Shown here one piece after another: positions 1 to 64,000 of a DNA stretch of 64,000 nt (its first letter is position 1; the number at the start of each line of letters is the position of its first letter). Both the position numbers and the translations under genes were made by a program. The stretch covers positions 101,997,784 to 102,061,783 of the forward strand of contig NC_072893.1 of assembly GCF_027943255.1 (NCBI RefSeq). The letters run 5' to 3'. The notes under the pieces were generated by a model. It had not been told where the DNA came from. It ran no database searches and worked only from the letters and a program-made list of their open reading frames with translations. The stretch is from Anastrepha obliqua (lineage: Eukaryota; Arthropoda; Insecta; Diptera; Tephritidae).

Positions 1-160
1 TCCGGCTCCAAACGGCGGATACTCTTTGTGAGGAGCTTTTTCGTGGCAGAAATACAATCGGAGATTTACCATTGCCTGCCGAGGGACGACCGCGACTTGA
101 AAAAACTTTTCAATTTTAGCTTGATAGTCACGTCATATTTGGCTATGGCAGCCGCTTGAG
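1..160 (-). repeat. SINE-1 fragment (tRNA-derived SINE), 3' part cut by window edge
   Basis: This is a divergent copy of the dispersed repeat seen complete at 22317-22626 and 52702-53012. The body block around 'gaggagctttttcgtggcag' and 'ccattgcctgccgagg' is clear. The tRNA-like head on the minus strand is shortened: the box-A side near 125-160 remains and the box-B side is missing. The 3' tail lies outside the window. Confidence 0.75.
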
Positions 161-446
161 TCCATTTGTGAAAAGTCTTTTTTGGATGTTAAAAGCAATA
201 CCAATTTTTCTAGAGTTTCTAAAATGGCATCTCATCGAAAATTGAAATGTAAACTTGCGGCCTATGGTGTTCATTCTATGTTTTCGAAGTGGATCATGTA
301 TTACTTATATTAAAGGCGTTTTATTGCTGTAGTTGATAGTATAGAGTGGGCCACGTAAAATTTGCTTCTTGAATCGGCTATAACAACAAAACTAATCAAT
401 ATTTTTTCAAACTTTTTCTTTTATTTTGAAGATTGAACATTGTCAT

Positions 447-1495
447 TTATGAATGAAAAATAATATCGTTCAAATGACTGCCACGACTATCTTTACAGTA
501 GGCCATTCGATCAACCCAATTTTTAAGCACATTTTCGATTGTTTGTGCTCCAATTTCATGAATGGCAACTTCGATTTCGTGTTTTAAAGCATCAATCGTC
601 TCTGGATGGTTCGCATAGCATTTGGAGCTTAAATCATAGCTCCGAGGCGGCCAATTGATATCAGATTTTGGCTGATTATTAGGTTTTCAAAAACGGTAGC
701 CAAAAGTTCGAGTGTAACTTTGGCAGTGTGACAAGTTGCACCGTCCTGTTGAATCCAAATATCTTCCAAGTCATCCTCTTCAATTTTTGGAAACAACTGG
801 TTGAGCATGTCACGGTAACGCTCGCCATTTACTGTAACCGCGGCTTCTCGCTCATTTTCGAAAAAAATGGCACGATGATGCCGCCAGAGCAAAACCGCAC
901 CAAACAGTGACCCGTTGTGGATGCATTTGCTTCTCTACAGTAAGGTGTGGATTTTCTGAGCCCCAAATCCGACAATTTTGCTTATTGACGTGACCACCGA
1001 TGTGAAAATGAGCTTCATCAGAAAAGATGATATTTCCGTAAAAATGCTCATCTTCGGTCAAACGATTTTCTGCCCATTGAACGAACCAAAAATGCATTGG
1101 ATGGTCATTAGGCTTCAGTTTGTGCACCAATTGAACTTTGTGAGCCTTCATACCGAGGTCTTTATGCAAAATTCTCCTCAAAGAAGTGCGTGAAATGTTC
1201 AATTCTTGAGAACGATGACGAGTTGAGGTTGTTAGATGTTCACGCATATTTTCGGCTATAGCAGCAATGTTTTCGGGTGTACGCACTGTAGGAGCACGTT
1301 CACGTGTTTTTTTATCCTTTAACGATCCACTTTCACGAACACGATTAACAAATTGATCTACAAACTGTCTTGTTGGCATATCTTTTTCTTTGGATTTTTT
1401 TTTTTCAAATTTGTCACAGTTTGAGTAGAAGACTCACCACTTTGGAAATAGGTTTTCAATATTTCCCAATTTTGTTCAAGCGTATAGCGACCCAT
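447..1495 (-). pseudogene. DD41D transposase pseudogene
   Basis: The product would be a DDE/D transposase that cuts and pastes the element. The start is the ATG at 1493-1495, which gives the N-terminus MGRYTLEQNWEI typical of the family, and the stop is at 447-449. In order, the coding strand shows an N-terminal helix-turn-helix region, HRSQELNISRTSLRRIL, the first catalytic aspartate in FSDEAHF, VNKQNCRIW, VTVWCG, and the second aspartate in QQDGATCHTA. The third aspartate should follow NWPPRS about 41 residues later, but the sequence passes from DLSS straight to KCYANHPET, so that segment is deleted. There are also frameshifts near 1375-1400 and 850-890. The expected length is about 349 codons, so most of the gene is present. 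It cannot be functional. Confidence 0.85.
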
Positions 1496-1517
1496 TTCGT
1501 AAATGTTAAACTTTTAA

Positions 1518-2238
1518 GGGGGGACCCTCATTTAGACGGTCGAAAAATGCATCATTTTTGGGAATTTTTTTCTCAGGTAAAATAACTTCAAACGTTTTGT
1601 AATTCATAAAGTACTTTAATAAATGTCTTGACTGTCTACAAAAATTTTCGGAGAAGAAAAAAAACATTTTAAGTATGGAAATATACACCTCGTCCATGGC
1701 ACCTCATTCTATCTGTGTACATTCTAGCGCTCTGAATTTTTTTCTGAAATAAAAAAACCAAATTTTTTTTAAAACTTTAGGATAATACCTTCGATGTGAC
1801 ATTTTGATTTAAAAAAAAAATGTCGAAATTGATATTTTTTACCCAGTTTTATGTTAAAAGTGATTTTTCATGCATAAAAATTGACTTTAAAATTACAAAA
1901 AAATATGAAAATCTTTTTTTTTAAAAAAACACTTAATGTCACATTGAAAACAATTTAATTATCTTTAAAATGAGCTATTGTAAAGCCTGATTGGTTCAAT
2001 ACAGCGTTCTCAATTGTGTACACAAAATCGAAAAATGATGTTTCGAGAAAAACGCGTTTAAAGTTTTGGATACAGGCGATCAGGCCACCCGTCGCGTCCT
2101 GTTAAAAATTTTGTCACTCCTTCAAAAATACAGATATCGACTTGAAATTTTGAAAGTATATTCTCAAATAGTTGTAGAATAGATTAAAATTATTTCCAAA
2201 AAATCGATTTTTTTGACCCGATAAATGAGGGTCCCCCC
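1518..2238. mobile_element. 721-bp MITE flanked by TTAA
   Basis: The two ends are perfect inverted repeats of 17 bp (GGGGGGACCCTCATTTA). The 4-bp duplication TTAA lies directly outside them, at 1514-1517 and 2239-2242. There is no coding capacity, and the interior is AT-rich. A TTAA duplication is known for piggyBac and Kolobok transposases, but the G-run terminus does not match the piggyBac elements in this window, so the mobilising family is not settled. It inserted into the 5' part of the DD41D element at 350-2330 and is therefore younger than that copy. Confidence 0.8.
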
Positions 2239-2334
2239 TTAAGTAAATTATGAACACATTTGACATGTCATTTGTGTTACCATTCTCAAAAAAATAGATG
2301 GTTCAAAAACCAACCGCTATATGGCAAATTTAAA

Positions 2335-2525
2335 TCCTTTCAGATCTCTTTACTTTTATTCAAAGTATGGCTCCTAACAATTATATGTGAAAAATTACAT
2401 CATTTAAATGTCCACTATGAGTCATCATTTAATGTCCAACGTCATGAATGCGTCATTGTTCGGAACGTCGAGATATCGATGTTGAAGGTTGTTCAGCAAC
2501 AGTGTATGCTACAGCAGCAAAATTC
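2335..2525 (-). pseudogene. Internally deleted DD41D transposase remnant
   Basis: On the minus strand, about 2520 down to 2465 reads VAEQPSTSISRRSEQ, the N-terminal helix-turn-helix motif of DD41D transposases. Shortly after, it reads HLNDVIFHI and a stop, the family's C-terminal motif. The catalytic core between them is absent. The downstream sequence near 2335-2430 resembles 12380-12470, beside another remnant, so the two probably belong to one subfamily. Confidence 0.5.
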
Positions 2526-2733
2526 TCAACAGAATTAATTAAATTTTTCTCTTTACTCTCTAATAACTACTTTTTTCTTTTTTCCTAATCTACCTTTTCT
2601 CTTCCTAGTATCAAAGCGGTATTTTATTATTGTTGTTAAGTTATATTGGATTGTTTTGTTAATGAAAACTTCTAAACATTTTCATGTTAAAGTACTATTA
2701 AATGATCTTAATCTTTCTCTGTACTTCTTATTC
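2526..2733. other. AT-rich spacer, nothing recognised
   Basis: There is no repeat or coding signal here beyond short T-rich runs. Confidence 0.5.
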
Positions 2734-3200
2734 TTAATTGGCGCGATAACCGCTTACGCGATTTTGGCCGAGTTTAACAAAGCGTGACAGTCATTTCTTT
2801 CTCGTGCTAACCGGCGCCAATTGGACACACCAAGTGAGGCCAAGTCCCACCTGATCTTTCCAACGCAGAGGAGGCCTTACTCTTCCTCTACTACGACCAG
2901 CTGGTACCGCATCGAATGCTTTCATGGATGGATCTTTATTCGCTGCGCTATGTCTATGTCGTCATAAAGCTCATACTGCTCATAGTTCCATGGCCTGCGA
3001 TATTCGCCGTTTCCAACGTGCAAAGGTCCAAAAATCTTTCGCAGAATCTTTCTCTCAAACACTCCAAGCGTCGCTTCTTCGGATGTTGTCATCGTCCGCG
3101 CTTCTGCGCCATGTTTAGGACGGGCATGGTGAGAGCCTTGTAGAGTGTTAGTTTTGTTCGTGGAGAGAGGATTTTACTACTCAGATGCCTTAGTCCAAAG
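2734..3200 (-). mobile_element. LINE-C copy 2, 3' end of an RTE-like LINE
   Basis: The minus strand matches the end of the LINE at 18243-20030. It carries the segment encoding LTLYK, the block around a long match to FERKILRKIFGPLHV, and the YELYDDIDIAQRI region, all broken by frameshifts. This copy keeps about 230 bp of 3' sequence that the longer copy has lost. It ends with the tail blocks CTCGGCCAAAA and CGCGCCAATTAAG (2734-2775), with exactly 18 nt between CTCGGCCAA and CGCGCCAATTA. The 5' side is truncated, as is usual for LINEs. Confidence 0.8.
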
Positions 3201-3429
3201 TAGCAAAGTTACTCTGTACTACATATATGTACTACATATATAATATGAAACGAAAAGTTTTTGTTCTGCAAGTCCTTTTCTATCCTCGACATAACCTGTT
3301 TTTTTAATTTTTTTTAACAACGTTTGAATTGTCGACTCATTCGAATGATTATTTCCACCAAAATAATTACGAATTTTGCTATATGTTGTTCTTAAAGATG
3401 TTAAAGATTAATAATAAATATATAATTAG

Positions 3430-3580
3430 CGTGAACACTTCTGTTAGGTATTTGGCCGAGTACACTGCCATTGCCTGCCTAAGGGCGACCGCTATTAGAA
3501 AAAAGTTTTTCTTTATTTTGGCGTTTCATATACGGAGATTCGAACCAACGAACCCCAGCAGGGTTCCCTCTTAATTTTCT
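3430..3580 (-). repeat. SINE-1 copy with internal deletion
   Basis: The 3' tail ('gcgtgaacacttctgttagg', then 'ttggccgag') jumps straight to 'tgccattgcctgcc', removing about 100 bp of the body. A degraded box-B ('gagattcgaacc') follows near 3535-3546. The spacer belongs to the CTAACAG subfamily also found at 43068 and 52702. Confidence 0.75.
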
Positions 3581-5396
3581 ACTAAAGAAGGAGATAATGG
3601 GTTTCTCCTGCTAGTTGATAATTCGCTGCTGAGGACGAAGAGGAGACTGTTTGTTCAGGCTCTTATGGAACTTTTGTTGAGATTGAACCTTGAGATTTAG
3701 TGGATTGTTTTTGACACATGGTTCCTATTTTGTTCCATATTTGCTCATCAATGTCTTGATATACAACGCTAATGCCACACCTCATTGAATTTTCGATTAA
3801 TTCCATACTTTTTCGGATTTGTAGAACCTCAGTAAATTTTTTTAATACTTTTTTGTTAAATAGTACCAATTTTTCACATCCACAACGATGGCAAAAAAGA
3901 AAGGAATAATTGCCGATGAAGACGTGATTTTATTGAAGACGGCACAATCCCATACAAACTAAACGTTACGGGGTTGTTGCCAAAGTTGCTAACAAACTTG
4001 TAATCCTCTATTGAAACAAATTAGAAGGCTGAACAAAATCGCTGTATAAAACAATTTTCTTGAAAGATATTGCATCACTTTGAACTACAAATCTATGGCG
4101 ATGGTGTAGAAAGTTCGTATGTTGTTTACATGAAAAATGATACAAAAGCGAGTTCGTTAATGTTGAAGTACTTGAATCGGAATCGTGTACGTATAAATAT
4201 TGTATTTAAACTTGAAGTGTATCGTGAATAAGTATCATGTGTATGTATTTCGTGCACAAAACCGCGCACATACCATTCCCAGATACTTGGGTATGTAAGT
4301 ATGTAAAATGTATGTATGTAAGTCTATTCATATGACCCCTGCAAATCATGACAAATAACTGGGGCCAGCAAAAGTTTGTAAAGGTTTTTATTTCCGTCAG
4401 CACGAGTAGCTTTTCATCACATTCTCCCTACCACTCTGACCCCGCATCAATCAATTGTGAACGTGCATCACTCAACGATACGAAGGATAATCTAAAAGGA
4501 TGTGCAGGTTGAAGTTTATTTATGCGAATCAAAGCTGCAAAAATACATACATCTGAACAAATGAAATCGGAGCAAATGTTTGCATTTTCTTGATTTAGTA
4601 TTGATCCTGCAAGGAAGTCTACTGATGTCGAACTGGTGTATTTCTGTTAATATCATATCTATTTTCTTACTCTGCCTTGGTTACACAGAATGTTGGCAAC
4701 AATGACATTAAATTTTCATTCCAATAAAAATGACGACGATGACAATAATATTGATGAAATGATAGGAGCTTCAAGTGGCCTCTTTCTGTTGTCAAGGTTG
4801 TAAGTGCATGGAATTACTCTAATTTATTTCTTATACCAGAATAGTCCGGTATTCCAAGATCTCGCTATGCCTAATGAAAACCTTTTTATGTACAGTGCTC
4901 GCTCGGCAACGTGAACACTCCAAAATGTGAGCACCTCAAAACGCGAACAAAATATTTTGTACATTGGCTACTTTAAAACGTCATCAAGGCGAGAATGTTC
5001 TTCAACATGAACAATAAGAAATACAATGTTTCAAAGTTTGCATGTAAAGGGTGGTTAAGTTTTAAGGGCCGGTGTTGATTATGAATAAAATAAAATTTTT
5101 TTAGGAAATTATTGTCATTTCTCTTTTACTATGATAATACTGGTATGGCTCACTTACGTATGGAACAAAATATCGGCCAAAAAATCTGAAATCCTCTTTT
5201 TTTTGCAAAAGGGGTCGAGGGTAACTTACTTAGAAAATAGTATGATGTTGGCAGTTTTAAAAGAAAAGCAAGGAGCTCAGAGCATTTACATACATATATA
5301 TATAACATAAAATTCGACCCACTCAGTACAGAAGGCCCTTCCTCATTATCGCAATGCTTTTATTTTGTCTGTCTAAAAATTAGCTTGAACGAAGCT
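3581..5396. other. 1.8-kb spacer, nothing recognised
   Basis: Short open frames (for example 3663-3869 on the minus strand) match no family I know. ATGT-type simple repeats occur near 4295-4320. An ATG-led stretch near 3888 is lysine-rich but stops quickly. Confidence 0.4.
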
Positions 5397-7740
5397 TTTT
5401 TTTTTGTCGGGACAACTAGAAAGTGCAGCACTCAGACATTAATTAAGTCCATTGTACTACACTTGGATTCCCTTTTAATTTTCTTTAAATCTACCTGATC
5501 TCCGAAGAAATCTGAGTAGATCTTGTGGTGCCAAGGAGCCAAGATGTTCGCTTCTTAACACATCAGTGCCAAAGACCTCAAACCTGCTTCGAGCGAAGAC
5601 GGGGCAGACGCACAGGAAGTGGTTCGCCGTCTCATCCTCCTCTTCATAAGCTGGACAGAGTACACTGTCTGAGATGCCCAACCTTTCCATGTGCTTCGCC
5701 CACAGAAAGTGGCCCGTCATCAGTCCAACCAGACGTCTGCACTCCCCTCTGCCTAATGACAGAAGGGTTTGCGACAGTCGATTGGACATGACAGGTAACA
5801 TCAATTTAGTCCATCCACAGCCTCTTTCAGCCCCTAGTTACCCATTTGTTATCCGTGGCTTTGATGGCCGCAGAAGGGAGTGGCAAAACGGGCTCTGGGC
5901 CAAAGAAGTTGGACTCAGAGCCCATCTTAGCTAAGGAGTCAGAGGTCTCGTTACCCGCGATACCCACGTGGCCCGGGACCCATGTTAGCATTAAGCTATT
6001 ATGTCTACCGACATAGTTCAGCCTGGACTTACAGGACTCGACTACACCTGATGTGGTTGGGAGCCTGTCTAAGGCCAAATTAAATAGTCATGGATTGACT
6101 TGTCAGTCGAAACTCCAAATTGAGGCGAACTTTATTTTATTATACAATTCTTATTCTAACCTAAGCTGCTGTCGCTTTGTTATTCCAGAGAATTTGATAT
6201 ATAAGTCAGTGTCAGCAGTTTCGGTGGGAAAGCGTTGCATTCCTTAACTGGCCATAAGCGCAGCTTGGCTGTCGCTGCAGACACATATAGATTTGCATCT
6301 CCATCGGTTTTCCACAACAAAGTTCATGGGTTCTTGAACTGCATACACCTTCGCTTGAAACACATATGCATGCATTCTAAGAGCAAAGTGCAGTTTTGTC
6401 CCGCTGGATTTTCCGTCGACTCCAGAGCCGAAGCCATGCTTGGTCCTGGAGCCATCCGTAAAAATGCGAATACAGTGTTTGCCGGGCTCATTTGCTAAGT
6501 TTTACCACAACTGATCACTGTATCTCTTTTCAAGTACGACTCTTGATGGCATGGAATCAAGGGCCATGGAGAGAATCGTTGGATCGATGTCCATGCCTTC
6601 TCTGCTTTCCAATGCCAGACAGGGGCCGTACCAGTTCCCATTGTGTTTCCGCTTGCAGATGGCCTTCAAGGCCTCTCCTTGGATGAAAGCATCAAGTGGT
6701 GGCAAACCCATCAGAGCACCTAATGCCGGGCCTGAAGTAGTCGGAAAAGCTCCGGTGCAACAGATGGCCACAGTGCGTTGTAGTCTCGATAAGGTCCTCC
6801 TGACTCCAACGTGAGAGGGTCTACTCATCCAGACCACTGATGCATAGGTGATCATAGGTCTTATTATAGCCCTGTAGATCCATAGGACCTTGCTAGGAGA
6901 AAGACCCCACGTTTTCCCAAAGACATCCTTGCACTGCCAGAAAGCTGTCAGTGCTTTGGATGCCTTTGTTTCAACGTGTGATTTCCATAGGAGCTTACTA
7001 TCGTGGATTACTCCAAGATATTTAATTTCCTTGGATAGCTAGATTGTGGCTCCTTTTAGCTTAGGCAGAACGAGTCCATCAAGCTTCCTTCTTCTCGTGA
7101 AGAGGACAATACTAGTATTGGCGGGATTTGCCGATAGCCCATTCGTACGGCACCAAGTGTCAATCCGATCCAGAGTTTTCTGCACTTTCCTGCAGATGTT
7201 CATAAGCGAAGGGCCTGTTACCAGGCCGAATCGTTTAAGGTGGTGAGAAGAGGATCGATTACCATGCACCAGAGCAATGGAGACAGCACACCGTCCTGAG
7301 GGCAACCTCTATTAACCCCGGATGACAGCAGCAGATCTTCGTCTGCTTGCACCGAGAGGATTCTTTGGGCCAGCATCGAACGAATCCAATTCACTAGCAC
7401 CCGGTCTACGCCATGTCTACTAGCAGAGCTACACATACTGTCAAAAGTGGCATTATCAAACGCGCCCTCTATGTCTAAAACGACGCCCATAGCGTAGTCC
7501 CTCTGTCGATGGCCAGCTCTACCCTAGCAACAAGGTTTTGCAGTGCCGACTCGCAGGATTTTCCACTCTGATAGGTATGCTGAAATGGAGACAGAGGGTG
7601 AGCCTTCAGCGACATCTGACGTATGCGAACCTTTCTTAAGCACTTTTCTTAACGCGTACGATATTTTCTGCTTCAGTGACTCCCCGTAAAATTGTCTGAG
7701 TAAAACTTTCGTAGAACACTTTAACCCGTTCATTGCCTTT
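5397..7740 (-). mobile_element. LINE-A copy 1, LOA/I-type LINE with reverse transcriptase and RNase H
   Basis: Read on the minus strand from 7740, the order is as follows. The reverse transcriptase comes first: FQHTYQSGKSCESAL near 7560-7600, LDIEGAFDNATF near 7440-7485, and GVNRGCPQDGVLSPLLW near 7270-7330. The thumb/connection region (ITYASVVWM onward, 6855-6502) follows, then RNase H, with FTDGSRT near 6440-6475, CSDSQAALMAL near 6255-6280, and WVPGHVGIAGNETSD near 5930-5985. A cysteine-histidine knuckle (LCPAYEEEDETANHFLCVCP, near 5580-5660) ends in LRFLRRSGRFKEN and a stop at 5475. A 3' UTR and a poly(A), seen as T10 at 5397-5406, close the element. Several frameshifts and stops and the solo-LTR insertion inactivate it. 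Only the later part of the reverse transcriptase is present, so the copy is 5'-truncated near 7740. The exact 5' breakpoint and its duplication could not be fixed. Confidence 0.85.
6078..6249 (-). mobile_element. Probable solo LTR inserted in LINE-A RNase H
   Basis: The 172-bp insert is flanked by the direct repeat GGCCA (6073-6077 and 6250-6254). The uninterrupted site is visible in LINE-A copy 3 near 50278-50290. Read on the minus strand, the insert starts AGTTAAGG and ends TTTAATT, with a TATATA-like box and an AATAAA signal inside, which is the layout of a gypsy-type LTR. It is short for an LTR and no internal retrotransposon is present, so it is a solo LTR or an unrelated small insert. 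Confidence 0.45.
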
Positions 7741-10585
7741 TTTAACGACTTTCATTATAGTTTTGAGAACTTTTCAAAAATGCCTATTAGTTAGGAGTTA
7801 GAGGGTTAAAATCTACTACGAAAAAATTTCACGTATAATTCTTTAGAAGTCTGATCACAGACATTTTATTTACAGTCGTTTTATACAGAATATTTTCGAT
7901 AAATTAATTGCACTTTCAGCCAAAACTTGAACCCCCAGTGAAAAAAAGGACTAATACTGTCTTCGGTAAAGTAGGTCTGGGAGATATCCTATTTCATAAT
8001 TACTAGCGTTTGTTCGTGTTGATTAATCACTGTTGGGCGGTGTTATTAAGAAAGTATTAGTTCTTCCTATACGAGTAAAATAAAATATCGAGACCCTTGG
8101 AGGGCTATCACTTTTAACTCCAATGTGCTAAGGTGTGGCTTTTGTGGCATGGATTAAATGGGCTTAATGAAAAGCAATTTCAGAGAGGTAATTACAAATG
8201 TGAAGATTTTTATAAAACTCAGCTTGTTTGATTGACAAATTTATTGTATTTATTAAATGAATTACTCGTATGCAAAGGACTATCTGCACGTGTACTTCTA
8301 GGCGCATTTTTTATCGGCATACATACATACATACATACGTAGGTATTTACATATGGTATTTTCCCAACCGCTCTCTCCTTTGAGCAAATTAAGAATTTTC
8401 AAAGAAAAAAAATAAACTCAATCGACGCAAAGATTGGGTAAGAAGGTCGTACCACCCTTTTCTTTTACCTTCAAACAATTTTACATTACCAGTCTTTTCG
8501 AAGTATTGAAATTTGTTGAAACCTAACATTTATACACATACACACAGAGGGGTTTGCCTTAAGAATTTAGGAGATTTCAGGAAATTTTCCTTGTTGTGTG
8601 TAATAGCTAAGGAAATAAGTCTAGATGTATTTGTATGTATGCTTGTGGAATGATTGAGGATGCTAATATCATTTCTGGCTGGACTGGCTTAAGTATTTTT
8701 AGCCATTTTTTAATAGCTAAAAAGCTATTTCAGCATACACACTTTCCTTTCGCTCAACTTGAATTGAGCTTAGGAATATCTTACATATGTGCCTGTGATG
8801 GATTCAATCGAAATGAGTTTCATTTATTGGTTTTAAGCACCTAAGCATGTGGAAATTAAAATCGGTAAAGCGAGGCAAGAAATTTTTCATTACATTCAAA
8901 GCGAGTAGAAAACCGGTGGAACTAATATAATATGGAACGTACAATGAGATGAGAATAACCCTGGCCTTGTACGGTTTTGGGTTTTTGTGGAAAAATAGTT
9001 AAGCACTTGATTTGGCAAATGGCTTCGATGCATTAGCCTAAATGCAAGGGACTTTCAAACATATGTATGTAGGTATTTAAAGTAGGTACAATTCAACGGC
9101 ACCAAGTATATCCTTCACTAATTCACTATTAAAATCTCATGGTATTTGGCGAGTACCTGTGGTTTTGCACACAAATAATACGATTTTGTTTTAAATCAGA
9201 CTCTGTATTATTATTATATTCAACAGATTTATCTCGTCACCAGCAAGAAAGCTCTTATCCATTTTAATATACTTAGGATAACAACTTAGTTAAAACTCCG
9301 AATTTTTATCAATTTTTTAGCTTATGGAATCCGTCATACGGTCGTCTAAAAATCTTGTTTATATCTGTATTCAGCGACCCAAAAACTATTTGAGTAAATC
9401 CGAAGACTTGAAAAAAATGCATCCACCATATGGAAGTCCGCGGAGTTTCAAACAAAACCGATAGTTTTTTTTTAAAAGTTTCCGCCATTTTTTGATTTCA
9501 ATTGCACACGGCATTCGAAAGGTATTTTTTCAGCATAAACCCATTAGAAAACTGTTCTCATAACATGGAACAGGTCAAACATAAATTGTGTCTATCAAAA
9601 GGGCCAAAAGTTGCATGAATTTAAAAAAATTTCTAATAAGTTGGAGACTGACTGACCGCCTACCAAAAACGTCAAATTGTAACTTAAGTGGCGCAACGGT
9701 AACACTAAGAAGAGCTTGGGTGATATTGAAAAACATATTGAATAACTGCTGCTGCATTTCCGGCACTTTGGATACTAAGGAAAGTCAAATAAGTTTTATG
9801 CAATCAAATATTTTAGTATGAAAAGCAGTATATATTTTTGCGCATAAATTTCTCAACTGGATACCTCAATAACTTGAGCTCCGAAAGGGTATTTAAATAC
9901 GAAATCAGCTTGTGAAATATAATATATTCAAGATTGAATATAGAACTTCATGCAATTTCATGCCATTATTAGCGGCATATCAGAAGCATAGCATATTTTA
10001 CTTGCATAAGTGTACCCCCGTAGGTATACAAAAATTAGAGCAGATGCGAAAAAATGAAGATTCGCAATTCACTAAAACCGCGCCATTTAGTAATTGTGTG
10101 ACTTCCTCGCAGTGCACATACGAGTACAAACTCAAAAGTACATGGAATTAAAAATTTGCATAGTTATGCAATCTGCTTATCCGAGTACACTCCCCAACAC
10201 GAGTATAATTAACAGCACAACTTATTTTATTTATTGTGTTGGGGAGATGCCGCCCTGAAGCAATAAAGCCAAAAGTAATTGCAAACAATTAAAGTAGTTT
10301 TGTCGTATCTTTTTCTCATTTTTAAGTGTAAGCGATAATAAAAAACATAAAGCAGTTACCGACCGTTATGGTAAACATAGGAATTCAGATAAAACTGAAA
10401 AGTAGAGGAATGCAGATTACCTTGTTCATGAATGAATATTTAATTCATTAAAAATACAAATACTCGGGTATGTTGCAAATGCTTGTACGTTTGCTTAGTA
10501 TATAGAATTTGCAGAGTTTGGGCACTTTTCGGATTTGCATAGTAACAATAAAGTAGATTTTTGGATGCATTTAATATGTGCATAC
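7741..10585. other. 2.8-kb AT-rich spacer
   Basis: No coding sequence is recognised. A CATA microsatellite lies at about 8317-8339 and ATGTATGT runs lie near 8627-8642 and 9062-9072. The open frames at 8635-8844, 9588-9821 and 9912-10151 resemble no known protein and have spacer-like composition. Confidence 0.45.
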
Positions 10586-10587
10586 TA

Positions 10588-11840
10588 CTGTGGGCAAAAA
10601 GTAAGCTGAATTTGGTTGTAAAATGAAAAATCTTTATTTATTCTTGTAAATCAATTTCAACCCCTTCAAAATAGTCCCCTCTCGATGAAATACACTTATG
10701 CCAACGATTTTTCCAATCCCCTAAACATGCCAAATAGTCCATTTCCGGTATAGCCATCAGCACCTTCTTTGATTCAGCTTTTATCTCCTCAATCGACTCG
10801 AAACGCGTTCCCCTGAGTGGTCTCTTGAGTTTGGGAATAGCCAGAAGTCACACGGAGCCAAATCAGGCGAATACGGTGGTTGCGGAACGATATGCGTGGA
10901 ATTTTTGGCGAAATGGTCACGAAGAACGAGTGCAGTGTGAGACGGTGCATTATCGTGATGCAAAAACCAAGAGTTGTTGGCCCATAATTCTGGTCTTTTT
11001 AGACGAATTGCTTCACGTAAACGAAGCATAACGCTCAAATAATATTCCTTATTAACAGTTTGGCCAGGTGGAAGGAATTCATTTGAACGACTTTGACGTG
11101 CTCTTTTCGGTCTGGCCTCGCCTTTAGCACGATATTCGCTTGATTCGCTCAGTTGTTTCAGGGTCGTAAGCATAAATCCAAGTCTCATCTCCTGTAATGA
11201 TGCATTTGAGCTTGTCCTGATAGTCTGAAAGCATTGTTTCACACACATCAACGCGACGACTTTTTTCCAAGAAATTGAGTGTTGTCGGTACCAAACGAGA
11301 TTTGACTTTTCGTAGGTCCAAATGGTCTTTTAAAATGGTTTTCACAGATCCTTCTGATATTCCGATCATATCAGTAAGGTCTTTAACCGTCAACCAACGA
11401 TTTTTGAGCACTATCTCCTTCACTTTATTGACGTGTTGGTCATCTGTTGACGTCGATGGTCGTCCGGAGCGCTCCAAGTCATCAACACGTTCTCGACCCT
11501 CTTTGAAGTCTTTGTACCACTTATAAACATTTTTCAGCGACATGATCGAATCACCAAATGCCTTCTGCATGCTAAACGTTTCCGCAGCCGAAATTTCATT
11601 CCGCAAACAAAATTTGATGGCACTTCTCTGCTCAATCAAATCAGACATTGTAAAAATCGAAAAATGCACTCTTGGTCGTTTGGTAAACGCAAGCGTAAAT
11701 ATATTACTGATAATGACATTCCCATGAAAGTTGGCCCAGATGTTATTAACAATGCTGCCAACTCATGAAAAAAATAACTAGAGCGAAATTTTAATCCCGC
11801 GAACTTTGACAAATAAATTCACCTTCCTTTTTGCCCACAG
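10588..11840 (-). mobile_element. Mariner (DD34D) element, 1253 bp, complete ends
   Basis: The terminal inverted repeats are about 28 bp. They read CTGTGGGCAAAAAGTAAGCT at 10588, and CTGTGGGCAAAAAGGAAGGT inward from 11840 on the other strand. The canonical TA duplication flanks them at 10586-10587 and 11841-11842. The single gene inside is a broken transposase. Confidence 0.9.
10638..11648 (-). pseudogene. Mariner DD34D transposase pseudogene
   Basis: The start is taken at MSDLIEQRSAIKF (ATG at 11646-11648) and the stop at 10638-10640 follows DYFEGVEIDLQE. Visible in order are the paired helix-turn-helix region (residues about 1-110, including GRERVDDLERSGRPSTS and LTVKDLTDMIGISEGSV), the first aspartate in ITGDETWIYAYD, the second in HHDNAPSHT, and the third in YSPDLAPCDFWLF. 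The spacing from the second to the third is 34 residues, the mariner signature, so all three catalytic residues survive. It is inactive because of a frameshift near 11150-11200, an in-frame loss of about 17 residues between RQSRS and NEFLPPGQTVN, and a frameshift after WLF near 10835. It closely matches the mariner transposase pattern, not Tc1. Confidence 0.88.
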
Positions 11841-11842
11841 TA

Positions 11843-12379
11843 GTGCGTCTGCATATATATAAGTACATACATATGTAATCTTTAATTTGCAATTTTAACC
11901 AAAAAAGTTTCAAATGCCACGCTCCGAAACATTTTGATTTTATGCAGGACCGCCATGAAAACCCTTGGCTTTAATTGTATGCCTACGTAGGTCTTTCTAA
12001 AATTAAAATTCGTTTTATATAAAAAAATTGTTAAAAGCACAAAGCCCTTGCATTCAAGGTTAATCCTTAGAATATGTTTACATAAATGATTAACCAGTGA
12101 TATTCGAGTAGCGGTTCAAAAAAATCATAATTCTTTTCACGAAACCCCAAATAATTGGAAATAATTCATTCACCCCTTCCCTGCTCGGAAGAGAATTCCA
12201 CTGCTAGCAAAGCGAAAAATTTGTACGTGGAAGCAACAAGAATTTAGCGATGATCATTGCAAAGTTGTTAATAACCGTTTAGCTCACAAGCGGTATGCTT
12301 AAGAAGTAAAGGGTCTTTCAAGCGACGCGTGTGGATATGGTTTTATAATAAAACATGTATAGTACATATTTAGGTTCTT
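11843..12379. other. Spacer, nothing recognised
   Basis: This is AT-rich sequence with ACATACATATGT near 11866 and no coding or repeat assignment. Confidence 0.4.
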
Positions 12380-12690
12380 TCAAGTTTCACTATTTGTATT
12401 CAAAATACGGTTCTTAAAAAATGTGAAAATGACATCATTTAAATACATATCCATCATAAGCACGCCTACAGGCTGTTATACGAGAATTAAAATTAAAGGA
12501 CTCGCTCATACATTGTCGCATTGAGTTCAGCAATTTCGATACAAATGTTGTGTTTCAAATCTGGCATCGTTTTTGGCTTCCTTTACTTTTCAAAAAACTC
12601 TACAAAAAGTCGTCTAGTGAAAGTAGATCGCATGATCAACGTGGCCAAATTATTACACCATTACGGAAATTAATCGACCGTGCATCTTAG
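12380..12690 (-). pseudogene. DD41D transposase C-terminal remnant
   Basis: On the minus strand a degraded WPR-SCD-LD block near 12610-12660 is followed by KPKTMPDLKHNICIEIAEL (12500-12570) and YLNDVIFTFF near 12415-12440. These match the C-terminal third of DD41D transposases (KPxTIxxLKxxIxxxIAEI and HLNDVIF). Several stops and frameshifts are present. No terminal repeats were identified. Confidence 0.5.
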
Positions 12691-13112
12691 ATCGGAATTA
12701 TTCAACACTTTCCCATGTTGTGTGACTTATAGATAAAAAATAAAGATCATCTATATGCATATACTCCTTTAAACGCAGGCTACAAAAATTCTTCAGCAAG
12801 TGTCTGTCGCGATTTCCCTTGACAGTAATAGCCCTTTCATTTCCATCTTAGAAGAAAAACGGGCCAATTATTACATCACTGAAAAACCCACCCCAAATTT
12901 CCATTTCCCTATGCTTAGTATTGCTTTTCCCTCTCTTTCTTCTCTGGGCTGGAGGAAAGGTATCACACGACCCGTGCCGAGACTCAATCTGGCTGGGGTT
13001 CCAATTCATCAAATAGTCCAATCGTAAATGGAGTATACAGAATAACTGGAGACCTTTTGTATTAACCAGCTATTATTATTATTATATTATATACTGAGTA
13101 TTTAAGGAAAAG
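12691..13112. other. Spacer, nothing recognised
   Basis: It contains a short TTA/ATT repeat at about 13064-13088 and no recognised gene. The left end of the following gypsy-type fragment may begin here without being detectable. Confidence 0.35.
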
Positions 13113-14958
13113 ATGCCAGAAGCAATGAAAACTACTACAATAATATGTAGAAATCCAGGCACCATGGAGGAAGCGATGGAAATATTGTTTCAAGCCGGGT
13201 ACGCACATATTGGGAACAATAATGGGAACGACTCAGATTTTAAAACTCATTCAAGTAATAGGAATAATAATTATAGAAACAACACACAATACAATAAAAA
13301 AGATAGTGGGAATAGAGCTCAATACGAGAACCTCCAACAACCATTCCAAATCCACAGAAAGAATTTCCATTCAATGCCCCAAAATAACGGAAGAAATTAC
13401 CAACAACCATTCCAACAACACCACCCATACCAATAACCATTCCAACAACACCACCGCCCATACCAACAAGCAACCCCACAAAACCCCAATGCTCAAAATC
13501 CACCATTCCTAAGACCAAATTTTAGGACCCTACCAGAACCGATCGACATAGCAAAATTAGAAGTGGCTGAAAATTTTCGGGAATCAGCCTCAAGAATAAA
13601 TTACCATTTATACTAATACAAACGAAGATAGGTTTTATAAAAATTATAATAGACACAGGCGCAACAAACTCAATTTTAAATCCGGGGTCTGTGACCCAAA
13701 AAGGATTCATTCAATCAACCCACTTTTAATTAAAACTCTTCAACATCAAATTTACGTTAGCGAAAAATCCATAATACTTATTTTCGAAGAATTTAGCGAC
13801 ATTGGAACAAATAAAACACTAGAATTTTATATAATAAGATTTCATAATTTTTATGATGGTTGTCTAATTGGTAACGATATATAGAACTAAATGCCTGTAT
13901 CGATTATAGAAAGAAAGAAATAGTCATCGGTAACAAGAAACTCACTAAATAAGAAAAAGATAATAGCACCAGATAACTCCGACCTAGTATATTATATGGA
14001 AGAAAACGTCGGAAATATTTTAAGAGAGTCTCAGTCATATAGATATCCGTACGTGCATAAAAAGAAGTTGCATATCAAATCCAAGAGATGTTGGAAAATA
14101 AGATAATTAGGAATAGCAATTCTCCCTTCAGCCCCAATTTGGATAGTGCCGAAGAAGGCCGATGGCAGTGGAAAACCGTCTATCGTAAACTGAACGAAGT
14201 AACGATCGATGACAAGTTCCCCATCCCGAACATAGACGAGATACTTCAAAAACTGTGAAGAAGCCAGTATTTCACCACACTCGATTTGGCAAAGGGTTTT
14301 CACCAAAGTTTTAGTGTCGAAGGAGGACACTATGAATTTCTGCGAATGCCTTTCGGACTAAAGACAGCCCCTGCAACATTCCAGAGATTGATGAACAATA
14401 TCCTTCAAGATTACATCAATAAAATCTGCTTGATATACCTGGACGATAAAATCATATTTTCAACATCCTTACAAGAACATATGAGCTCACTCAAACAAGA
14501 TTACAGGAAAGTAAGTCCATTTGGATAAACCAGAATTTCTAAAAAAAGAAACGAAGTTCCTTGGGCACATAATTACAACGGAAGGCCCAATCCCAAAAAG
14601 ATAGAATGCGTTGTTAACTTTCCAATACCCAAAACGACAAAACAGATCAAGCAATTCTTAGGGCTCATAGGCTACTACAGAAAGTTCATAAAAGACTACT
14701 CATCTATCGCTAAACCAATGATTAAATACTTAAAGAAGGATTCAAAGATTAACATAAATGACCCAGAGTACGAAAAAAGTTTTAACACCCTTAAGATTCT
14801 ACTAACGCATGATCCAATATTAGCATATCGAAACTTTTCTAAAACATTTACATTGACAACGGACGCGAGTAATTACGCTTTGGGAGCCGTACTTTCCCAA
14901 GACAATCACCCAATACGCTATGCAAGTCGAACCCTTAATCCCCATGAAATAAATTACC
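13113..14958 (+). pseudogene. Gypsy-type (Ty3/errantivirus-like) retrotransposon fragment: gag end, protease, reverse transcriptase, RNase H
   Basis: The order on the plus strand fits a Ty3/gypsy pol. A gag C-terminal stretch rich in Asn/Gln/His comes first (13113-13436, GTMEEAMEILFQAGYAHIG). A protease active-site motif IDTGATNSIL (near 13645-13680) follows, then reverse transcriptase with [12 protein letters not shown] (14272-14310), [17 protein letters not shown] and the catalytic-loop region [10 protein letters not shown] (near 14430-14462). The thumb ([17 protein letters not shown]) and gypsy-type RNase H start ([28 protein letters not shown]) end it. The expected catalytic YVDD-type motif reads YLDD. 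Many frameshifts and stops occur and parts are missing. The 3' side, including integrase and LTRs, is absent: sequence switches to a SINE at about 14962. It is a dead, truncated copy. Confidence 0.85.
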
Positions 14959-14961
14959 CTT

Positions 14962-15238
14962 ATGACTACCATTCGGAATTCACAGAATTAAGAAAATTAA
15001 GAAAAACAATTTTCTAATAGCGGTCGCCCCTCGGCAGGCAATGGCAAACCTCCGAGTGTATTCCTGTATGAAAAAGCTGCTCATAAAAATATCTGCCGTT
15101 CGGCGTCGACTTGAAACTGTAGGTCCCTCCATTTGTGGAACAACATCAAGACGCACGCCACAAATAGGAGGAGGAGTTCGGCGAAACACCCAAAAAGGGT
15201 GTACGCGCCAATTATATATATATATACATATATTTCTA
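14962..15238 (+). repeat. SINE-1 copy fused to gypsy RNase H
   Basis: The SINE begins inside its tRNA head ('gactaccattcggaattcac'). It lacks box B, continues through the body, and ends with the hairpin ACACCC-aaaaa-GGGTGT and 'gcgccaattatatata'. The junction with gypsy is at about 14958-14962, so the open frame running from RNase H into 'PYDYHSEF' is chimeric and not a real protein end. Confidence 0.85.
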
Positions 15239-16052
15239 AGTAAGCCAGCATAAATTTTATCTGTGACAATTGAATATTTATGAGAGTTTTACCAATAAAA
15301 GTGCATACATATGTAGAAATACGATTGGCTACTTTCAAACACCAAAAAAAAAAACTCATGTGAACAACTTTACCTAGGCACATACACATGCATGTACCTG
15401 CATAAAAACACTATGCAAAATGAATAAAGTTTTTATAAACACTTTTTCTTATATTTTCTTTGCGAAACTTTTGTGCCTGCTTTAGGCCTTTAGTATTCAA
15501 AGAACGCAAATTGTGCCGGAATTACATACGCACATATACATATTTCAATGTAGCATCCTTCGTAATAAACTTTTTTTCAAAGTATGTCGCTTAGAGAGGA
15601 GTTGCACACTTTTTGCGATAGCGAATTTTACTTTTGAGGCTGGGTGATAGTTTAATTGTTCGTGGTTTTCGGGCCCAGTAAAATACTTTTAAAAATTTAT
15701 TTCTACTATTGGTAACACTCTGCGACATATTCAAACTTTTTCCAAAATAATGAGACTCCAGCAAAGGAAAAAAATCGGAATATTTGTATGGTAACTTGTA
15801 TGTATTGAAATGTCATTTAGAGAATTAACTTATTAACATTAACCTTCCGTTTCGAGTTATTTTTGGCGTTTAAATTGCATTTTGAACTTTGCTGTGTTAC
15901 AGGACTTATAGTAGAAATTTATGTCAAATATTTTTGTAGATCCTTTAAACCCTTTATATTCTTCTGTCACTAGTATTTTTTGTTCTTCTTCCACAAAACT
16001 GACAAAACAAGACCCATCTATTGAAGAGTTATGCAAAGGGTTTTCCAATAAC
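15239..16052. other. Spacer, nothing recognised
   Basis: This is AT-rich sequence with no supportable gene or repeat boundary. Confidence 0.4.
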
Positions 16053-16444
16053 AGGTGTTACAGGTGAATGGATTGCGCTATCGAGAGATGATTAATGATT
16101 TTTTATTGCCGGACTTGGATGGTATTGATCTGGATAACGTTTATTTTGAACAAGATGGCGCTACATGTTATCGAAGAGGTGATCATAATCATAATTGGCC
16201 ATCGAGATCTTGTGATTTAACACCTTGTGACTTTTTTCTTTGGGGCCACGTGAAAGAGAAGGTCTACGCCAACAGCCCAGGGTCGATTGAAGACCTCAAA
16301 GATGGAATTCGTGAGTCTATTGGGGACATAGGGCAGCCACTTTGCAATTCGGTTATGGAAAATTTCATGAAAAGTATATTGTCCTGTAAGCATGGTCGTG
16401 GCGGTCATTTGCCTGATGTTATTTTCCTCTTTATAATGAAATAA
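16053..16444 (+). pseudogene. DD41D transposase, C-terminal half
   Basis: The frame shows VNGLRYREMINDFLLPDLD, the second catalytic aspartate in YFEQDGATCY, the third in CDLTPCDFFLWGHVK, and the C-terminus GRGGHLPDVIFLF before the stop. About 15-18 residues between the second and third aspartates are deleted: GATCY runs straight into RRGDHNHNWPSRS. The catalytic spacing is destroyed. The N-terminal half is missing upstream of 16053. No terminal repeats are visible. Confidence 0.8.
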
Positions 16445-16528
16445 ACATCCGATCATTTATGTTAAAAAAAAAACATTTTTCTTTGAATATCAAAACAACA
16501 CCTCTTATTACAAAAACTCTTTATGTAT

Positions 16529-16850
16529 ATAATTGGCGTGTACACACTTTTTGGGTGTTTGGGCGAGCTCCTCCTCCTATTTGTGGTGTGCGTCTTGATG
16601 TTGATCCACAAATGGAGGGACCTATGTATACAGATTCAAGTCCACTCCGAACGGCAGATATTTTTATGAGGAGTTTTTTCATGGCAGAAATACACTCGGA
16701 GGTTTGCCATTGCCTGCCGTGAGGCGACCGCTATTAGAAAATTGTTTTTCTTCATTCTGGTGTTTCACCGAGATTCCAACCTACGTTCTCTTTGAACTCC
16801 AAATGATAGTCACGCACCAACCCATTTGGCTACGCCAACCGCCGTAAATA
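16529..16850 (-). repeat. SINE-1 copy, nearly full length
   Basis: It runs from the tail 'tataattggcgtgtacac' with the GGGTGT hairpin to the head 'accaacccatttggctacgcc' (box A on the minus strand near 16830-16845). Box B lies near 16770-16782 ('gagattccaacc', one substitution from the GGTTCGAATC pattern). Confidence 0.85.
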
Positions 16851-16984
16851 TTCCGTAAAAATATTTCCCATTGTTTTGGTTATAGAGCAGCTCAACATAT
16901 CATGCGAGGATTGCTATGTATATTTCTGGACTCGGGCACTTCTAGTATTGTCAGGCACTAACTGACGTTTATATTGACAATTTT

Positions 16985-17215
16985 GGCATGGTAGGTAGGT
17001 AGGTAGGGTGGTTGTCGTAAGACACACTTAGACCTTCGGCAGGTCCATTGTGATACCACTGGAGCTTATCCTTACTCTACGTGTTCCCTTTCAAACCATC
17101 CGGTTGCTTTAATAAACGAGCAGAGCTTCGTTAGTTTTAGATGGGCTATATCCGCTACATCGGTTAGAAATGCTGTATCGAGGGTGCGCAGCCTTCTAAA
17201 TTTTGACATAATTTA
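16985..17215 (-). mobile_element. LINE-G 3' end with (TACC)n tail
   Basis: On the minus strand the end of an open frame reads RRLRTLDTAFLTDVADIAHLKLTKLCSF, then ATGWFERE, resembling the C-terminus of dipteran LINE ORF2 proteins. It continues with GGTATCACAATGGACCTGCC and finishes in four TACC units, seen as GGTA repeats at 16989-17008. The motif GGTATCACAAWGGAC is shared with the LINE 3' end at 53060-53370, which has a different tail repeat. The clade is not certain (R1/LOA/I group likely). Confidence 0.55.
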
Positions 17216-17344
17216 CCATAAAAATACGTTTTGATGTGTGAGCAATATTATTGCTGTATACAGAGGTTTTAAAAGTGCATGTCGGTAATGGAATTTAACT
17301 GTGAACATTTTCGTACATTTATTTTTCACAATTTTCGACGGATG

Positions 17345-17440
17345 TTAACAAGATAAGATCGATGAACTGAAATCCTTATATGGCGACCAGGTACCATCTT
17401 TGAATTGTGCAGAAATCAGTTGTTGTGCCAAAAAATACCG
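17345..17440 (+). pseudogene. Short mariner-like N-terminal remnant
   Basis: The plus strand reads KIDELKSLYGDQVPSLN near 17350-17405, resembling the second helix-turn-helix of mariner transposases. Nothing else of the gene is recognisable, so the assignment rests on one motif. Confidence 0.35.
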
Positions 17441-17869
17441 CTGCTCGTCTCCCACTATGGCGAATATTTTAGATTCATAACTCAGCTCAAGCACATAAAT
17501 TAATGTGTGAGTTGTGATTAATGAAATAGTATGAAAATAAAACCAAATATGCTAATATGTATTTCTAACAATAAAATAGAAAATGCTCATATTTTTGCAC
17601 AAAAAAAACTATTTCTTTTAAACTTTTCAAATATCTTGAAAACGATTAATTTTAATTAACAATGAAGCCTGAACGGAGATTTTTATGGAAATACATTTCA
17701 TTTGATATGTACAGTTTGTGTCAGAAGAAAAGAACTAATTTTTTTCTTGTAACCTCAAGATATATTTCGTTCTGCTTGCTGCGTAATAGTCCCACTCAAG
17801 GGCTACAACGCCAGTGCTAACCCAGGTTAGCGCTGTGCGAAACTTTGCAGTAAACGCAACCAAGCAAAA

Positions 17870-18162
17870 ATGAGTGAAAAGTACGCGAAGCGTTTCGAGG
17901 CGGTATTCTTATGCCTGCATTCGAAAGGGCCGAAATTATCTGACGCCGCGGCTGCAAAAGGGGTTAAAAATCAAAAAAGTTTGTTCTTATGTGGAATCAG
18001 CGGTGTAAAGTGTATAAAAATGTTGATGACTTTTCCGAGCGTGGCTTGAAGCGAGTGACGACAAAAAATCAGGATAAAGAGATCGTCCAACTTTTTAAGC
18101 GGAACCCTTTTTTGCGACTACGCTTAGCACACACAATTCTTGCTAAAAGGGAACAGATGTGA
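17870..18162 (+). pseudogene. Tc1-like transposase N-terminal DNA-binding fragment
   Basis: It starts at the ATG of MSEKYAKRFEAVFLCLH. After a one-base shift near 17965 it continues through a helix-turn-helix region (KFVLMWNQR, VDDFSERGLKRVTTK, DKEIVQLFKRNPFLRL) to a TGA at 18160-18162. This is the pattern of Tc1-type transposase DNA-binding domains; the catalytic domain is absent. It sits just upstream of LINE-C copy 1, separated by an AT-rich stretch. Confidence 0.6.
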
Positions 18163-18242
18163 TTATACATAATTTAACAATATTTTTATATTATATATAA
18201 TATATTGTATATATTTAATTAACTGATTATATATAATTAAAC

Positions 18243-20030
18243 TGCAAACCCGAAAAAACAATTGGTACGACGAGGAAAGAAAGAATGCCGCCTATAGAAC
18301 TACGCTGCGATCGGGCGCAACGCGAGGCATGTGGGATCGCTACAGAGAGCTGAAAAAGGAAGAGAGACGTATTATCCGACAGAAGAAACGAGGAGCCGAA
18401 ATACGTGAGTGCGAAGAGCTTGATATGCTGGCCAACAGGAACAACGCCCGAAAATTCTATCAGCGGCTTACCGAAGGTTTTAAGACCGGGGCGTTTTCCT
18501 GTAAGAACAAAGACGGCGAACTGGTGACTGGCATCCAGAGCAATCTTAAATTATGGAGGGAACACTTCTCGAACCTGTTAAACAGTGACAGCTGCGCATG
18601 TCACAGAGAATGTGAAGATCCCGATACCCCAATCGACGACGACGGAATTGACGTTCCGCTACCCGACCATGACGAGGTGAGAATAGCGATAACGCGGCTA
18701 AGGAACAACAAAGCCGGGGGCGCCGACGGACTGTTGGCTGAGCTATTCAAACATGGCGGCGAGAAGCTGGTAAGGTGCATGCATCAGCTCCTATGCAGAA
18801 TATGGTCGGATGAAAGCATGCCTGCCGATTGGAATTTAAGTGTGCTCTGCCCAATTCATAAGAAGGGCGATCGTGCAATTTGTGCCAATTACCGCGGGAT
18901 TAGTCTACTAAATATCGCCTATAAGGTTCTAGCGAGCGTATTGTGAGAAAGGCTGAAGAGCACCGCCAACCAACTGATTGGACCTTATCAGTATGGCTTT
19001 AGACCTGGAAAGTCTACCATCGACCAAATATTCACAATACGCCAAATCTTGGAAAAGACCCATGAAAGGAGAATCGACATACACCATCTTTTCGTCGATT
19101 TCAAAGCTGCATTCGACAGTACGGAAAGGAGTTACTTGTATGCCGCGATGTCTGAATTTGGTATCCCAGCAAAACTAATACGGCTATGCAAGATGACGTT
19201 GCTCAACACCAGCATCGCCGTCAGAATTGGGAAGGACCTCTCCGAGCCGTTTGATATCAAACGAGGTTTCAGACAGGGTGACTCGCTGTCGTGTGACTTC
19301 TTTAACCTGATGTTGGAGAGCATCGTACGAGCAACAGAACGTAATCGCTCAGGCACAATATTTTATAAGAGCGTACAATTGTTGGCGTATGCCGATGATA
19401 TTGACATCATCGGCCTTAACAACCGCGTTGTTAGTTCTACCTTCTCCAAACTGGATAAAGAGGCAAAGCGAATGGGTTTGGTGGTGAACGAGGACAAAAC
19501 GAAGTACCTCCTGTCTTCAAACAAACAGTCGGCGCACTCGCGTATCGGCACCCACGTCACTGTAGACAGTTATAATTTTGAGGTTGTAAAAGACTTCGTT
19601 TATTTAGGAACCAGCATTAACACCGATAACAATGTCTGCCTTGAAATTCAACGTAGAATCTCTCTTGCCAACAAGTGCTACTTTGGACTAAGTAGGCAAT
19701 TGAGTAGTAAAGTCCTCTCTCGACGAATAAAACTAACACTCTACAAGACTCTCATTATGCCCGTCCTAACGTATGGCGCAGAAGCTTGGACGATTACAAC
19801 ATACGATGAAGCGACGCTTGGAGTGTTCGAGAGAAAGATTCTGCGTAAGATTTTTGGACCTTTGCACGTTGCCAACGGCGAATATCGTAGACGATGGAAC
19901 GATGAGCAGTATGAGCTTTACGACGACATAGACATAGCGCAGCGAATATAGATCCAGCGGTCTTTGTAAAACTCGGCCAAAATCTCGTAAGCGGTTATCG
20001 CGCCAATTAAGAAGAAGAAAGAAGAAACTA
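18243..20030 (+). pseudogene. LINE-C copy 1, RTE-like LINE reverse transcriptase, one internal stop
   Basis: One reading frame runs from about 18243 to 19951 with a single in-frame TGA (18944-18946). Before the fingers it reads NNWYDEERKNAAYR. The reverse transcriptase blocks follow: NNKAGGADGLLAELFK, CPIHKKGDRAICANYRGISLL, QYGFRPGKSTIDQIF, the first catalytic aspartate in VDFKAAFDS, RGFRQGDSLSCDFFNLMLE, and the catalytic pair in LLAYADDIDIIG. Thumb sequence runs to YDDIDIAQRI, then a TAG where copy 2 has AAA. The endonuclease domain is absent because the copy is 5'-truncated in AT-rich DNA. About 230 bp of the 3' region is deleted relative to copy 2, but the terminal tail is retained and followed by AAG repeats. 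The clade (RTE-like) is inferred from motifs. Confidence 0.85.
19971..20010 (+). promoter_or_regulatory. LINE-C 3' recognition tail shared with SINE-1
   Basis: The tail is CTCGGCCAA, 18 nt, CGCGCCAATTA, then AAG repeats. The 18-nt spacer contains CTCGTAAGCGGTTAT, able to pair partly with itself as TCGCG/CGCGA-type arms. SINE-1 copies carry the same two blocks with the same 18-nt spacing. In many LINEs the 3' end is what the reverse transcriptase recognises to begin copying, so this is the likely recognition site. The role is inferred. Confidence 0.6.
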
Positions 20031-22316
20031 CCAGGCAGAAAATGAAATGACAGGACCCAGCACCGAGAATCGGATGGTTTGATTCTTGACTAAAAACATA
20101 ATTAATTATTTCGAAATCAGTGTAATCGGCTCTGAGCTGCAAATGGGAAAACATTTTCTTATAGCCTTGACAAACGGCGGCGTTAATTGGGACTACCGGT
20201 GCAAAAAATTCTGATTAAAATTGTAGAGTGACAGTCGTTTGTTAGCCGGATTAGTGAACAACTGGTTTATTTATTGGATAATTTTGTCAGTAAAAGATGG
20301 ATCGCAGGTGACAAATACGGGTATTAGCTACCCTGATACTAAGAGATAATTATTTATTAAGAAAAATATTAAATTGGTATGTCTCAAACTGCTCCGAAAT
20401 ATCAAAACAATTAATTTAATTTTGAATGTGTTTGTGCAAATCAGCATTACATTCAATCTTTTCTGTTTTTCTCTTCAAATTTTTACTTCATTATTTTTCA
20501 TTCCATAGATATTAACTGCCATTATTGGGCAATGTTGCCTTAATCCGCCTAAATTATGAAAATTAAGTCTAGGTGTCAATTCGCATTAGTTGCTCTTATT
20601 TCCTGAGATAATTACGAATAAAGTTGTTACTCCCGATTAGCGCCACCGTCTGTCTAGGCTGTAAGTCTTACAGCCTCAATTCGTAAACCAACTGGTTTTC
20701 TTGCCCATATGTATATCATTCCTGTCTCTTCTCATCACTTCGCAATTTTTTTGTGATCAAGTTGATTTCACGCTTTCTTCTGTCAAGTAATCTCGGTTCA
20801 TCGAGTCCAATCATCAAGCCTACCCCAACCTAATCTAAAATTTTTCGGCAGTCATAAACGTAATTTTTCAATATCCAGTGTCTCCAAAACTCTGTGACTC
20901 AGCTCCAATGCATTATATAAGTATATACCTACATAAAATGTATGTGTGGATGTGTAAGTAAAATTTCAAATCAAAAACCAAAGGGAAAAATCAGGCACCT
21001 GAAAATTCTTTTACTGGTAAAACTTAACTAAATCAACAAATAAATTTATCAAGCGTGAAATTCTCTTCCATAAGGGATAGTAAACAAAATCATAAATTTC
21101 CTTTGAGAGTTGCGGAACTCACATGTTTACAAATTCATTCAACGACCTGCTGTTGTAGCCTTTTAAGCTGGAAATGCAGGAAATTTTGTTCAAAAGCGTT
21201 TGATACCACCAAATTGTGCCCAAGAGTGCAAGTACGGTAAACATGCTGCCATATACATTTGTATGTCTGAATTTAAGTCATAATCAAATACATATGTATA
21301 TATGAGTACATACATGTGTGTGCAATATTTCTGAGCTTGTATACACATTTATATTTATATAGCTGCATACCTACATATACCCTGTAAGAAAACCCTGGAC
21401 TATTTTTTGCTTAAAATTAGCATGATTTTGCCAAGTTCCAAACACTTCGCTACCTTTGATGTTCGCTACTATATGTTCCAAGTGTGACTGTGTCAAAGTT
21501 GTGGGTATCATAGCAATCGAAAACGAAAAAATTAACTTAAATTAGTTTAAAATTTGTTTCCTAGTCTCTACATAAAAACCTTAAATCTAAATCATTGATT
21601 TTATTAATTTATTAGAAAAGTTATTATATTAAATTTTGTTCTTACTGGCTAAAACGCTAACATTGAAATATAAAACTTTCACACCAAAATTGGTTTTTAG
21701 TCCGAATTAACAGCTACCCTTTGCGGCATTTGGGCCCATATACGGTCTTGCAGTTTTGATTAAATTTTATTTCCAAATTAAGTATTATAAAATAATTTCA
21801 ACTGTTTTAGTCCATCAAATTTATATTCAGCAATAATAAAACGCAAACAAAATTTTATGATTTTATGACATTTCGAAATAACCTCCCTTTTGTACAAGTG
21901 TGCGCGAAAAGCAGAATTGAAGTGCGAGTGATTCGTTTTCAAAAAAATATAACAGAGTAAAAGTTAAGTATTTTTTGGCACAAGAAAAAATATTTTCATG
22001 GAGTCGATTTATTCATATTTCTCGAGGGATAATAATTTTTCCGCTTCTCAACCATGATGGAAAGAATAGTGAGATGGCGCCTGCCGTGGTCCCGTTACTT
22101 TGCTCTCAGCGAACTTGACAATGAGTTGCGTGATTTTAGCTCCATTATGGCCAGATTACCATTTTCGTAACTTGATTTAGTATTTTTATTTTGTTATTTA
22201 GTCTCGGAGTTTTAGTTCTTTCTTCATAACATTTTTCTAGCCATTTCAAATTAAAATGTAATATATATAATTTTGTGAATTATACATTTTTTAATACATA
22301 TATGTACATATATTGT
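20031..22316. other. 2.3-kb AT-rich spacer
   Basis: No repeat family or protein was recognised. ATGTATGT-type runs occur near 21290-21320. The open frame at 21055-21240 has no recognisable features. Confidence 0.45.
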
Positions 22317-22626
22317 ATATAATTGGCGCGTACACCCTTTTTGGGTGTTTGGCCGAGCTCCTCCTGCTATTTGTGGTGTGCGTCTTGATGTTGTTCCACA
22401 AATGGAGGGACCTACAGTTTCAAGCCGAATCCGAACGGCAGATATTTTTATGAGGAGCTTTTTCATGGCAGAAATACACTCAGAGGTTTGCCATTGCCTG
22501 CCGAGGGGCGACCGCTATTAGAAAATTGTTTTTCTTAATTTTGGTCTTTCACCGAGATTCGAACCCACGTTCTCTCTGTGAATTCCGAATGGTAGTCACG
22601 CACCAACCGAATCAGCTACAGCGGTT
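22317..22626 (-). repeat. SINE-1 reference copy, full length
   Basis: On the minus strand it starts with a tRNA-like head, with box A 'tagctgattcggttggtg' and box B 'gggttcgaatctc'. It passes through a 190-bp body (including 'tctaatagcggtcgcccctc', 'ccatgaaaaagctcctcat' and 'ggtccctccatttgtgg'). It ends with CTCGGCCAA, the ACACCC/GGGTGT hairpin and CGCGCCAATTATA, followed by AT repeats. The two boxes are the internal RNA polymerase III promoter typical of tRNA-derived SINEs. Confidence 0.9.
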
Positions 22627-22631
22627 TGTTT

Positions 22632-22692
22632 CTGGGAATTGTTGCTGTTGTTTTTTATGTTGCTGTTGTTCTTTATGTTGCTGTTGTTGAAA
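22632..22692. repeat. TGCTGTTGT-rich simple repeat
   Basis: Three imperfect units of 'gttgctgttgtt(ctttat)' occur here, directly beside the SINE head. Confidence 0.7.
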
Positions 22693-22740
22693 GCATGTAA
22701 TAGAAGAACCACGCAGCAAAGGCCATTTTTGTACAATATA

Positions 22741-22822
22741 TTATATATATGTGATCGCTGGGGATCGAATTAGAATCTGCTGGAGCGTGGACCTAACGCA
22801 TAAACTACCTCGCCCATAACGA
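22741..22822 (-). repeat. tRNA-like SINE head, family 3
   Basis: The minus strand reads GGGCGAGGTAGTTTATGCG (box A-like), then an anticodon-arm-like stretch, then TAATTCGATCCCC (box B-like) and AGCGATCAC. The acceptor stem does not pair well and no body was identified. It is more likely the 5' head of another tRNA-derived SINE than a working tRNA gene. Confidence 0.5.
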
Positions 22823-22895
22823 ACTTTGCGCATAATAATTTACGTTCGAGCTTGCTTGGCTGTTAGTCTTAAGTCTTGTAAAGATACGTTCCCGG

Positions 22896-23110
22896 AAACA
22901 TGGAGAGAACGAATCGCAGACATTTGGAAAAACGACACCTTTTCAAATGTCCGTTGCCCGTTACCACGTCAGCAAGGTCTTTTTCCACGCTGCGACGCTT
23001 GAAATCTTACTTGAGGTCTACAATGAGAGAAGATCGTTTGAAAGGACTTGCTTCTATGAATATCCATCGCAACGTGAATGTAGACATTGACTTGGTATTG
23101 AAAGAATTTT
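22896..23110 (+). pseudogene. hAT-superfamily transposase, C-terminal dimerisation region
   Basis: The frame reads SARSFSTLRRLKSYLRSTMREDRLKGLASMNIHR, then VDIDLVLKEFFSALRRVAML. This is the ERSFSxLKRLKxYLRSTMxxxRLxxLAxxxIH motif that ends hAT transposases, especially those related to vertebrate ZMYM1-like proteins. The catalytic part is missing, and the frame is open only over this tail. No terminal repeats were found. Confidence 0.75.
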
Positions 23111-23423
23111 TTTCCGCACTTCGAAGAGTCGCAATGTTATCGACACATGGATCAGCAAATATAATGACCTCAACCACTTCTTGAACGTATGCGAGCATCA
23201 GAAAGATTTGGCGAAGGTACTTTTCATTGCAAAATATGTTTAATGCGTATTACTCTAAAATATTCATTGTATAAAATAGAGCAGAAAAAATAATTTATTT
23301 CTTTTTACATGTCGTCCCCTTAGTATTAAAATAGTCTATACATTTGTTGATGCTTTGAGAAAATGAATTTCAAACTTTTTGTCGAAAGTAGCTCTCACTT
23401 AAATCTCGTTATGTCTGTAAATA

Positions 23424-24734
23424 CAGGGTGGCTGATGAATTTTGCTACATTAAGAAACTCAAATAACTTTTTTTTTAGTGTATGGAATTTATTTATTTTT
23501 TTTCAAGTTGAAGGTCATTAAATTTTATTAAATGTAGCTTAACTAGTTTTAAAAATAATTGAATTTAAATGCCCCCCATGCTCGTTGACACAAGTGCGGC
23601 ATCTTAGTAAAAAGTTGTTCATTGCTGCTTTGAGAGTTGCGACAGGAATAGCCGCAATTGTTGCCCGAATGGATTGTTTTAGTTCATCCAAATTTGTTGG
23701 CTTTGTTTTATAAACTTCTTGTTTACATAAACCCCACAAGAAAAAGTCAGGTGCAGTAAGGTCAGGCGACCTGGGGGGCCAACGAAATTCGGAGTTTCTT
23801 GAAATCAGTTTATTGGGAAATTTTCGTCGCAACTCTGTCATAACAGTCTGGGCTATTTGAGACGTTGCCCCATCTTGTTGAAACCACACAGAGTTGAAAG
23901 GAATTCTCTTTCGGCGTAGTTCTGGATAGAAAAATTCTTTCAGCATTTTCAAATAACGGTCTCCAGTAACCGTAACGGTGTGAGCATTTTCTTCAAAAAA
24001 ATAAGGCCCGACAATACAGCGTGAAGAACCGCACACCACACTGTCACGCGAAGAGGATGCAATTCCGTCTCGTGGAGTATCTGTGGGTTAGAAGTACTCC
24101 ATATTCGACAATTTTGTTTGTTCACATTGCCGTTTAAATCGAAATGGGCCTCATCAGACATGAAAAGGCAGTTTAACATGTTTTGGTCTTCTTCCACCAT
24201 TTGCAGGATCTTCTGGCAAAATTCCAAGCGAATCGGCAAGTCTGCTGCATTCAGTTTGTTAACCATTTGAATTTTGTAGGGAAATAAGTCTAAATCTTTG
24301 TGCATTATTGTTTGCAAAGACTGTCGGCTGACACCAAGTTGAGCAGATAAGCTTCTTGTTGAAACCCTTGGATTGCTTTGTATAGCTGCAGCTACAGCAG
24401 CGATCGTTTCCTCCGTCCGAACTGGTGGGTTTCGATGATAAGGCCTTCTTGCGACTGTTCCTTGCTCAGAAAAATTATTCACCAGTCTCATTATGGTCCA
24501 TCTGCTCGGGGGATCGCCGCAAAACATCCGCCTGTACTTTCTCTGTACCAAAACTACGGACTCCAGTGCGTGATAGCGGTGGACTATCCAAATTCTTGTT
24601 TGCGTGTCCCAGTTATCCATTTTAATAAATTTTAAAGATCAATCTGCAAATTAAAACAAAAATGGAACAGATAACTTAAAAAGAAAAAAAGTTATTCAAT
24701 TTTTTTTTGGTAGCAGCTTTCATCAGCCACCCTG
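23424..24734 (-). mobile_element. DD41D transposon, 1311 bp, complete ends
   Basis: The inverted ends CAGGGTGGCTGATGAA are followed by similar sequence (TGCTAC), and TA flanks both sides (23422-23423 and 24735-24736). The element carries a single transposase gene on the minus strand with one frame break. It inserted into the small inverted-repeat element at 23311-24893. Confidence 0.92.
23539..24620 (-). pseudogene. DD41D transposase with one frame break
   Basis: This is the least damaged DD41D gene here. The start MDNWDTQTRIWIVHRYHAL at 24620 leads into the helix-turn-helix domain (RWTIMRLVNNFSEQGTV and VSTRSLSAQLGVSRQSLQTIMHKDL). Then come the first catalytic aspartate in LFMSDEAHFDLNGNVNKQNCRIW, WCAV, a frame change near 23950-24040, TVTGDRYLKMLKEFF, and the second aspartate in VWFQQDGATSQIA. 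The third aspartate is in PDLTAPDFFLWG, with exactly 41 residues between the last two. The C-terminus is GGHLNSIIFKTS. All three catalytic residues remain. Repairing one small indel would restore the frame, so the copy is relatively young but not active as read. Confidence 0.9.
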
Positions 24735-24893
24735 TATTTATTATTTTTTGACTGACGTTTTGACCCACTATGTGGAACTAGACTTTGACAAAATTTTGAC
24801 CACATATAAAATCGACGATGGAGAATCCAAAAATTCAAAAAAAAAATAATAGCCTATGAGCATATAGGCTGTTGTTATACTAAGGGGACGACG

Positions 24894-25435
24894 TAATCCC
24901 TGCACACGATCCTTAAACACTCAACAAAAAGGCAATTTTTCTTTACTAACTCTTTTAACGTATATAATAAGAGGTTAATCGCGTTTATCAAATTTTATTT
25001 GTGAATGAAATTTCAATCCAGAACCCCCCCGTGGGCTGAGTCCTGCGCAGGGCCCTGATCCTAAATATAGCATAGACGAGGTATTCTAAATAATCAGCTA
25101 GCAAATTAATTTATACACTTCAGTCTACTTCAAAAACAAAATGATTGCATTTCCTAACGTACGTCACGTCGCATCGAAGTTTGATTGACACGCTTTTGAT
25201 ACTCAACATTTTTTTTAACGAGTGGTAAACATGAGTTAAAAGCTATAAGGAAGCATGAGCTCTGGCAAAAAAATTCAATTCGTAGCTAAATTTACTTCAA
25301 GAGTTTAAATCCGTATAAAGAAACTGTGAAAAGCCGTTTCAGATATTTTTTTATCTGGTTTAGAATTTTAAAGAAGAAATGTAAATGCCATTGAAATGGT
25401 ATTAAGTCAGTATGCACGAGTGTACGTATGTAAAG
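24894..25435. other. Spacer with a short GC-rich patch
   Basis: Around 25020-25065 the sequence 'aacccccccgtgggctgag' and its continuation is GC-rich against an AT-rich background. Its origin is not recognised. Confidence 0.35.
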
Positions 25436-25910
25436 GGTGATAAATTTAGATGTATCGAATTGATTCGGCAATCTTTATTATGTTTAAACGTTGGCCGCAA
25501 CTGCACCGTAATTCGCCCATCCGTAAACACCAATTTTGAATGACTCGCTGGACGACTTCGATCAGTGTCTCATGAAAAGCTTTAGTAATGTTGGCTTTCA
25601 ATGCCTCAATCGAAGCTGGTTTATCCATAAAGCATTTAGACTTTACATACCCCCACAAGTAAAAGTCTAAAGGTATGACATCACACGATCTTGATAATCT
25701 TGGTGGCTAATAATCTTGGTTCGAGACGAGAGATAAATTGACGACGCAGTAAATCCATTGTTTCACGGGCTGTATTGCAAGTAACGCCATCCGCCGTTTA
25801 TTGGAATCAATCAATCGGACTTCAATTTCCGATATCAAAAAGTCGTTCATCATGACGCAATAGCATTCGCCATTCACTGTTATACCAGCGCCATCGTATC
25901 ACCCTATACA
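25436..25910 (-). pseudogene. Deletion derivative of a DD41D element
   Basis: The minus strand shows VNGECY and MMNDFL near 25850-25885, a damaged middle, SCDVIPLDFYLWGYVKSKC near 25635-25690 (third catalytic aspartate) and the C-terminal half KPASIEALKANITKAFHET. The N-terminal DNA-binding and first-aspartate regions are missing. The ends read AAAGGGTGATAAA (left) and ATAGGGTGATACG (right, minus strand), so this may be an internally deleted element about 475 bp long. Confidence 0.7.
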
Positions 25911-26576
25911 TATACAAATAAACTTGAACTTGAACTTGGTGGTATATTTGTTTGCATACACATTTCGAATCATACATAATAAGTAAATAAGCTCAGATTT
26001 TGCCACAATTCGTTTTTTTCCGCCAACGGCTAACACTTTGCAATGCCATCTGCATTGCCTTTCAAGGCAAATGGTTTTATGTATTTGACATTTGTTTGGT
26101 GGCAGAAGAACACTCACTGAAAGGCTTTTCCTTTTATGCCGAGTGGTGTAAAATAACAACTTTTTTATGTGTCGTGTGAAAGAAATTAAGATTGAGCCCA
26201 ATATCTCCAAGATGACAGTGAAAAATGGCAGCATCCAACAAAGTTTTTGTTTTTGTTGTTGAATACTTAGTAATTAGTAGAATGAATAGCATGAGTTTTT
26301 AAGCTGTGACATCTCTCAACTGGTATTCCATGCCAAGCTTTCTTCTTTTTCGAATAAATGAATGTACCAGATAATTTTATCAAGTAATTTTTCGCAAGCT
26401 ACATCAACGACATAAAGCTGAAAAATTAATGAATTGGCCTTGCACCAAATGCTTTCACTTGCAATTGAGAAAATCCTTTCATTTTTGGTGGAAATTTTGT
26501 GTCGCGCTATTAATTTTAGCAGAAGGGTCAAGTGAGTTTTATGCAATAGCTACACATAGAACAAATACATACATAC

Positions 26577-27270
26577 AAGGTGGCGCAAAAGTAACCTTGC
26601 GATGTTTCTTGGCTGTTATTAAAAAAAAATGAAAAACTGCAGAAGAGATCGTGAGTCCGTCGAGGACGATGTAGAAAGAACGTAGGCAGTAAACATCGAA
26701 AACTGATAATAACATCAATAAAGTGAAAGAAAAATTGATCAATAGCGGCAAATTAACCATCAGAGAGCTGGAAGAGGGCTTGAACATTGCTTATAGATCT
26801 GTACTAGACATTGTAGTTAATGATTTGGGAAAAATGGACCGCATTAATATCGTTGAATCCGACCCAACAGTCATCAAACGCACCATTACTGAAGACGAGA
26901 CATGGGTAACGCGAGTTTATGAACGAAGACCAAAAAAACCATGTCGTTGTCAGCCAAAAAACAAAGCGATGCTCACGGTTTTTATGGATTACAGCGGTAT
27001 TGTACACCCCGAATTTTTGCCAAAAGGTCAGACAGTTAATAAAGACTATTATTTGAGCATTATGAGACGTATACGTGAAGAAATCTGTCAACAAATAAAG
27101 GATTTGTGGGAAAAAACTCATGGATTTTGTACCATGACAAAGCACCGTCGCACATCATTTGTGAGTTTTCGACCAAGAACGAAACGAATACCATCCAATA
27201 GCCATCGAATTCACCTAATATGGTTCCCGAATCAAAAAAACCTCAACGATGCAGCAATCTCAGTATCGAA
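26577..27270 (+). pseudogene. Mariner-like (DD34D type) transposase remnant
   Basis: The left end GGTGGCGCAAAAGTAACC looks like a mariner terminal repeat. The open frame then shows the second helix-turn-helix (LTIRELEEGLNIAYRSVLDIV), the first aspartate in TITEDETWVTRVYE, MLTVFMDYSGIVHPEFLP, GQTVNKDYYLSIMRRIREEI, and a frameshifted HDKAPSH-like motif near 27130-27160. The third aspartate region is degraded, and a SINE-1 fragment cuts the sequence off at about 27270. The spacer and first domain are deleted relative to a full-length mariner. Confidence 0.75.
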
Positions 27271-27274
27271 CCCT

Positions 27275-27362
27275 TTACAGGGTGTTTGGCCAAGCTCCTC
27301 CTCCGGTTTATGGTTTGCGCCTTGAGCTTCCTCCGCAAATCGAGGGACCTACAGCTTTGCGG
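27275..27362 (-). repeat. SINE-1-related 3' fragment, diverged
   Basis: The block 'gggtgtttggccaagctcctcctcc' onward to 'gagggacctacag' follows SINE-1 order but differs at many sites ('tgcgccttgagcttcctccg'). It stops exactly where the next tRNA-like head starts. Confidence 0.65.
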
Positions 27363-27761
27363 CCTCGGTAGTCTAGCGTAAGTGCTCTAGCCTGCCATCC
27401 CAGAGGTTGTTGGATCGAGTCCCACGTAAACCACTGCTCTCGCACTTTTCCAAAATTACCTAAAAAACACAAAAACAAAATCCTCCAATTCTATTCCTTG
27501 ACCCCAAAAATGTATCATTTCCATCCTTACTCCCGCACGCAAGCAACAAAGAAAAACACACAGTTAGACATTGCATCAGTGGCGCCAGCAAGAGGAAGCG
27601 AGCGACCGATGTAATAGCGCATACACACGAAATTTAGCGAATTCCTCAATCATATGTGTAATCCTTCTGCCAGAAAAATGTGAGACACAGATGGCGCTGC
27701 AAGCAGTAAGAAGGCGTTGTTCCTAAGCAACGACAGGTGGGCATTCCCATTGGTATGTAAA
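27360..27761 (+). repeat. tRNA-derived SINE, family 2
   Basis: The head GCGGCCTCGGTAGTCTAGCG (box A-like) is followed about 35 nt later by TTGGATCGAGTCCCACG (box B). A roughly 330-bp body includes 'cagatggcgctgcaagcag' and 'gacaggtgggcattcccat'. No second copy exists in the window, so the 3' end is an estimate. The order and spacing of the two boxes support a tRNA-derived SINE. Confidence 0.6.
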
Positions 27762-28170
27762 TACAAAATGGTTTTTAGAATTTGCTAATTAGAATAATTT
27801 ATATGTATGTAGGATTACTCTTTATTTAAAAATATATGTAAGTTAATTTTATTAAAATACATACCAGTTGTTTCAGAAATATTTAATAATTCAACAACAA
27901 GAAGATAGCCACTTATATTATTTAGAGCTTATCATTAAGTATATTTGGAAAATCATTTATAAATACAAATGCAACACACTATTATTGGCTGACTGTTTAT
28001 ATGTTTAAATAAATTATTGTATAAATTATTGATATTTAAAATGCAATATTTATAAATAAATAAAGAAATTACTTCTACTTACTTATTTAATAATACATTT
28101 TACTTTGGATTACCATATGAACATACATATATATGACTCTTAAATCATCATGGTTAGGTTATATATGTAT
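27762..28170. other. AT-rich spacer
   Basis: This is very AT-rich with no coding signal. Confidence 0.45.
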
Positions 28171-28628
28171 ATTAGGGCGGGTCGATTTAAAAATCGCTCA
28201 TTGCTCTGTGAAAATCGTATTCTAGGAATCAAAATAAGAAACTTTGCCGAAGGAATCATACCTCTAAAACGAATTCAGATGTCCCCCAATTTGGGTCGAA
28301 CGAAAAATCCCACTTTGACCCATTTAGAGTGCTCCAATCGAGTCCAAATGTATGACCGACTCCCACTAACTTTGGACGGCCGATCCACCCATGCCTGTGG
28401 CACACCCCCTGGAACTCCCCTGGGGGGTTCCCCATACAATCATTTCAAAATATCACCATTTTTGGGCTTTACATGAGAAAAGATACTAAAAAGTTCGATG
28501 GGGGACATCAGAATTCGTTTTAGAGGTATGATTCCTTCGGCAAAGTTTCTTATTTTGATCCCTAGAATATGATTTTCACAGAGCAATGGGCGATTTTTTT
28601 GTCTCCCCACAAATCGACCCCGCCTAAT
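28171..28628 (+). mobile_element. Foldback-type MITE, copy 1 (458 bp)
   Basis: The ends ATTAGGGCGGGTCGATTT and ATTAGGCGGGGTCGATTTG (minus strand) continue into inverted arms of about 125 bp. The arms share 'aatcaaaataagaaactttg' and 'cctctaaaacgaattc'. GTAT lies directly outside both ends (28167-28170 and 28629-28632). A second copy, inverted, is at 42405-42869. There are no real genes; the long open frames come from the arms. Confidence 0.85.
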
Positions 28629-28965
28629 GTATACTCGTATATATAATTGGTAGTCCAACTTATTTTTCTGTTATAATATTTTATAAAAAAAAATAGTTTA
28701 TTGCCTTGCTGATAAATATTTATTGATATTATTTTAAATGACAAAAATATATTTACACTTACTTTTACTTAACTTTCGTTACAAAAAAATGGAAACAGTT
28801 AATGCAGTTCTTTTGAGCTGTTTAATGGCAAGTTTTTAAAATGTTTGCAGAATTAAAGTGTTTAAAAAAAAAAAATCAATCAAACTCATTCTTTTAATAA
28901 TAAACTAAACTTATATCTAATACAAGCTGACCAGTAAAAAAATATAAGGGTATATAGAGCATATT
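28629..28965. other. AT-rich spacer
   Basis: Nothing recognised. Confidence 0.4.
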
Positions 28966-30290
28966 TTATTCTGCCAAGCAGGGGGTGCACACATCTCTCA
29001 TGTGTTCTTTGCATGCATATTTACTACATTTTTGGCAAATTTTTCTGCTGGATTTATTACGACTCCTTGAGCAAATATAGCAACGCCAAATACAGTTTAC
29101 CTCGGATTTTGGAGGTGGTAAGGGGTCTTCTAAACCAAGTAAGTGCCAGGCTCGACGCCCCACTACTTTTGACAAGTTTTGGAATGGTTGCTCGTTCTCC
29201 AATTTGAAGTGTTATTAGCTTCCAAGCACTCATTTCAATAAAATCAGATCCTAAAACTTTTTTTCCGGATTTTTAGCTTTATAAACGCAAATAGCATTCA
29301 TTGCAGATATATTTACCAAGTTGTAGGCCATCGATTTATTGTTCTCGCGGCATTGTTTATACTTTTCGCACATCTGATCTACCAAATCCACGCCGATTTT
29401 CGTTTTGTTATAGTAGGTTATTATTTCGGGTAACTTCTTGTCAACACTTCCTTGGTCAATCGAATTATCATGATGCATTAAGGAAATCAGAATAGCGGTT
29501 TTGTTTTTCTTTGCATCGATTAACGCAAACATCTTTAGCCCATATTTAGCCGGCTTACTAGGTATATACTGTTTAAAGGAGCATGGCCCTCTTAAAGCCA
29601 ATAACTGCTCATCTATTGTCAAAAATTCACTTGCAATAAACTTTTTTTTTTTAAATTAGCCACGAATATGTCAAGTACATCTCTGATGGGCGCAAATTTA
29701 TCGGCTTCTCTCCTATCATTTCTTGTTCTAATGTCATCATACCGTTTCCTTTTGAGTTATCCCATATTTTGTGAGCATTTTTTCTAGAACTTCTCAAGGT
29801 TCCAATTAGAAATAGAATTCCCATAGAGGCACTTATTTCTTTTTCGTTAGTTAATCTTGCGAAAGGGACCCTTTCAAATTTGTTTTTGATTTTTTCAATA
29901 TATACTATACATTTGTTGAATCAATTATCTTTTGAATAATATTGTCAGATTGAAAAGGTTGAATACAATCAATTTCCTGGACCAGGAAAAAGTTTTATAA
30001 TATTGTGGGAACGAATGTGTACCTGTAAATTAGCTCTAATTTTCTTCCATTTTGTTGTTTTGTCTCTGCGTAGGCTTCTGGCTCTATAATAGCTTCTTTT
30101 TCAGCCAAAAAGGTTCTTTTTAGAGTCTGTTTGATTATCGCTACTTTTTACGACATTATCCTCTAGTTCGTCTTCATCTGCTTCATCTATTGAACCTTCC
30201 TCTTCGCTAGAAAGCTCATCTAACCATTTCGTCCAAACAAGAGGATCTGTGCTATGTTCCAAACGAATTTTTTTGCATCAGACATTTAAA
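28966..30290 (-). pseudogene. piggyBac-type transposase pseudogene
   Basis: Read on the minus strand from 30290, an acidic N-terminus (DPLVWTKWLDELSSEEEGSIDEADEDELED) is followed by degraded sequence. A clear piggyBac core comes next: MTIDEQLLALRG (first catalytic aspartate), FKQYIPSKPAKYGLKMFALIDAK, and KTKIGVDLVDQMCEKY (third catalytic aspartate). The segment expected to hold the DNxFTS motif is deleted. The C-terminus (28966-29202) is a separate frame with a cysteine-rich zinc-binding domain, CYICSRSRNKSSRKICQKC then CKEHMRDVCTPC. Multiple frame breaks are present. No TTAA-flanked inverted ends were found. It is clearly a different piggyBac lineage from the one at 37161-39577. Confidence 0.82.
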
Positions 30291-30659
30291 TCTTTATATA
30301 AAACAAAAATACTATTTTCTGTACTGAAATATTTGTTGCAGTAAAAAGTCTCTAATTATGAAAATACTAAGATTTATAGATAATTCTATTTTTGGAATAA
30401 TATTTACTTACCTAGGTGTTCCAACAGACAAACTTTTAAATTGTGTACTCGTTAAAAAATGTTACGTAATTAGGCGCGTGGATTACAGTTGTAGTCCACT
30501 CATAATTAACTTCAAACAAACGGCCTAATCGTGGGTATATCCTTTCAATTTTGTACTAAATTAGTCGTTTTGCTTATTATAGACAGCTATTGAAACGGGA
30601 ATTGACATCTTCAAGCTAAGTTTAAATTGGCTACTGATTAAAGGTGGGTGGATTACATA

Positions 30660-31369
30660 CAGGGTTGGCCATATTAAACTGACCCATTGAGTAACCCTAT
30701 AACTTTTTACTGTAATTTGAAATCTAAGGTTTACGTCAACAAGCCAAAGACACTAAGCGCACTTAAGGCCAATATCCGACGGGAAATAGCCGCCATATCG
30801 GCCGAGACGCTGGCCAAAACTATGGAAAACGCCGAAAAACGGGCACATTACGCTATACGAGCTAAGGGCGACCACTTGCGCGATATCATATTCAAAAAGT
30901 GATGTAAACGAATCTCCTTGAACTAAATTAAATGTTTTTCACAATGAAACACAAAAAATGTTTCTTTTCCATATTTTTTTAATAATCACATGGGTCAGTT
31001 TAAGATGGCCAACCCTGTACATATCCAAATACGTGCTAAGGGCGACCACTTGCGCGATATCATATTCAAAAAGTGATGTAAACGAATCTCCTTGAACTAA
31101 ATTAAATGTTTTCCACAATGAAACACAAAAAAATGTTTATTTTTCCATATTTTTTTAATAATCACATGGGTCAGTTTAAGATGGCCAACCCTGTACATAT
31201 CCAATTACGTGCTAAGGGCGACCACTTGCGCGATATCATATTCAAAAAGTGATGTAAACGAATCTCCTTGAACTAAATTAAATGTTTTTCACAATGAAAC
31301 ACAAAAAAATGTTTCTTTTTCCATATTTTTTTAATAATCACATGGGTCAGTTTAAGATGGCCAACCCTG
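30660..31369 (+). mobile_element. DD41D deletion derivative with amplified 3' end
   Basis: The ends CAGGGTTGGCCATATTAAAC and, inverted, CAGGGTTGGCCATCTTAAAC are flanked by TA (30658-30659 and 31370-31371). Only the transposase C-terminus remains (30726-30902, KVYVNKPKTLSALKANIRR to GDHLRDIIFKK and a stop). The last 175 bp, including the C-terminal codons and the right terminal repeat, is present three times in tandem. Confidence 0.88.
30861..31369 (+). repeat. Three tandem copies of a transposon 3' end (about 175 bp each)
   Basis: The units start with 'gctaagggcgaccacttgcg' at 30861, 31035 and 31211 (periods of 174 and 176). Each contains the GDHLRDIIFKK codons, a stop, 'aatcacatgggtcag' and a full copy of the right terminal repeat. 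The units are nearly identical, which points to recent duplication. Confidence 0.9.
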
Positions 31370-31390
31370 TATATAATCCACGCGCCTAAT

Positions 31391-32345
31391 GGAAGGCTAA
31401 TCATCATAAGTAAAATTCAAAATTTTGTGTATGTTCTTACATGTTCCCCTAAATATTAATACAAATTTCTCCTCTCATACAAAAATCCTATACGATAACC
31501 CTGTGTTATTTGTTTACATCTGGAAAATGTCAAAAGTCTGTTTTCTAATCAACAATAATTCCTAATGTAATTAGCTTATTGTTTGTATTATAGTCTCAGC
31601 TAATAATTAAAAGAAATAAAAAAAGTCTGTAGGGTGGGTGCTTACGACAAATGGCAAAACAAACTTTCCGTAAAATTTGTTAACAAAATAATAAAATTTT
31701 TTCAGTTTACATCTTATTATACTCAACCCTGAAAATACACAAATTTTCACAAAAATTAAAGACCATATTGAAAATACTAGAATCCCTTAGCTTGGAGTCG
31801 CTCCATACAAATATTGATGCCATAAAATTATTTGTCAAATAAAGCCAATTTCATGGATATTAATTTTTTCTGTGTTTTTTTCGATGTAAGCCTCTAAAAA
31901 CAGTCTTTACTGCATAACTCGACGCAACTCGACTGTACAATTCTATTCAACTACACTAAATAACAGTCTCGGTAGCATTCGCCACAAAACATAGCATTTG
32001 TCAACAAAAATGAAAACTAAATGAATAGAATTTTTGGTAAATATATTTACTTAATTACTAGCCATACCCGGCGTGCGTTGCCACGATACGAAGTTTTTGT
32101 TGTTGAATTGTTGGAAACTGGTTTTTGCATTTAAAGTTCGTCCTTCTTCTAATAAAAGTACAAGTAGAAGTAGCAAAGCTATTCTCTAACATGGATGGGA
32201 AAATGTTGTGCTATGAGAATGCAAAACTTTCACTTTTATGTGAACAGCTTGAATAAATCTGTAAAATGCCAGCACTTTCTATTCCAAGACAATGAGCTTC
32301 ACATATGTATGTTTATACATATGTAGAGTTCTGACGTAAATATTA
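31391..32345. other. Spacer with a dispersed short motif
   Basis: No gene is present. 'actagccatacccggcgtgcgttgc' (truncated here to its first 20 bases: ACTAGCCATACCCGGCGTGC, near 32059) has a similar copy near 35847 (ACTAGTATGTGACCCTTCGT, then GCGTTGC). It may mark the end of an unassigned repeat. Confidence 0.35.
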
Positions 32346-33638
32346 TAAAGGGTGATTTTTTAAGAGCTATAGGAAAGCTTTTCAAAAAAACACACGTAAA
32401 ATTCAGAAAAATGCATGCAATTTTTATTTAAATCGATAGTACAGTCCATATAATTTAATGTTTCAAGATTATTTCATGCAAATGTTGACCGCGACTGCGC
32501 TTCAAATGGTCCATCCGCTTAGTCCAATTTTGGCATACTCTTTCCAATGTTTCTTTGCTTTAATGTTGTCTTCCAATGCGTTAATTGAAGCAGGCTTGTC
32601 TCAATCGACATGAGCTTTAACATAGCCCCACAAAGAATAATCTAAAGGCATTATATCGCACGATCTGGGTGGCCAATTGACAGGTCCCGAACGTGAAATA
32701 CAATGTTCACCGAACTCGTCTCTCAACAAGTCCATTGTTACGCGTGCTGTGTGGCATGTGGCACAGTCTTGCTGAAACCACAAGTCATGCAAGTCAAGCT
32801 CTTGCATTTTGGGTAAAAATAGTTGGATATCATTTCACGGTAGCGCTCACAATTCACAGTTACGTTACGATTCGCAGCATCTTTGAAGAAGTACGGTCCA
32901 ATGATACCTCCAGCTCATAAACCGCACCAAACTGTGACCTTTTCTAGATTCATTGGTAGCTATTGCAATTCTTCTGACTGATCTTCACTCCAAAGTCGAC
33001 AATTCTGCTTATTTACGTACCCATTGATCCAAAAATGAGCTTCGTCGCTGAACGCAATTTTTCGATAAAAAAGTGGATCTTCGGCCAACTTTCCAAGAGC
33101 CCATTCACCAAAAATTCTGCATTGCGGTAGGTCGTTCGACTTCAATTCTTGCAGCAGCTGTATTCGTATTTTGAAAGGCTTCACACCTAAATCCTTTCGC
33201 AAAATTCTCCACGTTGTTGAGTAACAGAGGCCCAATTGCTGCGAACGGCGACGAATCGATAATTGATGGTCATCATTAACACTGGCCGATACAGCTGCGA
33301 TATTTTCTTCAGCTCGCACTCTACGTAAGCGTATTGGTGGTTTGATGTTCAATAATGTAAATTTGGTTCTAAATTTAGTCACACGAGCTCGAATAGCCGG
33401 TTCAGTGTATCGATTAAACTGACCAAAAAATGGAAGAAGCGCGCGATAAACTTTCTTATCAGAACACGCATTTTTATAATAAAATTCAATGATTTGAAAG
33501 CGTTGTTCGTTTATAAGATGATTCATGGTTAAATTATAGGCCAAACTGAAGATGTTTGACAGTGAAACAAAACACGAAACGTGCGTTAGCTGTTTAAACC
33601 AACTGTTTAAAAATATAATACCTAAAAAATCACCCATA
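32346..33638 (-). mobile_element. DD41D transposon with GGGTGATTTTTTA ends
   Basis: The left end reads AAGGGTGATTTTTTAAGAG. The right end, on the minus strand, reads TGGGTGATTTTTTAGGTAT. TA occurs next to each. The length, about 1.29 kb, matches a complete element of this group. The transposase inside is broken. Confidence 0.85.
32470..33526 (-). pseudogene. DD41D transposase pseudogene
   Basis: The start is the ATG at 33524-33526 (MNHLINEQRFQIIEFYYKN), the family-typical N-terminus; the upstream in-frame ATG at 33637 lies in the terminal repeat. The helix-turn-helix region (LSIRRRSQQLGLCYSTTWRIL), the first aspartate in IAFSDEAHFWINGYVNKQNCRLW, the second in LWFQQDCATCHTA and the third in CDIMPLDYSLWGYVK are all visible. 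The last two are 41 residues apart. The usual DGATCH reads DCATCH. Frame breaks lie between about 32800 and 32960 and after VKAHVD near 32605. Confidence 0.85.
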
Positions 33639-33722
33639 ATTGGGGCCTACTCAGCGAAAGGAAACTGAAGTTAGAGGTCTAGAATGCCTAATTTCATGGT
33701 GGGTGTCATGTCCTCTATACTA

Positions 33723-35701
33723 CACTGCGTTGCAGAATCGAACTTTTTTTCTGTCCTATGAACCAAATATACTTTTTCGGAAAGGGGAGAAAAAATAAAA
33801 ATACACGTGTATCGGCGATTTTCATGTACACGTCAGAATTTTTTTTTATGTATAAAATATAGAGCTCGTAGTCCGCCTGTGTGAAAAACTTTGGATCACT
33901 TTTTAACCCTTTTTCCGTGATCCAATCGCGCTGAATTTCTAAAGGTAGATTCGTGGAAATGTTTTTATTATGTAATATAAAATTAAAAAAATTATAATTT
34001 TATCAATTCTCAGATTTTCTTGAATTTTTTTTTTTTCTAAAAAAAAAAATTTTTTTGTTCTAAATTTTCGGCATAACTTGAAGGGACTCCAAATTTTTAA
34101 ACAACTTATTAACCTTTAATTTATTGTTTCATACAACACACTCTGTGCCGTTTGTGTGTTTGTTACAGTTCCGGAAGTTCCGATCATCTGACAGTTGCGA
34201 TACTAGGAGACGTATACTTTGACAATTGTTTTAAGTTCTGTTGCGCGAAAACGTCTTTCTGTATATTTCATCTTACGAAAAATGCAGTGCCCGACTCGAA
34301 ATAACTTTTGTTACGTTTGTGGCTTATTCGCACCAAGTAAAAATTTTAAAAATATTACGAAAACAGTAGTTAATTCGTTTCAGAAAATATTCAAGACTGC
34401 TTGTGTTCCTTACTTGTGGTATACTCCGGAAGTCGTGTGCGACTATTGCTGTAGAAAGTTTACTGACGGAAGGTCAACAATAAAGTACTCTGTACCAACA
34501 ATTTGGCTACCACGGACGGAGCATTGCAGTGAACTGTGCTACTTTTGCGTAACTTTTACTCAAACTAATGGGTATCAATACTTTCGCCGCAACAAAATTC
34601 CCTACGCTAATGTAGAATCGGTTTTTCCTGCGGTTCTGTACTCACCAGAAGAACGTAGGTATAGCGGCTTCAATGGAGATTTTTGATGATGTTCCCGAAT
34701 TAAGGGATGGAGAACCAATAGTACTCGTAGCACCATTAAGCTCGGTGTTGTATCAAATTTTGTTGAAAAACTGGATCGTGAGGGCGAGGCGATTGCAAGT
34801 TTGTGGAATATTTTTCCGAAACTGAGCGGCGCAAAGATTCATGCAGGTATTTTTTTACGAAGGCTTTTAGTTACTTTATTTTTTTAATGATGTGTATAAT
34901 TTAAGGTGTTTTCAGTGGTCCGCATATAAAAAAATAGTTGCAAGCTATGAATTTTCAGCAAATTTGAATGCTATCGAACAACGTGCATGGAAAGGCACAG
35001 TTTCCGTTATTGAGCAGTTTCTTGGCAACAAACGAGCTGACAATTATAAAAATATTGGGCATATTAATGTCGCTAAAGATCCATTTCCTTCACAATCATT
35101 TAGATTGTTTCCCTGGTGATTTAGGAGCTTGTAGCGATGAACATGGCGAAAGGTTCCATCAGGACATTGCGGCTATTGAAAAGCGCTTTAAAAGAAAAAG
35201 TCGCGATACTGACACAAATGCTTACAAACGCAAAAATAAAAGGCCTAAGTTTCTTTAAAAGCATTAAAATTTCTAATGTAACAATTTTTAATTTTAATAT
35301 AATAAAATTAATAAAAAAATTCGGGGTTTTATATCTCTATTGTAATGCGGAGTGAAATACCTTTCTTTTGATACCCACATCGGCATTCGTGCAATCTTTT
35401 TTTTTAAGCTTCGAACAGGTGGCAACCCTGTGAAACATTGTCAGTGGCAACACCTAAGTGAAAAGTCTAGAAATGTGATACACTATCTGTGTGCCCAATT
35501 TCATTCAAATCCATTAAGCTAATCCTGAGATCGTGTGGCTATACAGATATGCGTATAAGAATTGCTCGTTTAAAGTTATAACATACAAAAAAAAATTTTG
35601 ACGTGTACATGAAAATCGTCGATACACGTGTATTTTTATTTTTTATCCCCTATCTGAAAAAGTATATTTGGTTCATAGGACATAATGTGTGTAACGCGGT
35701 G
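33723..35701 (+). mobile_element. CACTG-ended transposon, diverged relative of the intact element at 43274
   Basis: The inverted ends start CACTGCGTTGCA and, on the other strand, CACCGCGTTACA. They run for about 130 bp and share 'tgtcctatgaaccaaatata' and 'aaaaatacacgtgtatcg'. The 3 bp outside are CTA on the left and TTA on the right, close to the TTA duplication of the intact relative. The element is 1979 bp, shortened by internal deletion of the transposase. Confidence 0.8.
34282..35261 (+). pseudogene. Broken transposase of the CACTG/TTA family
   Basis: The N-terminus MQCPTRNNFCYVCGLFAP has the same CxxC pairs as the intact protein (CYVC, CDYCC, CYFC). The frame ends at 34686. Sequence resumes near 34745 as NFVEKLDREGEAIASLWNIFPKLSGAKIHAG, then a 58-bp intron (34848-34905, GTATTT to TTTAAG) restores VFSGPHIKKI. 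A frame break near 35050 follows, then LGILMSLKIHFLHNHLDCFP, ending with the conserved acidic motif SDEHGERFHQDI and a lysine/arginine-rich tail. The middle third is deleted, including the first two candidate catalytic aspartates. It is non-functional. Confidence 0.8.
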
Positions 35702-37156
35702 TTATTAGATAAATAAAAAACGGGAAATTAATGCATTCTAGAATTGAATATGGATAAATGAGCAGATATGAGGACGTTGTAGAAGAAGATTTATTCGAAT
35801 AGCTTCTTTGTGTACAACGATTGATGTATTGTTGTTATGCTATGACTAGTATGTGACCCTTCGTGCGTTGCTAGGGTTAACATTTTTTGGTTTTTAATAG
35901 CTCAGAATTTAATTCTCGCAGAAATGGACACCGGGTAGGAAATGTGAGCTTTGAATGCGTTCATATGAGCAAATGGAATAAATCTGCGATAATATCAAGA
36001 TTTTATATTATATGTTATGCCTCAATTCTATATATTTGTAGATCAGTAATGGAAACCACTGGAGTGAAGTTTAGAATATTTCATATCGCATGGGAAGCAT
36101 AGAAGTCGTATTATTTCGAGATATTAATCGGTATCAGGGTTTGTCGGGTGAAATGACCCCAAATTCACTGACCCGTATACTATATATGTACGTATATAAT
36201 ATTTTATTACATAGATCTTTGGCTCGTTATAATTTGGATACGTCTCTTTTAATTTGAGACAAAGTCATAAAACCTGCATAAACGGAATTGAACTTAAAGT
36301 CTTTGAAATTAAGAAGATCAGTCCACTCGTTTTCATTTATTGTATGTATTTATAAAATCTTCAGTGACACTATTGATTGCTCATTTCTTTTGAAAATAAT
36401 TAATTTCTATATACCACAGTGTAATATTGATAGCTCTTCATTATCAATCAATTATCAATCAATTATCTCAAACACAAAAATCCTAGGACCCCAGACAGCC
36501 AAACTTAATAATGAAAATGGTTTAAGAAAGTGGCCGTTCTGTAAGAAATACATTTCCCACATTGCGCGATTAAATACTGACGTATATTATTTGAGTGATA
36601 GTAAGCAATTACGTGGGTCCTTTCGAATAAAGTTTCCATGATATTTAGCATAGAGGGGACTTTGGATCATAGACTAATAGTTTTAAATGGAATAAATGAA
36701 ATGAAATAGTGCCGGATTAAGGTCACTAAGGCCGCGCCGAATGTCGTCCTTCAGTTCAGGAACTATTTTTGGGTGAATGGTATACACTTTTACTTTCAAA
36801 GAACTATAAAATTACTTTGAACAGTGTCAGATCATATGGCTTTGGTGGCCAGTGTCCATTGTTTTCGAATTTCGGTAGTGAATTGCCCTACGTTTCTCTA
36901 TATCGTCCATTCGCATACATAATTCTCAATAATTAAACTTCCTTAGAGCTGTCAAACATTAACACTGTAGGATCGACACCAGCATGCAGTAATTTTTAGA
37001 ATACCATGGCATAAAACGTATCCTTATATTCAACAATCAAACAATGTATACTAATAAATAGTCGAGATTGACTGATTTACTCGATATAAGGAAAATGGTG
37101 GCGATATCTTTTAGAGTACTAATCATGACAATTTTTTCGAGACAAAGTACCTCAAC
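35702..37156. other. 1.45-kb spacer
   Basis: No gene is recognised. The open frame at 36288-36641 (117 codons) has no known motif. A 'tcaatcaattatcaatcaat' repeat occurs near 36445-36463. Confidence 0.4.
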
Positions 37157-37160
37157 TTAA

Positions 37161-39577
37161 CCCTTCTTTGCATGATGATGGAAATTTCATTCACAATATT
37201 TAGTCAACAAAAAAAGGTACTCAAAACCCTTGTACTGTAAATTTGTTGTTGATGGCAACTTTTTAAGCGACTATTGCGTACAACAAAACGCAATTGTCAA
37301 AAAATAGCAAGCGTCACTGTGAATTACCAGGCCTAGAACTTGTCATTTCGCTGTTTGTTGTGAATGGAAGAAAGGAGCGAGATTTTAAATTGTTTTATGG
37401 AAATAAACAGAGATATAAAATACAATAAAAGTGAAAATGAGTGGAAAAGAGGTTTGTTTTCATGTACAATTTATATCAAAACACTGTGATTAAATTTCTC
37501 AAAATTATGTGATGGAAATTTACATCACTATGCAGTAACTTCACTTGTAATGTATGGCAAACATTTTTTTGTAAACGTTTACTTTATGTTGTTTTTTAAG
37601 GCAACTTGAATGAAAGAGATATTGAAGATTATCTTAGTAAGTTAGAAGGCGGTTGGCTCTCAGAAGATGGCCTTGATTATAAGAGTGTTGCAGGAGGCGA
37701 ACGATGATGATGATGATGTGGATGAAGCTGCTGACATTGATCCTCCTCTTGTAGAACCAGAATATCAAGAACCCTCTCACCCATCAACTTCATCCAATTT
37801 GCAGTCTTCATCCAGTTTTCCATTTGACAAAAGAAGCTCGATTTGGAAAAAAGGAATCTGGTGTATAACACAGATAAAATTACTTTCTTGGGGAGTTCTA
37901 CTGCTTCAGGTGGTCTACCACACTTAGAAACTCCTTGTCATTGTTTTAACCATTTTATCACTGAAGATTTTATCAAAATATTAGTAGAGGAGACAAATTA
38001 ATATATAATACAGAGTAATACCAGTTCATCTATAACATTTACAGAATATGATTTGTTTAAGTTCTTTGGTATATTATTATACATAATCAAAGTAATCAAA
38101 TTTCCTAGCACAAGATCATACTGGTCGCCAAAGTTTGGATATGAACCCATTTCTTCAACAATGCCACTGAACAAGTTTGAGAAAATAAAGTTATCATCAC
38201 ATTTTAATAACAATGATCTTCACAAGCCTATAGGTCATCCAGAACATGACAAGCTTTATGAAATCCACCCTGTTATCAAGCATCTCAATGAGAGGTTTGC
38301 CACAGTGCCAATGAATCAAAGACTTTCTGTGGATGAGCAGATATGTTCTACCAAAATAGGACATTTTTTAAAACAGTATTTGCCTAAGAAGCCCCATAAA
38401 TGGGGCTTCAAATTATATGTTCTCTGTGATTTGATGGAATATGCCCACAAGTTTGAGGTATATTCTGGACAAGAGAATACAGAGAAACTCCCAGATGAAC
38501 CAGAGCTTGGTGCAACAGGAAATGTTGTAGTTCGTTTGCTTCGAGGAGTGCCAAGAAAGCAAAACCACATCATATACATGATAATTTGTATACCTCTTTG
38601 CCATTGGTAGTTTTTTTAGCTAAATCAGGAATTCAGTGGAAACTGTGCAACAAAATAGGCTACCAAATAATAAACTTCCAGAGAAGAAAAATTTCATGAA
38701 AAAATCTGTGCCCAGAGGTAGTTTTAAGGAAAGAGTATCTGTGCATGATGGTATAGATTTGAATTGCGTCGCTTGGAAAGATAATAAGATAGTAACCCTG
38801 TTATCTCTTATTCTGGAGCATTGCCTGTAACTAAAGTCAATAGATTTGACAGGATAACAAAAGGAAAAATTGATATTACTTGCCCGTTTACTGTCCAAGA
38901 GTACAATAAGTATATGGGAGGAGTATATCTCATGGATAGCTTTTTGGGCAGAAATCATATAAAATTGAGGTCTAAAAAGTGGTATTTGCATATTTTTTTC
39001 ATCAATTTTATCTAGCTATTATAAACTCTTGGATTGTGTATACAAAATATGCTCAAGAAAGAGGTGAACCTAAAAAGAGACTGCTTACATTGGGCCAATT
39101 CAGAAAAGAATTGGCCTTTGTGCTATGCAACAGAGGAACCACCAAAGAAGCTAAAAGAGGGCGTCCTGGTACCAGTGTACTAGAAGAAGAATTACAATCA
39201 AAAAAAGGAAAAGGTTCTCCAGCTCCACCACCTCCAAAAGGCATAAGAAATGATGGTGCTGAACATTGGCCAAAAGTAGGTGGGTCACTCCGGTGCAAAT
39301 TTCCCAAATATAAAGGCTATTCCACAATTTCGTGTAATAAATTTGGCGTCAATTTGTGCTTAAATAAGAATAAAAATGGTTTTTGAAATTATCATAAAGG
39401 ATAAAGAAGATTGAGTAAACTATATTTTTTATTTATTTAGTACTGAGCTAAATATGTGACAATGCATGATGATGTAAATTTCCATCATATTGTTTTTTAC
39501 ATAATACATATTTTTATTTACACTAGGAGTTTTTTTAAATATTTAAAAAAAAATAGAAAAAATCATGCAAAGAAGGG
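37161..39577 (+). mobile_element. piggyBac transposon, 2417 bp, complete ends
   Basis: The inverted ends CCCTTCTTTGCATGAT are identical and flanked by TTAA (37157-37160 and 39578-39581), the piggyBac hallmark. Subterminal motifs based on TGATGGAAATTTACATCA recur near 37176, 37510 and 39467-39487 and could be transposase-binding sites. The gene inside has several frame breaks. Confidence 0.93.
37437..39386 (+). pseudogene. piggyBac transposase pseudogene (PGBD-like)
   Basis: A short first exon (MSGKE, 37437-37451) seems to be followed by an intron to about 37600. The acidic N-terminus comes next (NLNERDIEDYLSKLEGGWLSEDGLDY and a frame break in a GAT repeat near 37705, then DDDDDVDEAADIDPP). 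The catalytic domain shows [24 protein letters not shown] (first aspartate, near 38330), a frameshifted HDNLYTSLP (second, near 38578), and YMGGVYLMDSFLGRNHIKL (third, near 38925). The C-terminal zinc-binding region reads RCKFPKYKGYSTISC then GVNLCLNKNKNGF with a stop at 39386. At least four frame breaks make it inactive, though all catalytic residues remain. Confidence 0.88.
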
Positions 39578-39738
39578 TTAATTAGTGGGGTTACACTTAC
39601 TCTAGGCATGTCAGACGTCGCCGTCCTGGTGAAGCTTCTAGAACAGTAGAACTCATATCGGACGGAGATTGGCAGAGTGGTCGGTTTTTAAATTTTTTTC
39701 CCCTCCCCTCTCAAAGCTAAAAGTCATTTGCTATATTT

Positions 39739-40262
39739 TTTTTTTTTGTCGGGAAAACTAGCAAGTGCAGCACTTAGACATTAATTAAGTCCATTGAACT
39801 ACACTTGGATTCCCTTTTAATTTTCTTTAAATCTACCCGATCTCCGAAGAAATCTGAGTAGATCTTGCGGTGCCAAGGAGCCAAGATGGTCGCTTCTTAA
39901 CACATCAGTGCCAAAGACCTCAAACCTACTTCGAGCGAAAGCGGGGCAGACACACTGGAAGTGGTCCGCCGTCTCATCCTCCTCTTCACAAGCTGGGCAG
40001 AGTACACTGTCTGAGATGCCCAACCTTTCTATGTGCTTTGCCCACAGAAATCGGCCCGTCATCAGCCCAACCAGCCGTCTGCACTCCCCTCTGCTTAATG
40101 ACAGAAGGGTTTGCGACAGTCGATCGGACATGACAGGTAGCATCAGTTTAGTCCATCTGCAGCCTCTCTCAGCCTGCCAAGCTCGCTTGTGGCTGGTAGT
40201 TACCCATTTGCTAGCCGTGGCTTTGATGGCCGCAGAAGGGAGTGGCAAAGCGGGCTCTGGGC
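39739..40262 (-). mobile_element. LINE-A copy 2, 5'-truncated, with target duplication
   Basis: It carries only the ORF2 C-terminus (LPLPSAAIKATASKWVTTSHKRAW to LRFLRRSGRFKEN, stop at 39817), the 3' UTR and poly(A), seen as T-run 39739-39752. The direct repeat CTATATTT flanks it (39731-39738 and 40263-40270), as expected for target-primed insertion. The knuckle LCPACEEEDETADHFQCVCP is intact and open, with no frame break in this 143-codon stretch. This copy is therefore younger than copy 1. Confidence 0.9.
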
Positions 40263-40270
40263 CTATATTT

Positions 40271-42030
40271 ACTTCGCCGCAAACAATTCCCTTGGCAATT
40301 GTTGTGCAATTACTTCACAAGCTTCCCGTAAACACAGCAGAGCAGGAAATTTAAAATATTTTGTCTTATAACTGTAGCCTGACATCTATTCCACGTGCTG
40401 CAATATTCATGGAAGCAACAGAAAATGGTTTTCTGAAATCTTTTTTATGATGAAAAGTATTTTTGAAAATATTTAAACTGATATGTTTGGCCTTGTTTTG
40501 TTTTATTTTTCCCACATTAAAAAGACGGATTTTTTTTTAAATAATTTGGTACTACAAATCAAAAGCAAAACAGAAAACACTATTTGTAAGACAACTAACA
40601 TGGCGCTAGAGAAGAAGAAGGGAAACTATCAAGGATCGACATAAAAAATGGCTCTGGGTTTAAGGTAAGCGGACTTATTGATACACCCTCTACCATCATA
40701 GAGATAAATGAACAACGGCTTCCTATTCAAAATCAGCCAGCTTCTGAGCAAACGTGAAAATCGAATGGCATTTATTCTGTTCTGAGCATTAACATGGCAA
40801 ACCCTCTGCTAATGAAAAATGTTATCTTAAACGAGGCGGAACTAAACCGAATGTAACTCGTGCAAACTCATTTATGCTTGAACAAATGCTACTACTAAGG
40901 TATCTTCGAATGCGAGAACAGATATGCGCATATAATTCTATACATACATATGTTATATATACATATAATCGAGTATTATGAATTTGTATTTTGATCTGGA
41001 AAAGCGTTCGACATGCAGGTAGTTAACGCCCTTTGTAAGTATTCAGGTGTGCATTGGTGTGTACAATATACATACATACACAGTCAATATTCTACGAACT
41101 GGGAGGTTAGAGTAACCTCTCCTCCTCCGCTTTCTCTTGCCAAATTTGCCTCTAGTTGAGTATTGTAAGGCGTTTTCATTGTGTATCAACTACAGTATAC
41201 CCTTAATCACTATTAGTCGAATCGAATTTAATTGCACAAACTCTTATGAATTTCTTGCTGCATTAAAACGTGCTGCTGCAGTCATCGTATTGGGGAAGTT
41301 TAGAAGGATAAAACTATTTCTTTTTTTTTCAAATAAAGATACCAGTCGAAGCTTATTGAATAAAGCTGAACTTCGGAGAGGAAATTCCTTGGCTATTCTA
41401 AATCTATCTGCTCGAGGATATTTTGTTGTACGTAGAGCCATTTGTAATAAAATAAAAAATTTGAAACAAAAATCAGATGGAATAACTCTCAGCTCCAATT
41501 TGCCCTCAAAAGTACTTTGACCTCACTCCATTCCCAGTACTGTCTCACAAACGTTCACTGAAGATTCCCTCATCCATTTATAAATTCGAAATGTACATAA
41601 AAGACTATGTGGTGCCTCCTAAAATATATCTACGTTATCGTATTTAAAACCTGCCGTGGCTAATTAATGAAATGAAGCGTCGTACATTAATGATCTGGTT
41701 CGTCTATGTAAATTCAATCCTAGCATGGTATAAAAATTCGGTTCTTGGAAGCAGCTGCTCAAACCATTTAGCCCCAACCTATTCTCACAGACGTTTCAAA
41801 AGCAACCCACATCACCTTCGCTGCAGAGGTAGAAAATTAGAGCCCACTGCAATTCTTAAAGTACATCCACTGCACTGACAGCTTGTCCTGTTTCCAAACT
41901 TAAAAAAACTGTGGTATTCCATCCTATTCTTATTCGTATCATTAGATTGCAGCCTTATCTGCCAAGGAAACCAGTTACACCCCCACTATAACCTTCTCTT
42001 TCTTCGTTAAGGGTGATATCTATCGGCTTA
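40271..42030. other. 1.75-kb spacer with an unassigned open frame
   Basis: The frame at 41137-41520 (127 codons on the plus strand, with LRRGNSLAILNLSARGYFVV) has no motif I recognise and no clear promoter or splice signals. ATACATAC-type runs occur near 40943 and 41070. Confidence 0.4.
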
Positions 42031-42031
42031 T

Positions 42032-42116
42032 ATTAGGTTAATCAATAAATTTTTCGGTTCGATAAGAAAAGCTAAATTTTATGGTTTGAAATAAACTTTA
42101 TTATTATTTATTATAT
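42032..42116 (-). repeat. Possible mariner terminal fragment
   Basis: TTAGGTTAATCAATAAATTT, then 'gaaataaactttattatta', resembles the terminal region of mariner-type elements. No transposase is attached, and the SINE-1 head starts directly after it. Confidence 0.25.
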
Positions 42117-42117
42117 C

Positions 42118-42404
42118 GGCCGCCGTAGCCGAATGCGTTGGTACGTGAATTCACAGAGAGAACGTAGGTTCGAATCTCGGTGAAACAGCAAAATTAGCGG
42201 TCGTCCCGGCAGGCAATGGCAAACCTCCGAGTGTATTTCTGCCATGAAAAAGCTCCTCATAAAACATATCTGCCGTTCGGAGTAGGCTTGAAACTGTAGG
42301 TCCCTCCATTTGTGGAACAACATCAAGACACATGTCACAAATAGGAGGAGGAGCTCGGCCAAACACCCAAAAAGGGTGTACGCGCCAATTATATATACAT
42401 ATAT
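42118..42404 (+). repeat. SINE-1 copy, full length
   Basis: The head GCCGCCGTAGCCGAATGCG (box A) and GGTTCGAATCTCGG (box B) are clear. Part of the head between them is shorter than in other copies. The tail is CTCGGCCAA, ACACCCaaaaaGGGTGTA, CGCGCCAATTA, then AT repeats, directly abutted by the foldback MITE at 42405. Confidence 0.9.
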
Positions 42405-42869
42405 ATTAGGCCGTGTCGATTTGTGGGGAGGCAAAAAAATCGCCCATTGCTCTGTAAAAATCATATTCTAGGGATCAAAATAAGAAACTTTGCCGAAGGA
42501 ACCATACCTCTAAAACGAATTCTGATGCCCCCCAATTTGGGTCGAACTTTTTAGTTTCTTTTCTCATGTAAAGGCCAAAAATGGTGATATTTTGAAATGA
42601 TTGTATGGGGAACCCCCCAGGGGAGTTGCAGGGGGTATGCCGCTGGCATGGGTGGATCGGCCGTCCAAAGTTAGTGGGAGTCGGTCATACATTTGGACTC
42701 GATTGGAGCACTCTAAATGGGTCAAAGTGGGATTTTTCGTTCGAACCAAATTGGGGGACATCAGAATTCGTTTTAGAGGTATGGTTTCTTCGGCAAAGTT
42801 TCTTATTTTGATCCCTAGAATACGATTTTCACAGAGCAATGAGCGATTTTTAAATCGACCCGCCCTAAT
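42405..42869 (-). mobile_element. Foldback-type MITE, copy 2 (465 bp)
   Basis: Same family as 28171-28628 in inverse orientation. The ends are ATTAGGCCGTGTCGATTTG and, inverted, ATTAGGGCGGGTCGATTTA, with matching arms and the same central block ('gatcggccgtccaaagttag'). It inserted in the AT tail of a SINE-1 copy. The flanking 4-mers are ATAT and GTAT, so the duplication is imperfect or misplaced. Confidence 0.85.
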
Positions 42870-43067
42870 GTATATACATACAGTTTGTCAAGAATGACTT
42901 TTGACATAGAAAATAAATTGAATTGTTCGACCTCATTAGCAAAAAATAGCACTCCTTATTTATCTTTGACTTCGTTTTTGTCCTGACTCTTATTTATTCA
43001 CATGACTTAAAGGGTATATAAATATTTAGATAAAAAATAAAAATAAAAGCAGAGTAAAAGAAAATAC

Positions 43068-43273
43068 ATTTTTCTAATAGCGGTCGCCCCTCGGCAGGCA
43101 ATGGCAACCTCCGAGTGTATTTCTGCCATGAAAAAGCTCCTCTTAAATTATCTGCCATTCGGAGTCGGCTTGAAACTGTAGGTCCCTCCATTTGTGGAAC
43201 AACATCAAGACGCACACCACAAATAGGAGGAGGAGCTCGGTCAAACACCTAACAGAAGTGTGCGCGCCAATTA
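43068..43273 (+). repeat. SINE-1 copy, headless, tail split by a transposon
   Basis: The body starts at 'tctaatagcggtcgcccctc'. The tail has the variant spacer ACACCTAACAGAAGTGTG, then CGCGCCAATTA. The complete transposon at 43274-47055 interrupts the tail; the rest (TTATTTATTTAA) continues at 47056. Confidence 0.9.
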
Positions 43274-43714
43274 CACTGTGGAACAAATTCAGGTTAGCAA
43301 AAGTTAGGTCCATTCTGAGAGTGGCGGGTGAAAATAGAGGCGAAATTAGAAGACCCGTATCGCGGCGTTTGTTTATGTTAGTTCGAATTTTTTTTTAATC
43401 GGCCTTCGAAGTTTGCAGTCAAATGCCGATTTTCAGTATATTGTTTATATGGTTTTTTGGCTATAACTCGTCGACTAATTGATATTTTTTCAATCTGTAA
43501 AAGCCAAATTATTGCTAGAGACCTGTGCAATAATTACAATTTTTGAAAAAATTGATTTCGAAAATTTTTATGGTACTTATGAGGCAAAATGTTGGAAAAA
43601 TTATTTTTTTTTCATGTTTTTTGAAAATATTTTCAACAAAACTAAGTCTTTTTTACATTTTGTGTGGTCTATAATATGCTTCTCAGTTTCTTAAATAAAT
43701 GTAATTTGAAAAAA
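43274..43714 (+). repeat. Left 440-bp terminal inverted repeat
   Basis: It matches 46615-47055 in reverse orientation. The 71-codon open frame that appears in both arms has the same translation, a by-product of the arm identity and not a gene. The match stops near 43712, after 'gtaatttgaaaa'. Confidence 0.93.
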
Positions 43715-43932
43715 AATTGTCTTAGTCGACAATTTGCGCTTTAGGCATACAGTCATAATACAAAACTTGCGTTTTTTGAGCTTAATATTAATTTATTTCT
43801 CATTTTTTATTTACCAATTTTGTTCAGTGTTGGTTTTGAAGAAACATAGAAAAAGAAAATATAAAAATATGGAAAAAAATATAATTTTGAAATGTTAATA
43901 ATGAAAAGTTTTAAGTAGAAAAATAAAATAAA

Positions 43933-45884
43933 TTAAATTAATAATTTGGCCAGCTGCCGTTTAGCAGGCGGCTGTGGATCAACATCACTGCTCTCTCTAA
44001 TGTCTTGGTCATCGTCATCATCATCAGAGAGATCGATTATTTCGTCCAACAGATATTCTGGATTTTCATCTGTGTCTTCCCCTTCTTCCTCTGTTTCCTC
44101 GTCTTCCTCTTCTTCAAAGGTGTTTTTATACCACCAACAAATTTCAGCGAGTATCGCATCTGGAGATTTCTTTCCTCTGTACCTGAAACGAAAATAGTTT
44201 TCAATCGTTAACATGTTTAAATTGTGCACTCTGACCAAGATATTAGAAAAATCTAGGAATTCAAAATATGCACACTCTATAGTTACCTTATTTCAAATGG
44301 AAGCGCAGTTTGGTGATGACGTTCGCCTTGCTCATCAGATTCAGTTGGCAACTGTTGAGCGAGTTTTTCAAGATGCTGATGCAAGAGATGAATTTTGTAT
44401 GACATATTAACCCCAATTTCAGCGAAAGCTGCCAACATGTTTGCAACAGATTGCCTGTAGTTTTCTTCACGTTCTTTACCCAAAAGTCCTTTGATGACTG
44501 CTTTCAATGCGAGCCATCCATTTAATTCTCGGTCTGTCAGAACTTGCTCAAAATCTTGACGACTCATTAGTTTCCGTATGTCGGGACCATTAACAACCCC
44601 TTCCTGAATTTTGGCCTTACTTAGTCTTGGGAAAATATCTTTCAAGCGGTTGAATACTGCTGGTCTTTTTGCGATACATTTCAAAAAATTTTTAGCAATG
44701 CCAAGTTTAATGTGGAGCAACGGCAACAAAATTTTCATTTCAGGAACAAGACTTTCGTGTAGCCTATTGTCATTAGGCCATTTTCGCCCAATTCGACTAC
44801 TCCAGTTATGTTGTTTGTACTGGTTTCTTCCTTTAATACCTTCTCCGTATCGTGAATCCCAATCGCACAAAAAACACGGATATTTTGGACGGCCAGATGC
44901 TGTTAAGCCTGTAATCAAGGAAACTACTTTGAGGTCGCAGCAAATGCGCCATTGGTGTTCGTTATATTCGACTACTTCCAGAATGTCTTTCAATTTATCG
45001 AAAGTTTCACTAGTGTCAGTGCTATACGCAATCGGAACAGAAGGCATTCTATTTGTCTTGTGCAAAAGCACAACTTTTAAGCTGATTAGTGAACTATCGA
45101 TAAAGAGACGCCAATCATCTTTTTTATAGGTTAACCCTATCGCCTCCATTAACTTTTCAATATCGTTGCAATAAGCGAAATTTTTTGCATCATTGACATT
45201 GAAGAACTTTTGTAACTCTTTTTGGCGTTTTTGATATGCTGTTACTTTTGTACCTTTCGTCAGCAAATTATTTCCTTTCAAAAATGACGCCAGTCGTTCT
45301 GATTTTTTCTGAGTCAAACACAAATTTGCAACAATTCCATCCAATTGGTTTTGTGTTATTAGGATTGGGTCCTTTGATGTTTTATTTGATGTACCTTCAC
45401 CAGGGTTGAATTCTGAGGAGAAATCCATGGGTGTGGCAGGGGTGGTTGTAGTACTGATACCTGTTTGAAGATCAGTACTTCGGTATGTTGGTACTGGAAC
45501 GAATTCTGAGTGCGGTAATGGTAATTGGACACTTGACACTGCTACATAAGTTTTATTCTTTGTTTTCCTTCTATTCAAAGTTTTATTGTAGTTGGTACAT
45601 CCATAGCAATTTTCTTCTTGATGTGGGCTATTATCTGACCAAATAATTGGTACACCAAAAGGCATAGCCTTCTTCTTTTCACTTTTCCATTGCATAAGAA
45701 TTGAATAGCAATTAAAGCAAACTTTTTTAGGGGCATAGTTTACGTCATTGATAAACTCTTGCGAGAAATATTGTCTATAGATTTCCAAAAAAGAATCAGT
45801 CACATTGCCGCATTTTTCATCGCTTACTATGAAACGTCCACAAATATTACAAAAATGGTTCATTTTACATGTTGGTTCCGACAT
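43933..45884 (-). CDS. Two-exon transposase (615 aa), apparently intact
   Basis: Exon 1 runs 45884-44287 and exon 2 runs 44182-43933, with a 104-bp intron (44286-44183, GTAACT to TTTCAG) joining ...PFEIR to YRGKKSPDAILAEICWWYKN. I chose the ATG at 45884 because the relative at 34282 starts at the same place (MSEPTCK against MQCPTRN). CxxC pairs at residues 12/15, 56/59 and 93/96 suggest an N-terminal zinc-binding, DNA-recognition domain. The core has FIDSS (D263), CCDLKVVSLITGL (D317), PCFLCDWDSR (C337/C340) and SDEQGERHHQ (E518/E521), a plausible RNase H-like D-D-E set. The C-terminus is strongly acidic (EEEEDEETEEEGED, DLSDDDDDDQD) and ends in a short basic patch. No stop or frameshift was found. 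The family is one I know from many arthropod and cnidarian genomes; the superfamily assignment is tentative. Confidence 0.88.
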
Positions 45885-46614
45885 TTTTAATACAATATAT
45901 ATTATAGAATGTTTTTTTTTGTTAATTTTATGAAACTGATACACTTAACTTAAATCACTCAATAAATGAAATAGGTTCCAAAAGAATGAATAGCAAATTT
46001 TATCACGACCGAGCGAAAATTAAAAGACATCAGCTTCGGCTGAGTTTCGAGTCTTAACTGAATCTTTATTTTTAAAATTAGTTCGCATGCAACACAAATG
46101 TTTACAAATATTATTTTAATAGCTATTGATTGTTCCTGGAAATTCCCTTTCTTAATTGTATTCTGGGAATTTCCTTTTCCTTAATTATTTTTGGAGCATG
46201 CTTTCTTCTCGGAAAATCCCTTTTTTAACCCATACTTAGCATTTCCTTTTCTTTAATTGTTTTTGGAATGTTCCTAATTCTTGAAACTTCTCTTTTTAAT
46301 TACTTCTACCGAAATCGATATTTATTTAATGGTTTTGGGGATTTTTAATTACTATGTGTTTACTAGGAATTTTGGGTTTTTTTACATTAGTTTTATGTAA
46401 TGAATGTGTGTATATCGCACAAATTTTCGACTGATACTATATTTTTTTCCATGATATTTATGTCATGGATTGAAAACTATATTTTAGATAAGAAAAAAAG
46501 CGAAAAAAATGAGTTGCTTGCCAGATATTAAGAAATAATAAGGAAAACGTTAATTTTTCGAACATTTTGTGACTTTCGTCAAAGTAGCTGCCAAAGTATT
46601 TAATCCCGTAATTT

Positions 46615-47055
46615 TCTTTTCAAATTACATTTATTTAAGAAACTGAGAAGCATATTATAGACCACACAAAATGTAAAAAAGACTTAGTTTTGTTGAAAAT
46701 ATTTTCAAAAAACATGAAAAAAAAATAATTTTTCCAACATTTTGCCTCATAAGTACCATAAAAATTTTCGAAATCAATTTTTTCAAAAATTGTAATTATT
46801 GCACAGGTCTCTAGCAATAATTTGGCTTTTACAGATTGAAAAAATATCAATTAGTCGACGAGTTATAGCCAAAAAACCATATAAACAATATACTGAAAAT
46901 CGGCATTTGACTGCAAACTTCGAAGGCCGATTAAAAAAAAATTCGAACTAACATAAACAAACGCCGCGATACGGGTCTTCTAATTTCGCCTCTATTTTCA
47001 CCCGCCACTCTCAGAATGGACCTAACTTTTGCTAACCTGAATTTGTTCCACAGTG
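46615..47055 (-). repeat. Right 440-bp terminal inverted repeat
   Basis: Mirror of 43274-43714. Between it and the transposase start lies about 670 bp of AT-rich leader with repeated 'ggaa(a/t)ttcccttt(t)c' motifs (46138-46275), which may hold the promoter. Confidence 0.93.
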
Positions 47056-47164
47056 TTATTTATTTATTTAATTTTTTAAAAGAAAATACTATAAAATACA
47101 TCATATGAAATAAAACTTAAATTAAAATCAGTAAAAAACACCTGCATCAATAAGTAATGGTTAA

Positions 47165-47640
47165 TGGTTAATGGTTGTAAAGGGTTAAGGTATGGCCCTT
47201 TAGCACTGCGACCATATTGATCTATTGTGCACCCTATGCTGTCTATTGACTGTTAAGTATGCTTATGAATTGTACCAGCTCCTTCTGAGCGAGTGATTGA
47301 AGGTCTTCATCTGTAAGCATGGACTTGTTTAAAAACCTTTTCCTTCTATGCGTCAACCCCGGACATTCGATAATGAGATGTTCTATAGACTCCTCAACTT
47401 CGCAGCAAAATCTGCAGGTGCTGGTGTTAGTTATGCCTTATTTATGTAGGTGTTTGTTGCAGGTGAAGTGACCCGTGAGGGCGCCTGTGAGAGTGCGAAT
47501 GCTCTTTTTGTTTAACGTGAGGGCCATGTTAGCGCTTTTAGCGTTGAAACTTAGGAACTTTTTGGAGTGTCTAAGACCCTCTACGTTGTTCCAATGCTGA
47601 TTTAATAGAGTTTTGGCCCAGTATTTTACTTTTTGTTTCA
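47165..47640 (-). pseudogene. LINE-E ORF2 C-terminus and 3' end
   Basis: On the minus strand a frame with one stop reads KYWAKTLLNQHWNNVEGLRHSKKFL, then MALTLNKKSIRTLTGALTGHFTCNKHLHK, then (after a TAA) CRFCCEVEESIEHLIIECP, and ends near VQFISILNSQ at 47243. This is the C-terminal region and CxxC-H-C knuckle of LINE ORF2 proteins that carry RNase H. A short 3' UTR leads to about three units of AACCATT (47157-47178), probably its 3' tail repeat. The upstream reverse transcriptase is absent. Confidence 0.7.
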
Positions 47641-47747
47641 GGTTGTAAGTAATTCACTCATTAATTTCGAAATATTGCCAAAGCATCAAATATTCAAAGA
47701 ACAAAATTAATGCTTATATGTTACATTTATTCATAGAAACATACATG

Positions 47748-49405
47748 CAGTTAGTAGCAGAAGTAAGTATACACCGGAAACGTTTTCAATTTTCCCCCCA
47801 TCGATTCCTTCAACAACCTAAGTTATAACAAAATTGTGTTTTATTTACATGAATGAAATACAAAAATCATATTTAATCCAAATAATCACAAAATTTTAAA
47901 AAGGAACGAAATTATAGCTTTTTATATTAAACTTAATAAAAATTCATGTCTCAAAAGTAAGTATACAGTTCATCATATTATTAATTTGTGAAATCAAAAA
48001 TATAATTAAAATCAAATACTAGTATTTGGTAGGATAACCATTAGACTTTACAATAGCTTTAAGTCGTGATGGCATTGATTTCACCAAGTTTTCAGTTTCA
48101 GCTGGAGGTATTTTATTCCATTCCTCTTGAAGGACATTTTTCAGTTGTTCCTTATTTCTAATCGAATGTTTACGTATTTGCCGCTTTAAATGATCCTATA
48201 GATGTTCGATTGGGTTGGTGTCCGGGGACTATGGCTGTGTTTTCAGCTGTTTTCGTACATTGTATAACAGCCACTCTCGTACAATGTTTGATGTGTGCTT
48301 GAGGTCATTATCCTGTTGGAAGATAAATATTCCTCCAAGCCACAATTTCGTAGCGCTTTCTTTTAAAATATTTTTCAAAATATTTAAGTAACCATATCGG
48401 TCCGTAATATTTTCCATAAATACCAAGTTTCCAACCCCGTTCGCAGCCATACATCCCCAAACCATCACAGAGCCCCCTCCATGCTTCACAGTGCCGGTCA
48501 TATTGTTTGGATCCAATTCCACGTTAACTTTTCTCCAAATTTTTTCACGGCCATCAGCTCCACATATACTGAACTTACACTTAGCAGAAAATATGACTTG
48601 GTTCCAAAACGTTTGGTCATATTTTTCATGATCTTTGGCGAATGAAATCCGTTTACTCCGATTGACACTACTCACGGAGGGTTTTTCCTAACACTGCGCC
48701 GATGATAACCAGCACTATGCAAAACCCGGCGAATAGTTTGGGTGCTTAATTGTTTTCCAGTCTCATTTTCAACTTCAGATTTCAATTTGAGGGCACTTAT
48801 TTTGGGGTTTGTTCTGATTTTCGTACGACTAAGCTTTTTTTTCTGGGACTTAAGAGCGGCGGACGCTCACAACGCTCTTTATTAGTGGTGCTTCCCGCAC
48901 GTTTATATTTATTCACAATCTTTTGAACTGTAGCAAAACTCCTATCTATCAAACGACCGATTTCGTGCAATGATTTATGTTCCTTGTGATATTTTATAAT
49001 CAGTTTTTTTAAATTATCAGAAAGCTCTTTTCCATTTGGTGCCATTACTAAAAATGTCGCAAAAATTAATACAAAACGTACTTCCCTAAATTATTATACT
49101 CACTTTAATTATTCCTTTTACTAGCTTTAACTTTTTTAATCAATGCGTAAAAATAAATGTTATGCTAAATGAAAAATCGTTTGCAGTATACTAACTTTTG
49201 TGACATAAATTTCGCTGGCAACAAAAACAGAGCAAAGCGTGAATAACGGTACCTAAAATTTACAGCTAAATCAAGGCGCATATGAAAGCTTATTCCAATA
49301 CCCAATTATCATGCGCAAAATATTTTTATTACATATTAAGGAAAGCCTTAGCGTCAAACAATTCCATAAATCAAGCTCCTGTATACTTATTTATGTTACT
49401 AACTG
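47748..49405 (-). mobile_element. Tc1-like transposon with IR/DR ends (1658 bp)
   Basis: The ends read CAGTTAGTAGCAGAAGTAAG and, inverted, CAGTTAGTAACATAAATAAG. TA follows the right end and TG (decayed TA) precedes the left. Each end has two copies of a direct repeat with core AAGTAAGTATACA. The outer copies are at 47761 and 49380-49392, both starting 13 bp inside the ends. The inner copies (47953-47970 and 49183-49200) both start 205 bp inside. This is the IR/DR layout known from Minos, Paris and Sleeping Beauty-type elements. Confidence 0.9.
48019..49045 (-). pseudogene. Tc1-like (DD34E) transposase pseudogene
   Basis: It starts MAPNGKELSDNLKKLIIKYHKEHKSL at 49045, with helix-turn-helix segments (LHEIGRLIDRSFATVQKIVNKYKRAG). 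A frameshift in an A-run near 48835 and a one-base loss near 48676 break the frame. The catalytic domain has WNQVIFSAKCKF (lysine where the first catalytic aspartate of SDE-type motifs is expected), GGGSVMVWGCM, FQQDNDLKHTS (second aspartate) and SPDTNPIEHL, giving 34 residues to the glutamate. Two nonsense codons sit in PQSPD and HLW. It ends SNGYPTKY at 48019. With those repaired it would be about 341 residues, normal for Tc1. It is inactive. Confidence 0.88.
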
Positions 49406-49472
49406 TACATTCACTTATATATGTATGTTAACAGTACTCTTGCTCAGTGATTAGGCGTGTCGATTTCTTCTT

Positions 49473-49841
49473 TTAAAGGGTTTTTCAATAAGGGCGGGTA
49501 GATGTTGAAATGGAATAAAATGGCGTTTGCTGTGTGGCACGTAGCGCCGTCCTGCTGGAACCACATGTCGTCTAGGTCCATATGGTTCAATATGGGCCAT
49601 AAGAAATTGGAAGGGCCACCACGTCTACCGAAAAATGGGCGCAATGCGCGCAACGTTTGCGTTAATGAACACTCATTTTGATAATAAAGTTTTATCATTT
49701 GAACGTACTGTTCAATCGTGTAACTTGCCATGATGATTTGGCATAAACAACTGAATAATAAACAAAAGATTTGACAGATGTCGCCAAAACAAAATGGCTG
49801 CCACAGGGCGCCAAAATCGACCCGCGCCAATTTAAAACCCC
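49473..49841 (-). mobile_element. Internally deleted DD41D element (about 370 bp)
   Basis: The ends TTAAAGGGTTTTTCAATAAG and, inverted, TATAAAGGGGTTTTAAATTG are imperfect inverted repeats. Inside, the frame fuses the transposase N-terminus (MASYTIEQYVQMIKLYYQNECSLTQTLRALRPFFGRRGGPS) to the middle motif MDLDDMWFQQDGATCHTAN, then runs out near the end. The first and third catalytic regions are lost. It is a clear example of MITE formation by internal deletion. The left neighbour 'attaggcgtgtcgatttc' (49451) resembles the ends of the foldback MITEs. Confidence 0.8.
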
Positions 49842-50189
49842 TTTATATACGAGCAAAGACAACGTTTCTTGCCTCTAGAACTCGTCACAATGGTTCTTCC
49901 TTCCTCTTTTCACCCAACCTACCACATCTATAAGTCCGTTGCCAAAAATTGAGTGATTGTGACTCTATGTTATTCCTTACTTAGTGCTTGAAGCCATGTA
50001 CTATGCTAACTTTTGACTTTTTAAAGTTTCATACAATTCCTTTTTAATTTAATAAAATAATTTAATTTACTAGAAGATTTTATATAAATTTCAGTAAATT
50101 ACTAATTATAACTTTTTGTGGAGTTTGAGAATGTTACCTGTTGGTCATCTATGTATGTATGTGGTATATGTTGTATATTGTGAAAACTA
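49842..50189. other. Spacer, nothing recognised
   Basis: This is AT-rich and may include degraded jockey-like LINE sequence near its right end. Confidence 0.35.
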
Positions 50190-51442
50190 CGTGTACAGAT
50201 TTTGTGAAGATAAAGTACAGTAGAGGCCCAAGATGGAGAGGCAGATCTATATGTGTCTGCAGCGACAGCCAAGCTGCGCTTATGGCCTTAGGCAGCCCTC
50301 CAACCACATCAGGGGTAGTCAAGTCCTGTAAATCCAGGCTGAACTATGTCGGTAGACATAATAGCTTGATGCTAACATGGGTCCCGGGACACGTGGGTAA
50401 CGAGACCTCTGACTCCTTAGCTAGGATGGGATCTGAGGCCAACTTCTTTGGCCCAGAGCCCGTTTTGCCACTCCCTTCTGCGGCCATAACAGCCACGGTT
50501 AGCAAATGGGTAACTACCACCCACAAGCGAGCTTGGCAGGCTGAGAGAGGCTGCAGATGGACTAAAGTGATGTTACCTGTCTGTCATTAAGCAGAGGGGA
50601 GTGCAGACGGCTGGTTGGACTGATGACGTGCCACTTTCTGTGGGCAAAGCACATGGAAAGGTTGGGCATCTCAGACAGTGTACTCTGCCCAGCTTGTGAA
50701 GAGGAGGATAAGACGGCGTACCACTTCCTGTATGTCTGCCCGCCTTCGCTCGAATCAGGATAGAGGTCTTTGGCACTGATGTGTTAAGAAGCGAACATCT
50801 TGGCTCCTTGGCACCACAAGATCTACTCAGATTTCTTCGGAGATCGGGTAGATTTAAAGAAAATTAAAAGGGAATCCAAGTGTAGCACAATGAACTTAAT
50901 TAATATCTGAGTGCTGCACTTGCTAGTTGCGCCGACAAAAAAAAAAAAATAGGCCCAAGAACGCTGCCTTGAGGTATTCCTGCCTTTATTTAATTTATTA
51001 AATAAGCATCTCTTGTTTGGTTCGAAAGTAGCGATCTGATACGTATGACTCCAAGATTTCGTAGTACATGTAGTTTAGTAAGTATTAATTTTAGTTTAGT
51101 AAGCAAACCAGTGTGACAAACTTTACTAAGTGTCTTTGCACATCGAGGAATGCGGCAGAACATATTTTTTGCTTTCTTTCGAGTGCTTTTTCTCTTTTGT
51201 TCATGGTCCTGTATACCTGATCAATTGCAGAGTGTTTACTTCGAAAACAAAACATGATAGGTTGAATAGTTTTGAACTTTTATGTATGATTGGAAATGTA
51301 TTTCAGATATCATACAGCCACCCGCATTCTCCGAATTGAGTGTAATTTCCAAGTCATTTTTGTGCTTTAGTAGACCGTTCGAGTTCCATAGAAGTATTTT
51401 TAGAATTCTAGACATAGTCAGATTGTAATAAGTACATCCCAA
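50190..51442 (-). pseudogene. Jockey-like LINE remnant, split by LINE-A copy 3
   Basis: On the minus strand, 51442-51236 gives MSRILKILLWNSNGLLKHKN, then MISEIHFQSY, the start of a jockey-type endonuclease. After an internal deletion comes a frame-broken reverse transcriptase with SAAFLDVQR (first catalytic aspartate, near 51125-51165) and AGIPQGSVLG (near 50955-50985). The motif continues on the other side of the inserted LINE-A as LGPLLYFIFT (50190-50233). The insertion therefore hit the PQGSVLGPLLY block. The element is old and heavily damaged. Confidence 0.75.
50234..50950 (+). mobile_element. LINE-A copy 3, 5'-truncated, with target duplication
   Basis: It begins inside RNase H (ICVCSDSQAALMALGSPPTTSG, then TWVPGH-GNETSD lacking the usual GIA triplet) and runs through LPLPSAAITATVSKWVTTTHKRAW. 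After frame breaks near 50575 come the knuckle region, 3' UTR and poly(A) at 50937-50949. The 10-bp repeat AGGCCCAAGA flanks it (50224-50233 and 50951-50960). It shows the uninterrupted site where the probable solo LTR hit copy 1. Confidence 0.92.
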
Positions 51443-52701
51443 GTTTAGATAAGTGTCTTTCCAGTGATTTATTGAAACTCATTTGCTCACTCAGCTTCTG
51501 CAGTATCTGTGCTAGTGAATCTTCAGAGCAGCCAATATCATTAGTTTTAAGTGAAAATGTTATTAATACTTATAAAACGCAATAGTCTTATGTACTGTCA
51601 ATAGCTTTAATAAATAACACCAATACTACTATACCAATAGTTATACTATTTTTATTATCTGATATGGATTTTAATATAAGAGAGATAGTCAATATGCATC
51701 AACTCCGCACTCAGTTCACCAAAAACCGGGCATACCATATACAATTCTGTCCGAAATTATTCACCTCTTCATTTACTTATTTTTTTCAGTATCTCAATTT
51801 TGGTCGCTCAAAGACCATAGAAAGTTAGTCGAGTGCCAATAAAGCAACTCAAGTGGCATAAAATGCATCAAAATGACAAAATTGCGTGTAATAACCGCAA
51901 TGGTGGCACAACACTTAGGCGGCATACACATTTAACACTCCAGGGAAGATAAAGTTTCATTGCTTTATAATTAACGGACAATTATGCAACTAAAAATTAC
52001 ATTCAAAGCTACGAGTAGTTAACATTGCCACTCTATCTCATGCTGTATTTTCATGCAACAAAAGCTTTTTCATATTATAATCAGCATGGGAAATGCCACG
52101 AAACAATTAGTAGAACTCAAACCGCTAACAAAGCCCTAAATGTATGAATGCAAAATAGCTGCCGGGGAACGTTGTGAACAACAATGCTGAATTTGCGCCA
52201 ACCCAGCCAGAGAAATAACTGCAAACATTGTTACTACATAATATCATAAATCGGTATGATTCTGATGTTTATTTCTGGTACTAGAACAAAATAAGATCTA
52301 TAATTTCACTAGATGGCTACCACAACCCGCATAGTGGAAAACTTTTAAGAAATTCATTAAATGCCGCCAATATCTTAACGATAATAACGTCCTAAGGTAG
52401 AACACCATTTTATAGGTCTTTACAATATTGAGGAAAATGGTATGGCTCACGAACTTTAGCAATTTGATGAATTTTTTTTTAAGTTGGCAAATTCCAAACG
52501 AAAGGAATGGGGTTCATTTGACTAACTACTGTCTGCTCCTAGAGAGGTGGGCGTCAACTCAGCGATCGCTGGGCAATAACACAAACTTGTACGGTCGTGA
52601 AATCTTTCAGGCCACGAGTGAATCGGAGGCGCTTGAGATATGTCCTGAGATTAACAAAATTTCAGCTCTCGAATTTCGTAGGTAAATAAAACAAAATAAA
52701 T
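51443..52701. other. 1.26-kb spacer
   Basis: The open frame at 52428-52685 (85 codons) has no recognised motif. No repeats were assigned. Confidence 0.4.
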
Positions 52702-53012
52702 AATTGGCGCGTACACTTCTGTTAGGTGGTTGGCCGAGCTCCTCCTCCTATTTGTAGTGTGCGTCTTGATGTTGTTCCACAAATGGAGGGACCTACAGTT
52801 TCAAGCCGACTCCGAACGGCAGATATTTTTATGAGGAGCTTTTTCATGGCAGAAATACACTCGGAGGTTTGCCATTGCCTGCCGAGGGGCGACCGCTATT
52901 AGAAAAATGTTTTTTTTTTTATTAATTTTGCTTTCACCGAGATTCGAACCAACGACCTCTCTGTGAATTCCGAATGGTAATCACGCACCAACCCATTCGG
53001 CTACGGCAGCCG
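52702..53012 (-). repeat. SINE-1 copy, full length, CTAACAG subfamily
   Basis: The tail is ATTGGCGCG-tacacttctgttaggtgg-TTGGCCGAG in plus orientation. The body and a head with box B 'gagattcgaacc' and box A 'cccattcggctacgg' follow. The spacer is again exactly 18 nt, but its sequence differs from the GGGTGT subfamily. Confidence 0.9.
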
Positions 53013-53059
53013 TAGGTACCTTACAGGAAATTGGCTGTGAGGTATATATGCTGTGAAAC

Positions 53060-53370
53060 TTGACATTACTTCGAGCCCTTTTTGCGTCAGTTGCATGGAC
53101 GATGAGGTAGAATCATCTCCGCACTTTCTCCTTAAGATATAACCGTCTTGGCTGTCATTTTTTGCTACGCCTGCTGATAAATTTTATTAGTACATAGTAT
53201 GAAGCGACTAACACTACCGTAAATCAATATCCGTTCGGCGGTCTTCCTCCTTCCTTTCTTCCCAGTCTTCTTATCTCCTTTACAATGGTATCACAAAGGA
53301 CGAATTTTTGATTTTCGTCCACCTGTTCCCTATGGGAACCATTACAACCTAACCTAACCTAACCCCCTTC
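53060..53370 (+). mobile_element. LINE-I 3' end with (AACCT)n tail
   Basis: ATGGTATCACAAAGGACGAA (53285) is followed by about 55 nt and then AACCTAACCTAACCTAACC (53346-53364). The GGTATCACAAWGGAC motif is shared with LINE-G at 16985-17215. A pyrimidine-rich stretch precedes it (53240-53280). The left limit is an estimate. The tail looks like insect telomere repeat but is far too short, and it sits at a LINE end. Confidence 0.5.
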
Positions 53371-53384
53371 CGAGTGTTTTGAAA

Positions 53385-54030
53385 GTATAGCATCACAGCA
53401 GGAAGCTGACAATATTATCGCCGCAAATGCGACCCACATCTATACTGATGGAAGCAAGTTTGAAACTGGCGTTTGTGGATCAGCTTTTGTCGTTCATAAA
53501 CAAGATGACGACTGGACGTTACGTAAATATAAATTACATGACACCTGCACCTTCTTCGCCAGGGATACAGAATTGATTTTTACTGGGTCAAAGCACACAT
53601 CGGTATTGAAGGAAACGAGCGCGCAGATGAGCAGGCAAAAGAAGCTGCAAATCAAGGAGTTGATCGAGTATATACTGCATTTCCTTTAAGCCACGCTATA
53701 CGGCCCATTCGTCTTAAAATATTCGAGTCATGGCAACAGGAGTATGCCGACGATACCACTGGCTCCATTACGAAGATTTTCTTCCCAATTCTTGAAGATA
53801 CGCAACTATACCGACAACTCTTTGGGATATCATTCGAATTGGCACAGCTCTTTACTGGCCATGGTTTCAATAACGAAGACTGGTGCCCGTGTGACAAACT
53901 CACTGTGCAGAGTATGCATCACCTTTTGCACGACTGCCCACGCTTTCACAACGCACAGGATAGAGACACGAAACATTCTGTGCACAATATGATATTCCAG
54001 CATCTAAAGTATCAAATTATCCTAGTTTGA
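53385..54030 (+). pseudogene. LINE-D RNase H and C-terminal knuckle
   Basis: THIYTDGSKFETGVCGSAFVVH (first RNase H aspartate) runs to CTFFA. There, about 60 residues are missing and the frame shifts. FYWVKAHIGIEGNERADEQAKEAANQG (second conserved block) then follows, with RPIRLKIFESWQQEY, LFTGHGFNNEDWCPCDKLTVQSMHHLLHDCPRF and a stop near 54030. This is the ORF2 end of an I/R1/LOA-group LINE, a different family from LINE-A and LINE-B. It starts just after the AACCT tail of the preceding LINE. Confidence 0.78.
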
Positions 54031-55399
54031 TAACATCATTCAATGATTCAAAATTATCGACAGTTTAAAAAACTTCAATATAGTACTTCAAATATTCCTA
54101 CCTCATGGCTTGATCATAATAGTAATATAGTAGGAGAACTAATAAACTGCTTGTATCCAATCGCAGGCATTTTATTTCAGTAGGCTTTGTTAAACTATAA
54201 AATATGTAATCGAAAATATTTGTAATCTATCTGAATGTCATACTGCACACACATATGTATAAAAATATTTGCACTAAAATACAAATTAATTGAAATAATA
54301 AACTACTCGAAACGCAGTAAGCGCGTAGAGACCAAGGAAAAAAACCCCAGCTCTAGGGTAAATTATTTCATAAGCCTAAAAACGCAAGATTAGCGTTACA
54401 GCATCTGACAGCCGGGCACGATTTTTGACCTATATTTGATAGAAAACATTTTAATACATATACATATATGTAAGTGCATATGTACTATATGTTCAAGGGG
54501 GGGTTTCCATAAAACGAACCCAATTTTTCAGCACATGATGCGCCGATGAACTCAGTGTCTATGTCCACGGTTAAATAAACGGCCCGAAATTTGTTTGCAT
54601 ACTTTCCCCTAACCTGGTCGGGATAGTGTTGAGTTCCTGCCACCTTTAGGCAGTTTAGGTCGCACATATTCAACCACAGCAGAAACCTTCAAGTTGTATT
54701 TGTTTGAGCCTAGTTGTTGCTATAGTTGCCCACTAATATGACTGGCATTATTCCGATTACACATCCTTTGGTGTGGAAATAAATTCTCAACACTCACTAA
54801 CTTCAACCAAGCGACGTTGCGCCCATTGCCGAGATAAAAATAATTCGAACGGAATACCACAAGATTTCTCATCTTATATTAGGACTACTTGAACTTATTT
54901 GATGCTGGGATAGCATAGACAAGAGTCAGAGAAAAATGTAAATGTATTATGTGGTTTGAATGCACTCCGCACACACTACATACGCAACTTGCGCATAGAA
55001 AGTTGCTGCTGAAAAACCGAAACAATAAAAAAACTCATGCATGGTTGGGCGAGCAAAGTAAAAAGCTGGCGTCACGATGAGGGGGCCTTCAACTTAATTT
55101 CAACGCCTTGTAGCGCAGCTAGCATTTAAAAATATTTTACTTACTAACATATGTGCATTCATAAAATTAAGTTTATATAATATAATATTATATTATAATT
55201 ATTTGCATACATCCTTGAAAAGCTCCTTTGATTATTTTGGGAGTTTTAAAATCATAACCTTGGGCGATCACTCTGCAAGCGCTTTACTATCTTGAGCCAA
55301 ATGGCTATCTTATAAATCTTACATAATAATAATAGATGTAGGCTATACCAAGCAGCTAAATTAAAGCTGGGTTGCATTGAAATTTGAAAATGTCGAGCC
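54031..55399. other. 1.37-kb spacer
   Basis: No gene is recognised. An AT palindromic stretch occurs near 55179-55200. Confidence 0.4.
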
Positions 55400-58248
55400 A
55401 AAGATCACCAAGAGATTTGGTGGCTCCTAAAACATTCAGGCTAAAAAGCCTATTGAATTTAAAGCTCTGGAAAGGGGGTAGATAGTCAAGGAGGGAAGGA
55501 GAAAAGTATCAGAAAACGAGATAGGAAAGAATAGAGACAGAGATGGAGATAGTTAGTCTTGTGAGAACTTTCCAGATTCTTCGGCAAATCTGTAAATAAC
55601 CTCCAGTTTAAGAGAACGAATATTACTCATTCTCACGCCATCGGAACTCAAAACTCGTAGCCGTGCTCTAGGAAAGGCGGGACACTTACAGAGAAAGTGC
55701 TCACTGCTATTCGCCTCCTCCAAGCACGACAGGCACATTGGGTCTTCAATGAATCCAATGGTGATCATATGCTCACCCGATGGGTTGTATCCTGTAATGA
55801 AACCGACCATCAACCGAACGTCTTTCCTTCTAAGTTTTAGTAGAAAGTTTAACAGTTTTCTGTTCGGACTTGTTGCAAAACACTTTGTTCTTCTGCAGTG
55901 TTCTAGACCGGACCATCGTTCTTTATGCAAATTGCCTACATAATCGCTTATCCAATTCATGATTCCTGCGAAACTGGTTCCGATTATTGGCTCTGGCCCT
56001 TGTGGAGGAACCGCTGATCCACGGTTGGCCAATTCATCGGCGATTTCGTTTCCTTCAACACCGGAGTGTCCTGTAACCCATATAAGTACAATACTGTTTT
56101 GTCTTGCGACAGAATTAAGCTTCTTCTTACATTCTTCAACACTCTCTGAGGTTTGCTTCGCGTTCTCCAGGGCCTTCAGTGCAGCCTGACTGTCACTGAA
56201 AACTCCAATCTGTTTCCCGCTCCATCTCTTCTCGATTAGCCATTCGGCTACTTTCAGGATGGCAAAAACTTCTGTTTGGAAAACAGTTGCCATTTCCCCC
56301 GTAGCATAGTGATACTTGCTACTATCGTTTAAGTACCATCCGGCTCCAGACCCTATTTCATTCTTGGACCCATCGGTAAAGAAAATATCCGTCAAACCTC
56401 CCTGCATGCATTATGGATTGCTCCATTGCTCACGCAATGCAAATCTGGCATCAAGGTCTTCTTTAAGTGCCACAAACAGTGGATACTGCTCAGAAGGCAA
56501 CTTAAAGATCTCTCTGTGTCTCGAAGTTCCGCCTTCATGCCAGAAACAAATATTTCTTTCGTGCAAAGCCTCCTTAGGGACTTATCCGATGTTAGCGCAC
56601 AGACATCGTCCGCATATGCTTGGACATGAAAACAGAGTTCCTGCATCTCCGCTAGTAGAGAGTCTACGACGAAGCACCACAGCAGCGGAGAAAGAACACC
56701 CCCTTGGGGACATCCTTGCCTGGCTCTGACTGTGATTTGTTCGTCACCGCTCCCACCAGGGGTTAACAGCCTCTCAGAGAGCATGGAATATATCCATTTT
56801 ACAATGGTTTGATTAACTCTGTGTCGTTCGGCAGAAGCAGATATCGAGCCGAAAGTGGCATTATCAAAAGCCCCCTCAATGTCCACGAACACGCCCATTG
56901 TGTATTCCTCAGCTTCCAACCCGGCTTCCATCGTGCTAACAAGATCGTGTAAGGCTGATTCACATGTTTTTCCACTCTGGTAAGCGTGTGGATTTCTACT
57001 AAGTGCACTTCCCGGCGATACCCCCATCTCAACCACTCGCTCTAGACTTTTCAACGCGAACGATATCAAACTGATTGGTGCAAAACTTTTTGCTAGGGAA
57101 TAGTCATCTCTTCCCTGTTTCGGAATAAATACTACTCTACGCTCTTGCAAGGCAGGCTGTGAAGATCCTTTTCTGGGTCTCAATCAGCCTGTCTCCTCCT
57201 TTTTTAAGCATTGCTGGATATATTCCGTCAGGTCCAGAGGACTTAAAGTCGATTCTTTTGTAACTATCCGACTAGCAATATATCAGCTGTACCTAGAGGT
57301 TTCACCGTTGCTACCGTTATTGTCCATGCCACTCTCTTCTTCAGAGAGAGTTCAACTGCCCGGAAAATGGGTTTCGAGTAGAGAATTAAACGTTTCCGAT
57401 TTGGGATGGTGTATGAACCATCAGGTTTTCGAATGGAGTTCTGCCTTACTGAGCGGTCTAGATGAAAGACCTTACAAACTGTCACTGTTTCCCTCATTTC
57501 TTCGACGTTACTGCAGAATTTTCTATAGGACTCGAGTTTGGCTTTCCGTACTTTTTTCTTATATTCTCTCTGTGTAAGTCGATGATTAGCCCAGTCTTCT
57601 TCTGTTTGGGTTATTAAGGCTTTATTAAGAAGTTTTCAGGACCGTACACAAAGCCTCAACAGTTTAGGGTTCCACCAAGGAACCGTTTTCTCCTGTCTAC
57701 TTTGCCTGAGTGAGCACAGTTCCTCAAAGCAATTGATTAATCATTTTTACTGATTTGAGTGTTTTCAGCTTTGATAATCTCTATGTTACAAGCTCACCAT
57801 ACCTGTCCGAGTCCACATTTCGAGGATTCCTACCGGAAGGTATTGATATTGTATCAATTTCCAGTATAAAATCCAGTAACTTGAGATCTCTGGGGTTGCA
57901 TTTGCTGCTTCCCCATACAATGTTCTGTGAATTTGCATCACAGCCCACCATTAGCCCCAGATTATTGGGCTTAACTACTTTTCTTAGCTCCCTCGAAGGA
58001 CGTGGCCGTAAAGAGTCGTAGGATAGGTAGGCCAAAAATATGAAAGCTTCGACACTGTTCCCACTCTTGCAGTACTTTAGTATTCCAACGAAGAGCATTG
58101 CTCTTTTAACATTGTGGGTTCGACCAACCTCGGCATGATAATATGTATATGCTCGCGGTGTCACATTCCCTTCACAATGAGGTATTTGTCCCCACGACAT
58201 AGCACTTATTCTATTAGTATTATGAGTGGGTTTGTTTGCAGTTTGCAT
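55400..58248 (-). pseudogene. LINE-B, LOA/I-type LINE: endonuclease, reverse transcriptase, RNase H
   Basis: From 58248 on the minus strand, an endonuclease fragment (LGLMVGCDANSQNIVWGSSKCNPRDLKLLDFIL) leads into a linker (REYKKKVRKAKLESYRKFC, IRKPDGSYT). The reverse transcriptase (57183-56392) shows VVFIPKQGRDDYSLAKSFAPISL, YQSGKTCESALHDL, VFVDIEGAFDNATF, ARQGCPQGGVLSPLLWCFV and the catalytic AYADDVCAL. Most of the connection region is deleted. RNase H and tail (56407-55553) form one open frame of 284 codons: IFFTDGSKN, FQTEVFAIL, VFSDSQAALKAL, WVTGHSGVEGNEIADELA, then the knuckle CLSCLEEANSSEHFLCKCPAF. A pyrimidine-rich 3' UTR follows to about 55400; no poly(A) is seen. Frame breaks separate each domain. 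Confidence 0.85.
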
Positions 58249-59687
58249 GCCTATGGCACAGGAGAGCCGTAGACGCTTTGCTATACTGCAGATTTATCTG
58301 TGTAAATATTGCTTCAGCAATAAGACTGAGCATATTTACGCTTTGTCCTCCACCTTATCCTGGACACGGAAATGGATTCACCCCAGATGTAGGTGAGGAC
58401 GGCACCCGTACTTCGACTTCAGCACCTTGAAGGACCCAAGATCGATACCCAGTACCAGGCACCCGCCTCCGAAGTGGTAGCGGATTTATACCTGGTGCAT
58501 GAGCAAGTGTTGATTCGCCTGCAACTCTGGTTAACGACATGAAAGGGATTGCATTCATTTTCTTTTCTTCATTTTTTCTTATGCAATTTCCAAGCCAGAT
58601 ATACGTGCATAGCAGCCACTTCGGTTGGTTCCTATGTCCTTTCTTACGTCGTTATTACATTTCTTACATGGCGCACAGCTTATTTCATGCAACTTGAATT
58701 TAGAATGCAATACCATGAAAAACAGCAGCAGTTTAGATTTTTTGTATACAAATACTTAGGCAAACCGTTTGCAAGCATACAACATAGCAGGTAGAACAAT
58801 ACTTACAGTCAACATATATTTATATAAGTTGTTGTGTCTTTTACTTTTGAATCAGCTACTATTTCGTCATCGGCATAGTCCATTGAAAAAATCGAAAACA
58901 AGTGAGCCACTGACCTCAACTGACATGTTGGCACCACAGTTGAAAGCTGACGGATATTGAGAAGAGAGTCACTGCTGTTGAGATGTCTTGGATCTTCGCA
59001 GTGAAATGGCCTCTGCTCAGCAGATGTAATTGTTAACGTTAAGTGTTTGCCAAAACTCTCCGCTAAGATTTGCCGCTGAGCACAAACCTCCGCCTTTGCG
59101 TGATGCTTTTCGGCTGCGTAGTGCAAAAGGCCATGGGCAAAAAAAACAGCAACATTTGCTCTATTGTTGTTAAGCTTTGTGCAGAGACATGATCGCAATC
59201 AGCACTTAAAATCTATTGCTATATTCCGCAAATCCAAAAAGAGATCGCTTGCGCTCTCTGACGTTGGGTTGCCGGGATACGGGTCAATTATTCTACCTGA
59301 GAGCCTTCCGAAACTGGTGTGTGAAGTAAAGTGTGCCTCAGAGCTTAGGTGAAAAAAAATTAGCATCGGCATTCTCTAATCATGAAAAATGAGCAGCACA
59401 ACAGAGGTCAATAACCTTATTAGCACTAGAACGCGAACATTATTATAAATATATGCATTTTGTGCAATTTTTGATGTCATCATTCTCAGTCATGGGTAAA
59501 GTCCATATTAAACGGAAGGAAAATAAAAAAACCCAACCAGAGTAGAATGAATGCTCTCACAAGCACAGTAAATTAAGTATTTACGCTCACGCTTCTTATC
59601 AATGTTTTTTCTCTCAGATATAGTATAAGTTTAGAATTTAATATAATTTAAAGTGTTTACTTTGTCTTCGACATGTATTTGTATCCG
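58249..59687. other. 1.4-kb unassigned region
   Basis: 58355-58558 on the minus strand has an open frame with NPLPLRRRVPGTG and VPSSPTSGVNPFPCPG that could be upstream LINE-B sequence. A GC-richer patch at 58900-59350 has a 129-codon minus-strand frame (58809-59198) without recognised motifs. I assign neither. Confidence 0.35.
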
Positions 59688-59812
59688 CTTTCCTGCGGAG
59701 GGGCGACCACTATTAAAAAAACCTTTTTTATCGTTCGTCCATAGTGAGTTTCGAATCCGGGCCCTACCAACTAATGGGAACCACGTTCAAATTCGTTCGG
59801 CTTTGGCGGCGA
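59688..59812 (-). repeat. SINE-1-related head fragment, diverged
   Basis: The 'ctgcggaggggcgaccactatta' block leads to a box-B-like 'gagtttcgaatccggg' and a degraded box A 'attcgttcggctttggcgg'. The body beyond the evenly conserved gcgacc block is missing. Confidence 0.6.
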
Positions 59813-60831
59813 GATCATTCTTAATGCAAATTTCGAGTTGTTGTGGGGTTACTATTCTGGAGCTAGATATTAGGATTCCGTGAAACGGATGTCATTCAAC
59901 CTGAACCAAAACCCTTGAACTTGTTAGAAATTACTACCATCTTCCAGAAGTCAACGTTTGTTGATTTTTGTTCCCTGACTAAGGCAACTAGACTAAGTTG
60001 TTTTGTTTTTTGCTTAGCTTATTTTGTGTTGCACGGCCATTGAAATAACCTGCACGTACCATCATTTTTTTTTTTTTTTGTTTTACTATTTTATTATTTT
60101 ATTAAAAGCTTGCTTTTTCTTTGTTAATTTTTTGATTGAAATTTTTTAAAAAGCAGTTCAAAAATAATTTAATTATATATGTACTAAGAGAGTGCTTAGT
60201 GAGCTTTGGCCTGCCGATCACTGGCCTACAGAACTCAATCGAAATACTCTACTACTACTAGCAAAGTAGGCATTTTGAGTTTAACAGTGAAGCAATTATT
60301 ATAGTTGTTGTACGTTGGCAATTTCTCAATCTAAACCAGACATCTTGAATTCCCTCAAAGGCAAAATGCTTCTTTGAAAAACTAATACTAGTGATTAAGA
60401 ACTTTTTCTTGAGCAAAAACTTCTGCTTTCAATTAAGACGTTTTTTTTACAAAAACTATACCTATTTCGCAGTCGTGAGCTAAGTATGTCGTTATGGTTG
60501 TTAAAAAAAAATCAATAGCTGTGTTTTAGATAATTTATTTTCTTGTTGTTTTAACTCAAAATATACCAAAAATCGCTTTAAAATTCATTGCATTAAAACA
60601 TAATTTTTATATAGAAGCATTGATTTCAGACTTTAAAACTTTTTCCTAAAGCAGTATAAAAAACTTAGTATAAAAATAAACAAAAAATTGTATCACAAAT
60701 TATTACAAAATTCTTGACAGAATTAGGAATTAGGTTATTTTTGTTAACTCATTGATACTTTATTTTTTATTATCTTTATTTAAGTCATTGATTGTATTCA
60801 CTTCTTTTTGATTTGACTATATATAATATAT
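59813..60831. other. 1-kb AT-rich spacer
   Basis: Long T-runs occur (60065-60080) with no gene or repeat assignment. Confidence 0.45.
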
Positions 60832-61134
60832 ATGCCAAAAGTTGCGCAAGCACTTCAAAACTTTGTAAACCGCTGTTTGCTCAAATTCATGCACTTATTC
60901 TGGCCAAATACAATTCAAAACACCGTGGTCTGGCAAGCCACAAAGCAAAAATCGATTGAAATTGAAATTACTAAACGTAAGTGGACTGGCTTGGCCACAC
61001 CTTACGCAGCTCAAACAACGACATCACCAGAAATACACTTGAGGGGAACCCGCAGGGATGATAGAGATGGAGATGGAGAAGTCGAATAAAACGTGAAACA
61101 AAATTAAATTATTGGCGCAAAATCTCGGCCAGTA
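60832..61134 (+). pseudogene. LINE-F ORF2 C-terminus, 5' side of a nested Transib
   Basis: The frame reads LQNFVNRCLLKFMHLFWPNT, then VVWQATKQKSIEIEITKRKW, a C-terminal pattern of a common arthropod LINE type (RTE/CR1-like). The sequence then approaches LINE end-like text (ATTGGCGCAAAATCTCGGCC). The Transib at 61135-63267 interrupts it, and it resumes at 63268-63310 (VEALCST-like codons). The upstream reverse transcriptase is missing. Confidence 0.6.
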
Positions 61135-63267
61135 CACTATGGGGATTTTGGCGTTTTTTTTGGCATATATTAAAAAAAAAAAGTATCCTGTATTTTAAAA
61201 TAAGCTTTATTTTTGTTTTTACCATACCCTAATTATTTGAGAAATTAGTCGTTAAAATTTTTTACGGTCACACTGATTGAACGGTACGCCTTCAAAGTCA
61301 GCTGATTATCGTGTTCGCTTTGTGCACAGTTTGGTGGAATACATTGAAAAAAGTTTGATTGCTCGAGTTATCCAAATAAAACAAAGAATTCAAATTTAAA
61401 TGACGGAAGGTCATAGTCCAGGTATATAAGATTATAGTTTAGTAACATTTTTTCAATTATATGTGGTTTAGATTTTGTATATCGTGTTTTATTCATATTT
61501 ATTATTTAAACTAGTCTTAACAAGTATAGGTGCGTTTCGTAGAATAGAACTTCCAAGGCGCACAGAAGTGCTCAGAGTTTTAAATGTAGAGTTACTTACT
61601 AAAACGTCCACAATAATATGTAACTAACTTTGTTTGCACAAATTTGCCCCTTTTTGATAAAATCGCCTTTTACAGAGGGATATACGTTCGGAAATGTAGA
61701 GCTGCTAGATATTTATATCAAAAATAATCGGGCAGAGGTCGCAGTTAAGCAGCATATATTAAAAAAAATTGGTGAAAGTCTGAATGAATCTAAGGTAGAT
61801 TCGAAATCTGAAATCATATATGTACGGGTATAATGGTAAAAAGATATTTGTGGAATATTTAGGACAAATTACCCTAATTGATGGGAAAGTTTTAAATATA
61901 ATGTCGGGATGCAACTCATGCCAGTCTTGCCCCATCTGCGGAGCAAAGCCAACACAATTACTTAATATTAAAGATATTAATTCAGAAGTTTTCAAGGCCA
62001 AAACAAGTGCCCTTCAATATGGAGTCAGCCCTTTGCATGCTTGGATCCGCTTTTTCGAGTTTGCTTTGAAACTTTCATATAGAGTCGAGATGAAAAAGTG
62101 GCACGTTAAAGATTGCGATAAACCTCAATTAATAGCTCGAAAACAATTAATACAAAGGACACTTTTAAAGGAAATGGGCCTCAATGTAGACAAGCCTATT
62201 CCAAACGGCAGCGGAAACTTCAATGACGGCAACACAGCAAGGAGGGCATTTTCTGACGTAGCCTTATTAGCCTCAATTTTAAATGTTGAAGAACAATTAC
62301 TGAAAAACTTCTATATAATTTTAGTGAGCATTTCCTGTGAGCATGAAATTAGCTCAAGCAAGTTTGAAACCTTTTGTGGAAAGGTTTTTGAACTGTAACA
62401 TTATAATTATCCTTGGTATCCTATGTCTCCTACTGTTCACAAGGTACTAGTACATGGTCATCAAATAATAAAAAAACTCCTTGGTTTCTGTTGGCTGTCT
62501 TGGGGAACATGCATCCGAATACCTAAATAAGTTTTATAAGAGCGATAGAAAGAGGCATGCAAGAAAATGCAGTCGGCTGGATAACGTGACAGATGTTTTT
62601 AACAGAGCCTTAGATACTTCGGACCCATTTTTGTCCACTATCTTTTTAAAAGAACGACAAAACAAAAATAAAAGGAAGGACATACCAAAAGAAGTTTTTG
62701 CGCTGCTTCAATCGCCATCTTTAAATATTTTAACAAATAATGACAAAGATTATCAGGAAGAAGATGAAGAATATGACGAAGATATTGAACTTGATGTGAT
62801 TACTTCTGACGAAGAATATATTAAAATAGAAGAAAACTAAGTTCATATTGGTAGTAAGTAGTCTCAATAAGCTGTTTGTAAGTTACGTAATATTTTTCTT
62901 TCTTCTTAGAACACATAGGTATGTGCAGTTTAAAAATGTCCCTAAGCCATTTTGGAAGGGAATTATTCACCCAGACAAATTAATTATAAAAACAAAGAAA
63001 TAATTTAATTAATTTTAAATAAATACTTATTGTTTAAGAATGCACAAATTCGCGAAATAAATGAAATATATGGAAACACAAATTTACTATAAATTGTCAC
63101 ATTATTTTAAAGATCATGTTCAGGGCGGAGGTGTAGGCGTAATCGTATGAAAAAATAAACAAAAACCGAAATTCTACTTTAATCTACGTGATTCACCTGC
63201 AAAAATTTAAGTCATAATCTTTAAATTTGTGATTTATGCCAAAAAAATTAAAAAAATCCCCATAGTG
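61135..63267 (+). mobile_element. Transib transposon (RAG1-related), 2133 bp, internally deleted
   Basis: The inverted ends CACTATGGGGATTTT carry the CACWRTG-type heptamer of Transib ends, which is the ancestor-like counterpart of the RAG recombination signal. The 5-bp flanks are CAGTA (61130-61134) and CAGTG (63268-63272), a near-perfect 5-bp duplication, the Transib length. An ATG-led mini-exon (61400, MTEGHSP then GTATAT) precedes the main coding part. A full element is expected to be about 3 kb, so about a third is missing. Confidence 0.85.
61677..62840 (+). pseudogene. Transib transposase pseudogene
   Basis: After an acceptor-like TTTTACAG at 61676, YTFGNVELLDIYIKNNR opens the N-terminal part. 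A frame break near 61830 skips a large segment that should carry the first catalytic aspartate. YLGQITLIDGKVLNI holds the second, and CPICGA is the zinc-binding pair. LHAWIRFFEFALKLSYR, then GSGNFNDGNTARRAFSD, is the highly conserved Transib/RAG1-like block (RAG1 has NGNFARKL). A frame break near 62400-62500 is followed by LGEHASEYLNKFYKSDRKRHARK, equivalent to the RAG1 segment with the catalytic glutamate. The C-terminus is acidic. It cannot be functional. Confidence 0.8.
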
Positions 63268-63310
63268 CAGTGGGAATAATTTGTTGAGGCCCTATGTTCC
63301 ACATAGGAAT
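63268..63310 (+). pseudogene. LINE-F continuation after the nested Transib
   Basis: GTTGAGGCCCTATGTTCC in one frame reads VEALCST, the typical last codons of this LINE type. It continues directly from the CAGTA/CAGTG junction. Confidence 0.45.
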
Positions 63311-64000
63311 TGTTTTTGAGCGTAAGATGTTTAAAAGAAAAAACCCGTTTGGAGACACCTTATGAATGGAGAAGCCTGATCAGCGGCTTGAAGTAGTTCA
63401 CGCGGACACAAATAGTCCATTGCCACTGTGCCATGGTTTCCGCTACTGCTTAACGTTTCTCGATCGTTTTCAAGTGGGCCAGAGGCTGTTTCTCTTACGG
63501 ACATTTGGGCCAAAACTGCATCAAAGCGTGTAACTAAGACACGGAATCCAATTTGAATTAAACCTCTCCGAAATGCTCCACACACTAGACACACCGCACG
63601 AGCGAGCGTTGCTACAGCGCCCACAGGCAAACGACCCCGTTAAGCGATGATATCCCGCGTTCAAAAACGCCTTTATAGCCACGAGCAAATATAAATGGGT
63701 TTTACTTGAATAAGATATCTGCAAAATGCTATTGGAGCTAAAGACTATCATACCAAATATTAAATTAATCAAAAAATTTATTAATTAAATAAAATTTTCA
63801 CAACTTTTAAGAGCTTCAACGGCTAATGAAAGGAAACGAAAATAATCATTAACGTTTTTCGAAGAAGCAAGCAGCTTTGTAAAAATAGTAAATTTAGAAG
63901 GACGAATTCTCTTTAATTGGGTACACTTTGCAATTTTAGATTCTCTACCGGAGATCTTTGAACGAAATAAACTTCAAAGATGAGTATGCAAAAAACACGT
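63311..64000. other. Unassigned right edge
   Basis: 63331-63630 on the minus strand is an open frame of 99 codons with higher GC than its neighbours (MPVGAVATLARAVCLVCGAF). I do not recognise it, and it may be part of a repeat cut by the window edge. Confidence 0.35.

What the first reader, a model, noticed from the sequence alone, without database searches (positions are those of the whole stretch)
19971..20015. SINE-1 and LINE-C share a two-block 3' tail with an invariant 18-nt spacer
LINE-C copies (2734-2775, minus; 19971-20010, plus) and SINE-1 copies (42354-42391, 43240-43273, 52702 and others) all end CTCGGCCAA - 18 nt - CGCGCCAATTA (single substitutions in some). The 18-nt spacers differ in sequence between LINE (AATCTCGTAAGCGGTTAT) and SINE (ACACCCAAAAAGGGTGTA, ACACCTAACAGAAGTGTG) but keep their length. 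The SINE spacer forms a hairpin. Shared 3' ends are how SINEs are recognised by a partner LINE's reverse transcriptase, so LINE-C probably mobilises SINE-1. The conserved frame with a variable hairpin suggests recognition of flanking sequence plus structure.
Basis: partly seen in the sequence, partly recalled or inferred. Interest (0 to 1): 0.88.

Follow-up and report, generated by a model that had tools for sequence, protein, structure and literature searches.

The report
Shared SINE/LINE tail spanning stop codon
In a fruit-fly-like insect genome, a small parasitic repeat carries the same 38-base end as a young full-length jumping element whose enzyme probably copies it, and in the jumping element that end is a foldable RNA stretch with the gene's stop codon in its loop.

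Summary
Nine 38-nt tails (CTCGGCCAA, 18 nt, CGCGCCAATTA) lie in the window against 0.01 expected. The window's two LINE copies are relics, but the genome holds many full-length relatives with one open frame (endonuclease plus reverse transcriptase). In the 30 best-scoring copies fetched, RT regions are 97-100% identical, the tail is present in 30 of 30 and its spacer is identical in 30 of 30. Two points were missed. First, block 1 is coding: the ORF ends ...SAKIA-stop inside the spacer, leaving 19 nt before (AAG)n. Second, the LINE spacer is also a predicted hairpin, AAUCGC-GUAA-GCGGUU, with the stop codon in its loop; the main SINE type has ACACCC-AAAAA-GGGUGU. Three of six pairs differ on both sides yet pair, and the flanking blocks are predicted to pair with each other. 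Covariation is not seen by RNAalifold without a hand-set register shift. LINE-C insertion sites fit the published RTE "Tn-TA" signature; SINE sites resemble it weakly. Best reading: an RTE-type stringent SINE/LINE pair. Sharing is shown; mobilisation and structural recognition are inferred. An older RTE partner carrying the SINE hairpin was not found but is not excluded.

The parts
19972..20009 (+). LINE-C 3' tail: block 1 (19972-19980), 18-nt spacer (19981-19998), block 2 (19999-20009)
   Evidence: exact block match; spacer is a point-mutated form of the AATCGCGTAAGCGGTTAT found in 30 of 30 full-length copies read
18227..19951 (+). LINE-C body, 5'-truncated: EN/RT linker and reverse transcriptase; in-frame stops at 18944-18946 and 19949-19951; the last part of the ORF before the tail is deleted
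   Evidence: ORF list; RVT_1 E 1.5e-23; 91% aa identity to a full-length copy
20010..20027 (+). (AAG)n-like simple repeat that ends the LINE
   Evidence: sequence; AAG-type repeat follows the tail in the full-length copies
2735..2772 (-). LINE-C 3' tail of a second, decayed copy, with the unmutated spacer AATCGCGTAAGCGGTTAT
2773..3265 (-). decayed LINE-C body upstream of that tail
   Evidence: blastn and tblastn
42117..42391 (+). SINE-1 copy: head with box A/B-like motifs, body, LINE-type tail 42354-42391 (hairpin 42363-42379), then TA-rich repeat
22320..22585 (-). SINE-1 copy, tail 22320-22357 (type A hairpin)
15018..15214 (+). 5'-truncated SINE-1 copy, tail 15177-15214 (type A hairpin)
16530..16834 (-). 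SINE-1 copy, tail 16530-16567 (type A hairpin, one pair broken)
43078..43273 (+). 5'-truncated SINE-1 copy, tail 43236-43273 (type B spacer ACACCTAACAGAAGTGTG)
52701..53012 (-). SINE-1 copy, tail 52701-52738 (type B spacer), 8-bp candidate target-site duplication
3423..3460 (-). tail of an internally deleted SINE-1 relic

Best explanation
The 38-nt unit is the 3' recognition tail of a young RTE-type LINE (LINE-C), which SINE-1 also carries. Shown: the full-length LINE ends in it; the tail is the only significant similarity found between SINE and LINE; block 1 encodes the last residues of the LINE protein; the stop codon sits in the apical loop of a predicted 6-bp hairpin; the main SINE type has a different 6-bp hairpin in the same place; and the flanking 20 nt are the same. 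Inferred: the LINE-C protein recognises a two-part RNA fold, an outer GGC/GCC helix made by the two blocks plus an apical stem, and starts target-primed reverse transcription in the simple repeat after AATTA. Inferred: SINE-1 RNA is copied in trans because it presents the same fold, so the block frame and the presence of a stem matter more than the sequence of the apical stem and loop.
For: Tail in 30 of 30 full-length LINE copies read, spacer identical in 30 of 30 (these are the 30 best of 90 scored copies). Endonuclease and RT in one open frame in 2 of 2 copies scanned. ORF ends ...SAKIA-stop; fly homologues P0001, P0009 and P0010 end SAIIA, SAKIA and SAITG. The only significant SINE-LINE similarity is the tail (E 0.005; next best E 0.19). 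Predicted fold: outer helix plus apical hairpin in the LINE (-10.7 kcal/mol) and in SINE type A (-14.2, z -3.66). Three of 6 inner pairs differ on both sides between LINE and SINE type A yet pair; a fourth is U-A in SINE type B. A 6-bp stem in this register occurs in 0.9% of 400,000 shuffles of the LINE spacer and 2 of 400,000 of the SINE type A spacer; with the coding part kept and a random 3' UTR, 0.37%. Candidate target-site duplications of 8-14 bp in 15 of 20 LINE copies tested; A/T at each of positions -14 to -11 in 15 of 15, T|A at the junction in 10 of 15, like the Tn-TA signature of RTE LINEs and their SINEs in PMC13295347 (abstract and found passages seen). SINE sites have A/T at -12 and -11 in 10 of 10.
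Against: RNAalifold on the gap-free alignment of 17 tails finds only 3 outer pairs and no covariation; the inner stem appears (4 bp) only after I shifted the register by one base by hand. The LINE hairpin alone is not exceptional: z -1.31 for the 38-mer, a 6-bp helix anywhere in 3.8% of spacer shuffles, and in 3.0% of window 18-mers. Only 4 of 14 SINE tails keep all six pairs; type B has a C.A mismatch. Five of 12 LINE variants fetched with a probe share ACTCGCG..., which breaks inner pair 2. Six of 20 SINE copies lack block 2; two of those share an ACCCAATAATG end, possibly a subfamily that moved without the full tail. The LINE ends in (AAG)n, the SINE in (TA)n, (A)n or (TAA)n. T precedes the cut in only 2 of 10 SINE sites. 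The RT clade was not tested on a tree. No biochemical test.
Confidence: 0.72

Rival explanations
1. SINE-1 was mobilised by a different, perhaps extinct, relative of LINE-C whose tail carried the ACACCC-AAAAA-GGGUGU hairpin and a (TA)n end. LINE-C is a sister, and the two hairpins diverged together with their own RTs.
For: SINE type A and LINE spacers differ at 10 of 18 positions (by inspection) and in loop length, and their 3' simple repeats differ. SINE copies look older: the 20 body-found copies have 77-99%, median about 92%, identity to the body query, against a median of 98.3% between the LINE copies read, which were however picked as the best matches. In zebrafish L2 LINEs the loop is read specifically (PMC4176376; introduction and one results section read).
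Against: A joined probe of LINE end plus SINE hairpin gave 40 scored matches. All 7 that span both parts (85-90% identity) were fetched and have LINE-type spacers; the rest match one part only. In the held sequence the SINE-type tails have SINE-type sequence just upstream.
Confidence: 0.2
2. The shared 38 nt is a fossil of how SINE-1 arose (a template switch onto LINE-C RNA), and the hairpins are incidental. Recognition needs only the blocks or the AATTA plus repeat.
For: Hairpin statistics of the LINE are modest; type B SINEs have a broken pair; some LINE variants break a pair; two SINE copies share an end without block 2.
Against: Most of the spacer sequence differs, while its length and a 6-bp stem are found in both LINE and SINE type A; I infer that drift would have broken one or the other.
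Confidence: 0.25
3. The block similarity is chance or a microsatellite artefact.
For: Both ends are followed by simple repeats.
Against: 0.01 expected against 9 found; present in 30 of 30 full-length LINE copies read.
Confidence: 0.01

Closest known systems
HaSE1/HaSE3 and HaRTE1.1 of Helicoverpa armigera (PMC3272025; found passages seen)
   Same: Insect SINE sharing its 3' tail with an RTE LINE that has a short 3' UTR ending in trinucleotide repeats
   Different: The word 'stem' does not occur in that paper; here the shared part is 38 nt with a hairpin that differs in sequence between partners
Maize/sorghum L1-type LINE and SINE tails (PMC3747384; abstract and found passages seen)
   Same: Variable stem with compensatory changes beside conserved flanking bases
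   Different: L1 clade; loop bases (UCU) conserved there, loop not conserved here
ZfL2-1/ZfL2-2 and eel UnaL2 tails (PMC4176376; abstract, introduction and one results section read)
   Same: 3' stem-loop recognised by the LINE protein; stem sequence can be swapped
   Different: There the loop is decisive; here the loops of LINE (GUAA) and SINE (AAAAA) differ
Bov-B LINE and Sauria SINE; RTE Tn-TA insertion signature (PMC13295347; abstract and found passages seen)
   Same: RTE LINE with T stretch about 10 nt upstream and TA at the cut; SINE shows a related pattern
   Different: Vertebrate hosts; the words 'stem' and 'hairpin' do not occur in that paper
Lepidopteran RTE elements with a 14-bp 3' UTR and repeats (PMC2887409; abstract and found passages seen)
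   Same: Single ORF with endonuclease and RT, stop codon followed by a very short UTR of repeats
   Different: The words 'hairpin' and 'secondary structure' do not occur there; no SINE partner in the passages seen

Membership tests
Stringent-type SINE/LINE pair | SINE 3' end shared with the 3' end of a full-length LINE of the same genome | tested here: met
Stringent-type SINE/LINE pair | Stem-loop in the shared tail, supported by compensatory change | tested here: inconclusive
   predicted in both; 3 of 6 inner pairs changed on both sides, but the register is shifted by one base and RNAalifold finds no covariation without hand-set gaps
Stringent-type SINE/LINE pair | LINE protein needs the tail to copy RNA | not testable with these tools
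   needs a binding or retrotransposition assay
Stringent-type SINE/LINE pair | SINE and LINE share insertion-site signature | tested here: inconclusive
   A/T at -12 and -11 in 15 of 15 LINE and 10 of 10 SINE sites, but T before the cut in 12 of 15 LINE against 2 of 10 SINE sites; SINE TSD starts are ambiguous next to (TA)n and (A)n
RTE-clade LINE | One ORF of about 1,000 aa with APE-type endonuclease and RT | tested here: met
   Exo_endo_phos and RVT_1 in 2 of 2 copies scanned; open frames up to 1,021 aa
RTE-clade LINE | Very short 3' UTR ending in simple repeats | tested here: met
   19 nt after the stop, then AAG-type repeat
RTE-clade LINE | RT phylogeny | not tested
   only best-hit names: a Zeugodacus protein labelled as transposon-derived F52C9.6, which I recall as C. 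elegans RTE-1
RTE-clade LINE | Tn-TA insertion signature | tested here: met
   T at -12 and at -11 in 12 of 15 each, T|A at the cut in 10 of 15, compared with PMC13295347; small sample
tRNA-derived SINE | Pol III box A and box B in a tRNA-like head | tested here: inconclusive
   TAGCCGAATGGG and GGTTCGAATC present in L027 (box consensus recalled); no Rfam match up to E 1 in that copy, no ARAGORN tRNA in the window
Loop-specific tail recognition as in ZfL2 | Loop sequence shared by the RNAs that one LINE copies | tested here: not met
   GUAA in the LINE, AAAAA or AACAG in the SINE; assumes that LINE-C is the partner

The most novel reading that the evidence does not exclude
The RT recognises a modular RNA frame (two conserved blocks that pair, with any short stem on top), and in LINE-C this frame is built across the end of the gene with the stop codon in the loop. 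A ribosome stopping there would sit on the recognition signal, coupling translation to capture of the element's own RNA (cis preference); the SINE imitates the frame but needs no stop codon.
Probability: 0.15. Interest if true: 0.75.

Novelty: new variant of a known kind. Interest (0 to 1): 0.5.

Why it matters
It gives a young, full-length RTE-type LINE together with a SINE carrying the same tail in one genome. The tail is only 38 nt: 20 nt the same and 18 nt replaced by a different hairpin. This natural swap separates what the RT may read (blocks, outer helix, stem) from what it may ignore (stem and loop sequence). The stop codon inside the predicted recognition hairpin makes a link between translation end and RNA capture testable.

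Tried and rejected
Chance and microsatellite artefact: rejected. A SINE body derived from LINE-C: no significant similarity outside the tail. Other relatives: scans of viral contigs found none; a genome-contig scan with a variable gap gave 24 bacterial or MAG records, taken as chance hits from their titles and not examined further. No phage record matched the SINE. A protein search with a reverse-strand SINE translation found nothing. Five sequence words of the SINE and its tail were not found in the held papers; searches for tephritid or Bactrocera SINEs listed nothing relevant by title and abstract. Other searches on the theme. I found no statement of a LINE stop codon inside a tail hairpin in these listings or in the passages seen, but most subscription papers are not held, and I did not read the listed papers whole. 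Three other ORFs in the window that look by eye like non-LTR elements (ends at 5475, 39817, 55553) have no block pair in the 300 nt after the stop: best block-1 mismatches 3, 1, 2 and block-2 mismatches 4, 3, 4 at unrelated spacing. Another RTE-like family (L091, 38% aa identity) ends differently. One 12-nt-spacer LINE tail (L030) is a decayed LINE-C copy. Spacers of 17, 19 and 20 nt and one block duplication occur in single LINE copies among the 12 fetched.

The label '27of30' printed is my error; the spacer is identical in 30 of 30. For the insertion-site comparison, 20 of the 30 LINE copies were given flanks; the SINE set (26 full-length copies tested, 10 with a TSD of 8 bp or more) was found by its tail blocks throughout.

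Rows dropped: in the 20-copy SINE count I left out the 28 copies fetched because of the tail query (L025-L032, L063-L082) and partial bodies that do not reach the 3' end of the body (two rows of L088).

Full report
What is there. The 38-nt unit CTCGGCCAA-N18-CGCGCCAATTA occurs nine times in the window with up to three mismatches (mean of shuffles 0.01). Scanned as independent blocks with any gap from 0 to 60, 8 of 8 strict pairs and 9 of 10 looser pairs have an 18-nt gap; the exception is a coding match inside the LINE. Two copies end LINE fragments and seven end SINE copies or relics.

The LINE. The window's RT ORF (18227-19951, one internal stop) matches RVT_1. The window lies in an unnamed 836-Mb genome; the best named protein hits are from tephritid fruit flies, Zeugodacus cucurbitae and Bactrocera dorsalis. 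A search of the genome with Zeugodacus protein P0001 scored 90 copies, 90 of 90 without stops across the 472 residues, many with an open frame of 1,001 aa (67,174 first-look candidates, so copy number is unknown). In the 30 best copies, which were fetched, RT regions are 97.3-100% identical, median 98.3%. Two of two copies scanned carry an APE-type endonuclease and an RT in one frame.

The LINE tail. In 29 of 30 copies the tail fits a search expression that allowed variants at three positions, and the thirtieth (L058) has one substitution in block 2. The 18-nt spacer is identical in 30 of 30. Read in frame, the last codons are ...TCG GCC AAA ATC GCG TAA, so block 1 is coding (S-A-K), the stop codon lies in the spacer, and only 19 nt of 3' UTR follow before the AAG repeat. 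Fly homologues end in SAIIA, SAKIA and SAITG, which supports the coding reading.

The fold. The unmutated LINE tail folds as an outer helix of block 1 with block 2 (GGC with GCC plus one C-G) and an apical stem AAUCGC/GCGGUU closed by GUAA, whose last three bases are the stop codon. SINE type A folds likewise with ACACCC-AAAAA-GGGUGU. Between LINE and SINE type A, inner pairs 2, 3 and 5 differ on both sides and still pair; pair 6 is U-A in SINE type B. Against this, RNAalifold on the gap-free alignment sees only the outer three pairs and finds an inner stem (4 bp) only when the 3' arm is shifted by one base by hand. The LINE hairpin alone is only mildly unusual: 0.9% of register-fixed shuffles, 0.37% with its coding part kept, 3.8% for a 6-bp helix anywhere in the spacer, z -1.31. 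The SINE type A hairpin is strong: 2 of 400,000 shuffles, z -3.66. Of 14 SINE tails, 4 keep six pairs, 9 keep five and 1 keeps four. Among 12 LINE variants fetched with a probe, five share a change that breaks inner pair 2.

The SINE in the genome. The first tail search found 41 matches (40 of 151 first-look candidates scored); the 28 fetched are SINEs. To avoid choosing by tail, I counted SINE copies found by their body in the window, in ten 10-kb stretches taken at set coordinates and in the flanks of LINE loci: 20 copies. Thirteen have both blocks with spacer 18, one has spacer 20, and six lack block 2 (one of these, L049, is cut before block 1); two of the six share an ACCCAATAATG end. The SINE tail is followed by (TA)n, (A)n or (TAA)n, the LINE tail by an AAG repeat. 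SINE and LINE share no other significant similarity.

Insertion sites. Fifteen of 20 LINE copies tested have candidate target-site duplications of at least 8 bp. Each of positions -14 to -11 is A or T in 15 of 15; T precedes the cut in 12 of 15, A follows in 13 of 15, and both hold in 10 of 15. This resembles the Tn-TA pattern described for RTE LINEs and their SINEs (PMC13295347, passages seen). Of 26 full-length SINEs tested, all found by their tail blocks, 10 have such duplications, with A/T at -12 and -11 in 10 of 10, but T before the cut in only 2 of 10. The start of the duplication is ambiguous next to (TA)n and (A)n, so this is suggestive only.

Is there a better partner? A probe joining the LINE end to the SINE hairpin would score highest on a LINE that carries the SINE tail. 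Of its 40 scored matches (394 candidates), 7 span both parts, at 85-90% identity, and the rest match the LINE part or the SINE tail alone. Twelve were fetched, the 7 among them: all are LINE-C variants with LINE-type spacers, some of length 17, 19 or 20. Another RTE-like family in the held sequence ends differently. An older partner remains possible.

Verdict. SINE-1 and LINE-C form a stringent-type SINE/LINE pair by the sequence criterion, with an RTE-type LINE. What is unusual is that the shared frame is only 20 nt, the hairpin between is replaced including its loop, and in the LINE the frame straddles the stop codon. Recognition by structure and trans mobilisation are inferred.

Noticed in passing
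L033:3459-3504 and L083:8381-8430: Two SINE-1 copies end CTCGG(C/T)CAA...ACCCAATAATG plus TA-rich sequence without block 2; possibly a subfamily with another tail.
   Followed up: partly
window 43236, 52701, 3423; L039, L048: SINE type B spacer ACACCTAACAGAAGTGT, a second hairpin subfamily with one C.A mismatch (U-A in L039).
   Followed up: partly
window 19951-19972: The window LINE-C copy has lost the last part of its ORF between the RT C-terminal region and the tail, yet the tail is nearly intact.
   Followed up: no
L114-L117, L120: Five fetched LINE-C copies share the spacer ACTCGCGTAAGCGGTTAT, perhaps a LINE subfamily with inner pair 2 broken; they were chosen by a probe that favours this change.
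   Followed up: no
window 629-1433, 10781-11762, 23539-24638, 26693-27325, 32960-33646: ORFs that look by eye like broken mariner/Tc1-type transposases; from the ORF list only, no family search run.
   Followed up: no
window 29251-29655, 38002-38610: ORFs that look by eye like piggyBac-type transposase fragments; not searched.
   Followed up: no
window 14529-15214: A 5'-truncated SINE-1 lies directly downstream of or inside an LTR-element pol-like ORF (14529-15017, by eye).
   Followed up: no
L091:1954-2172 (-): Another RTE-like family (38% aa identity) ending CACCAGGGACTGTAACGCTAAGAAGAAG: same AAG-type end but no shared blocks.
   Followed up: partly
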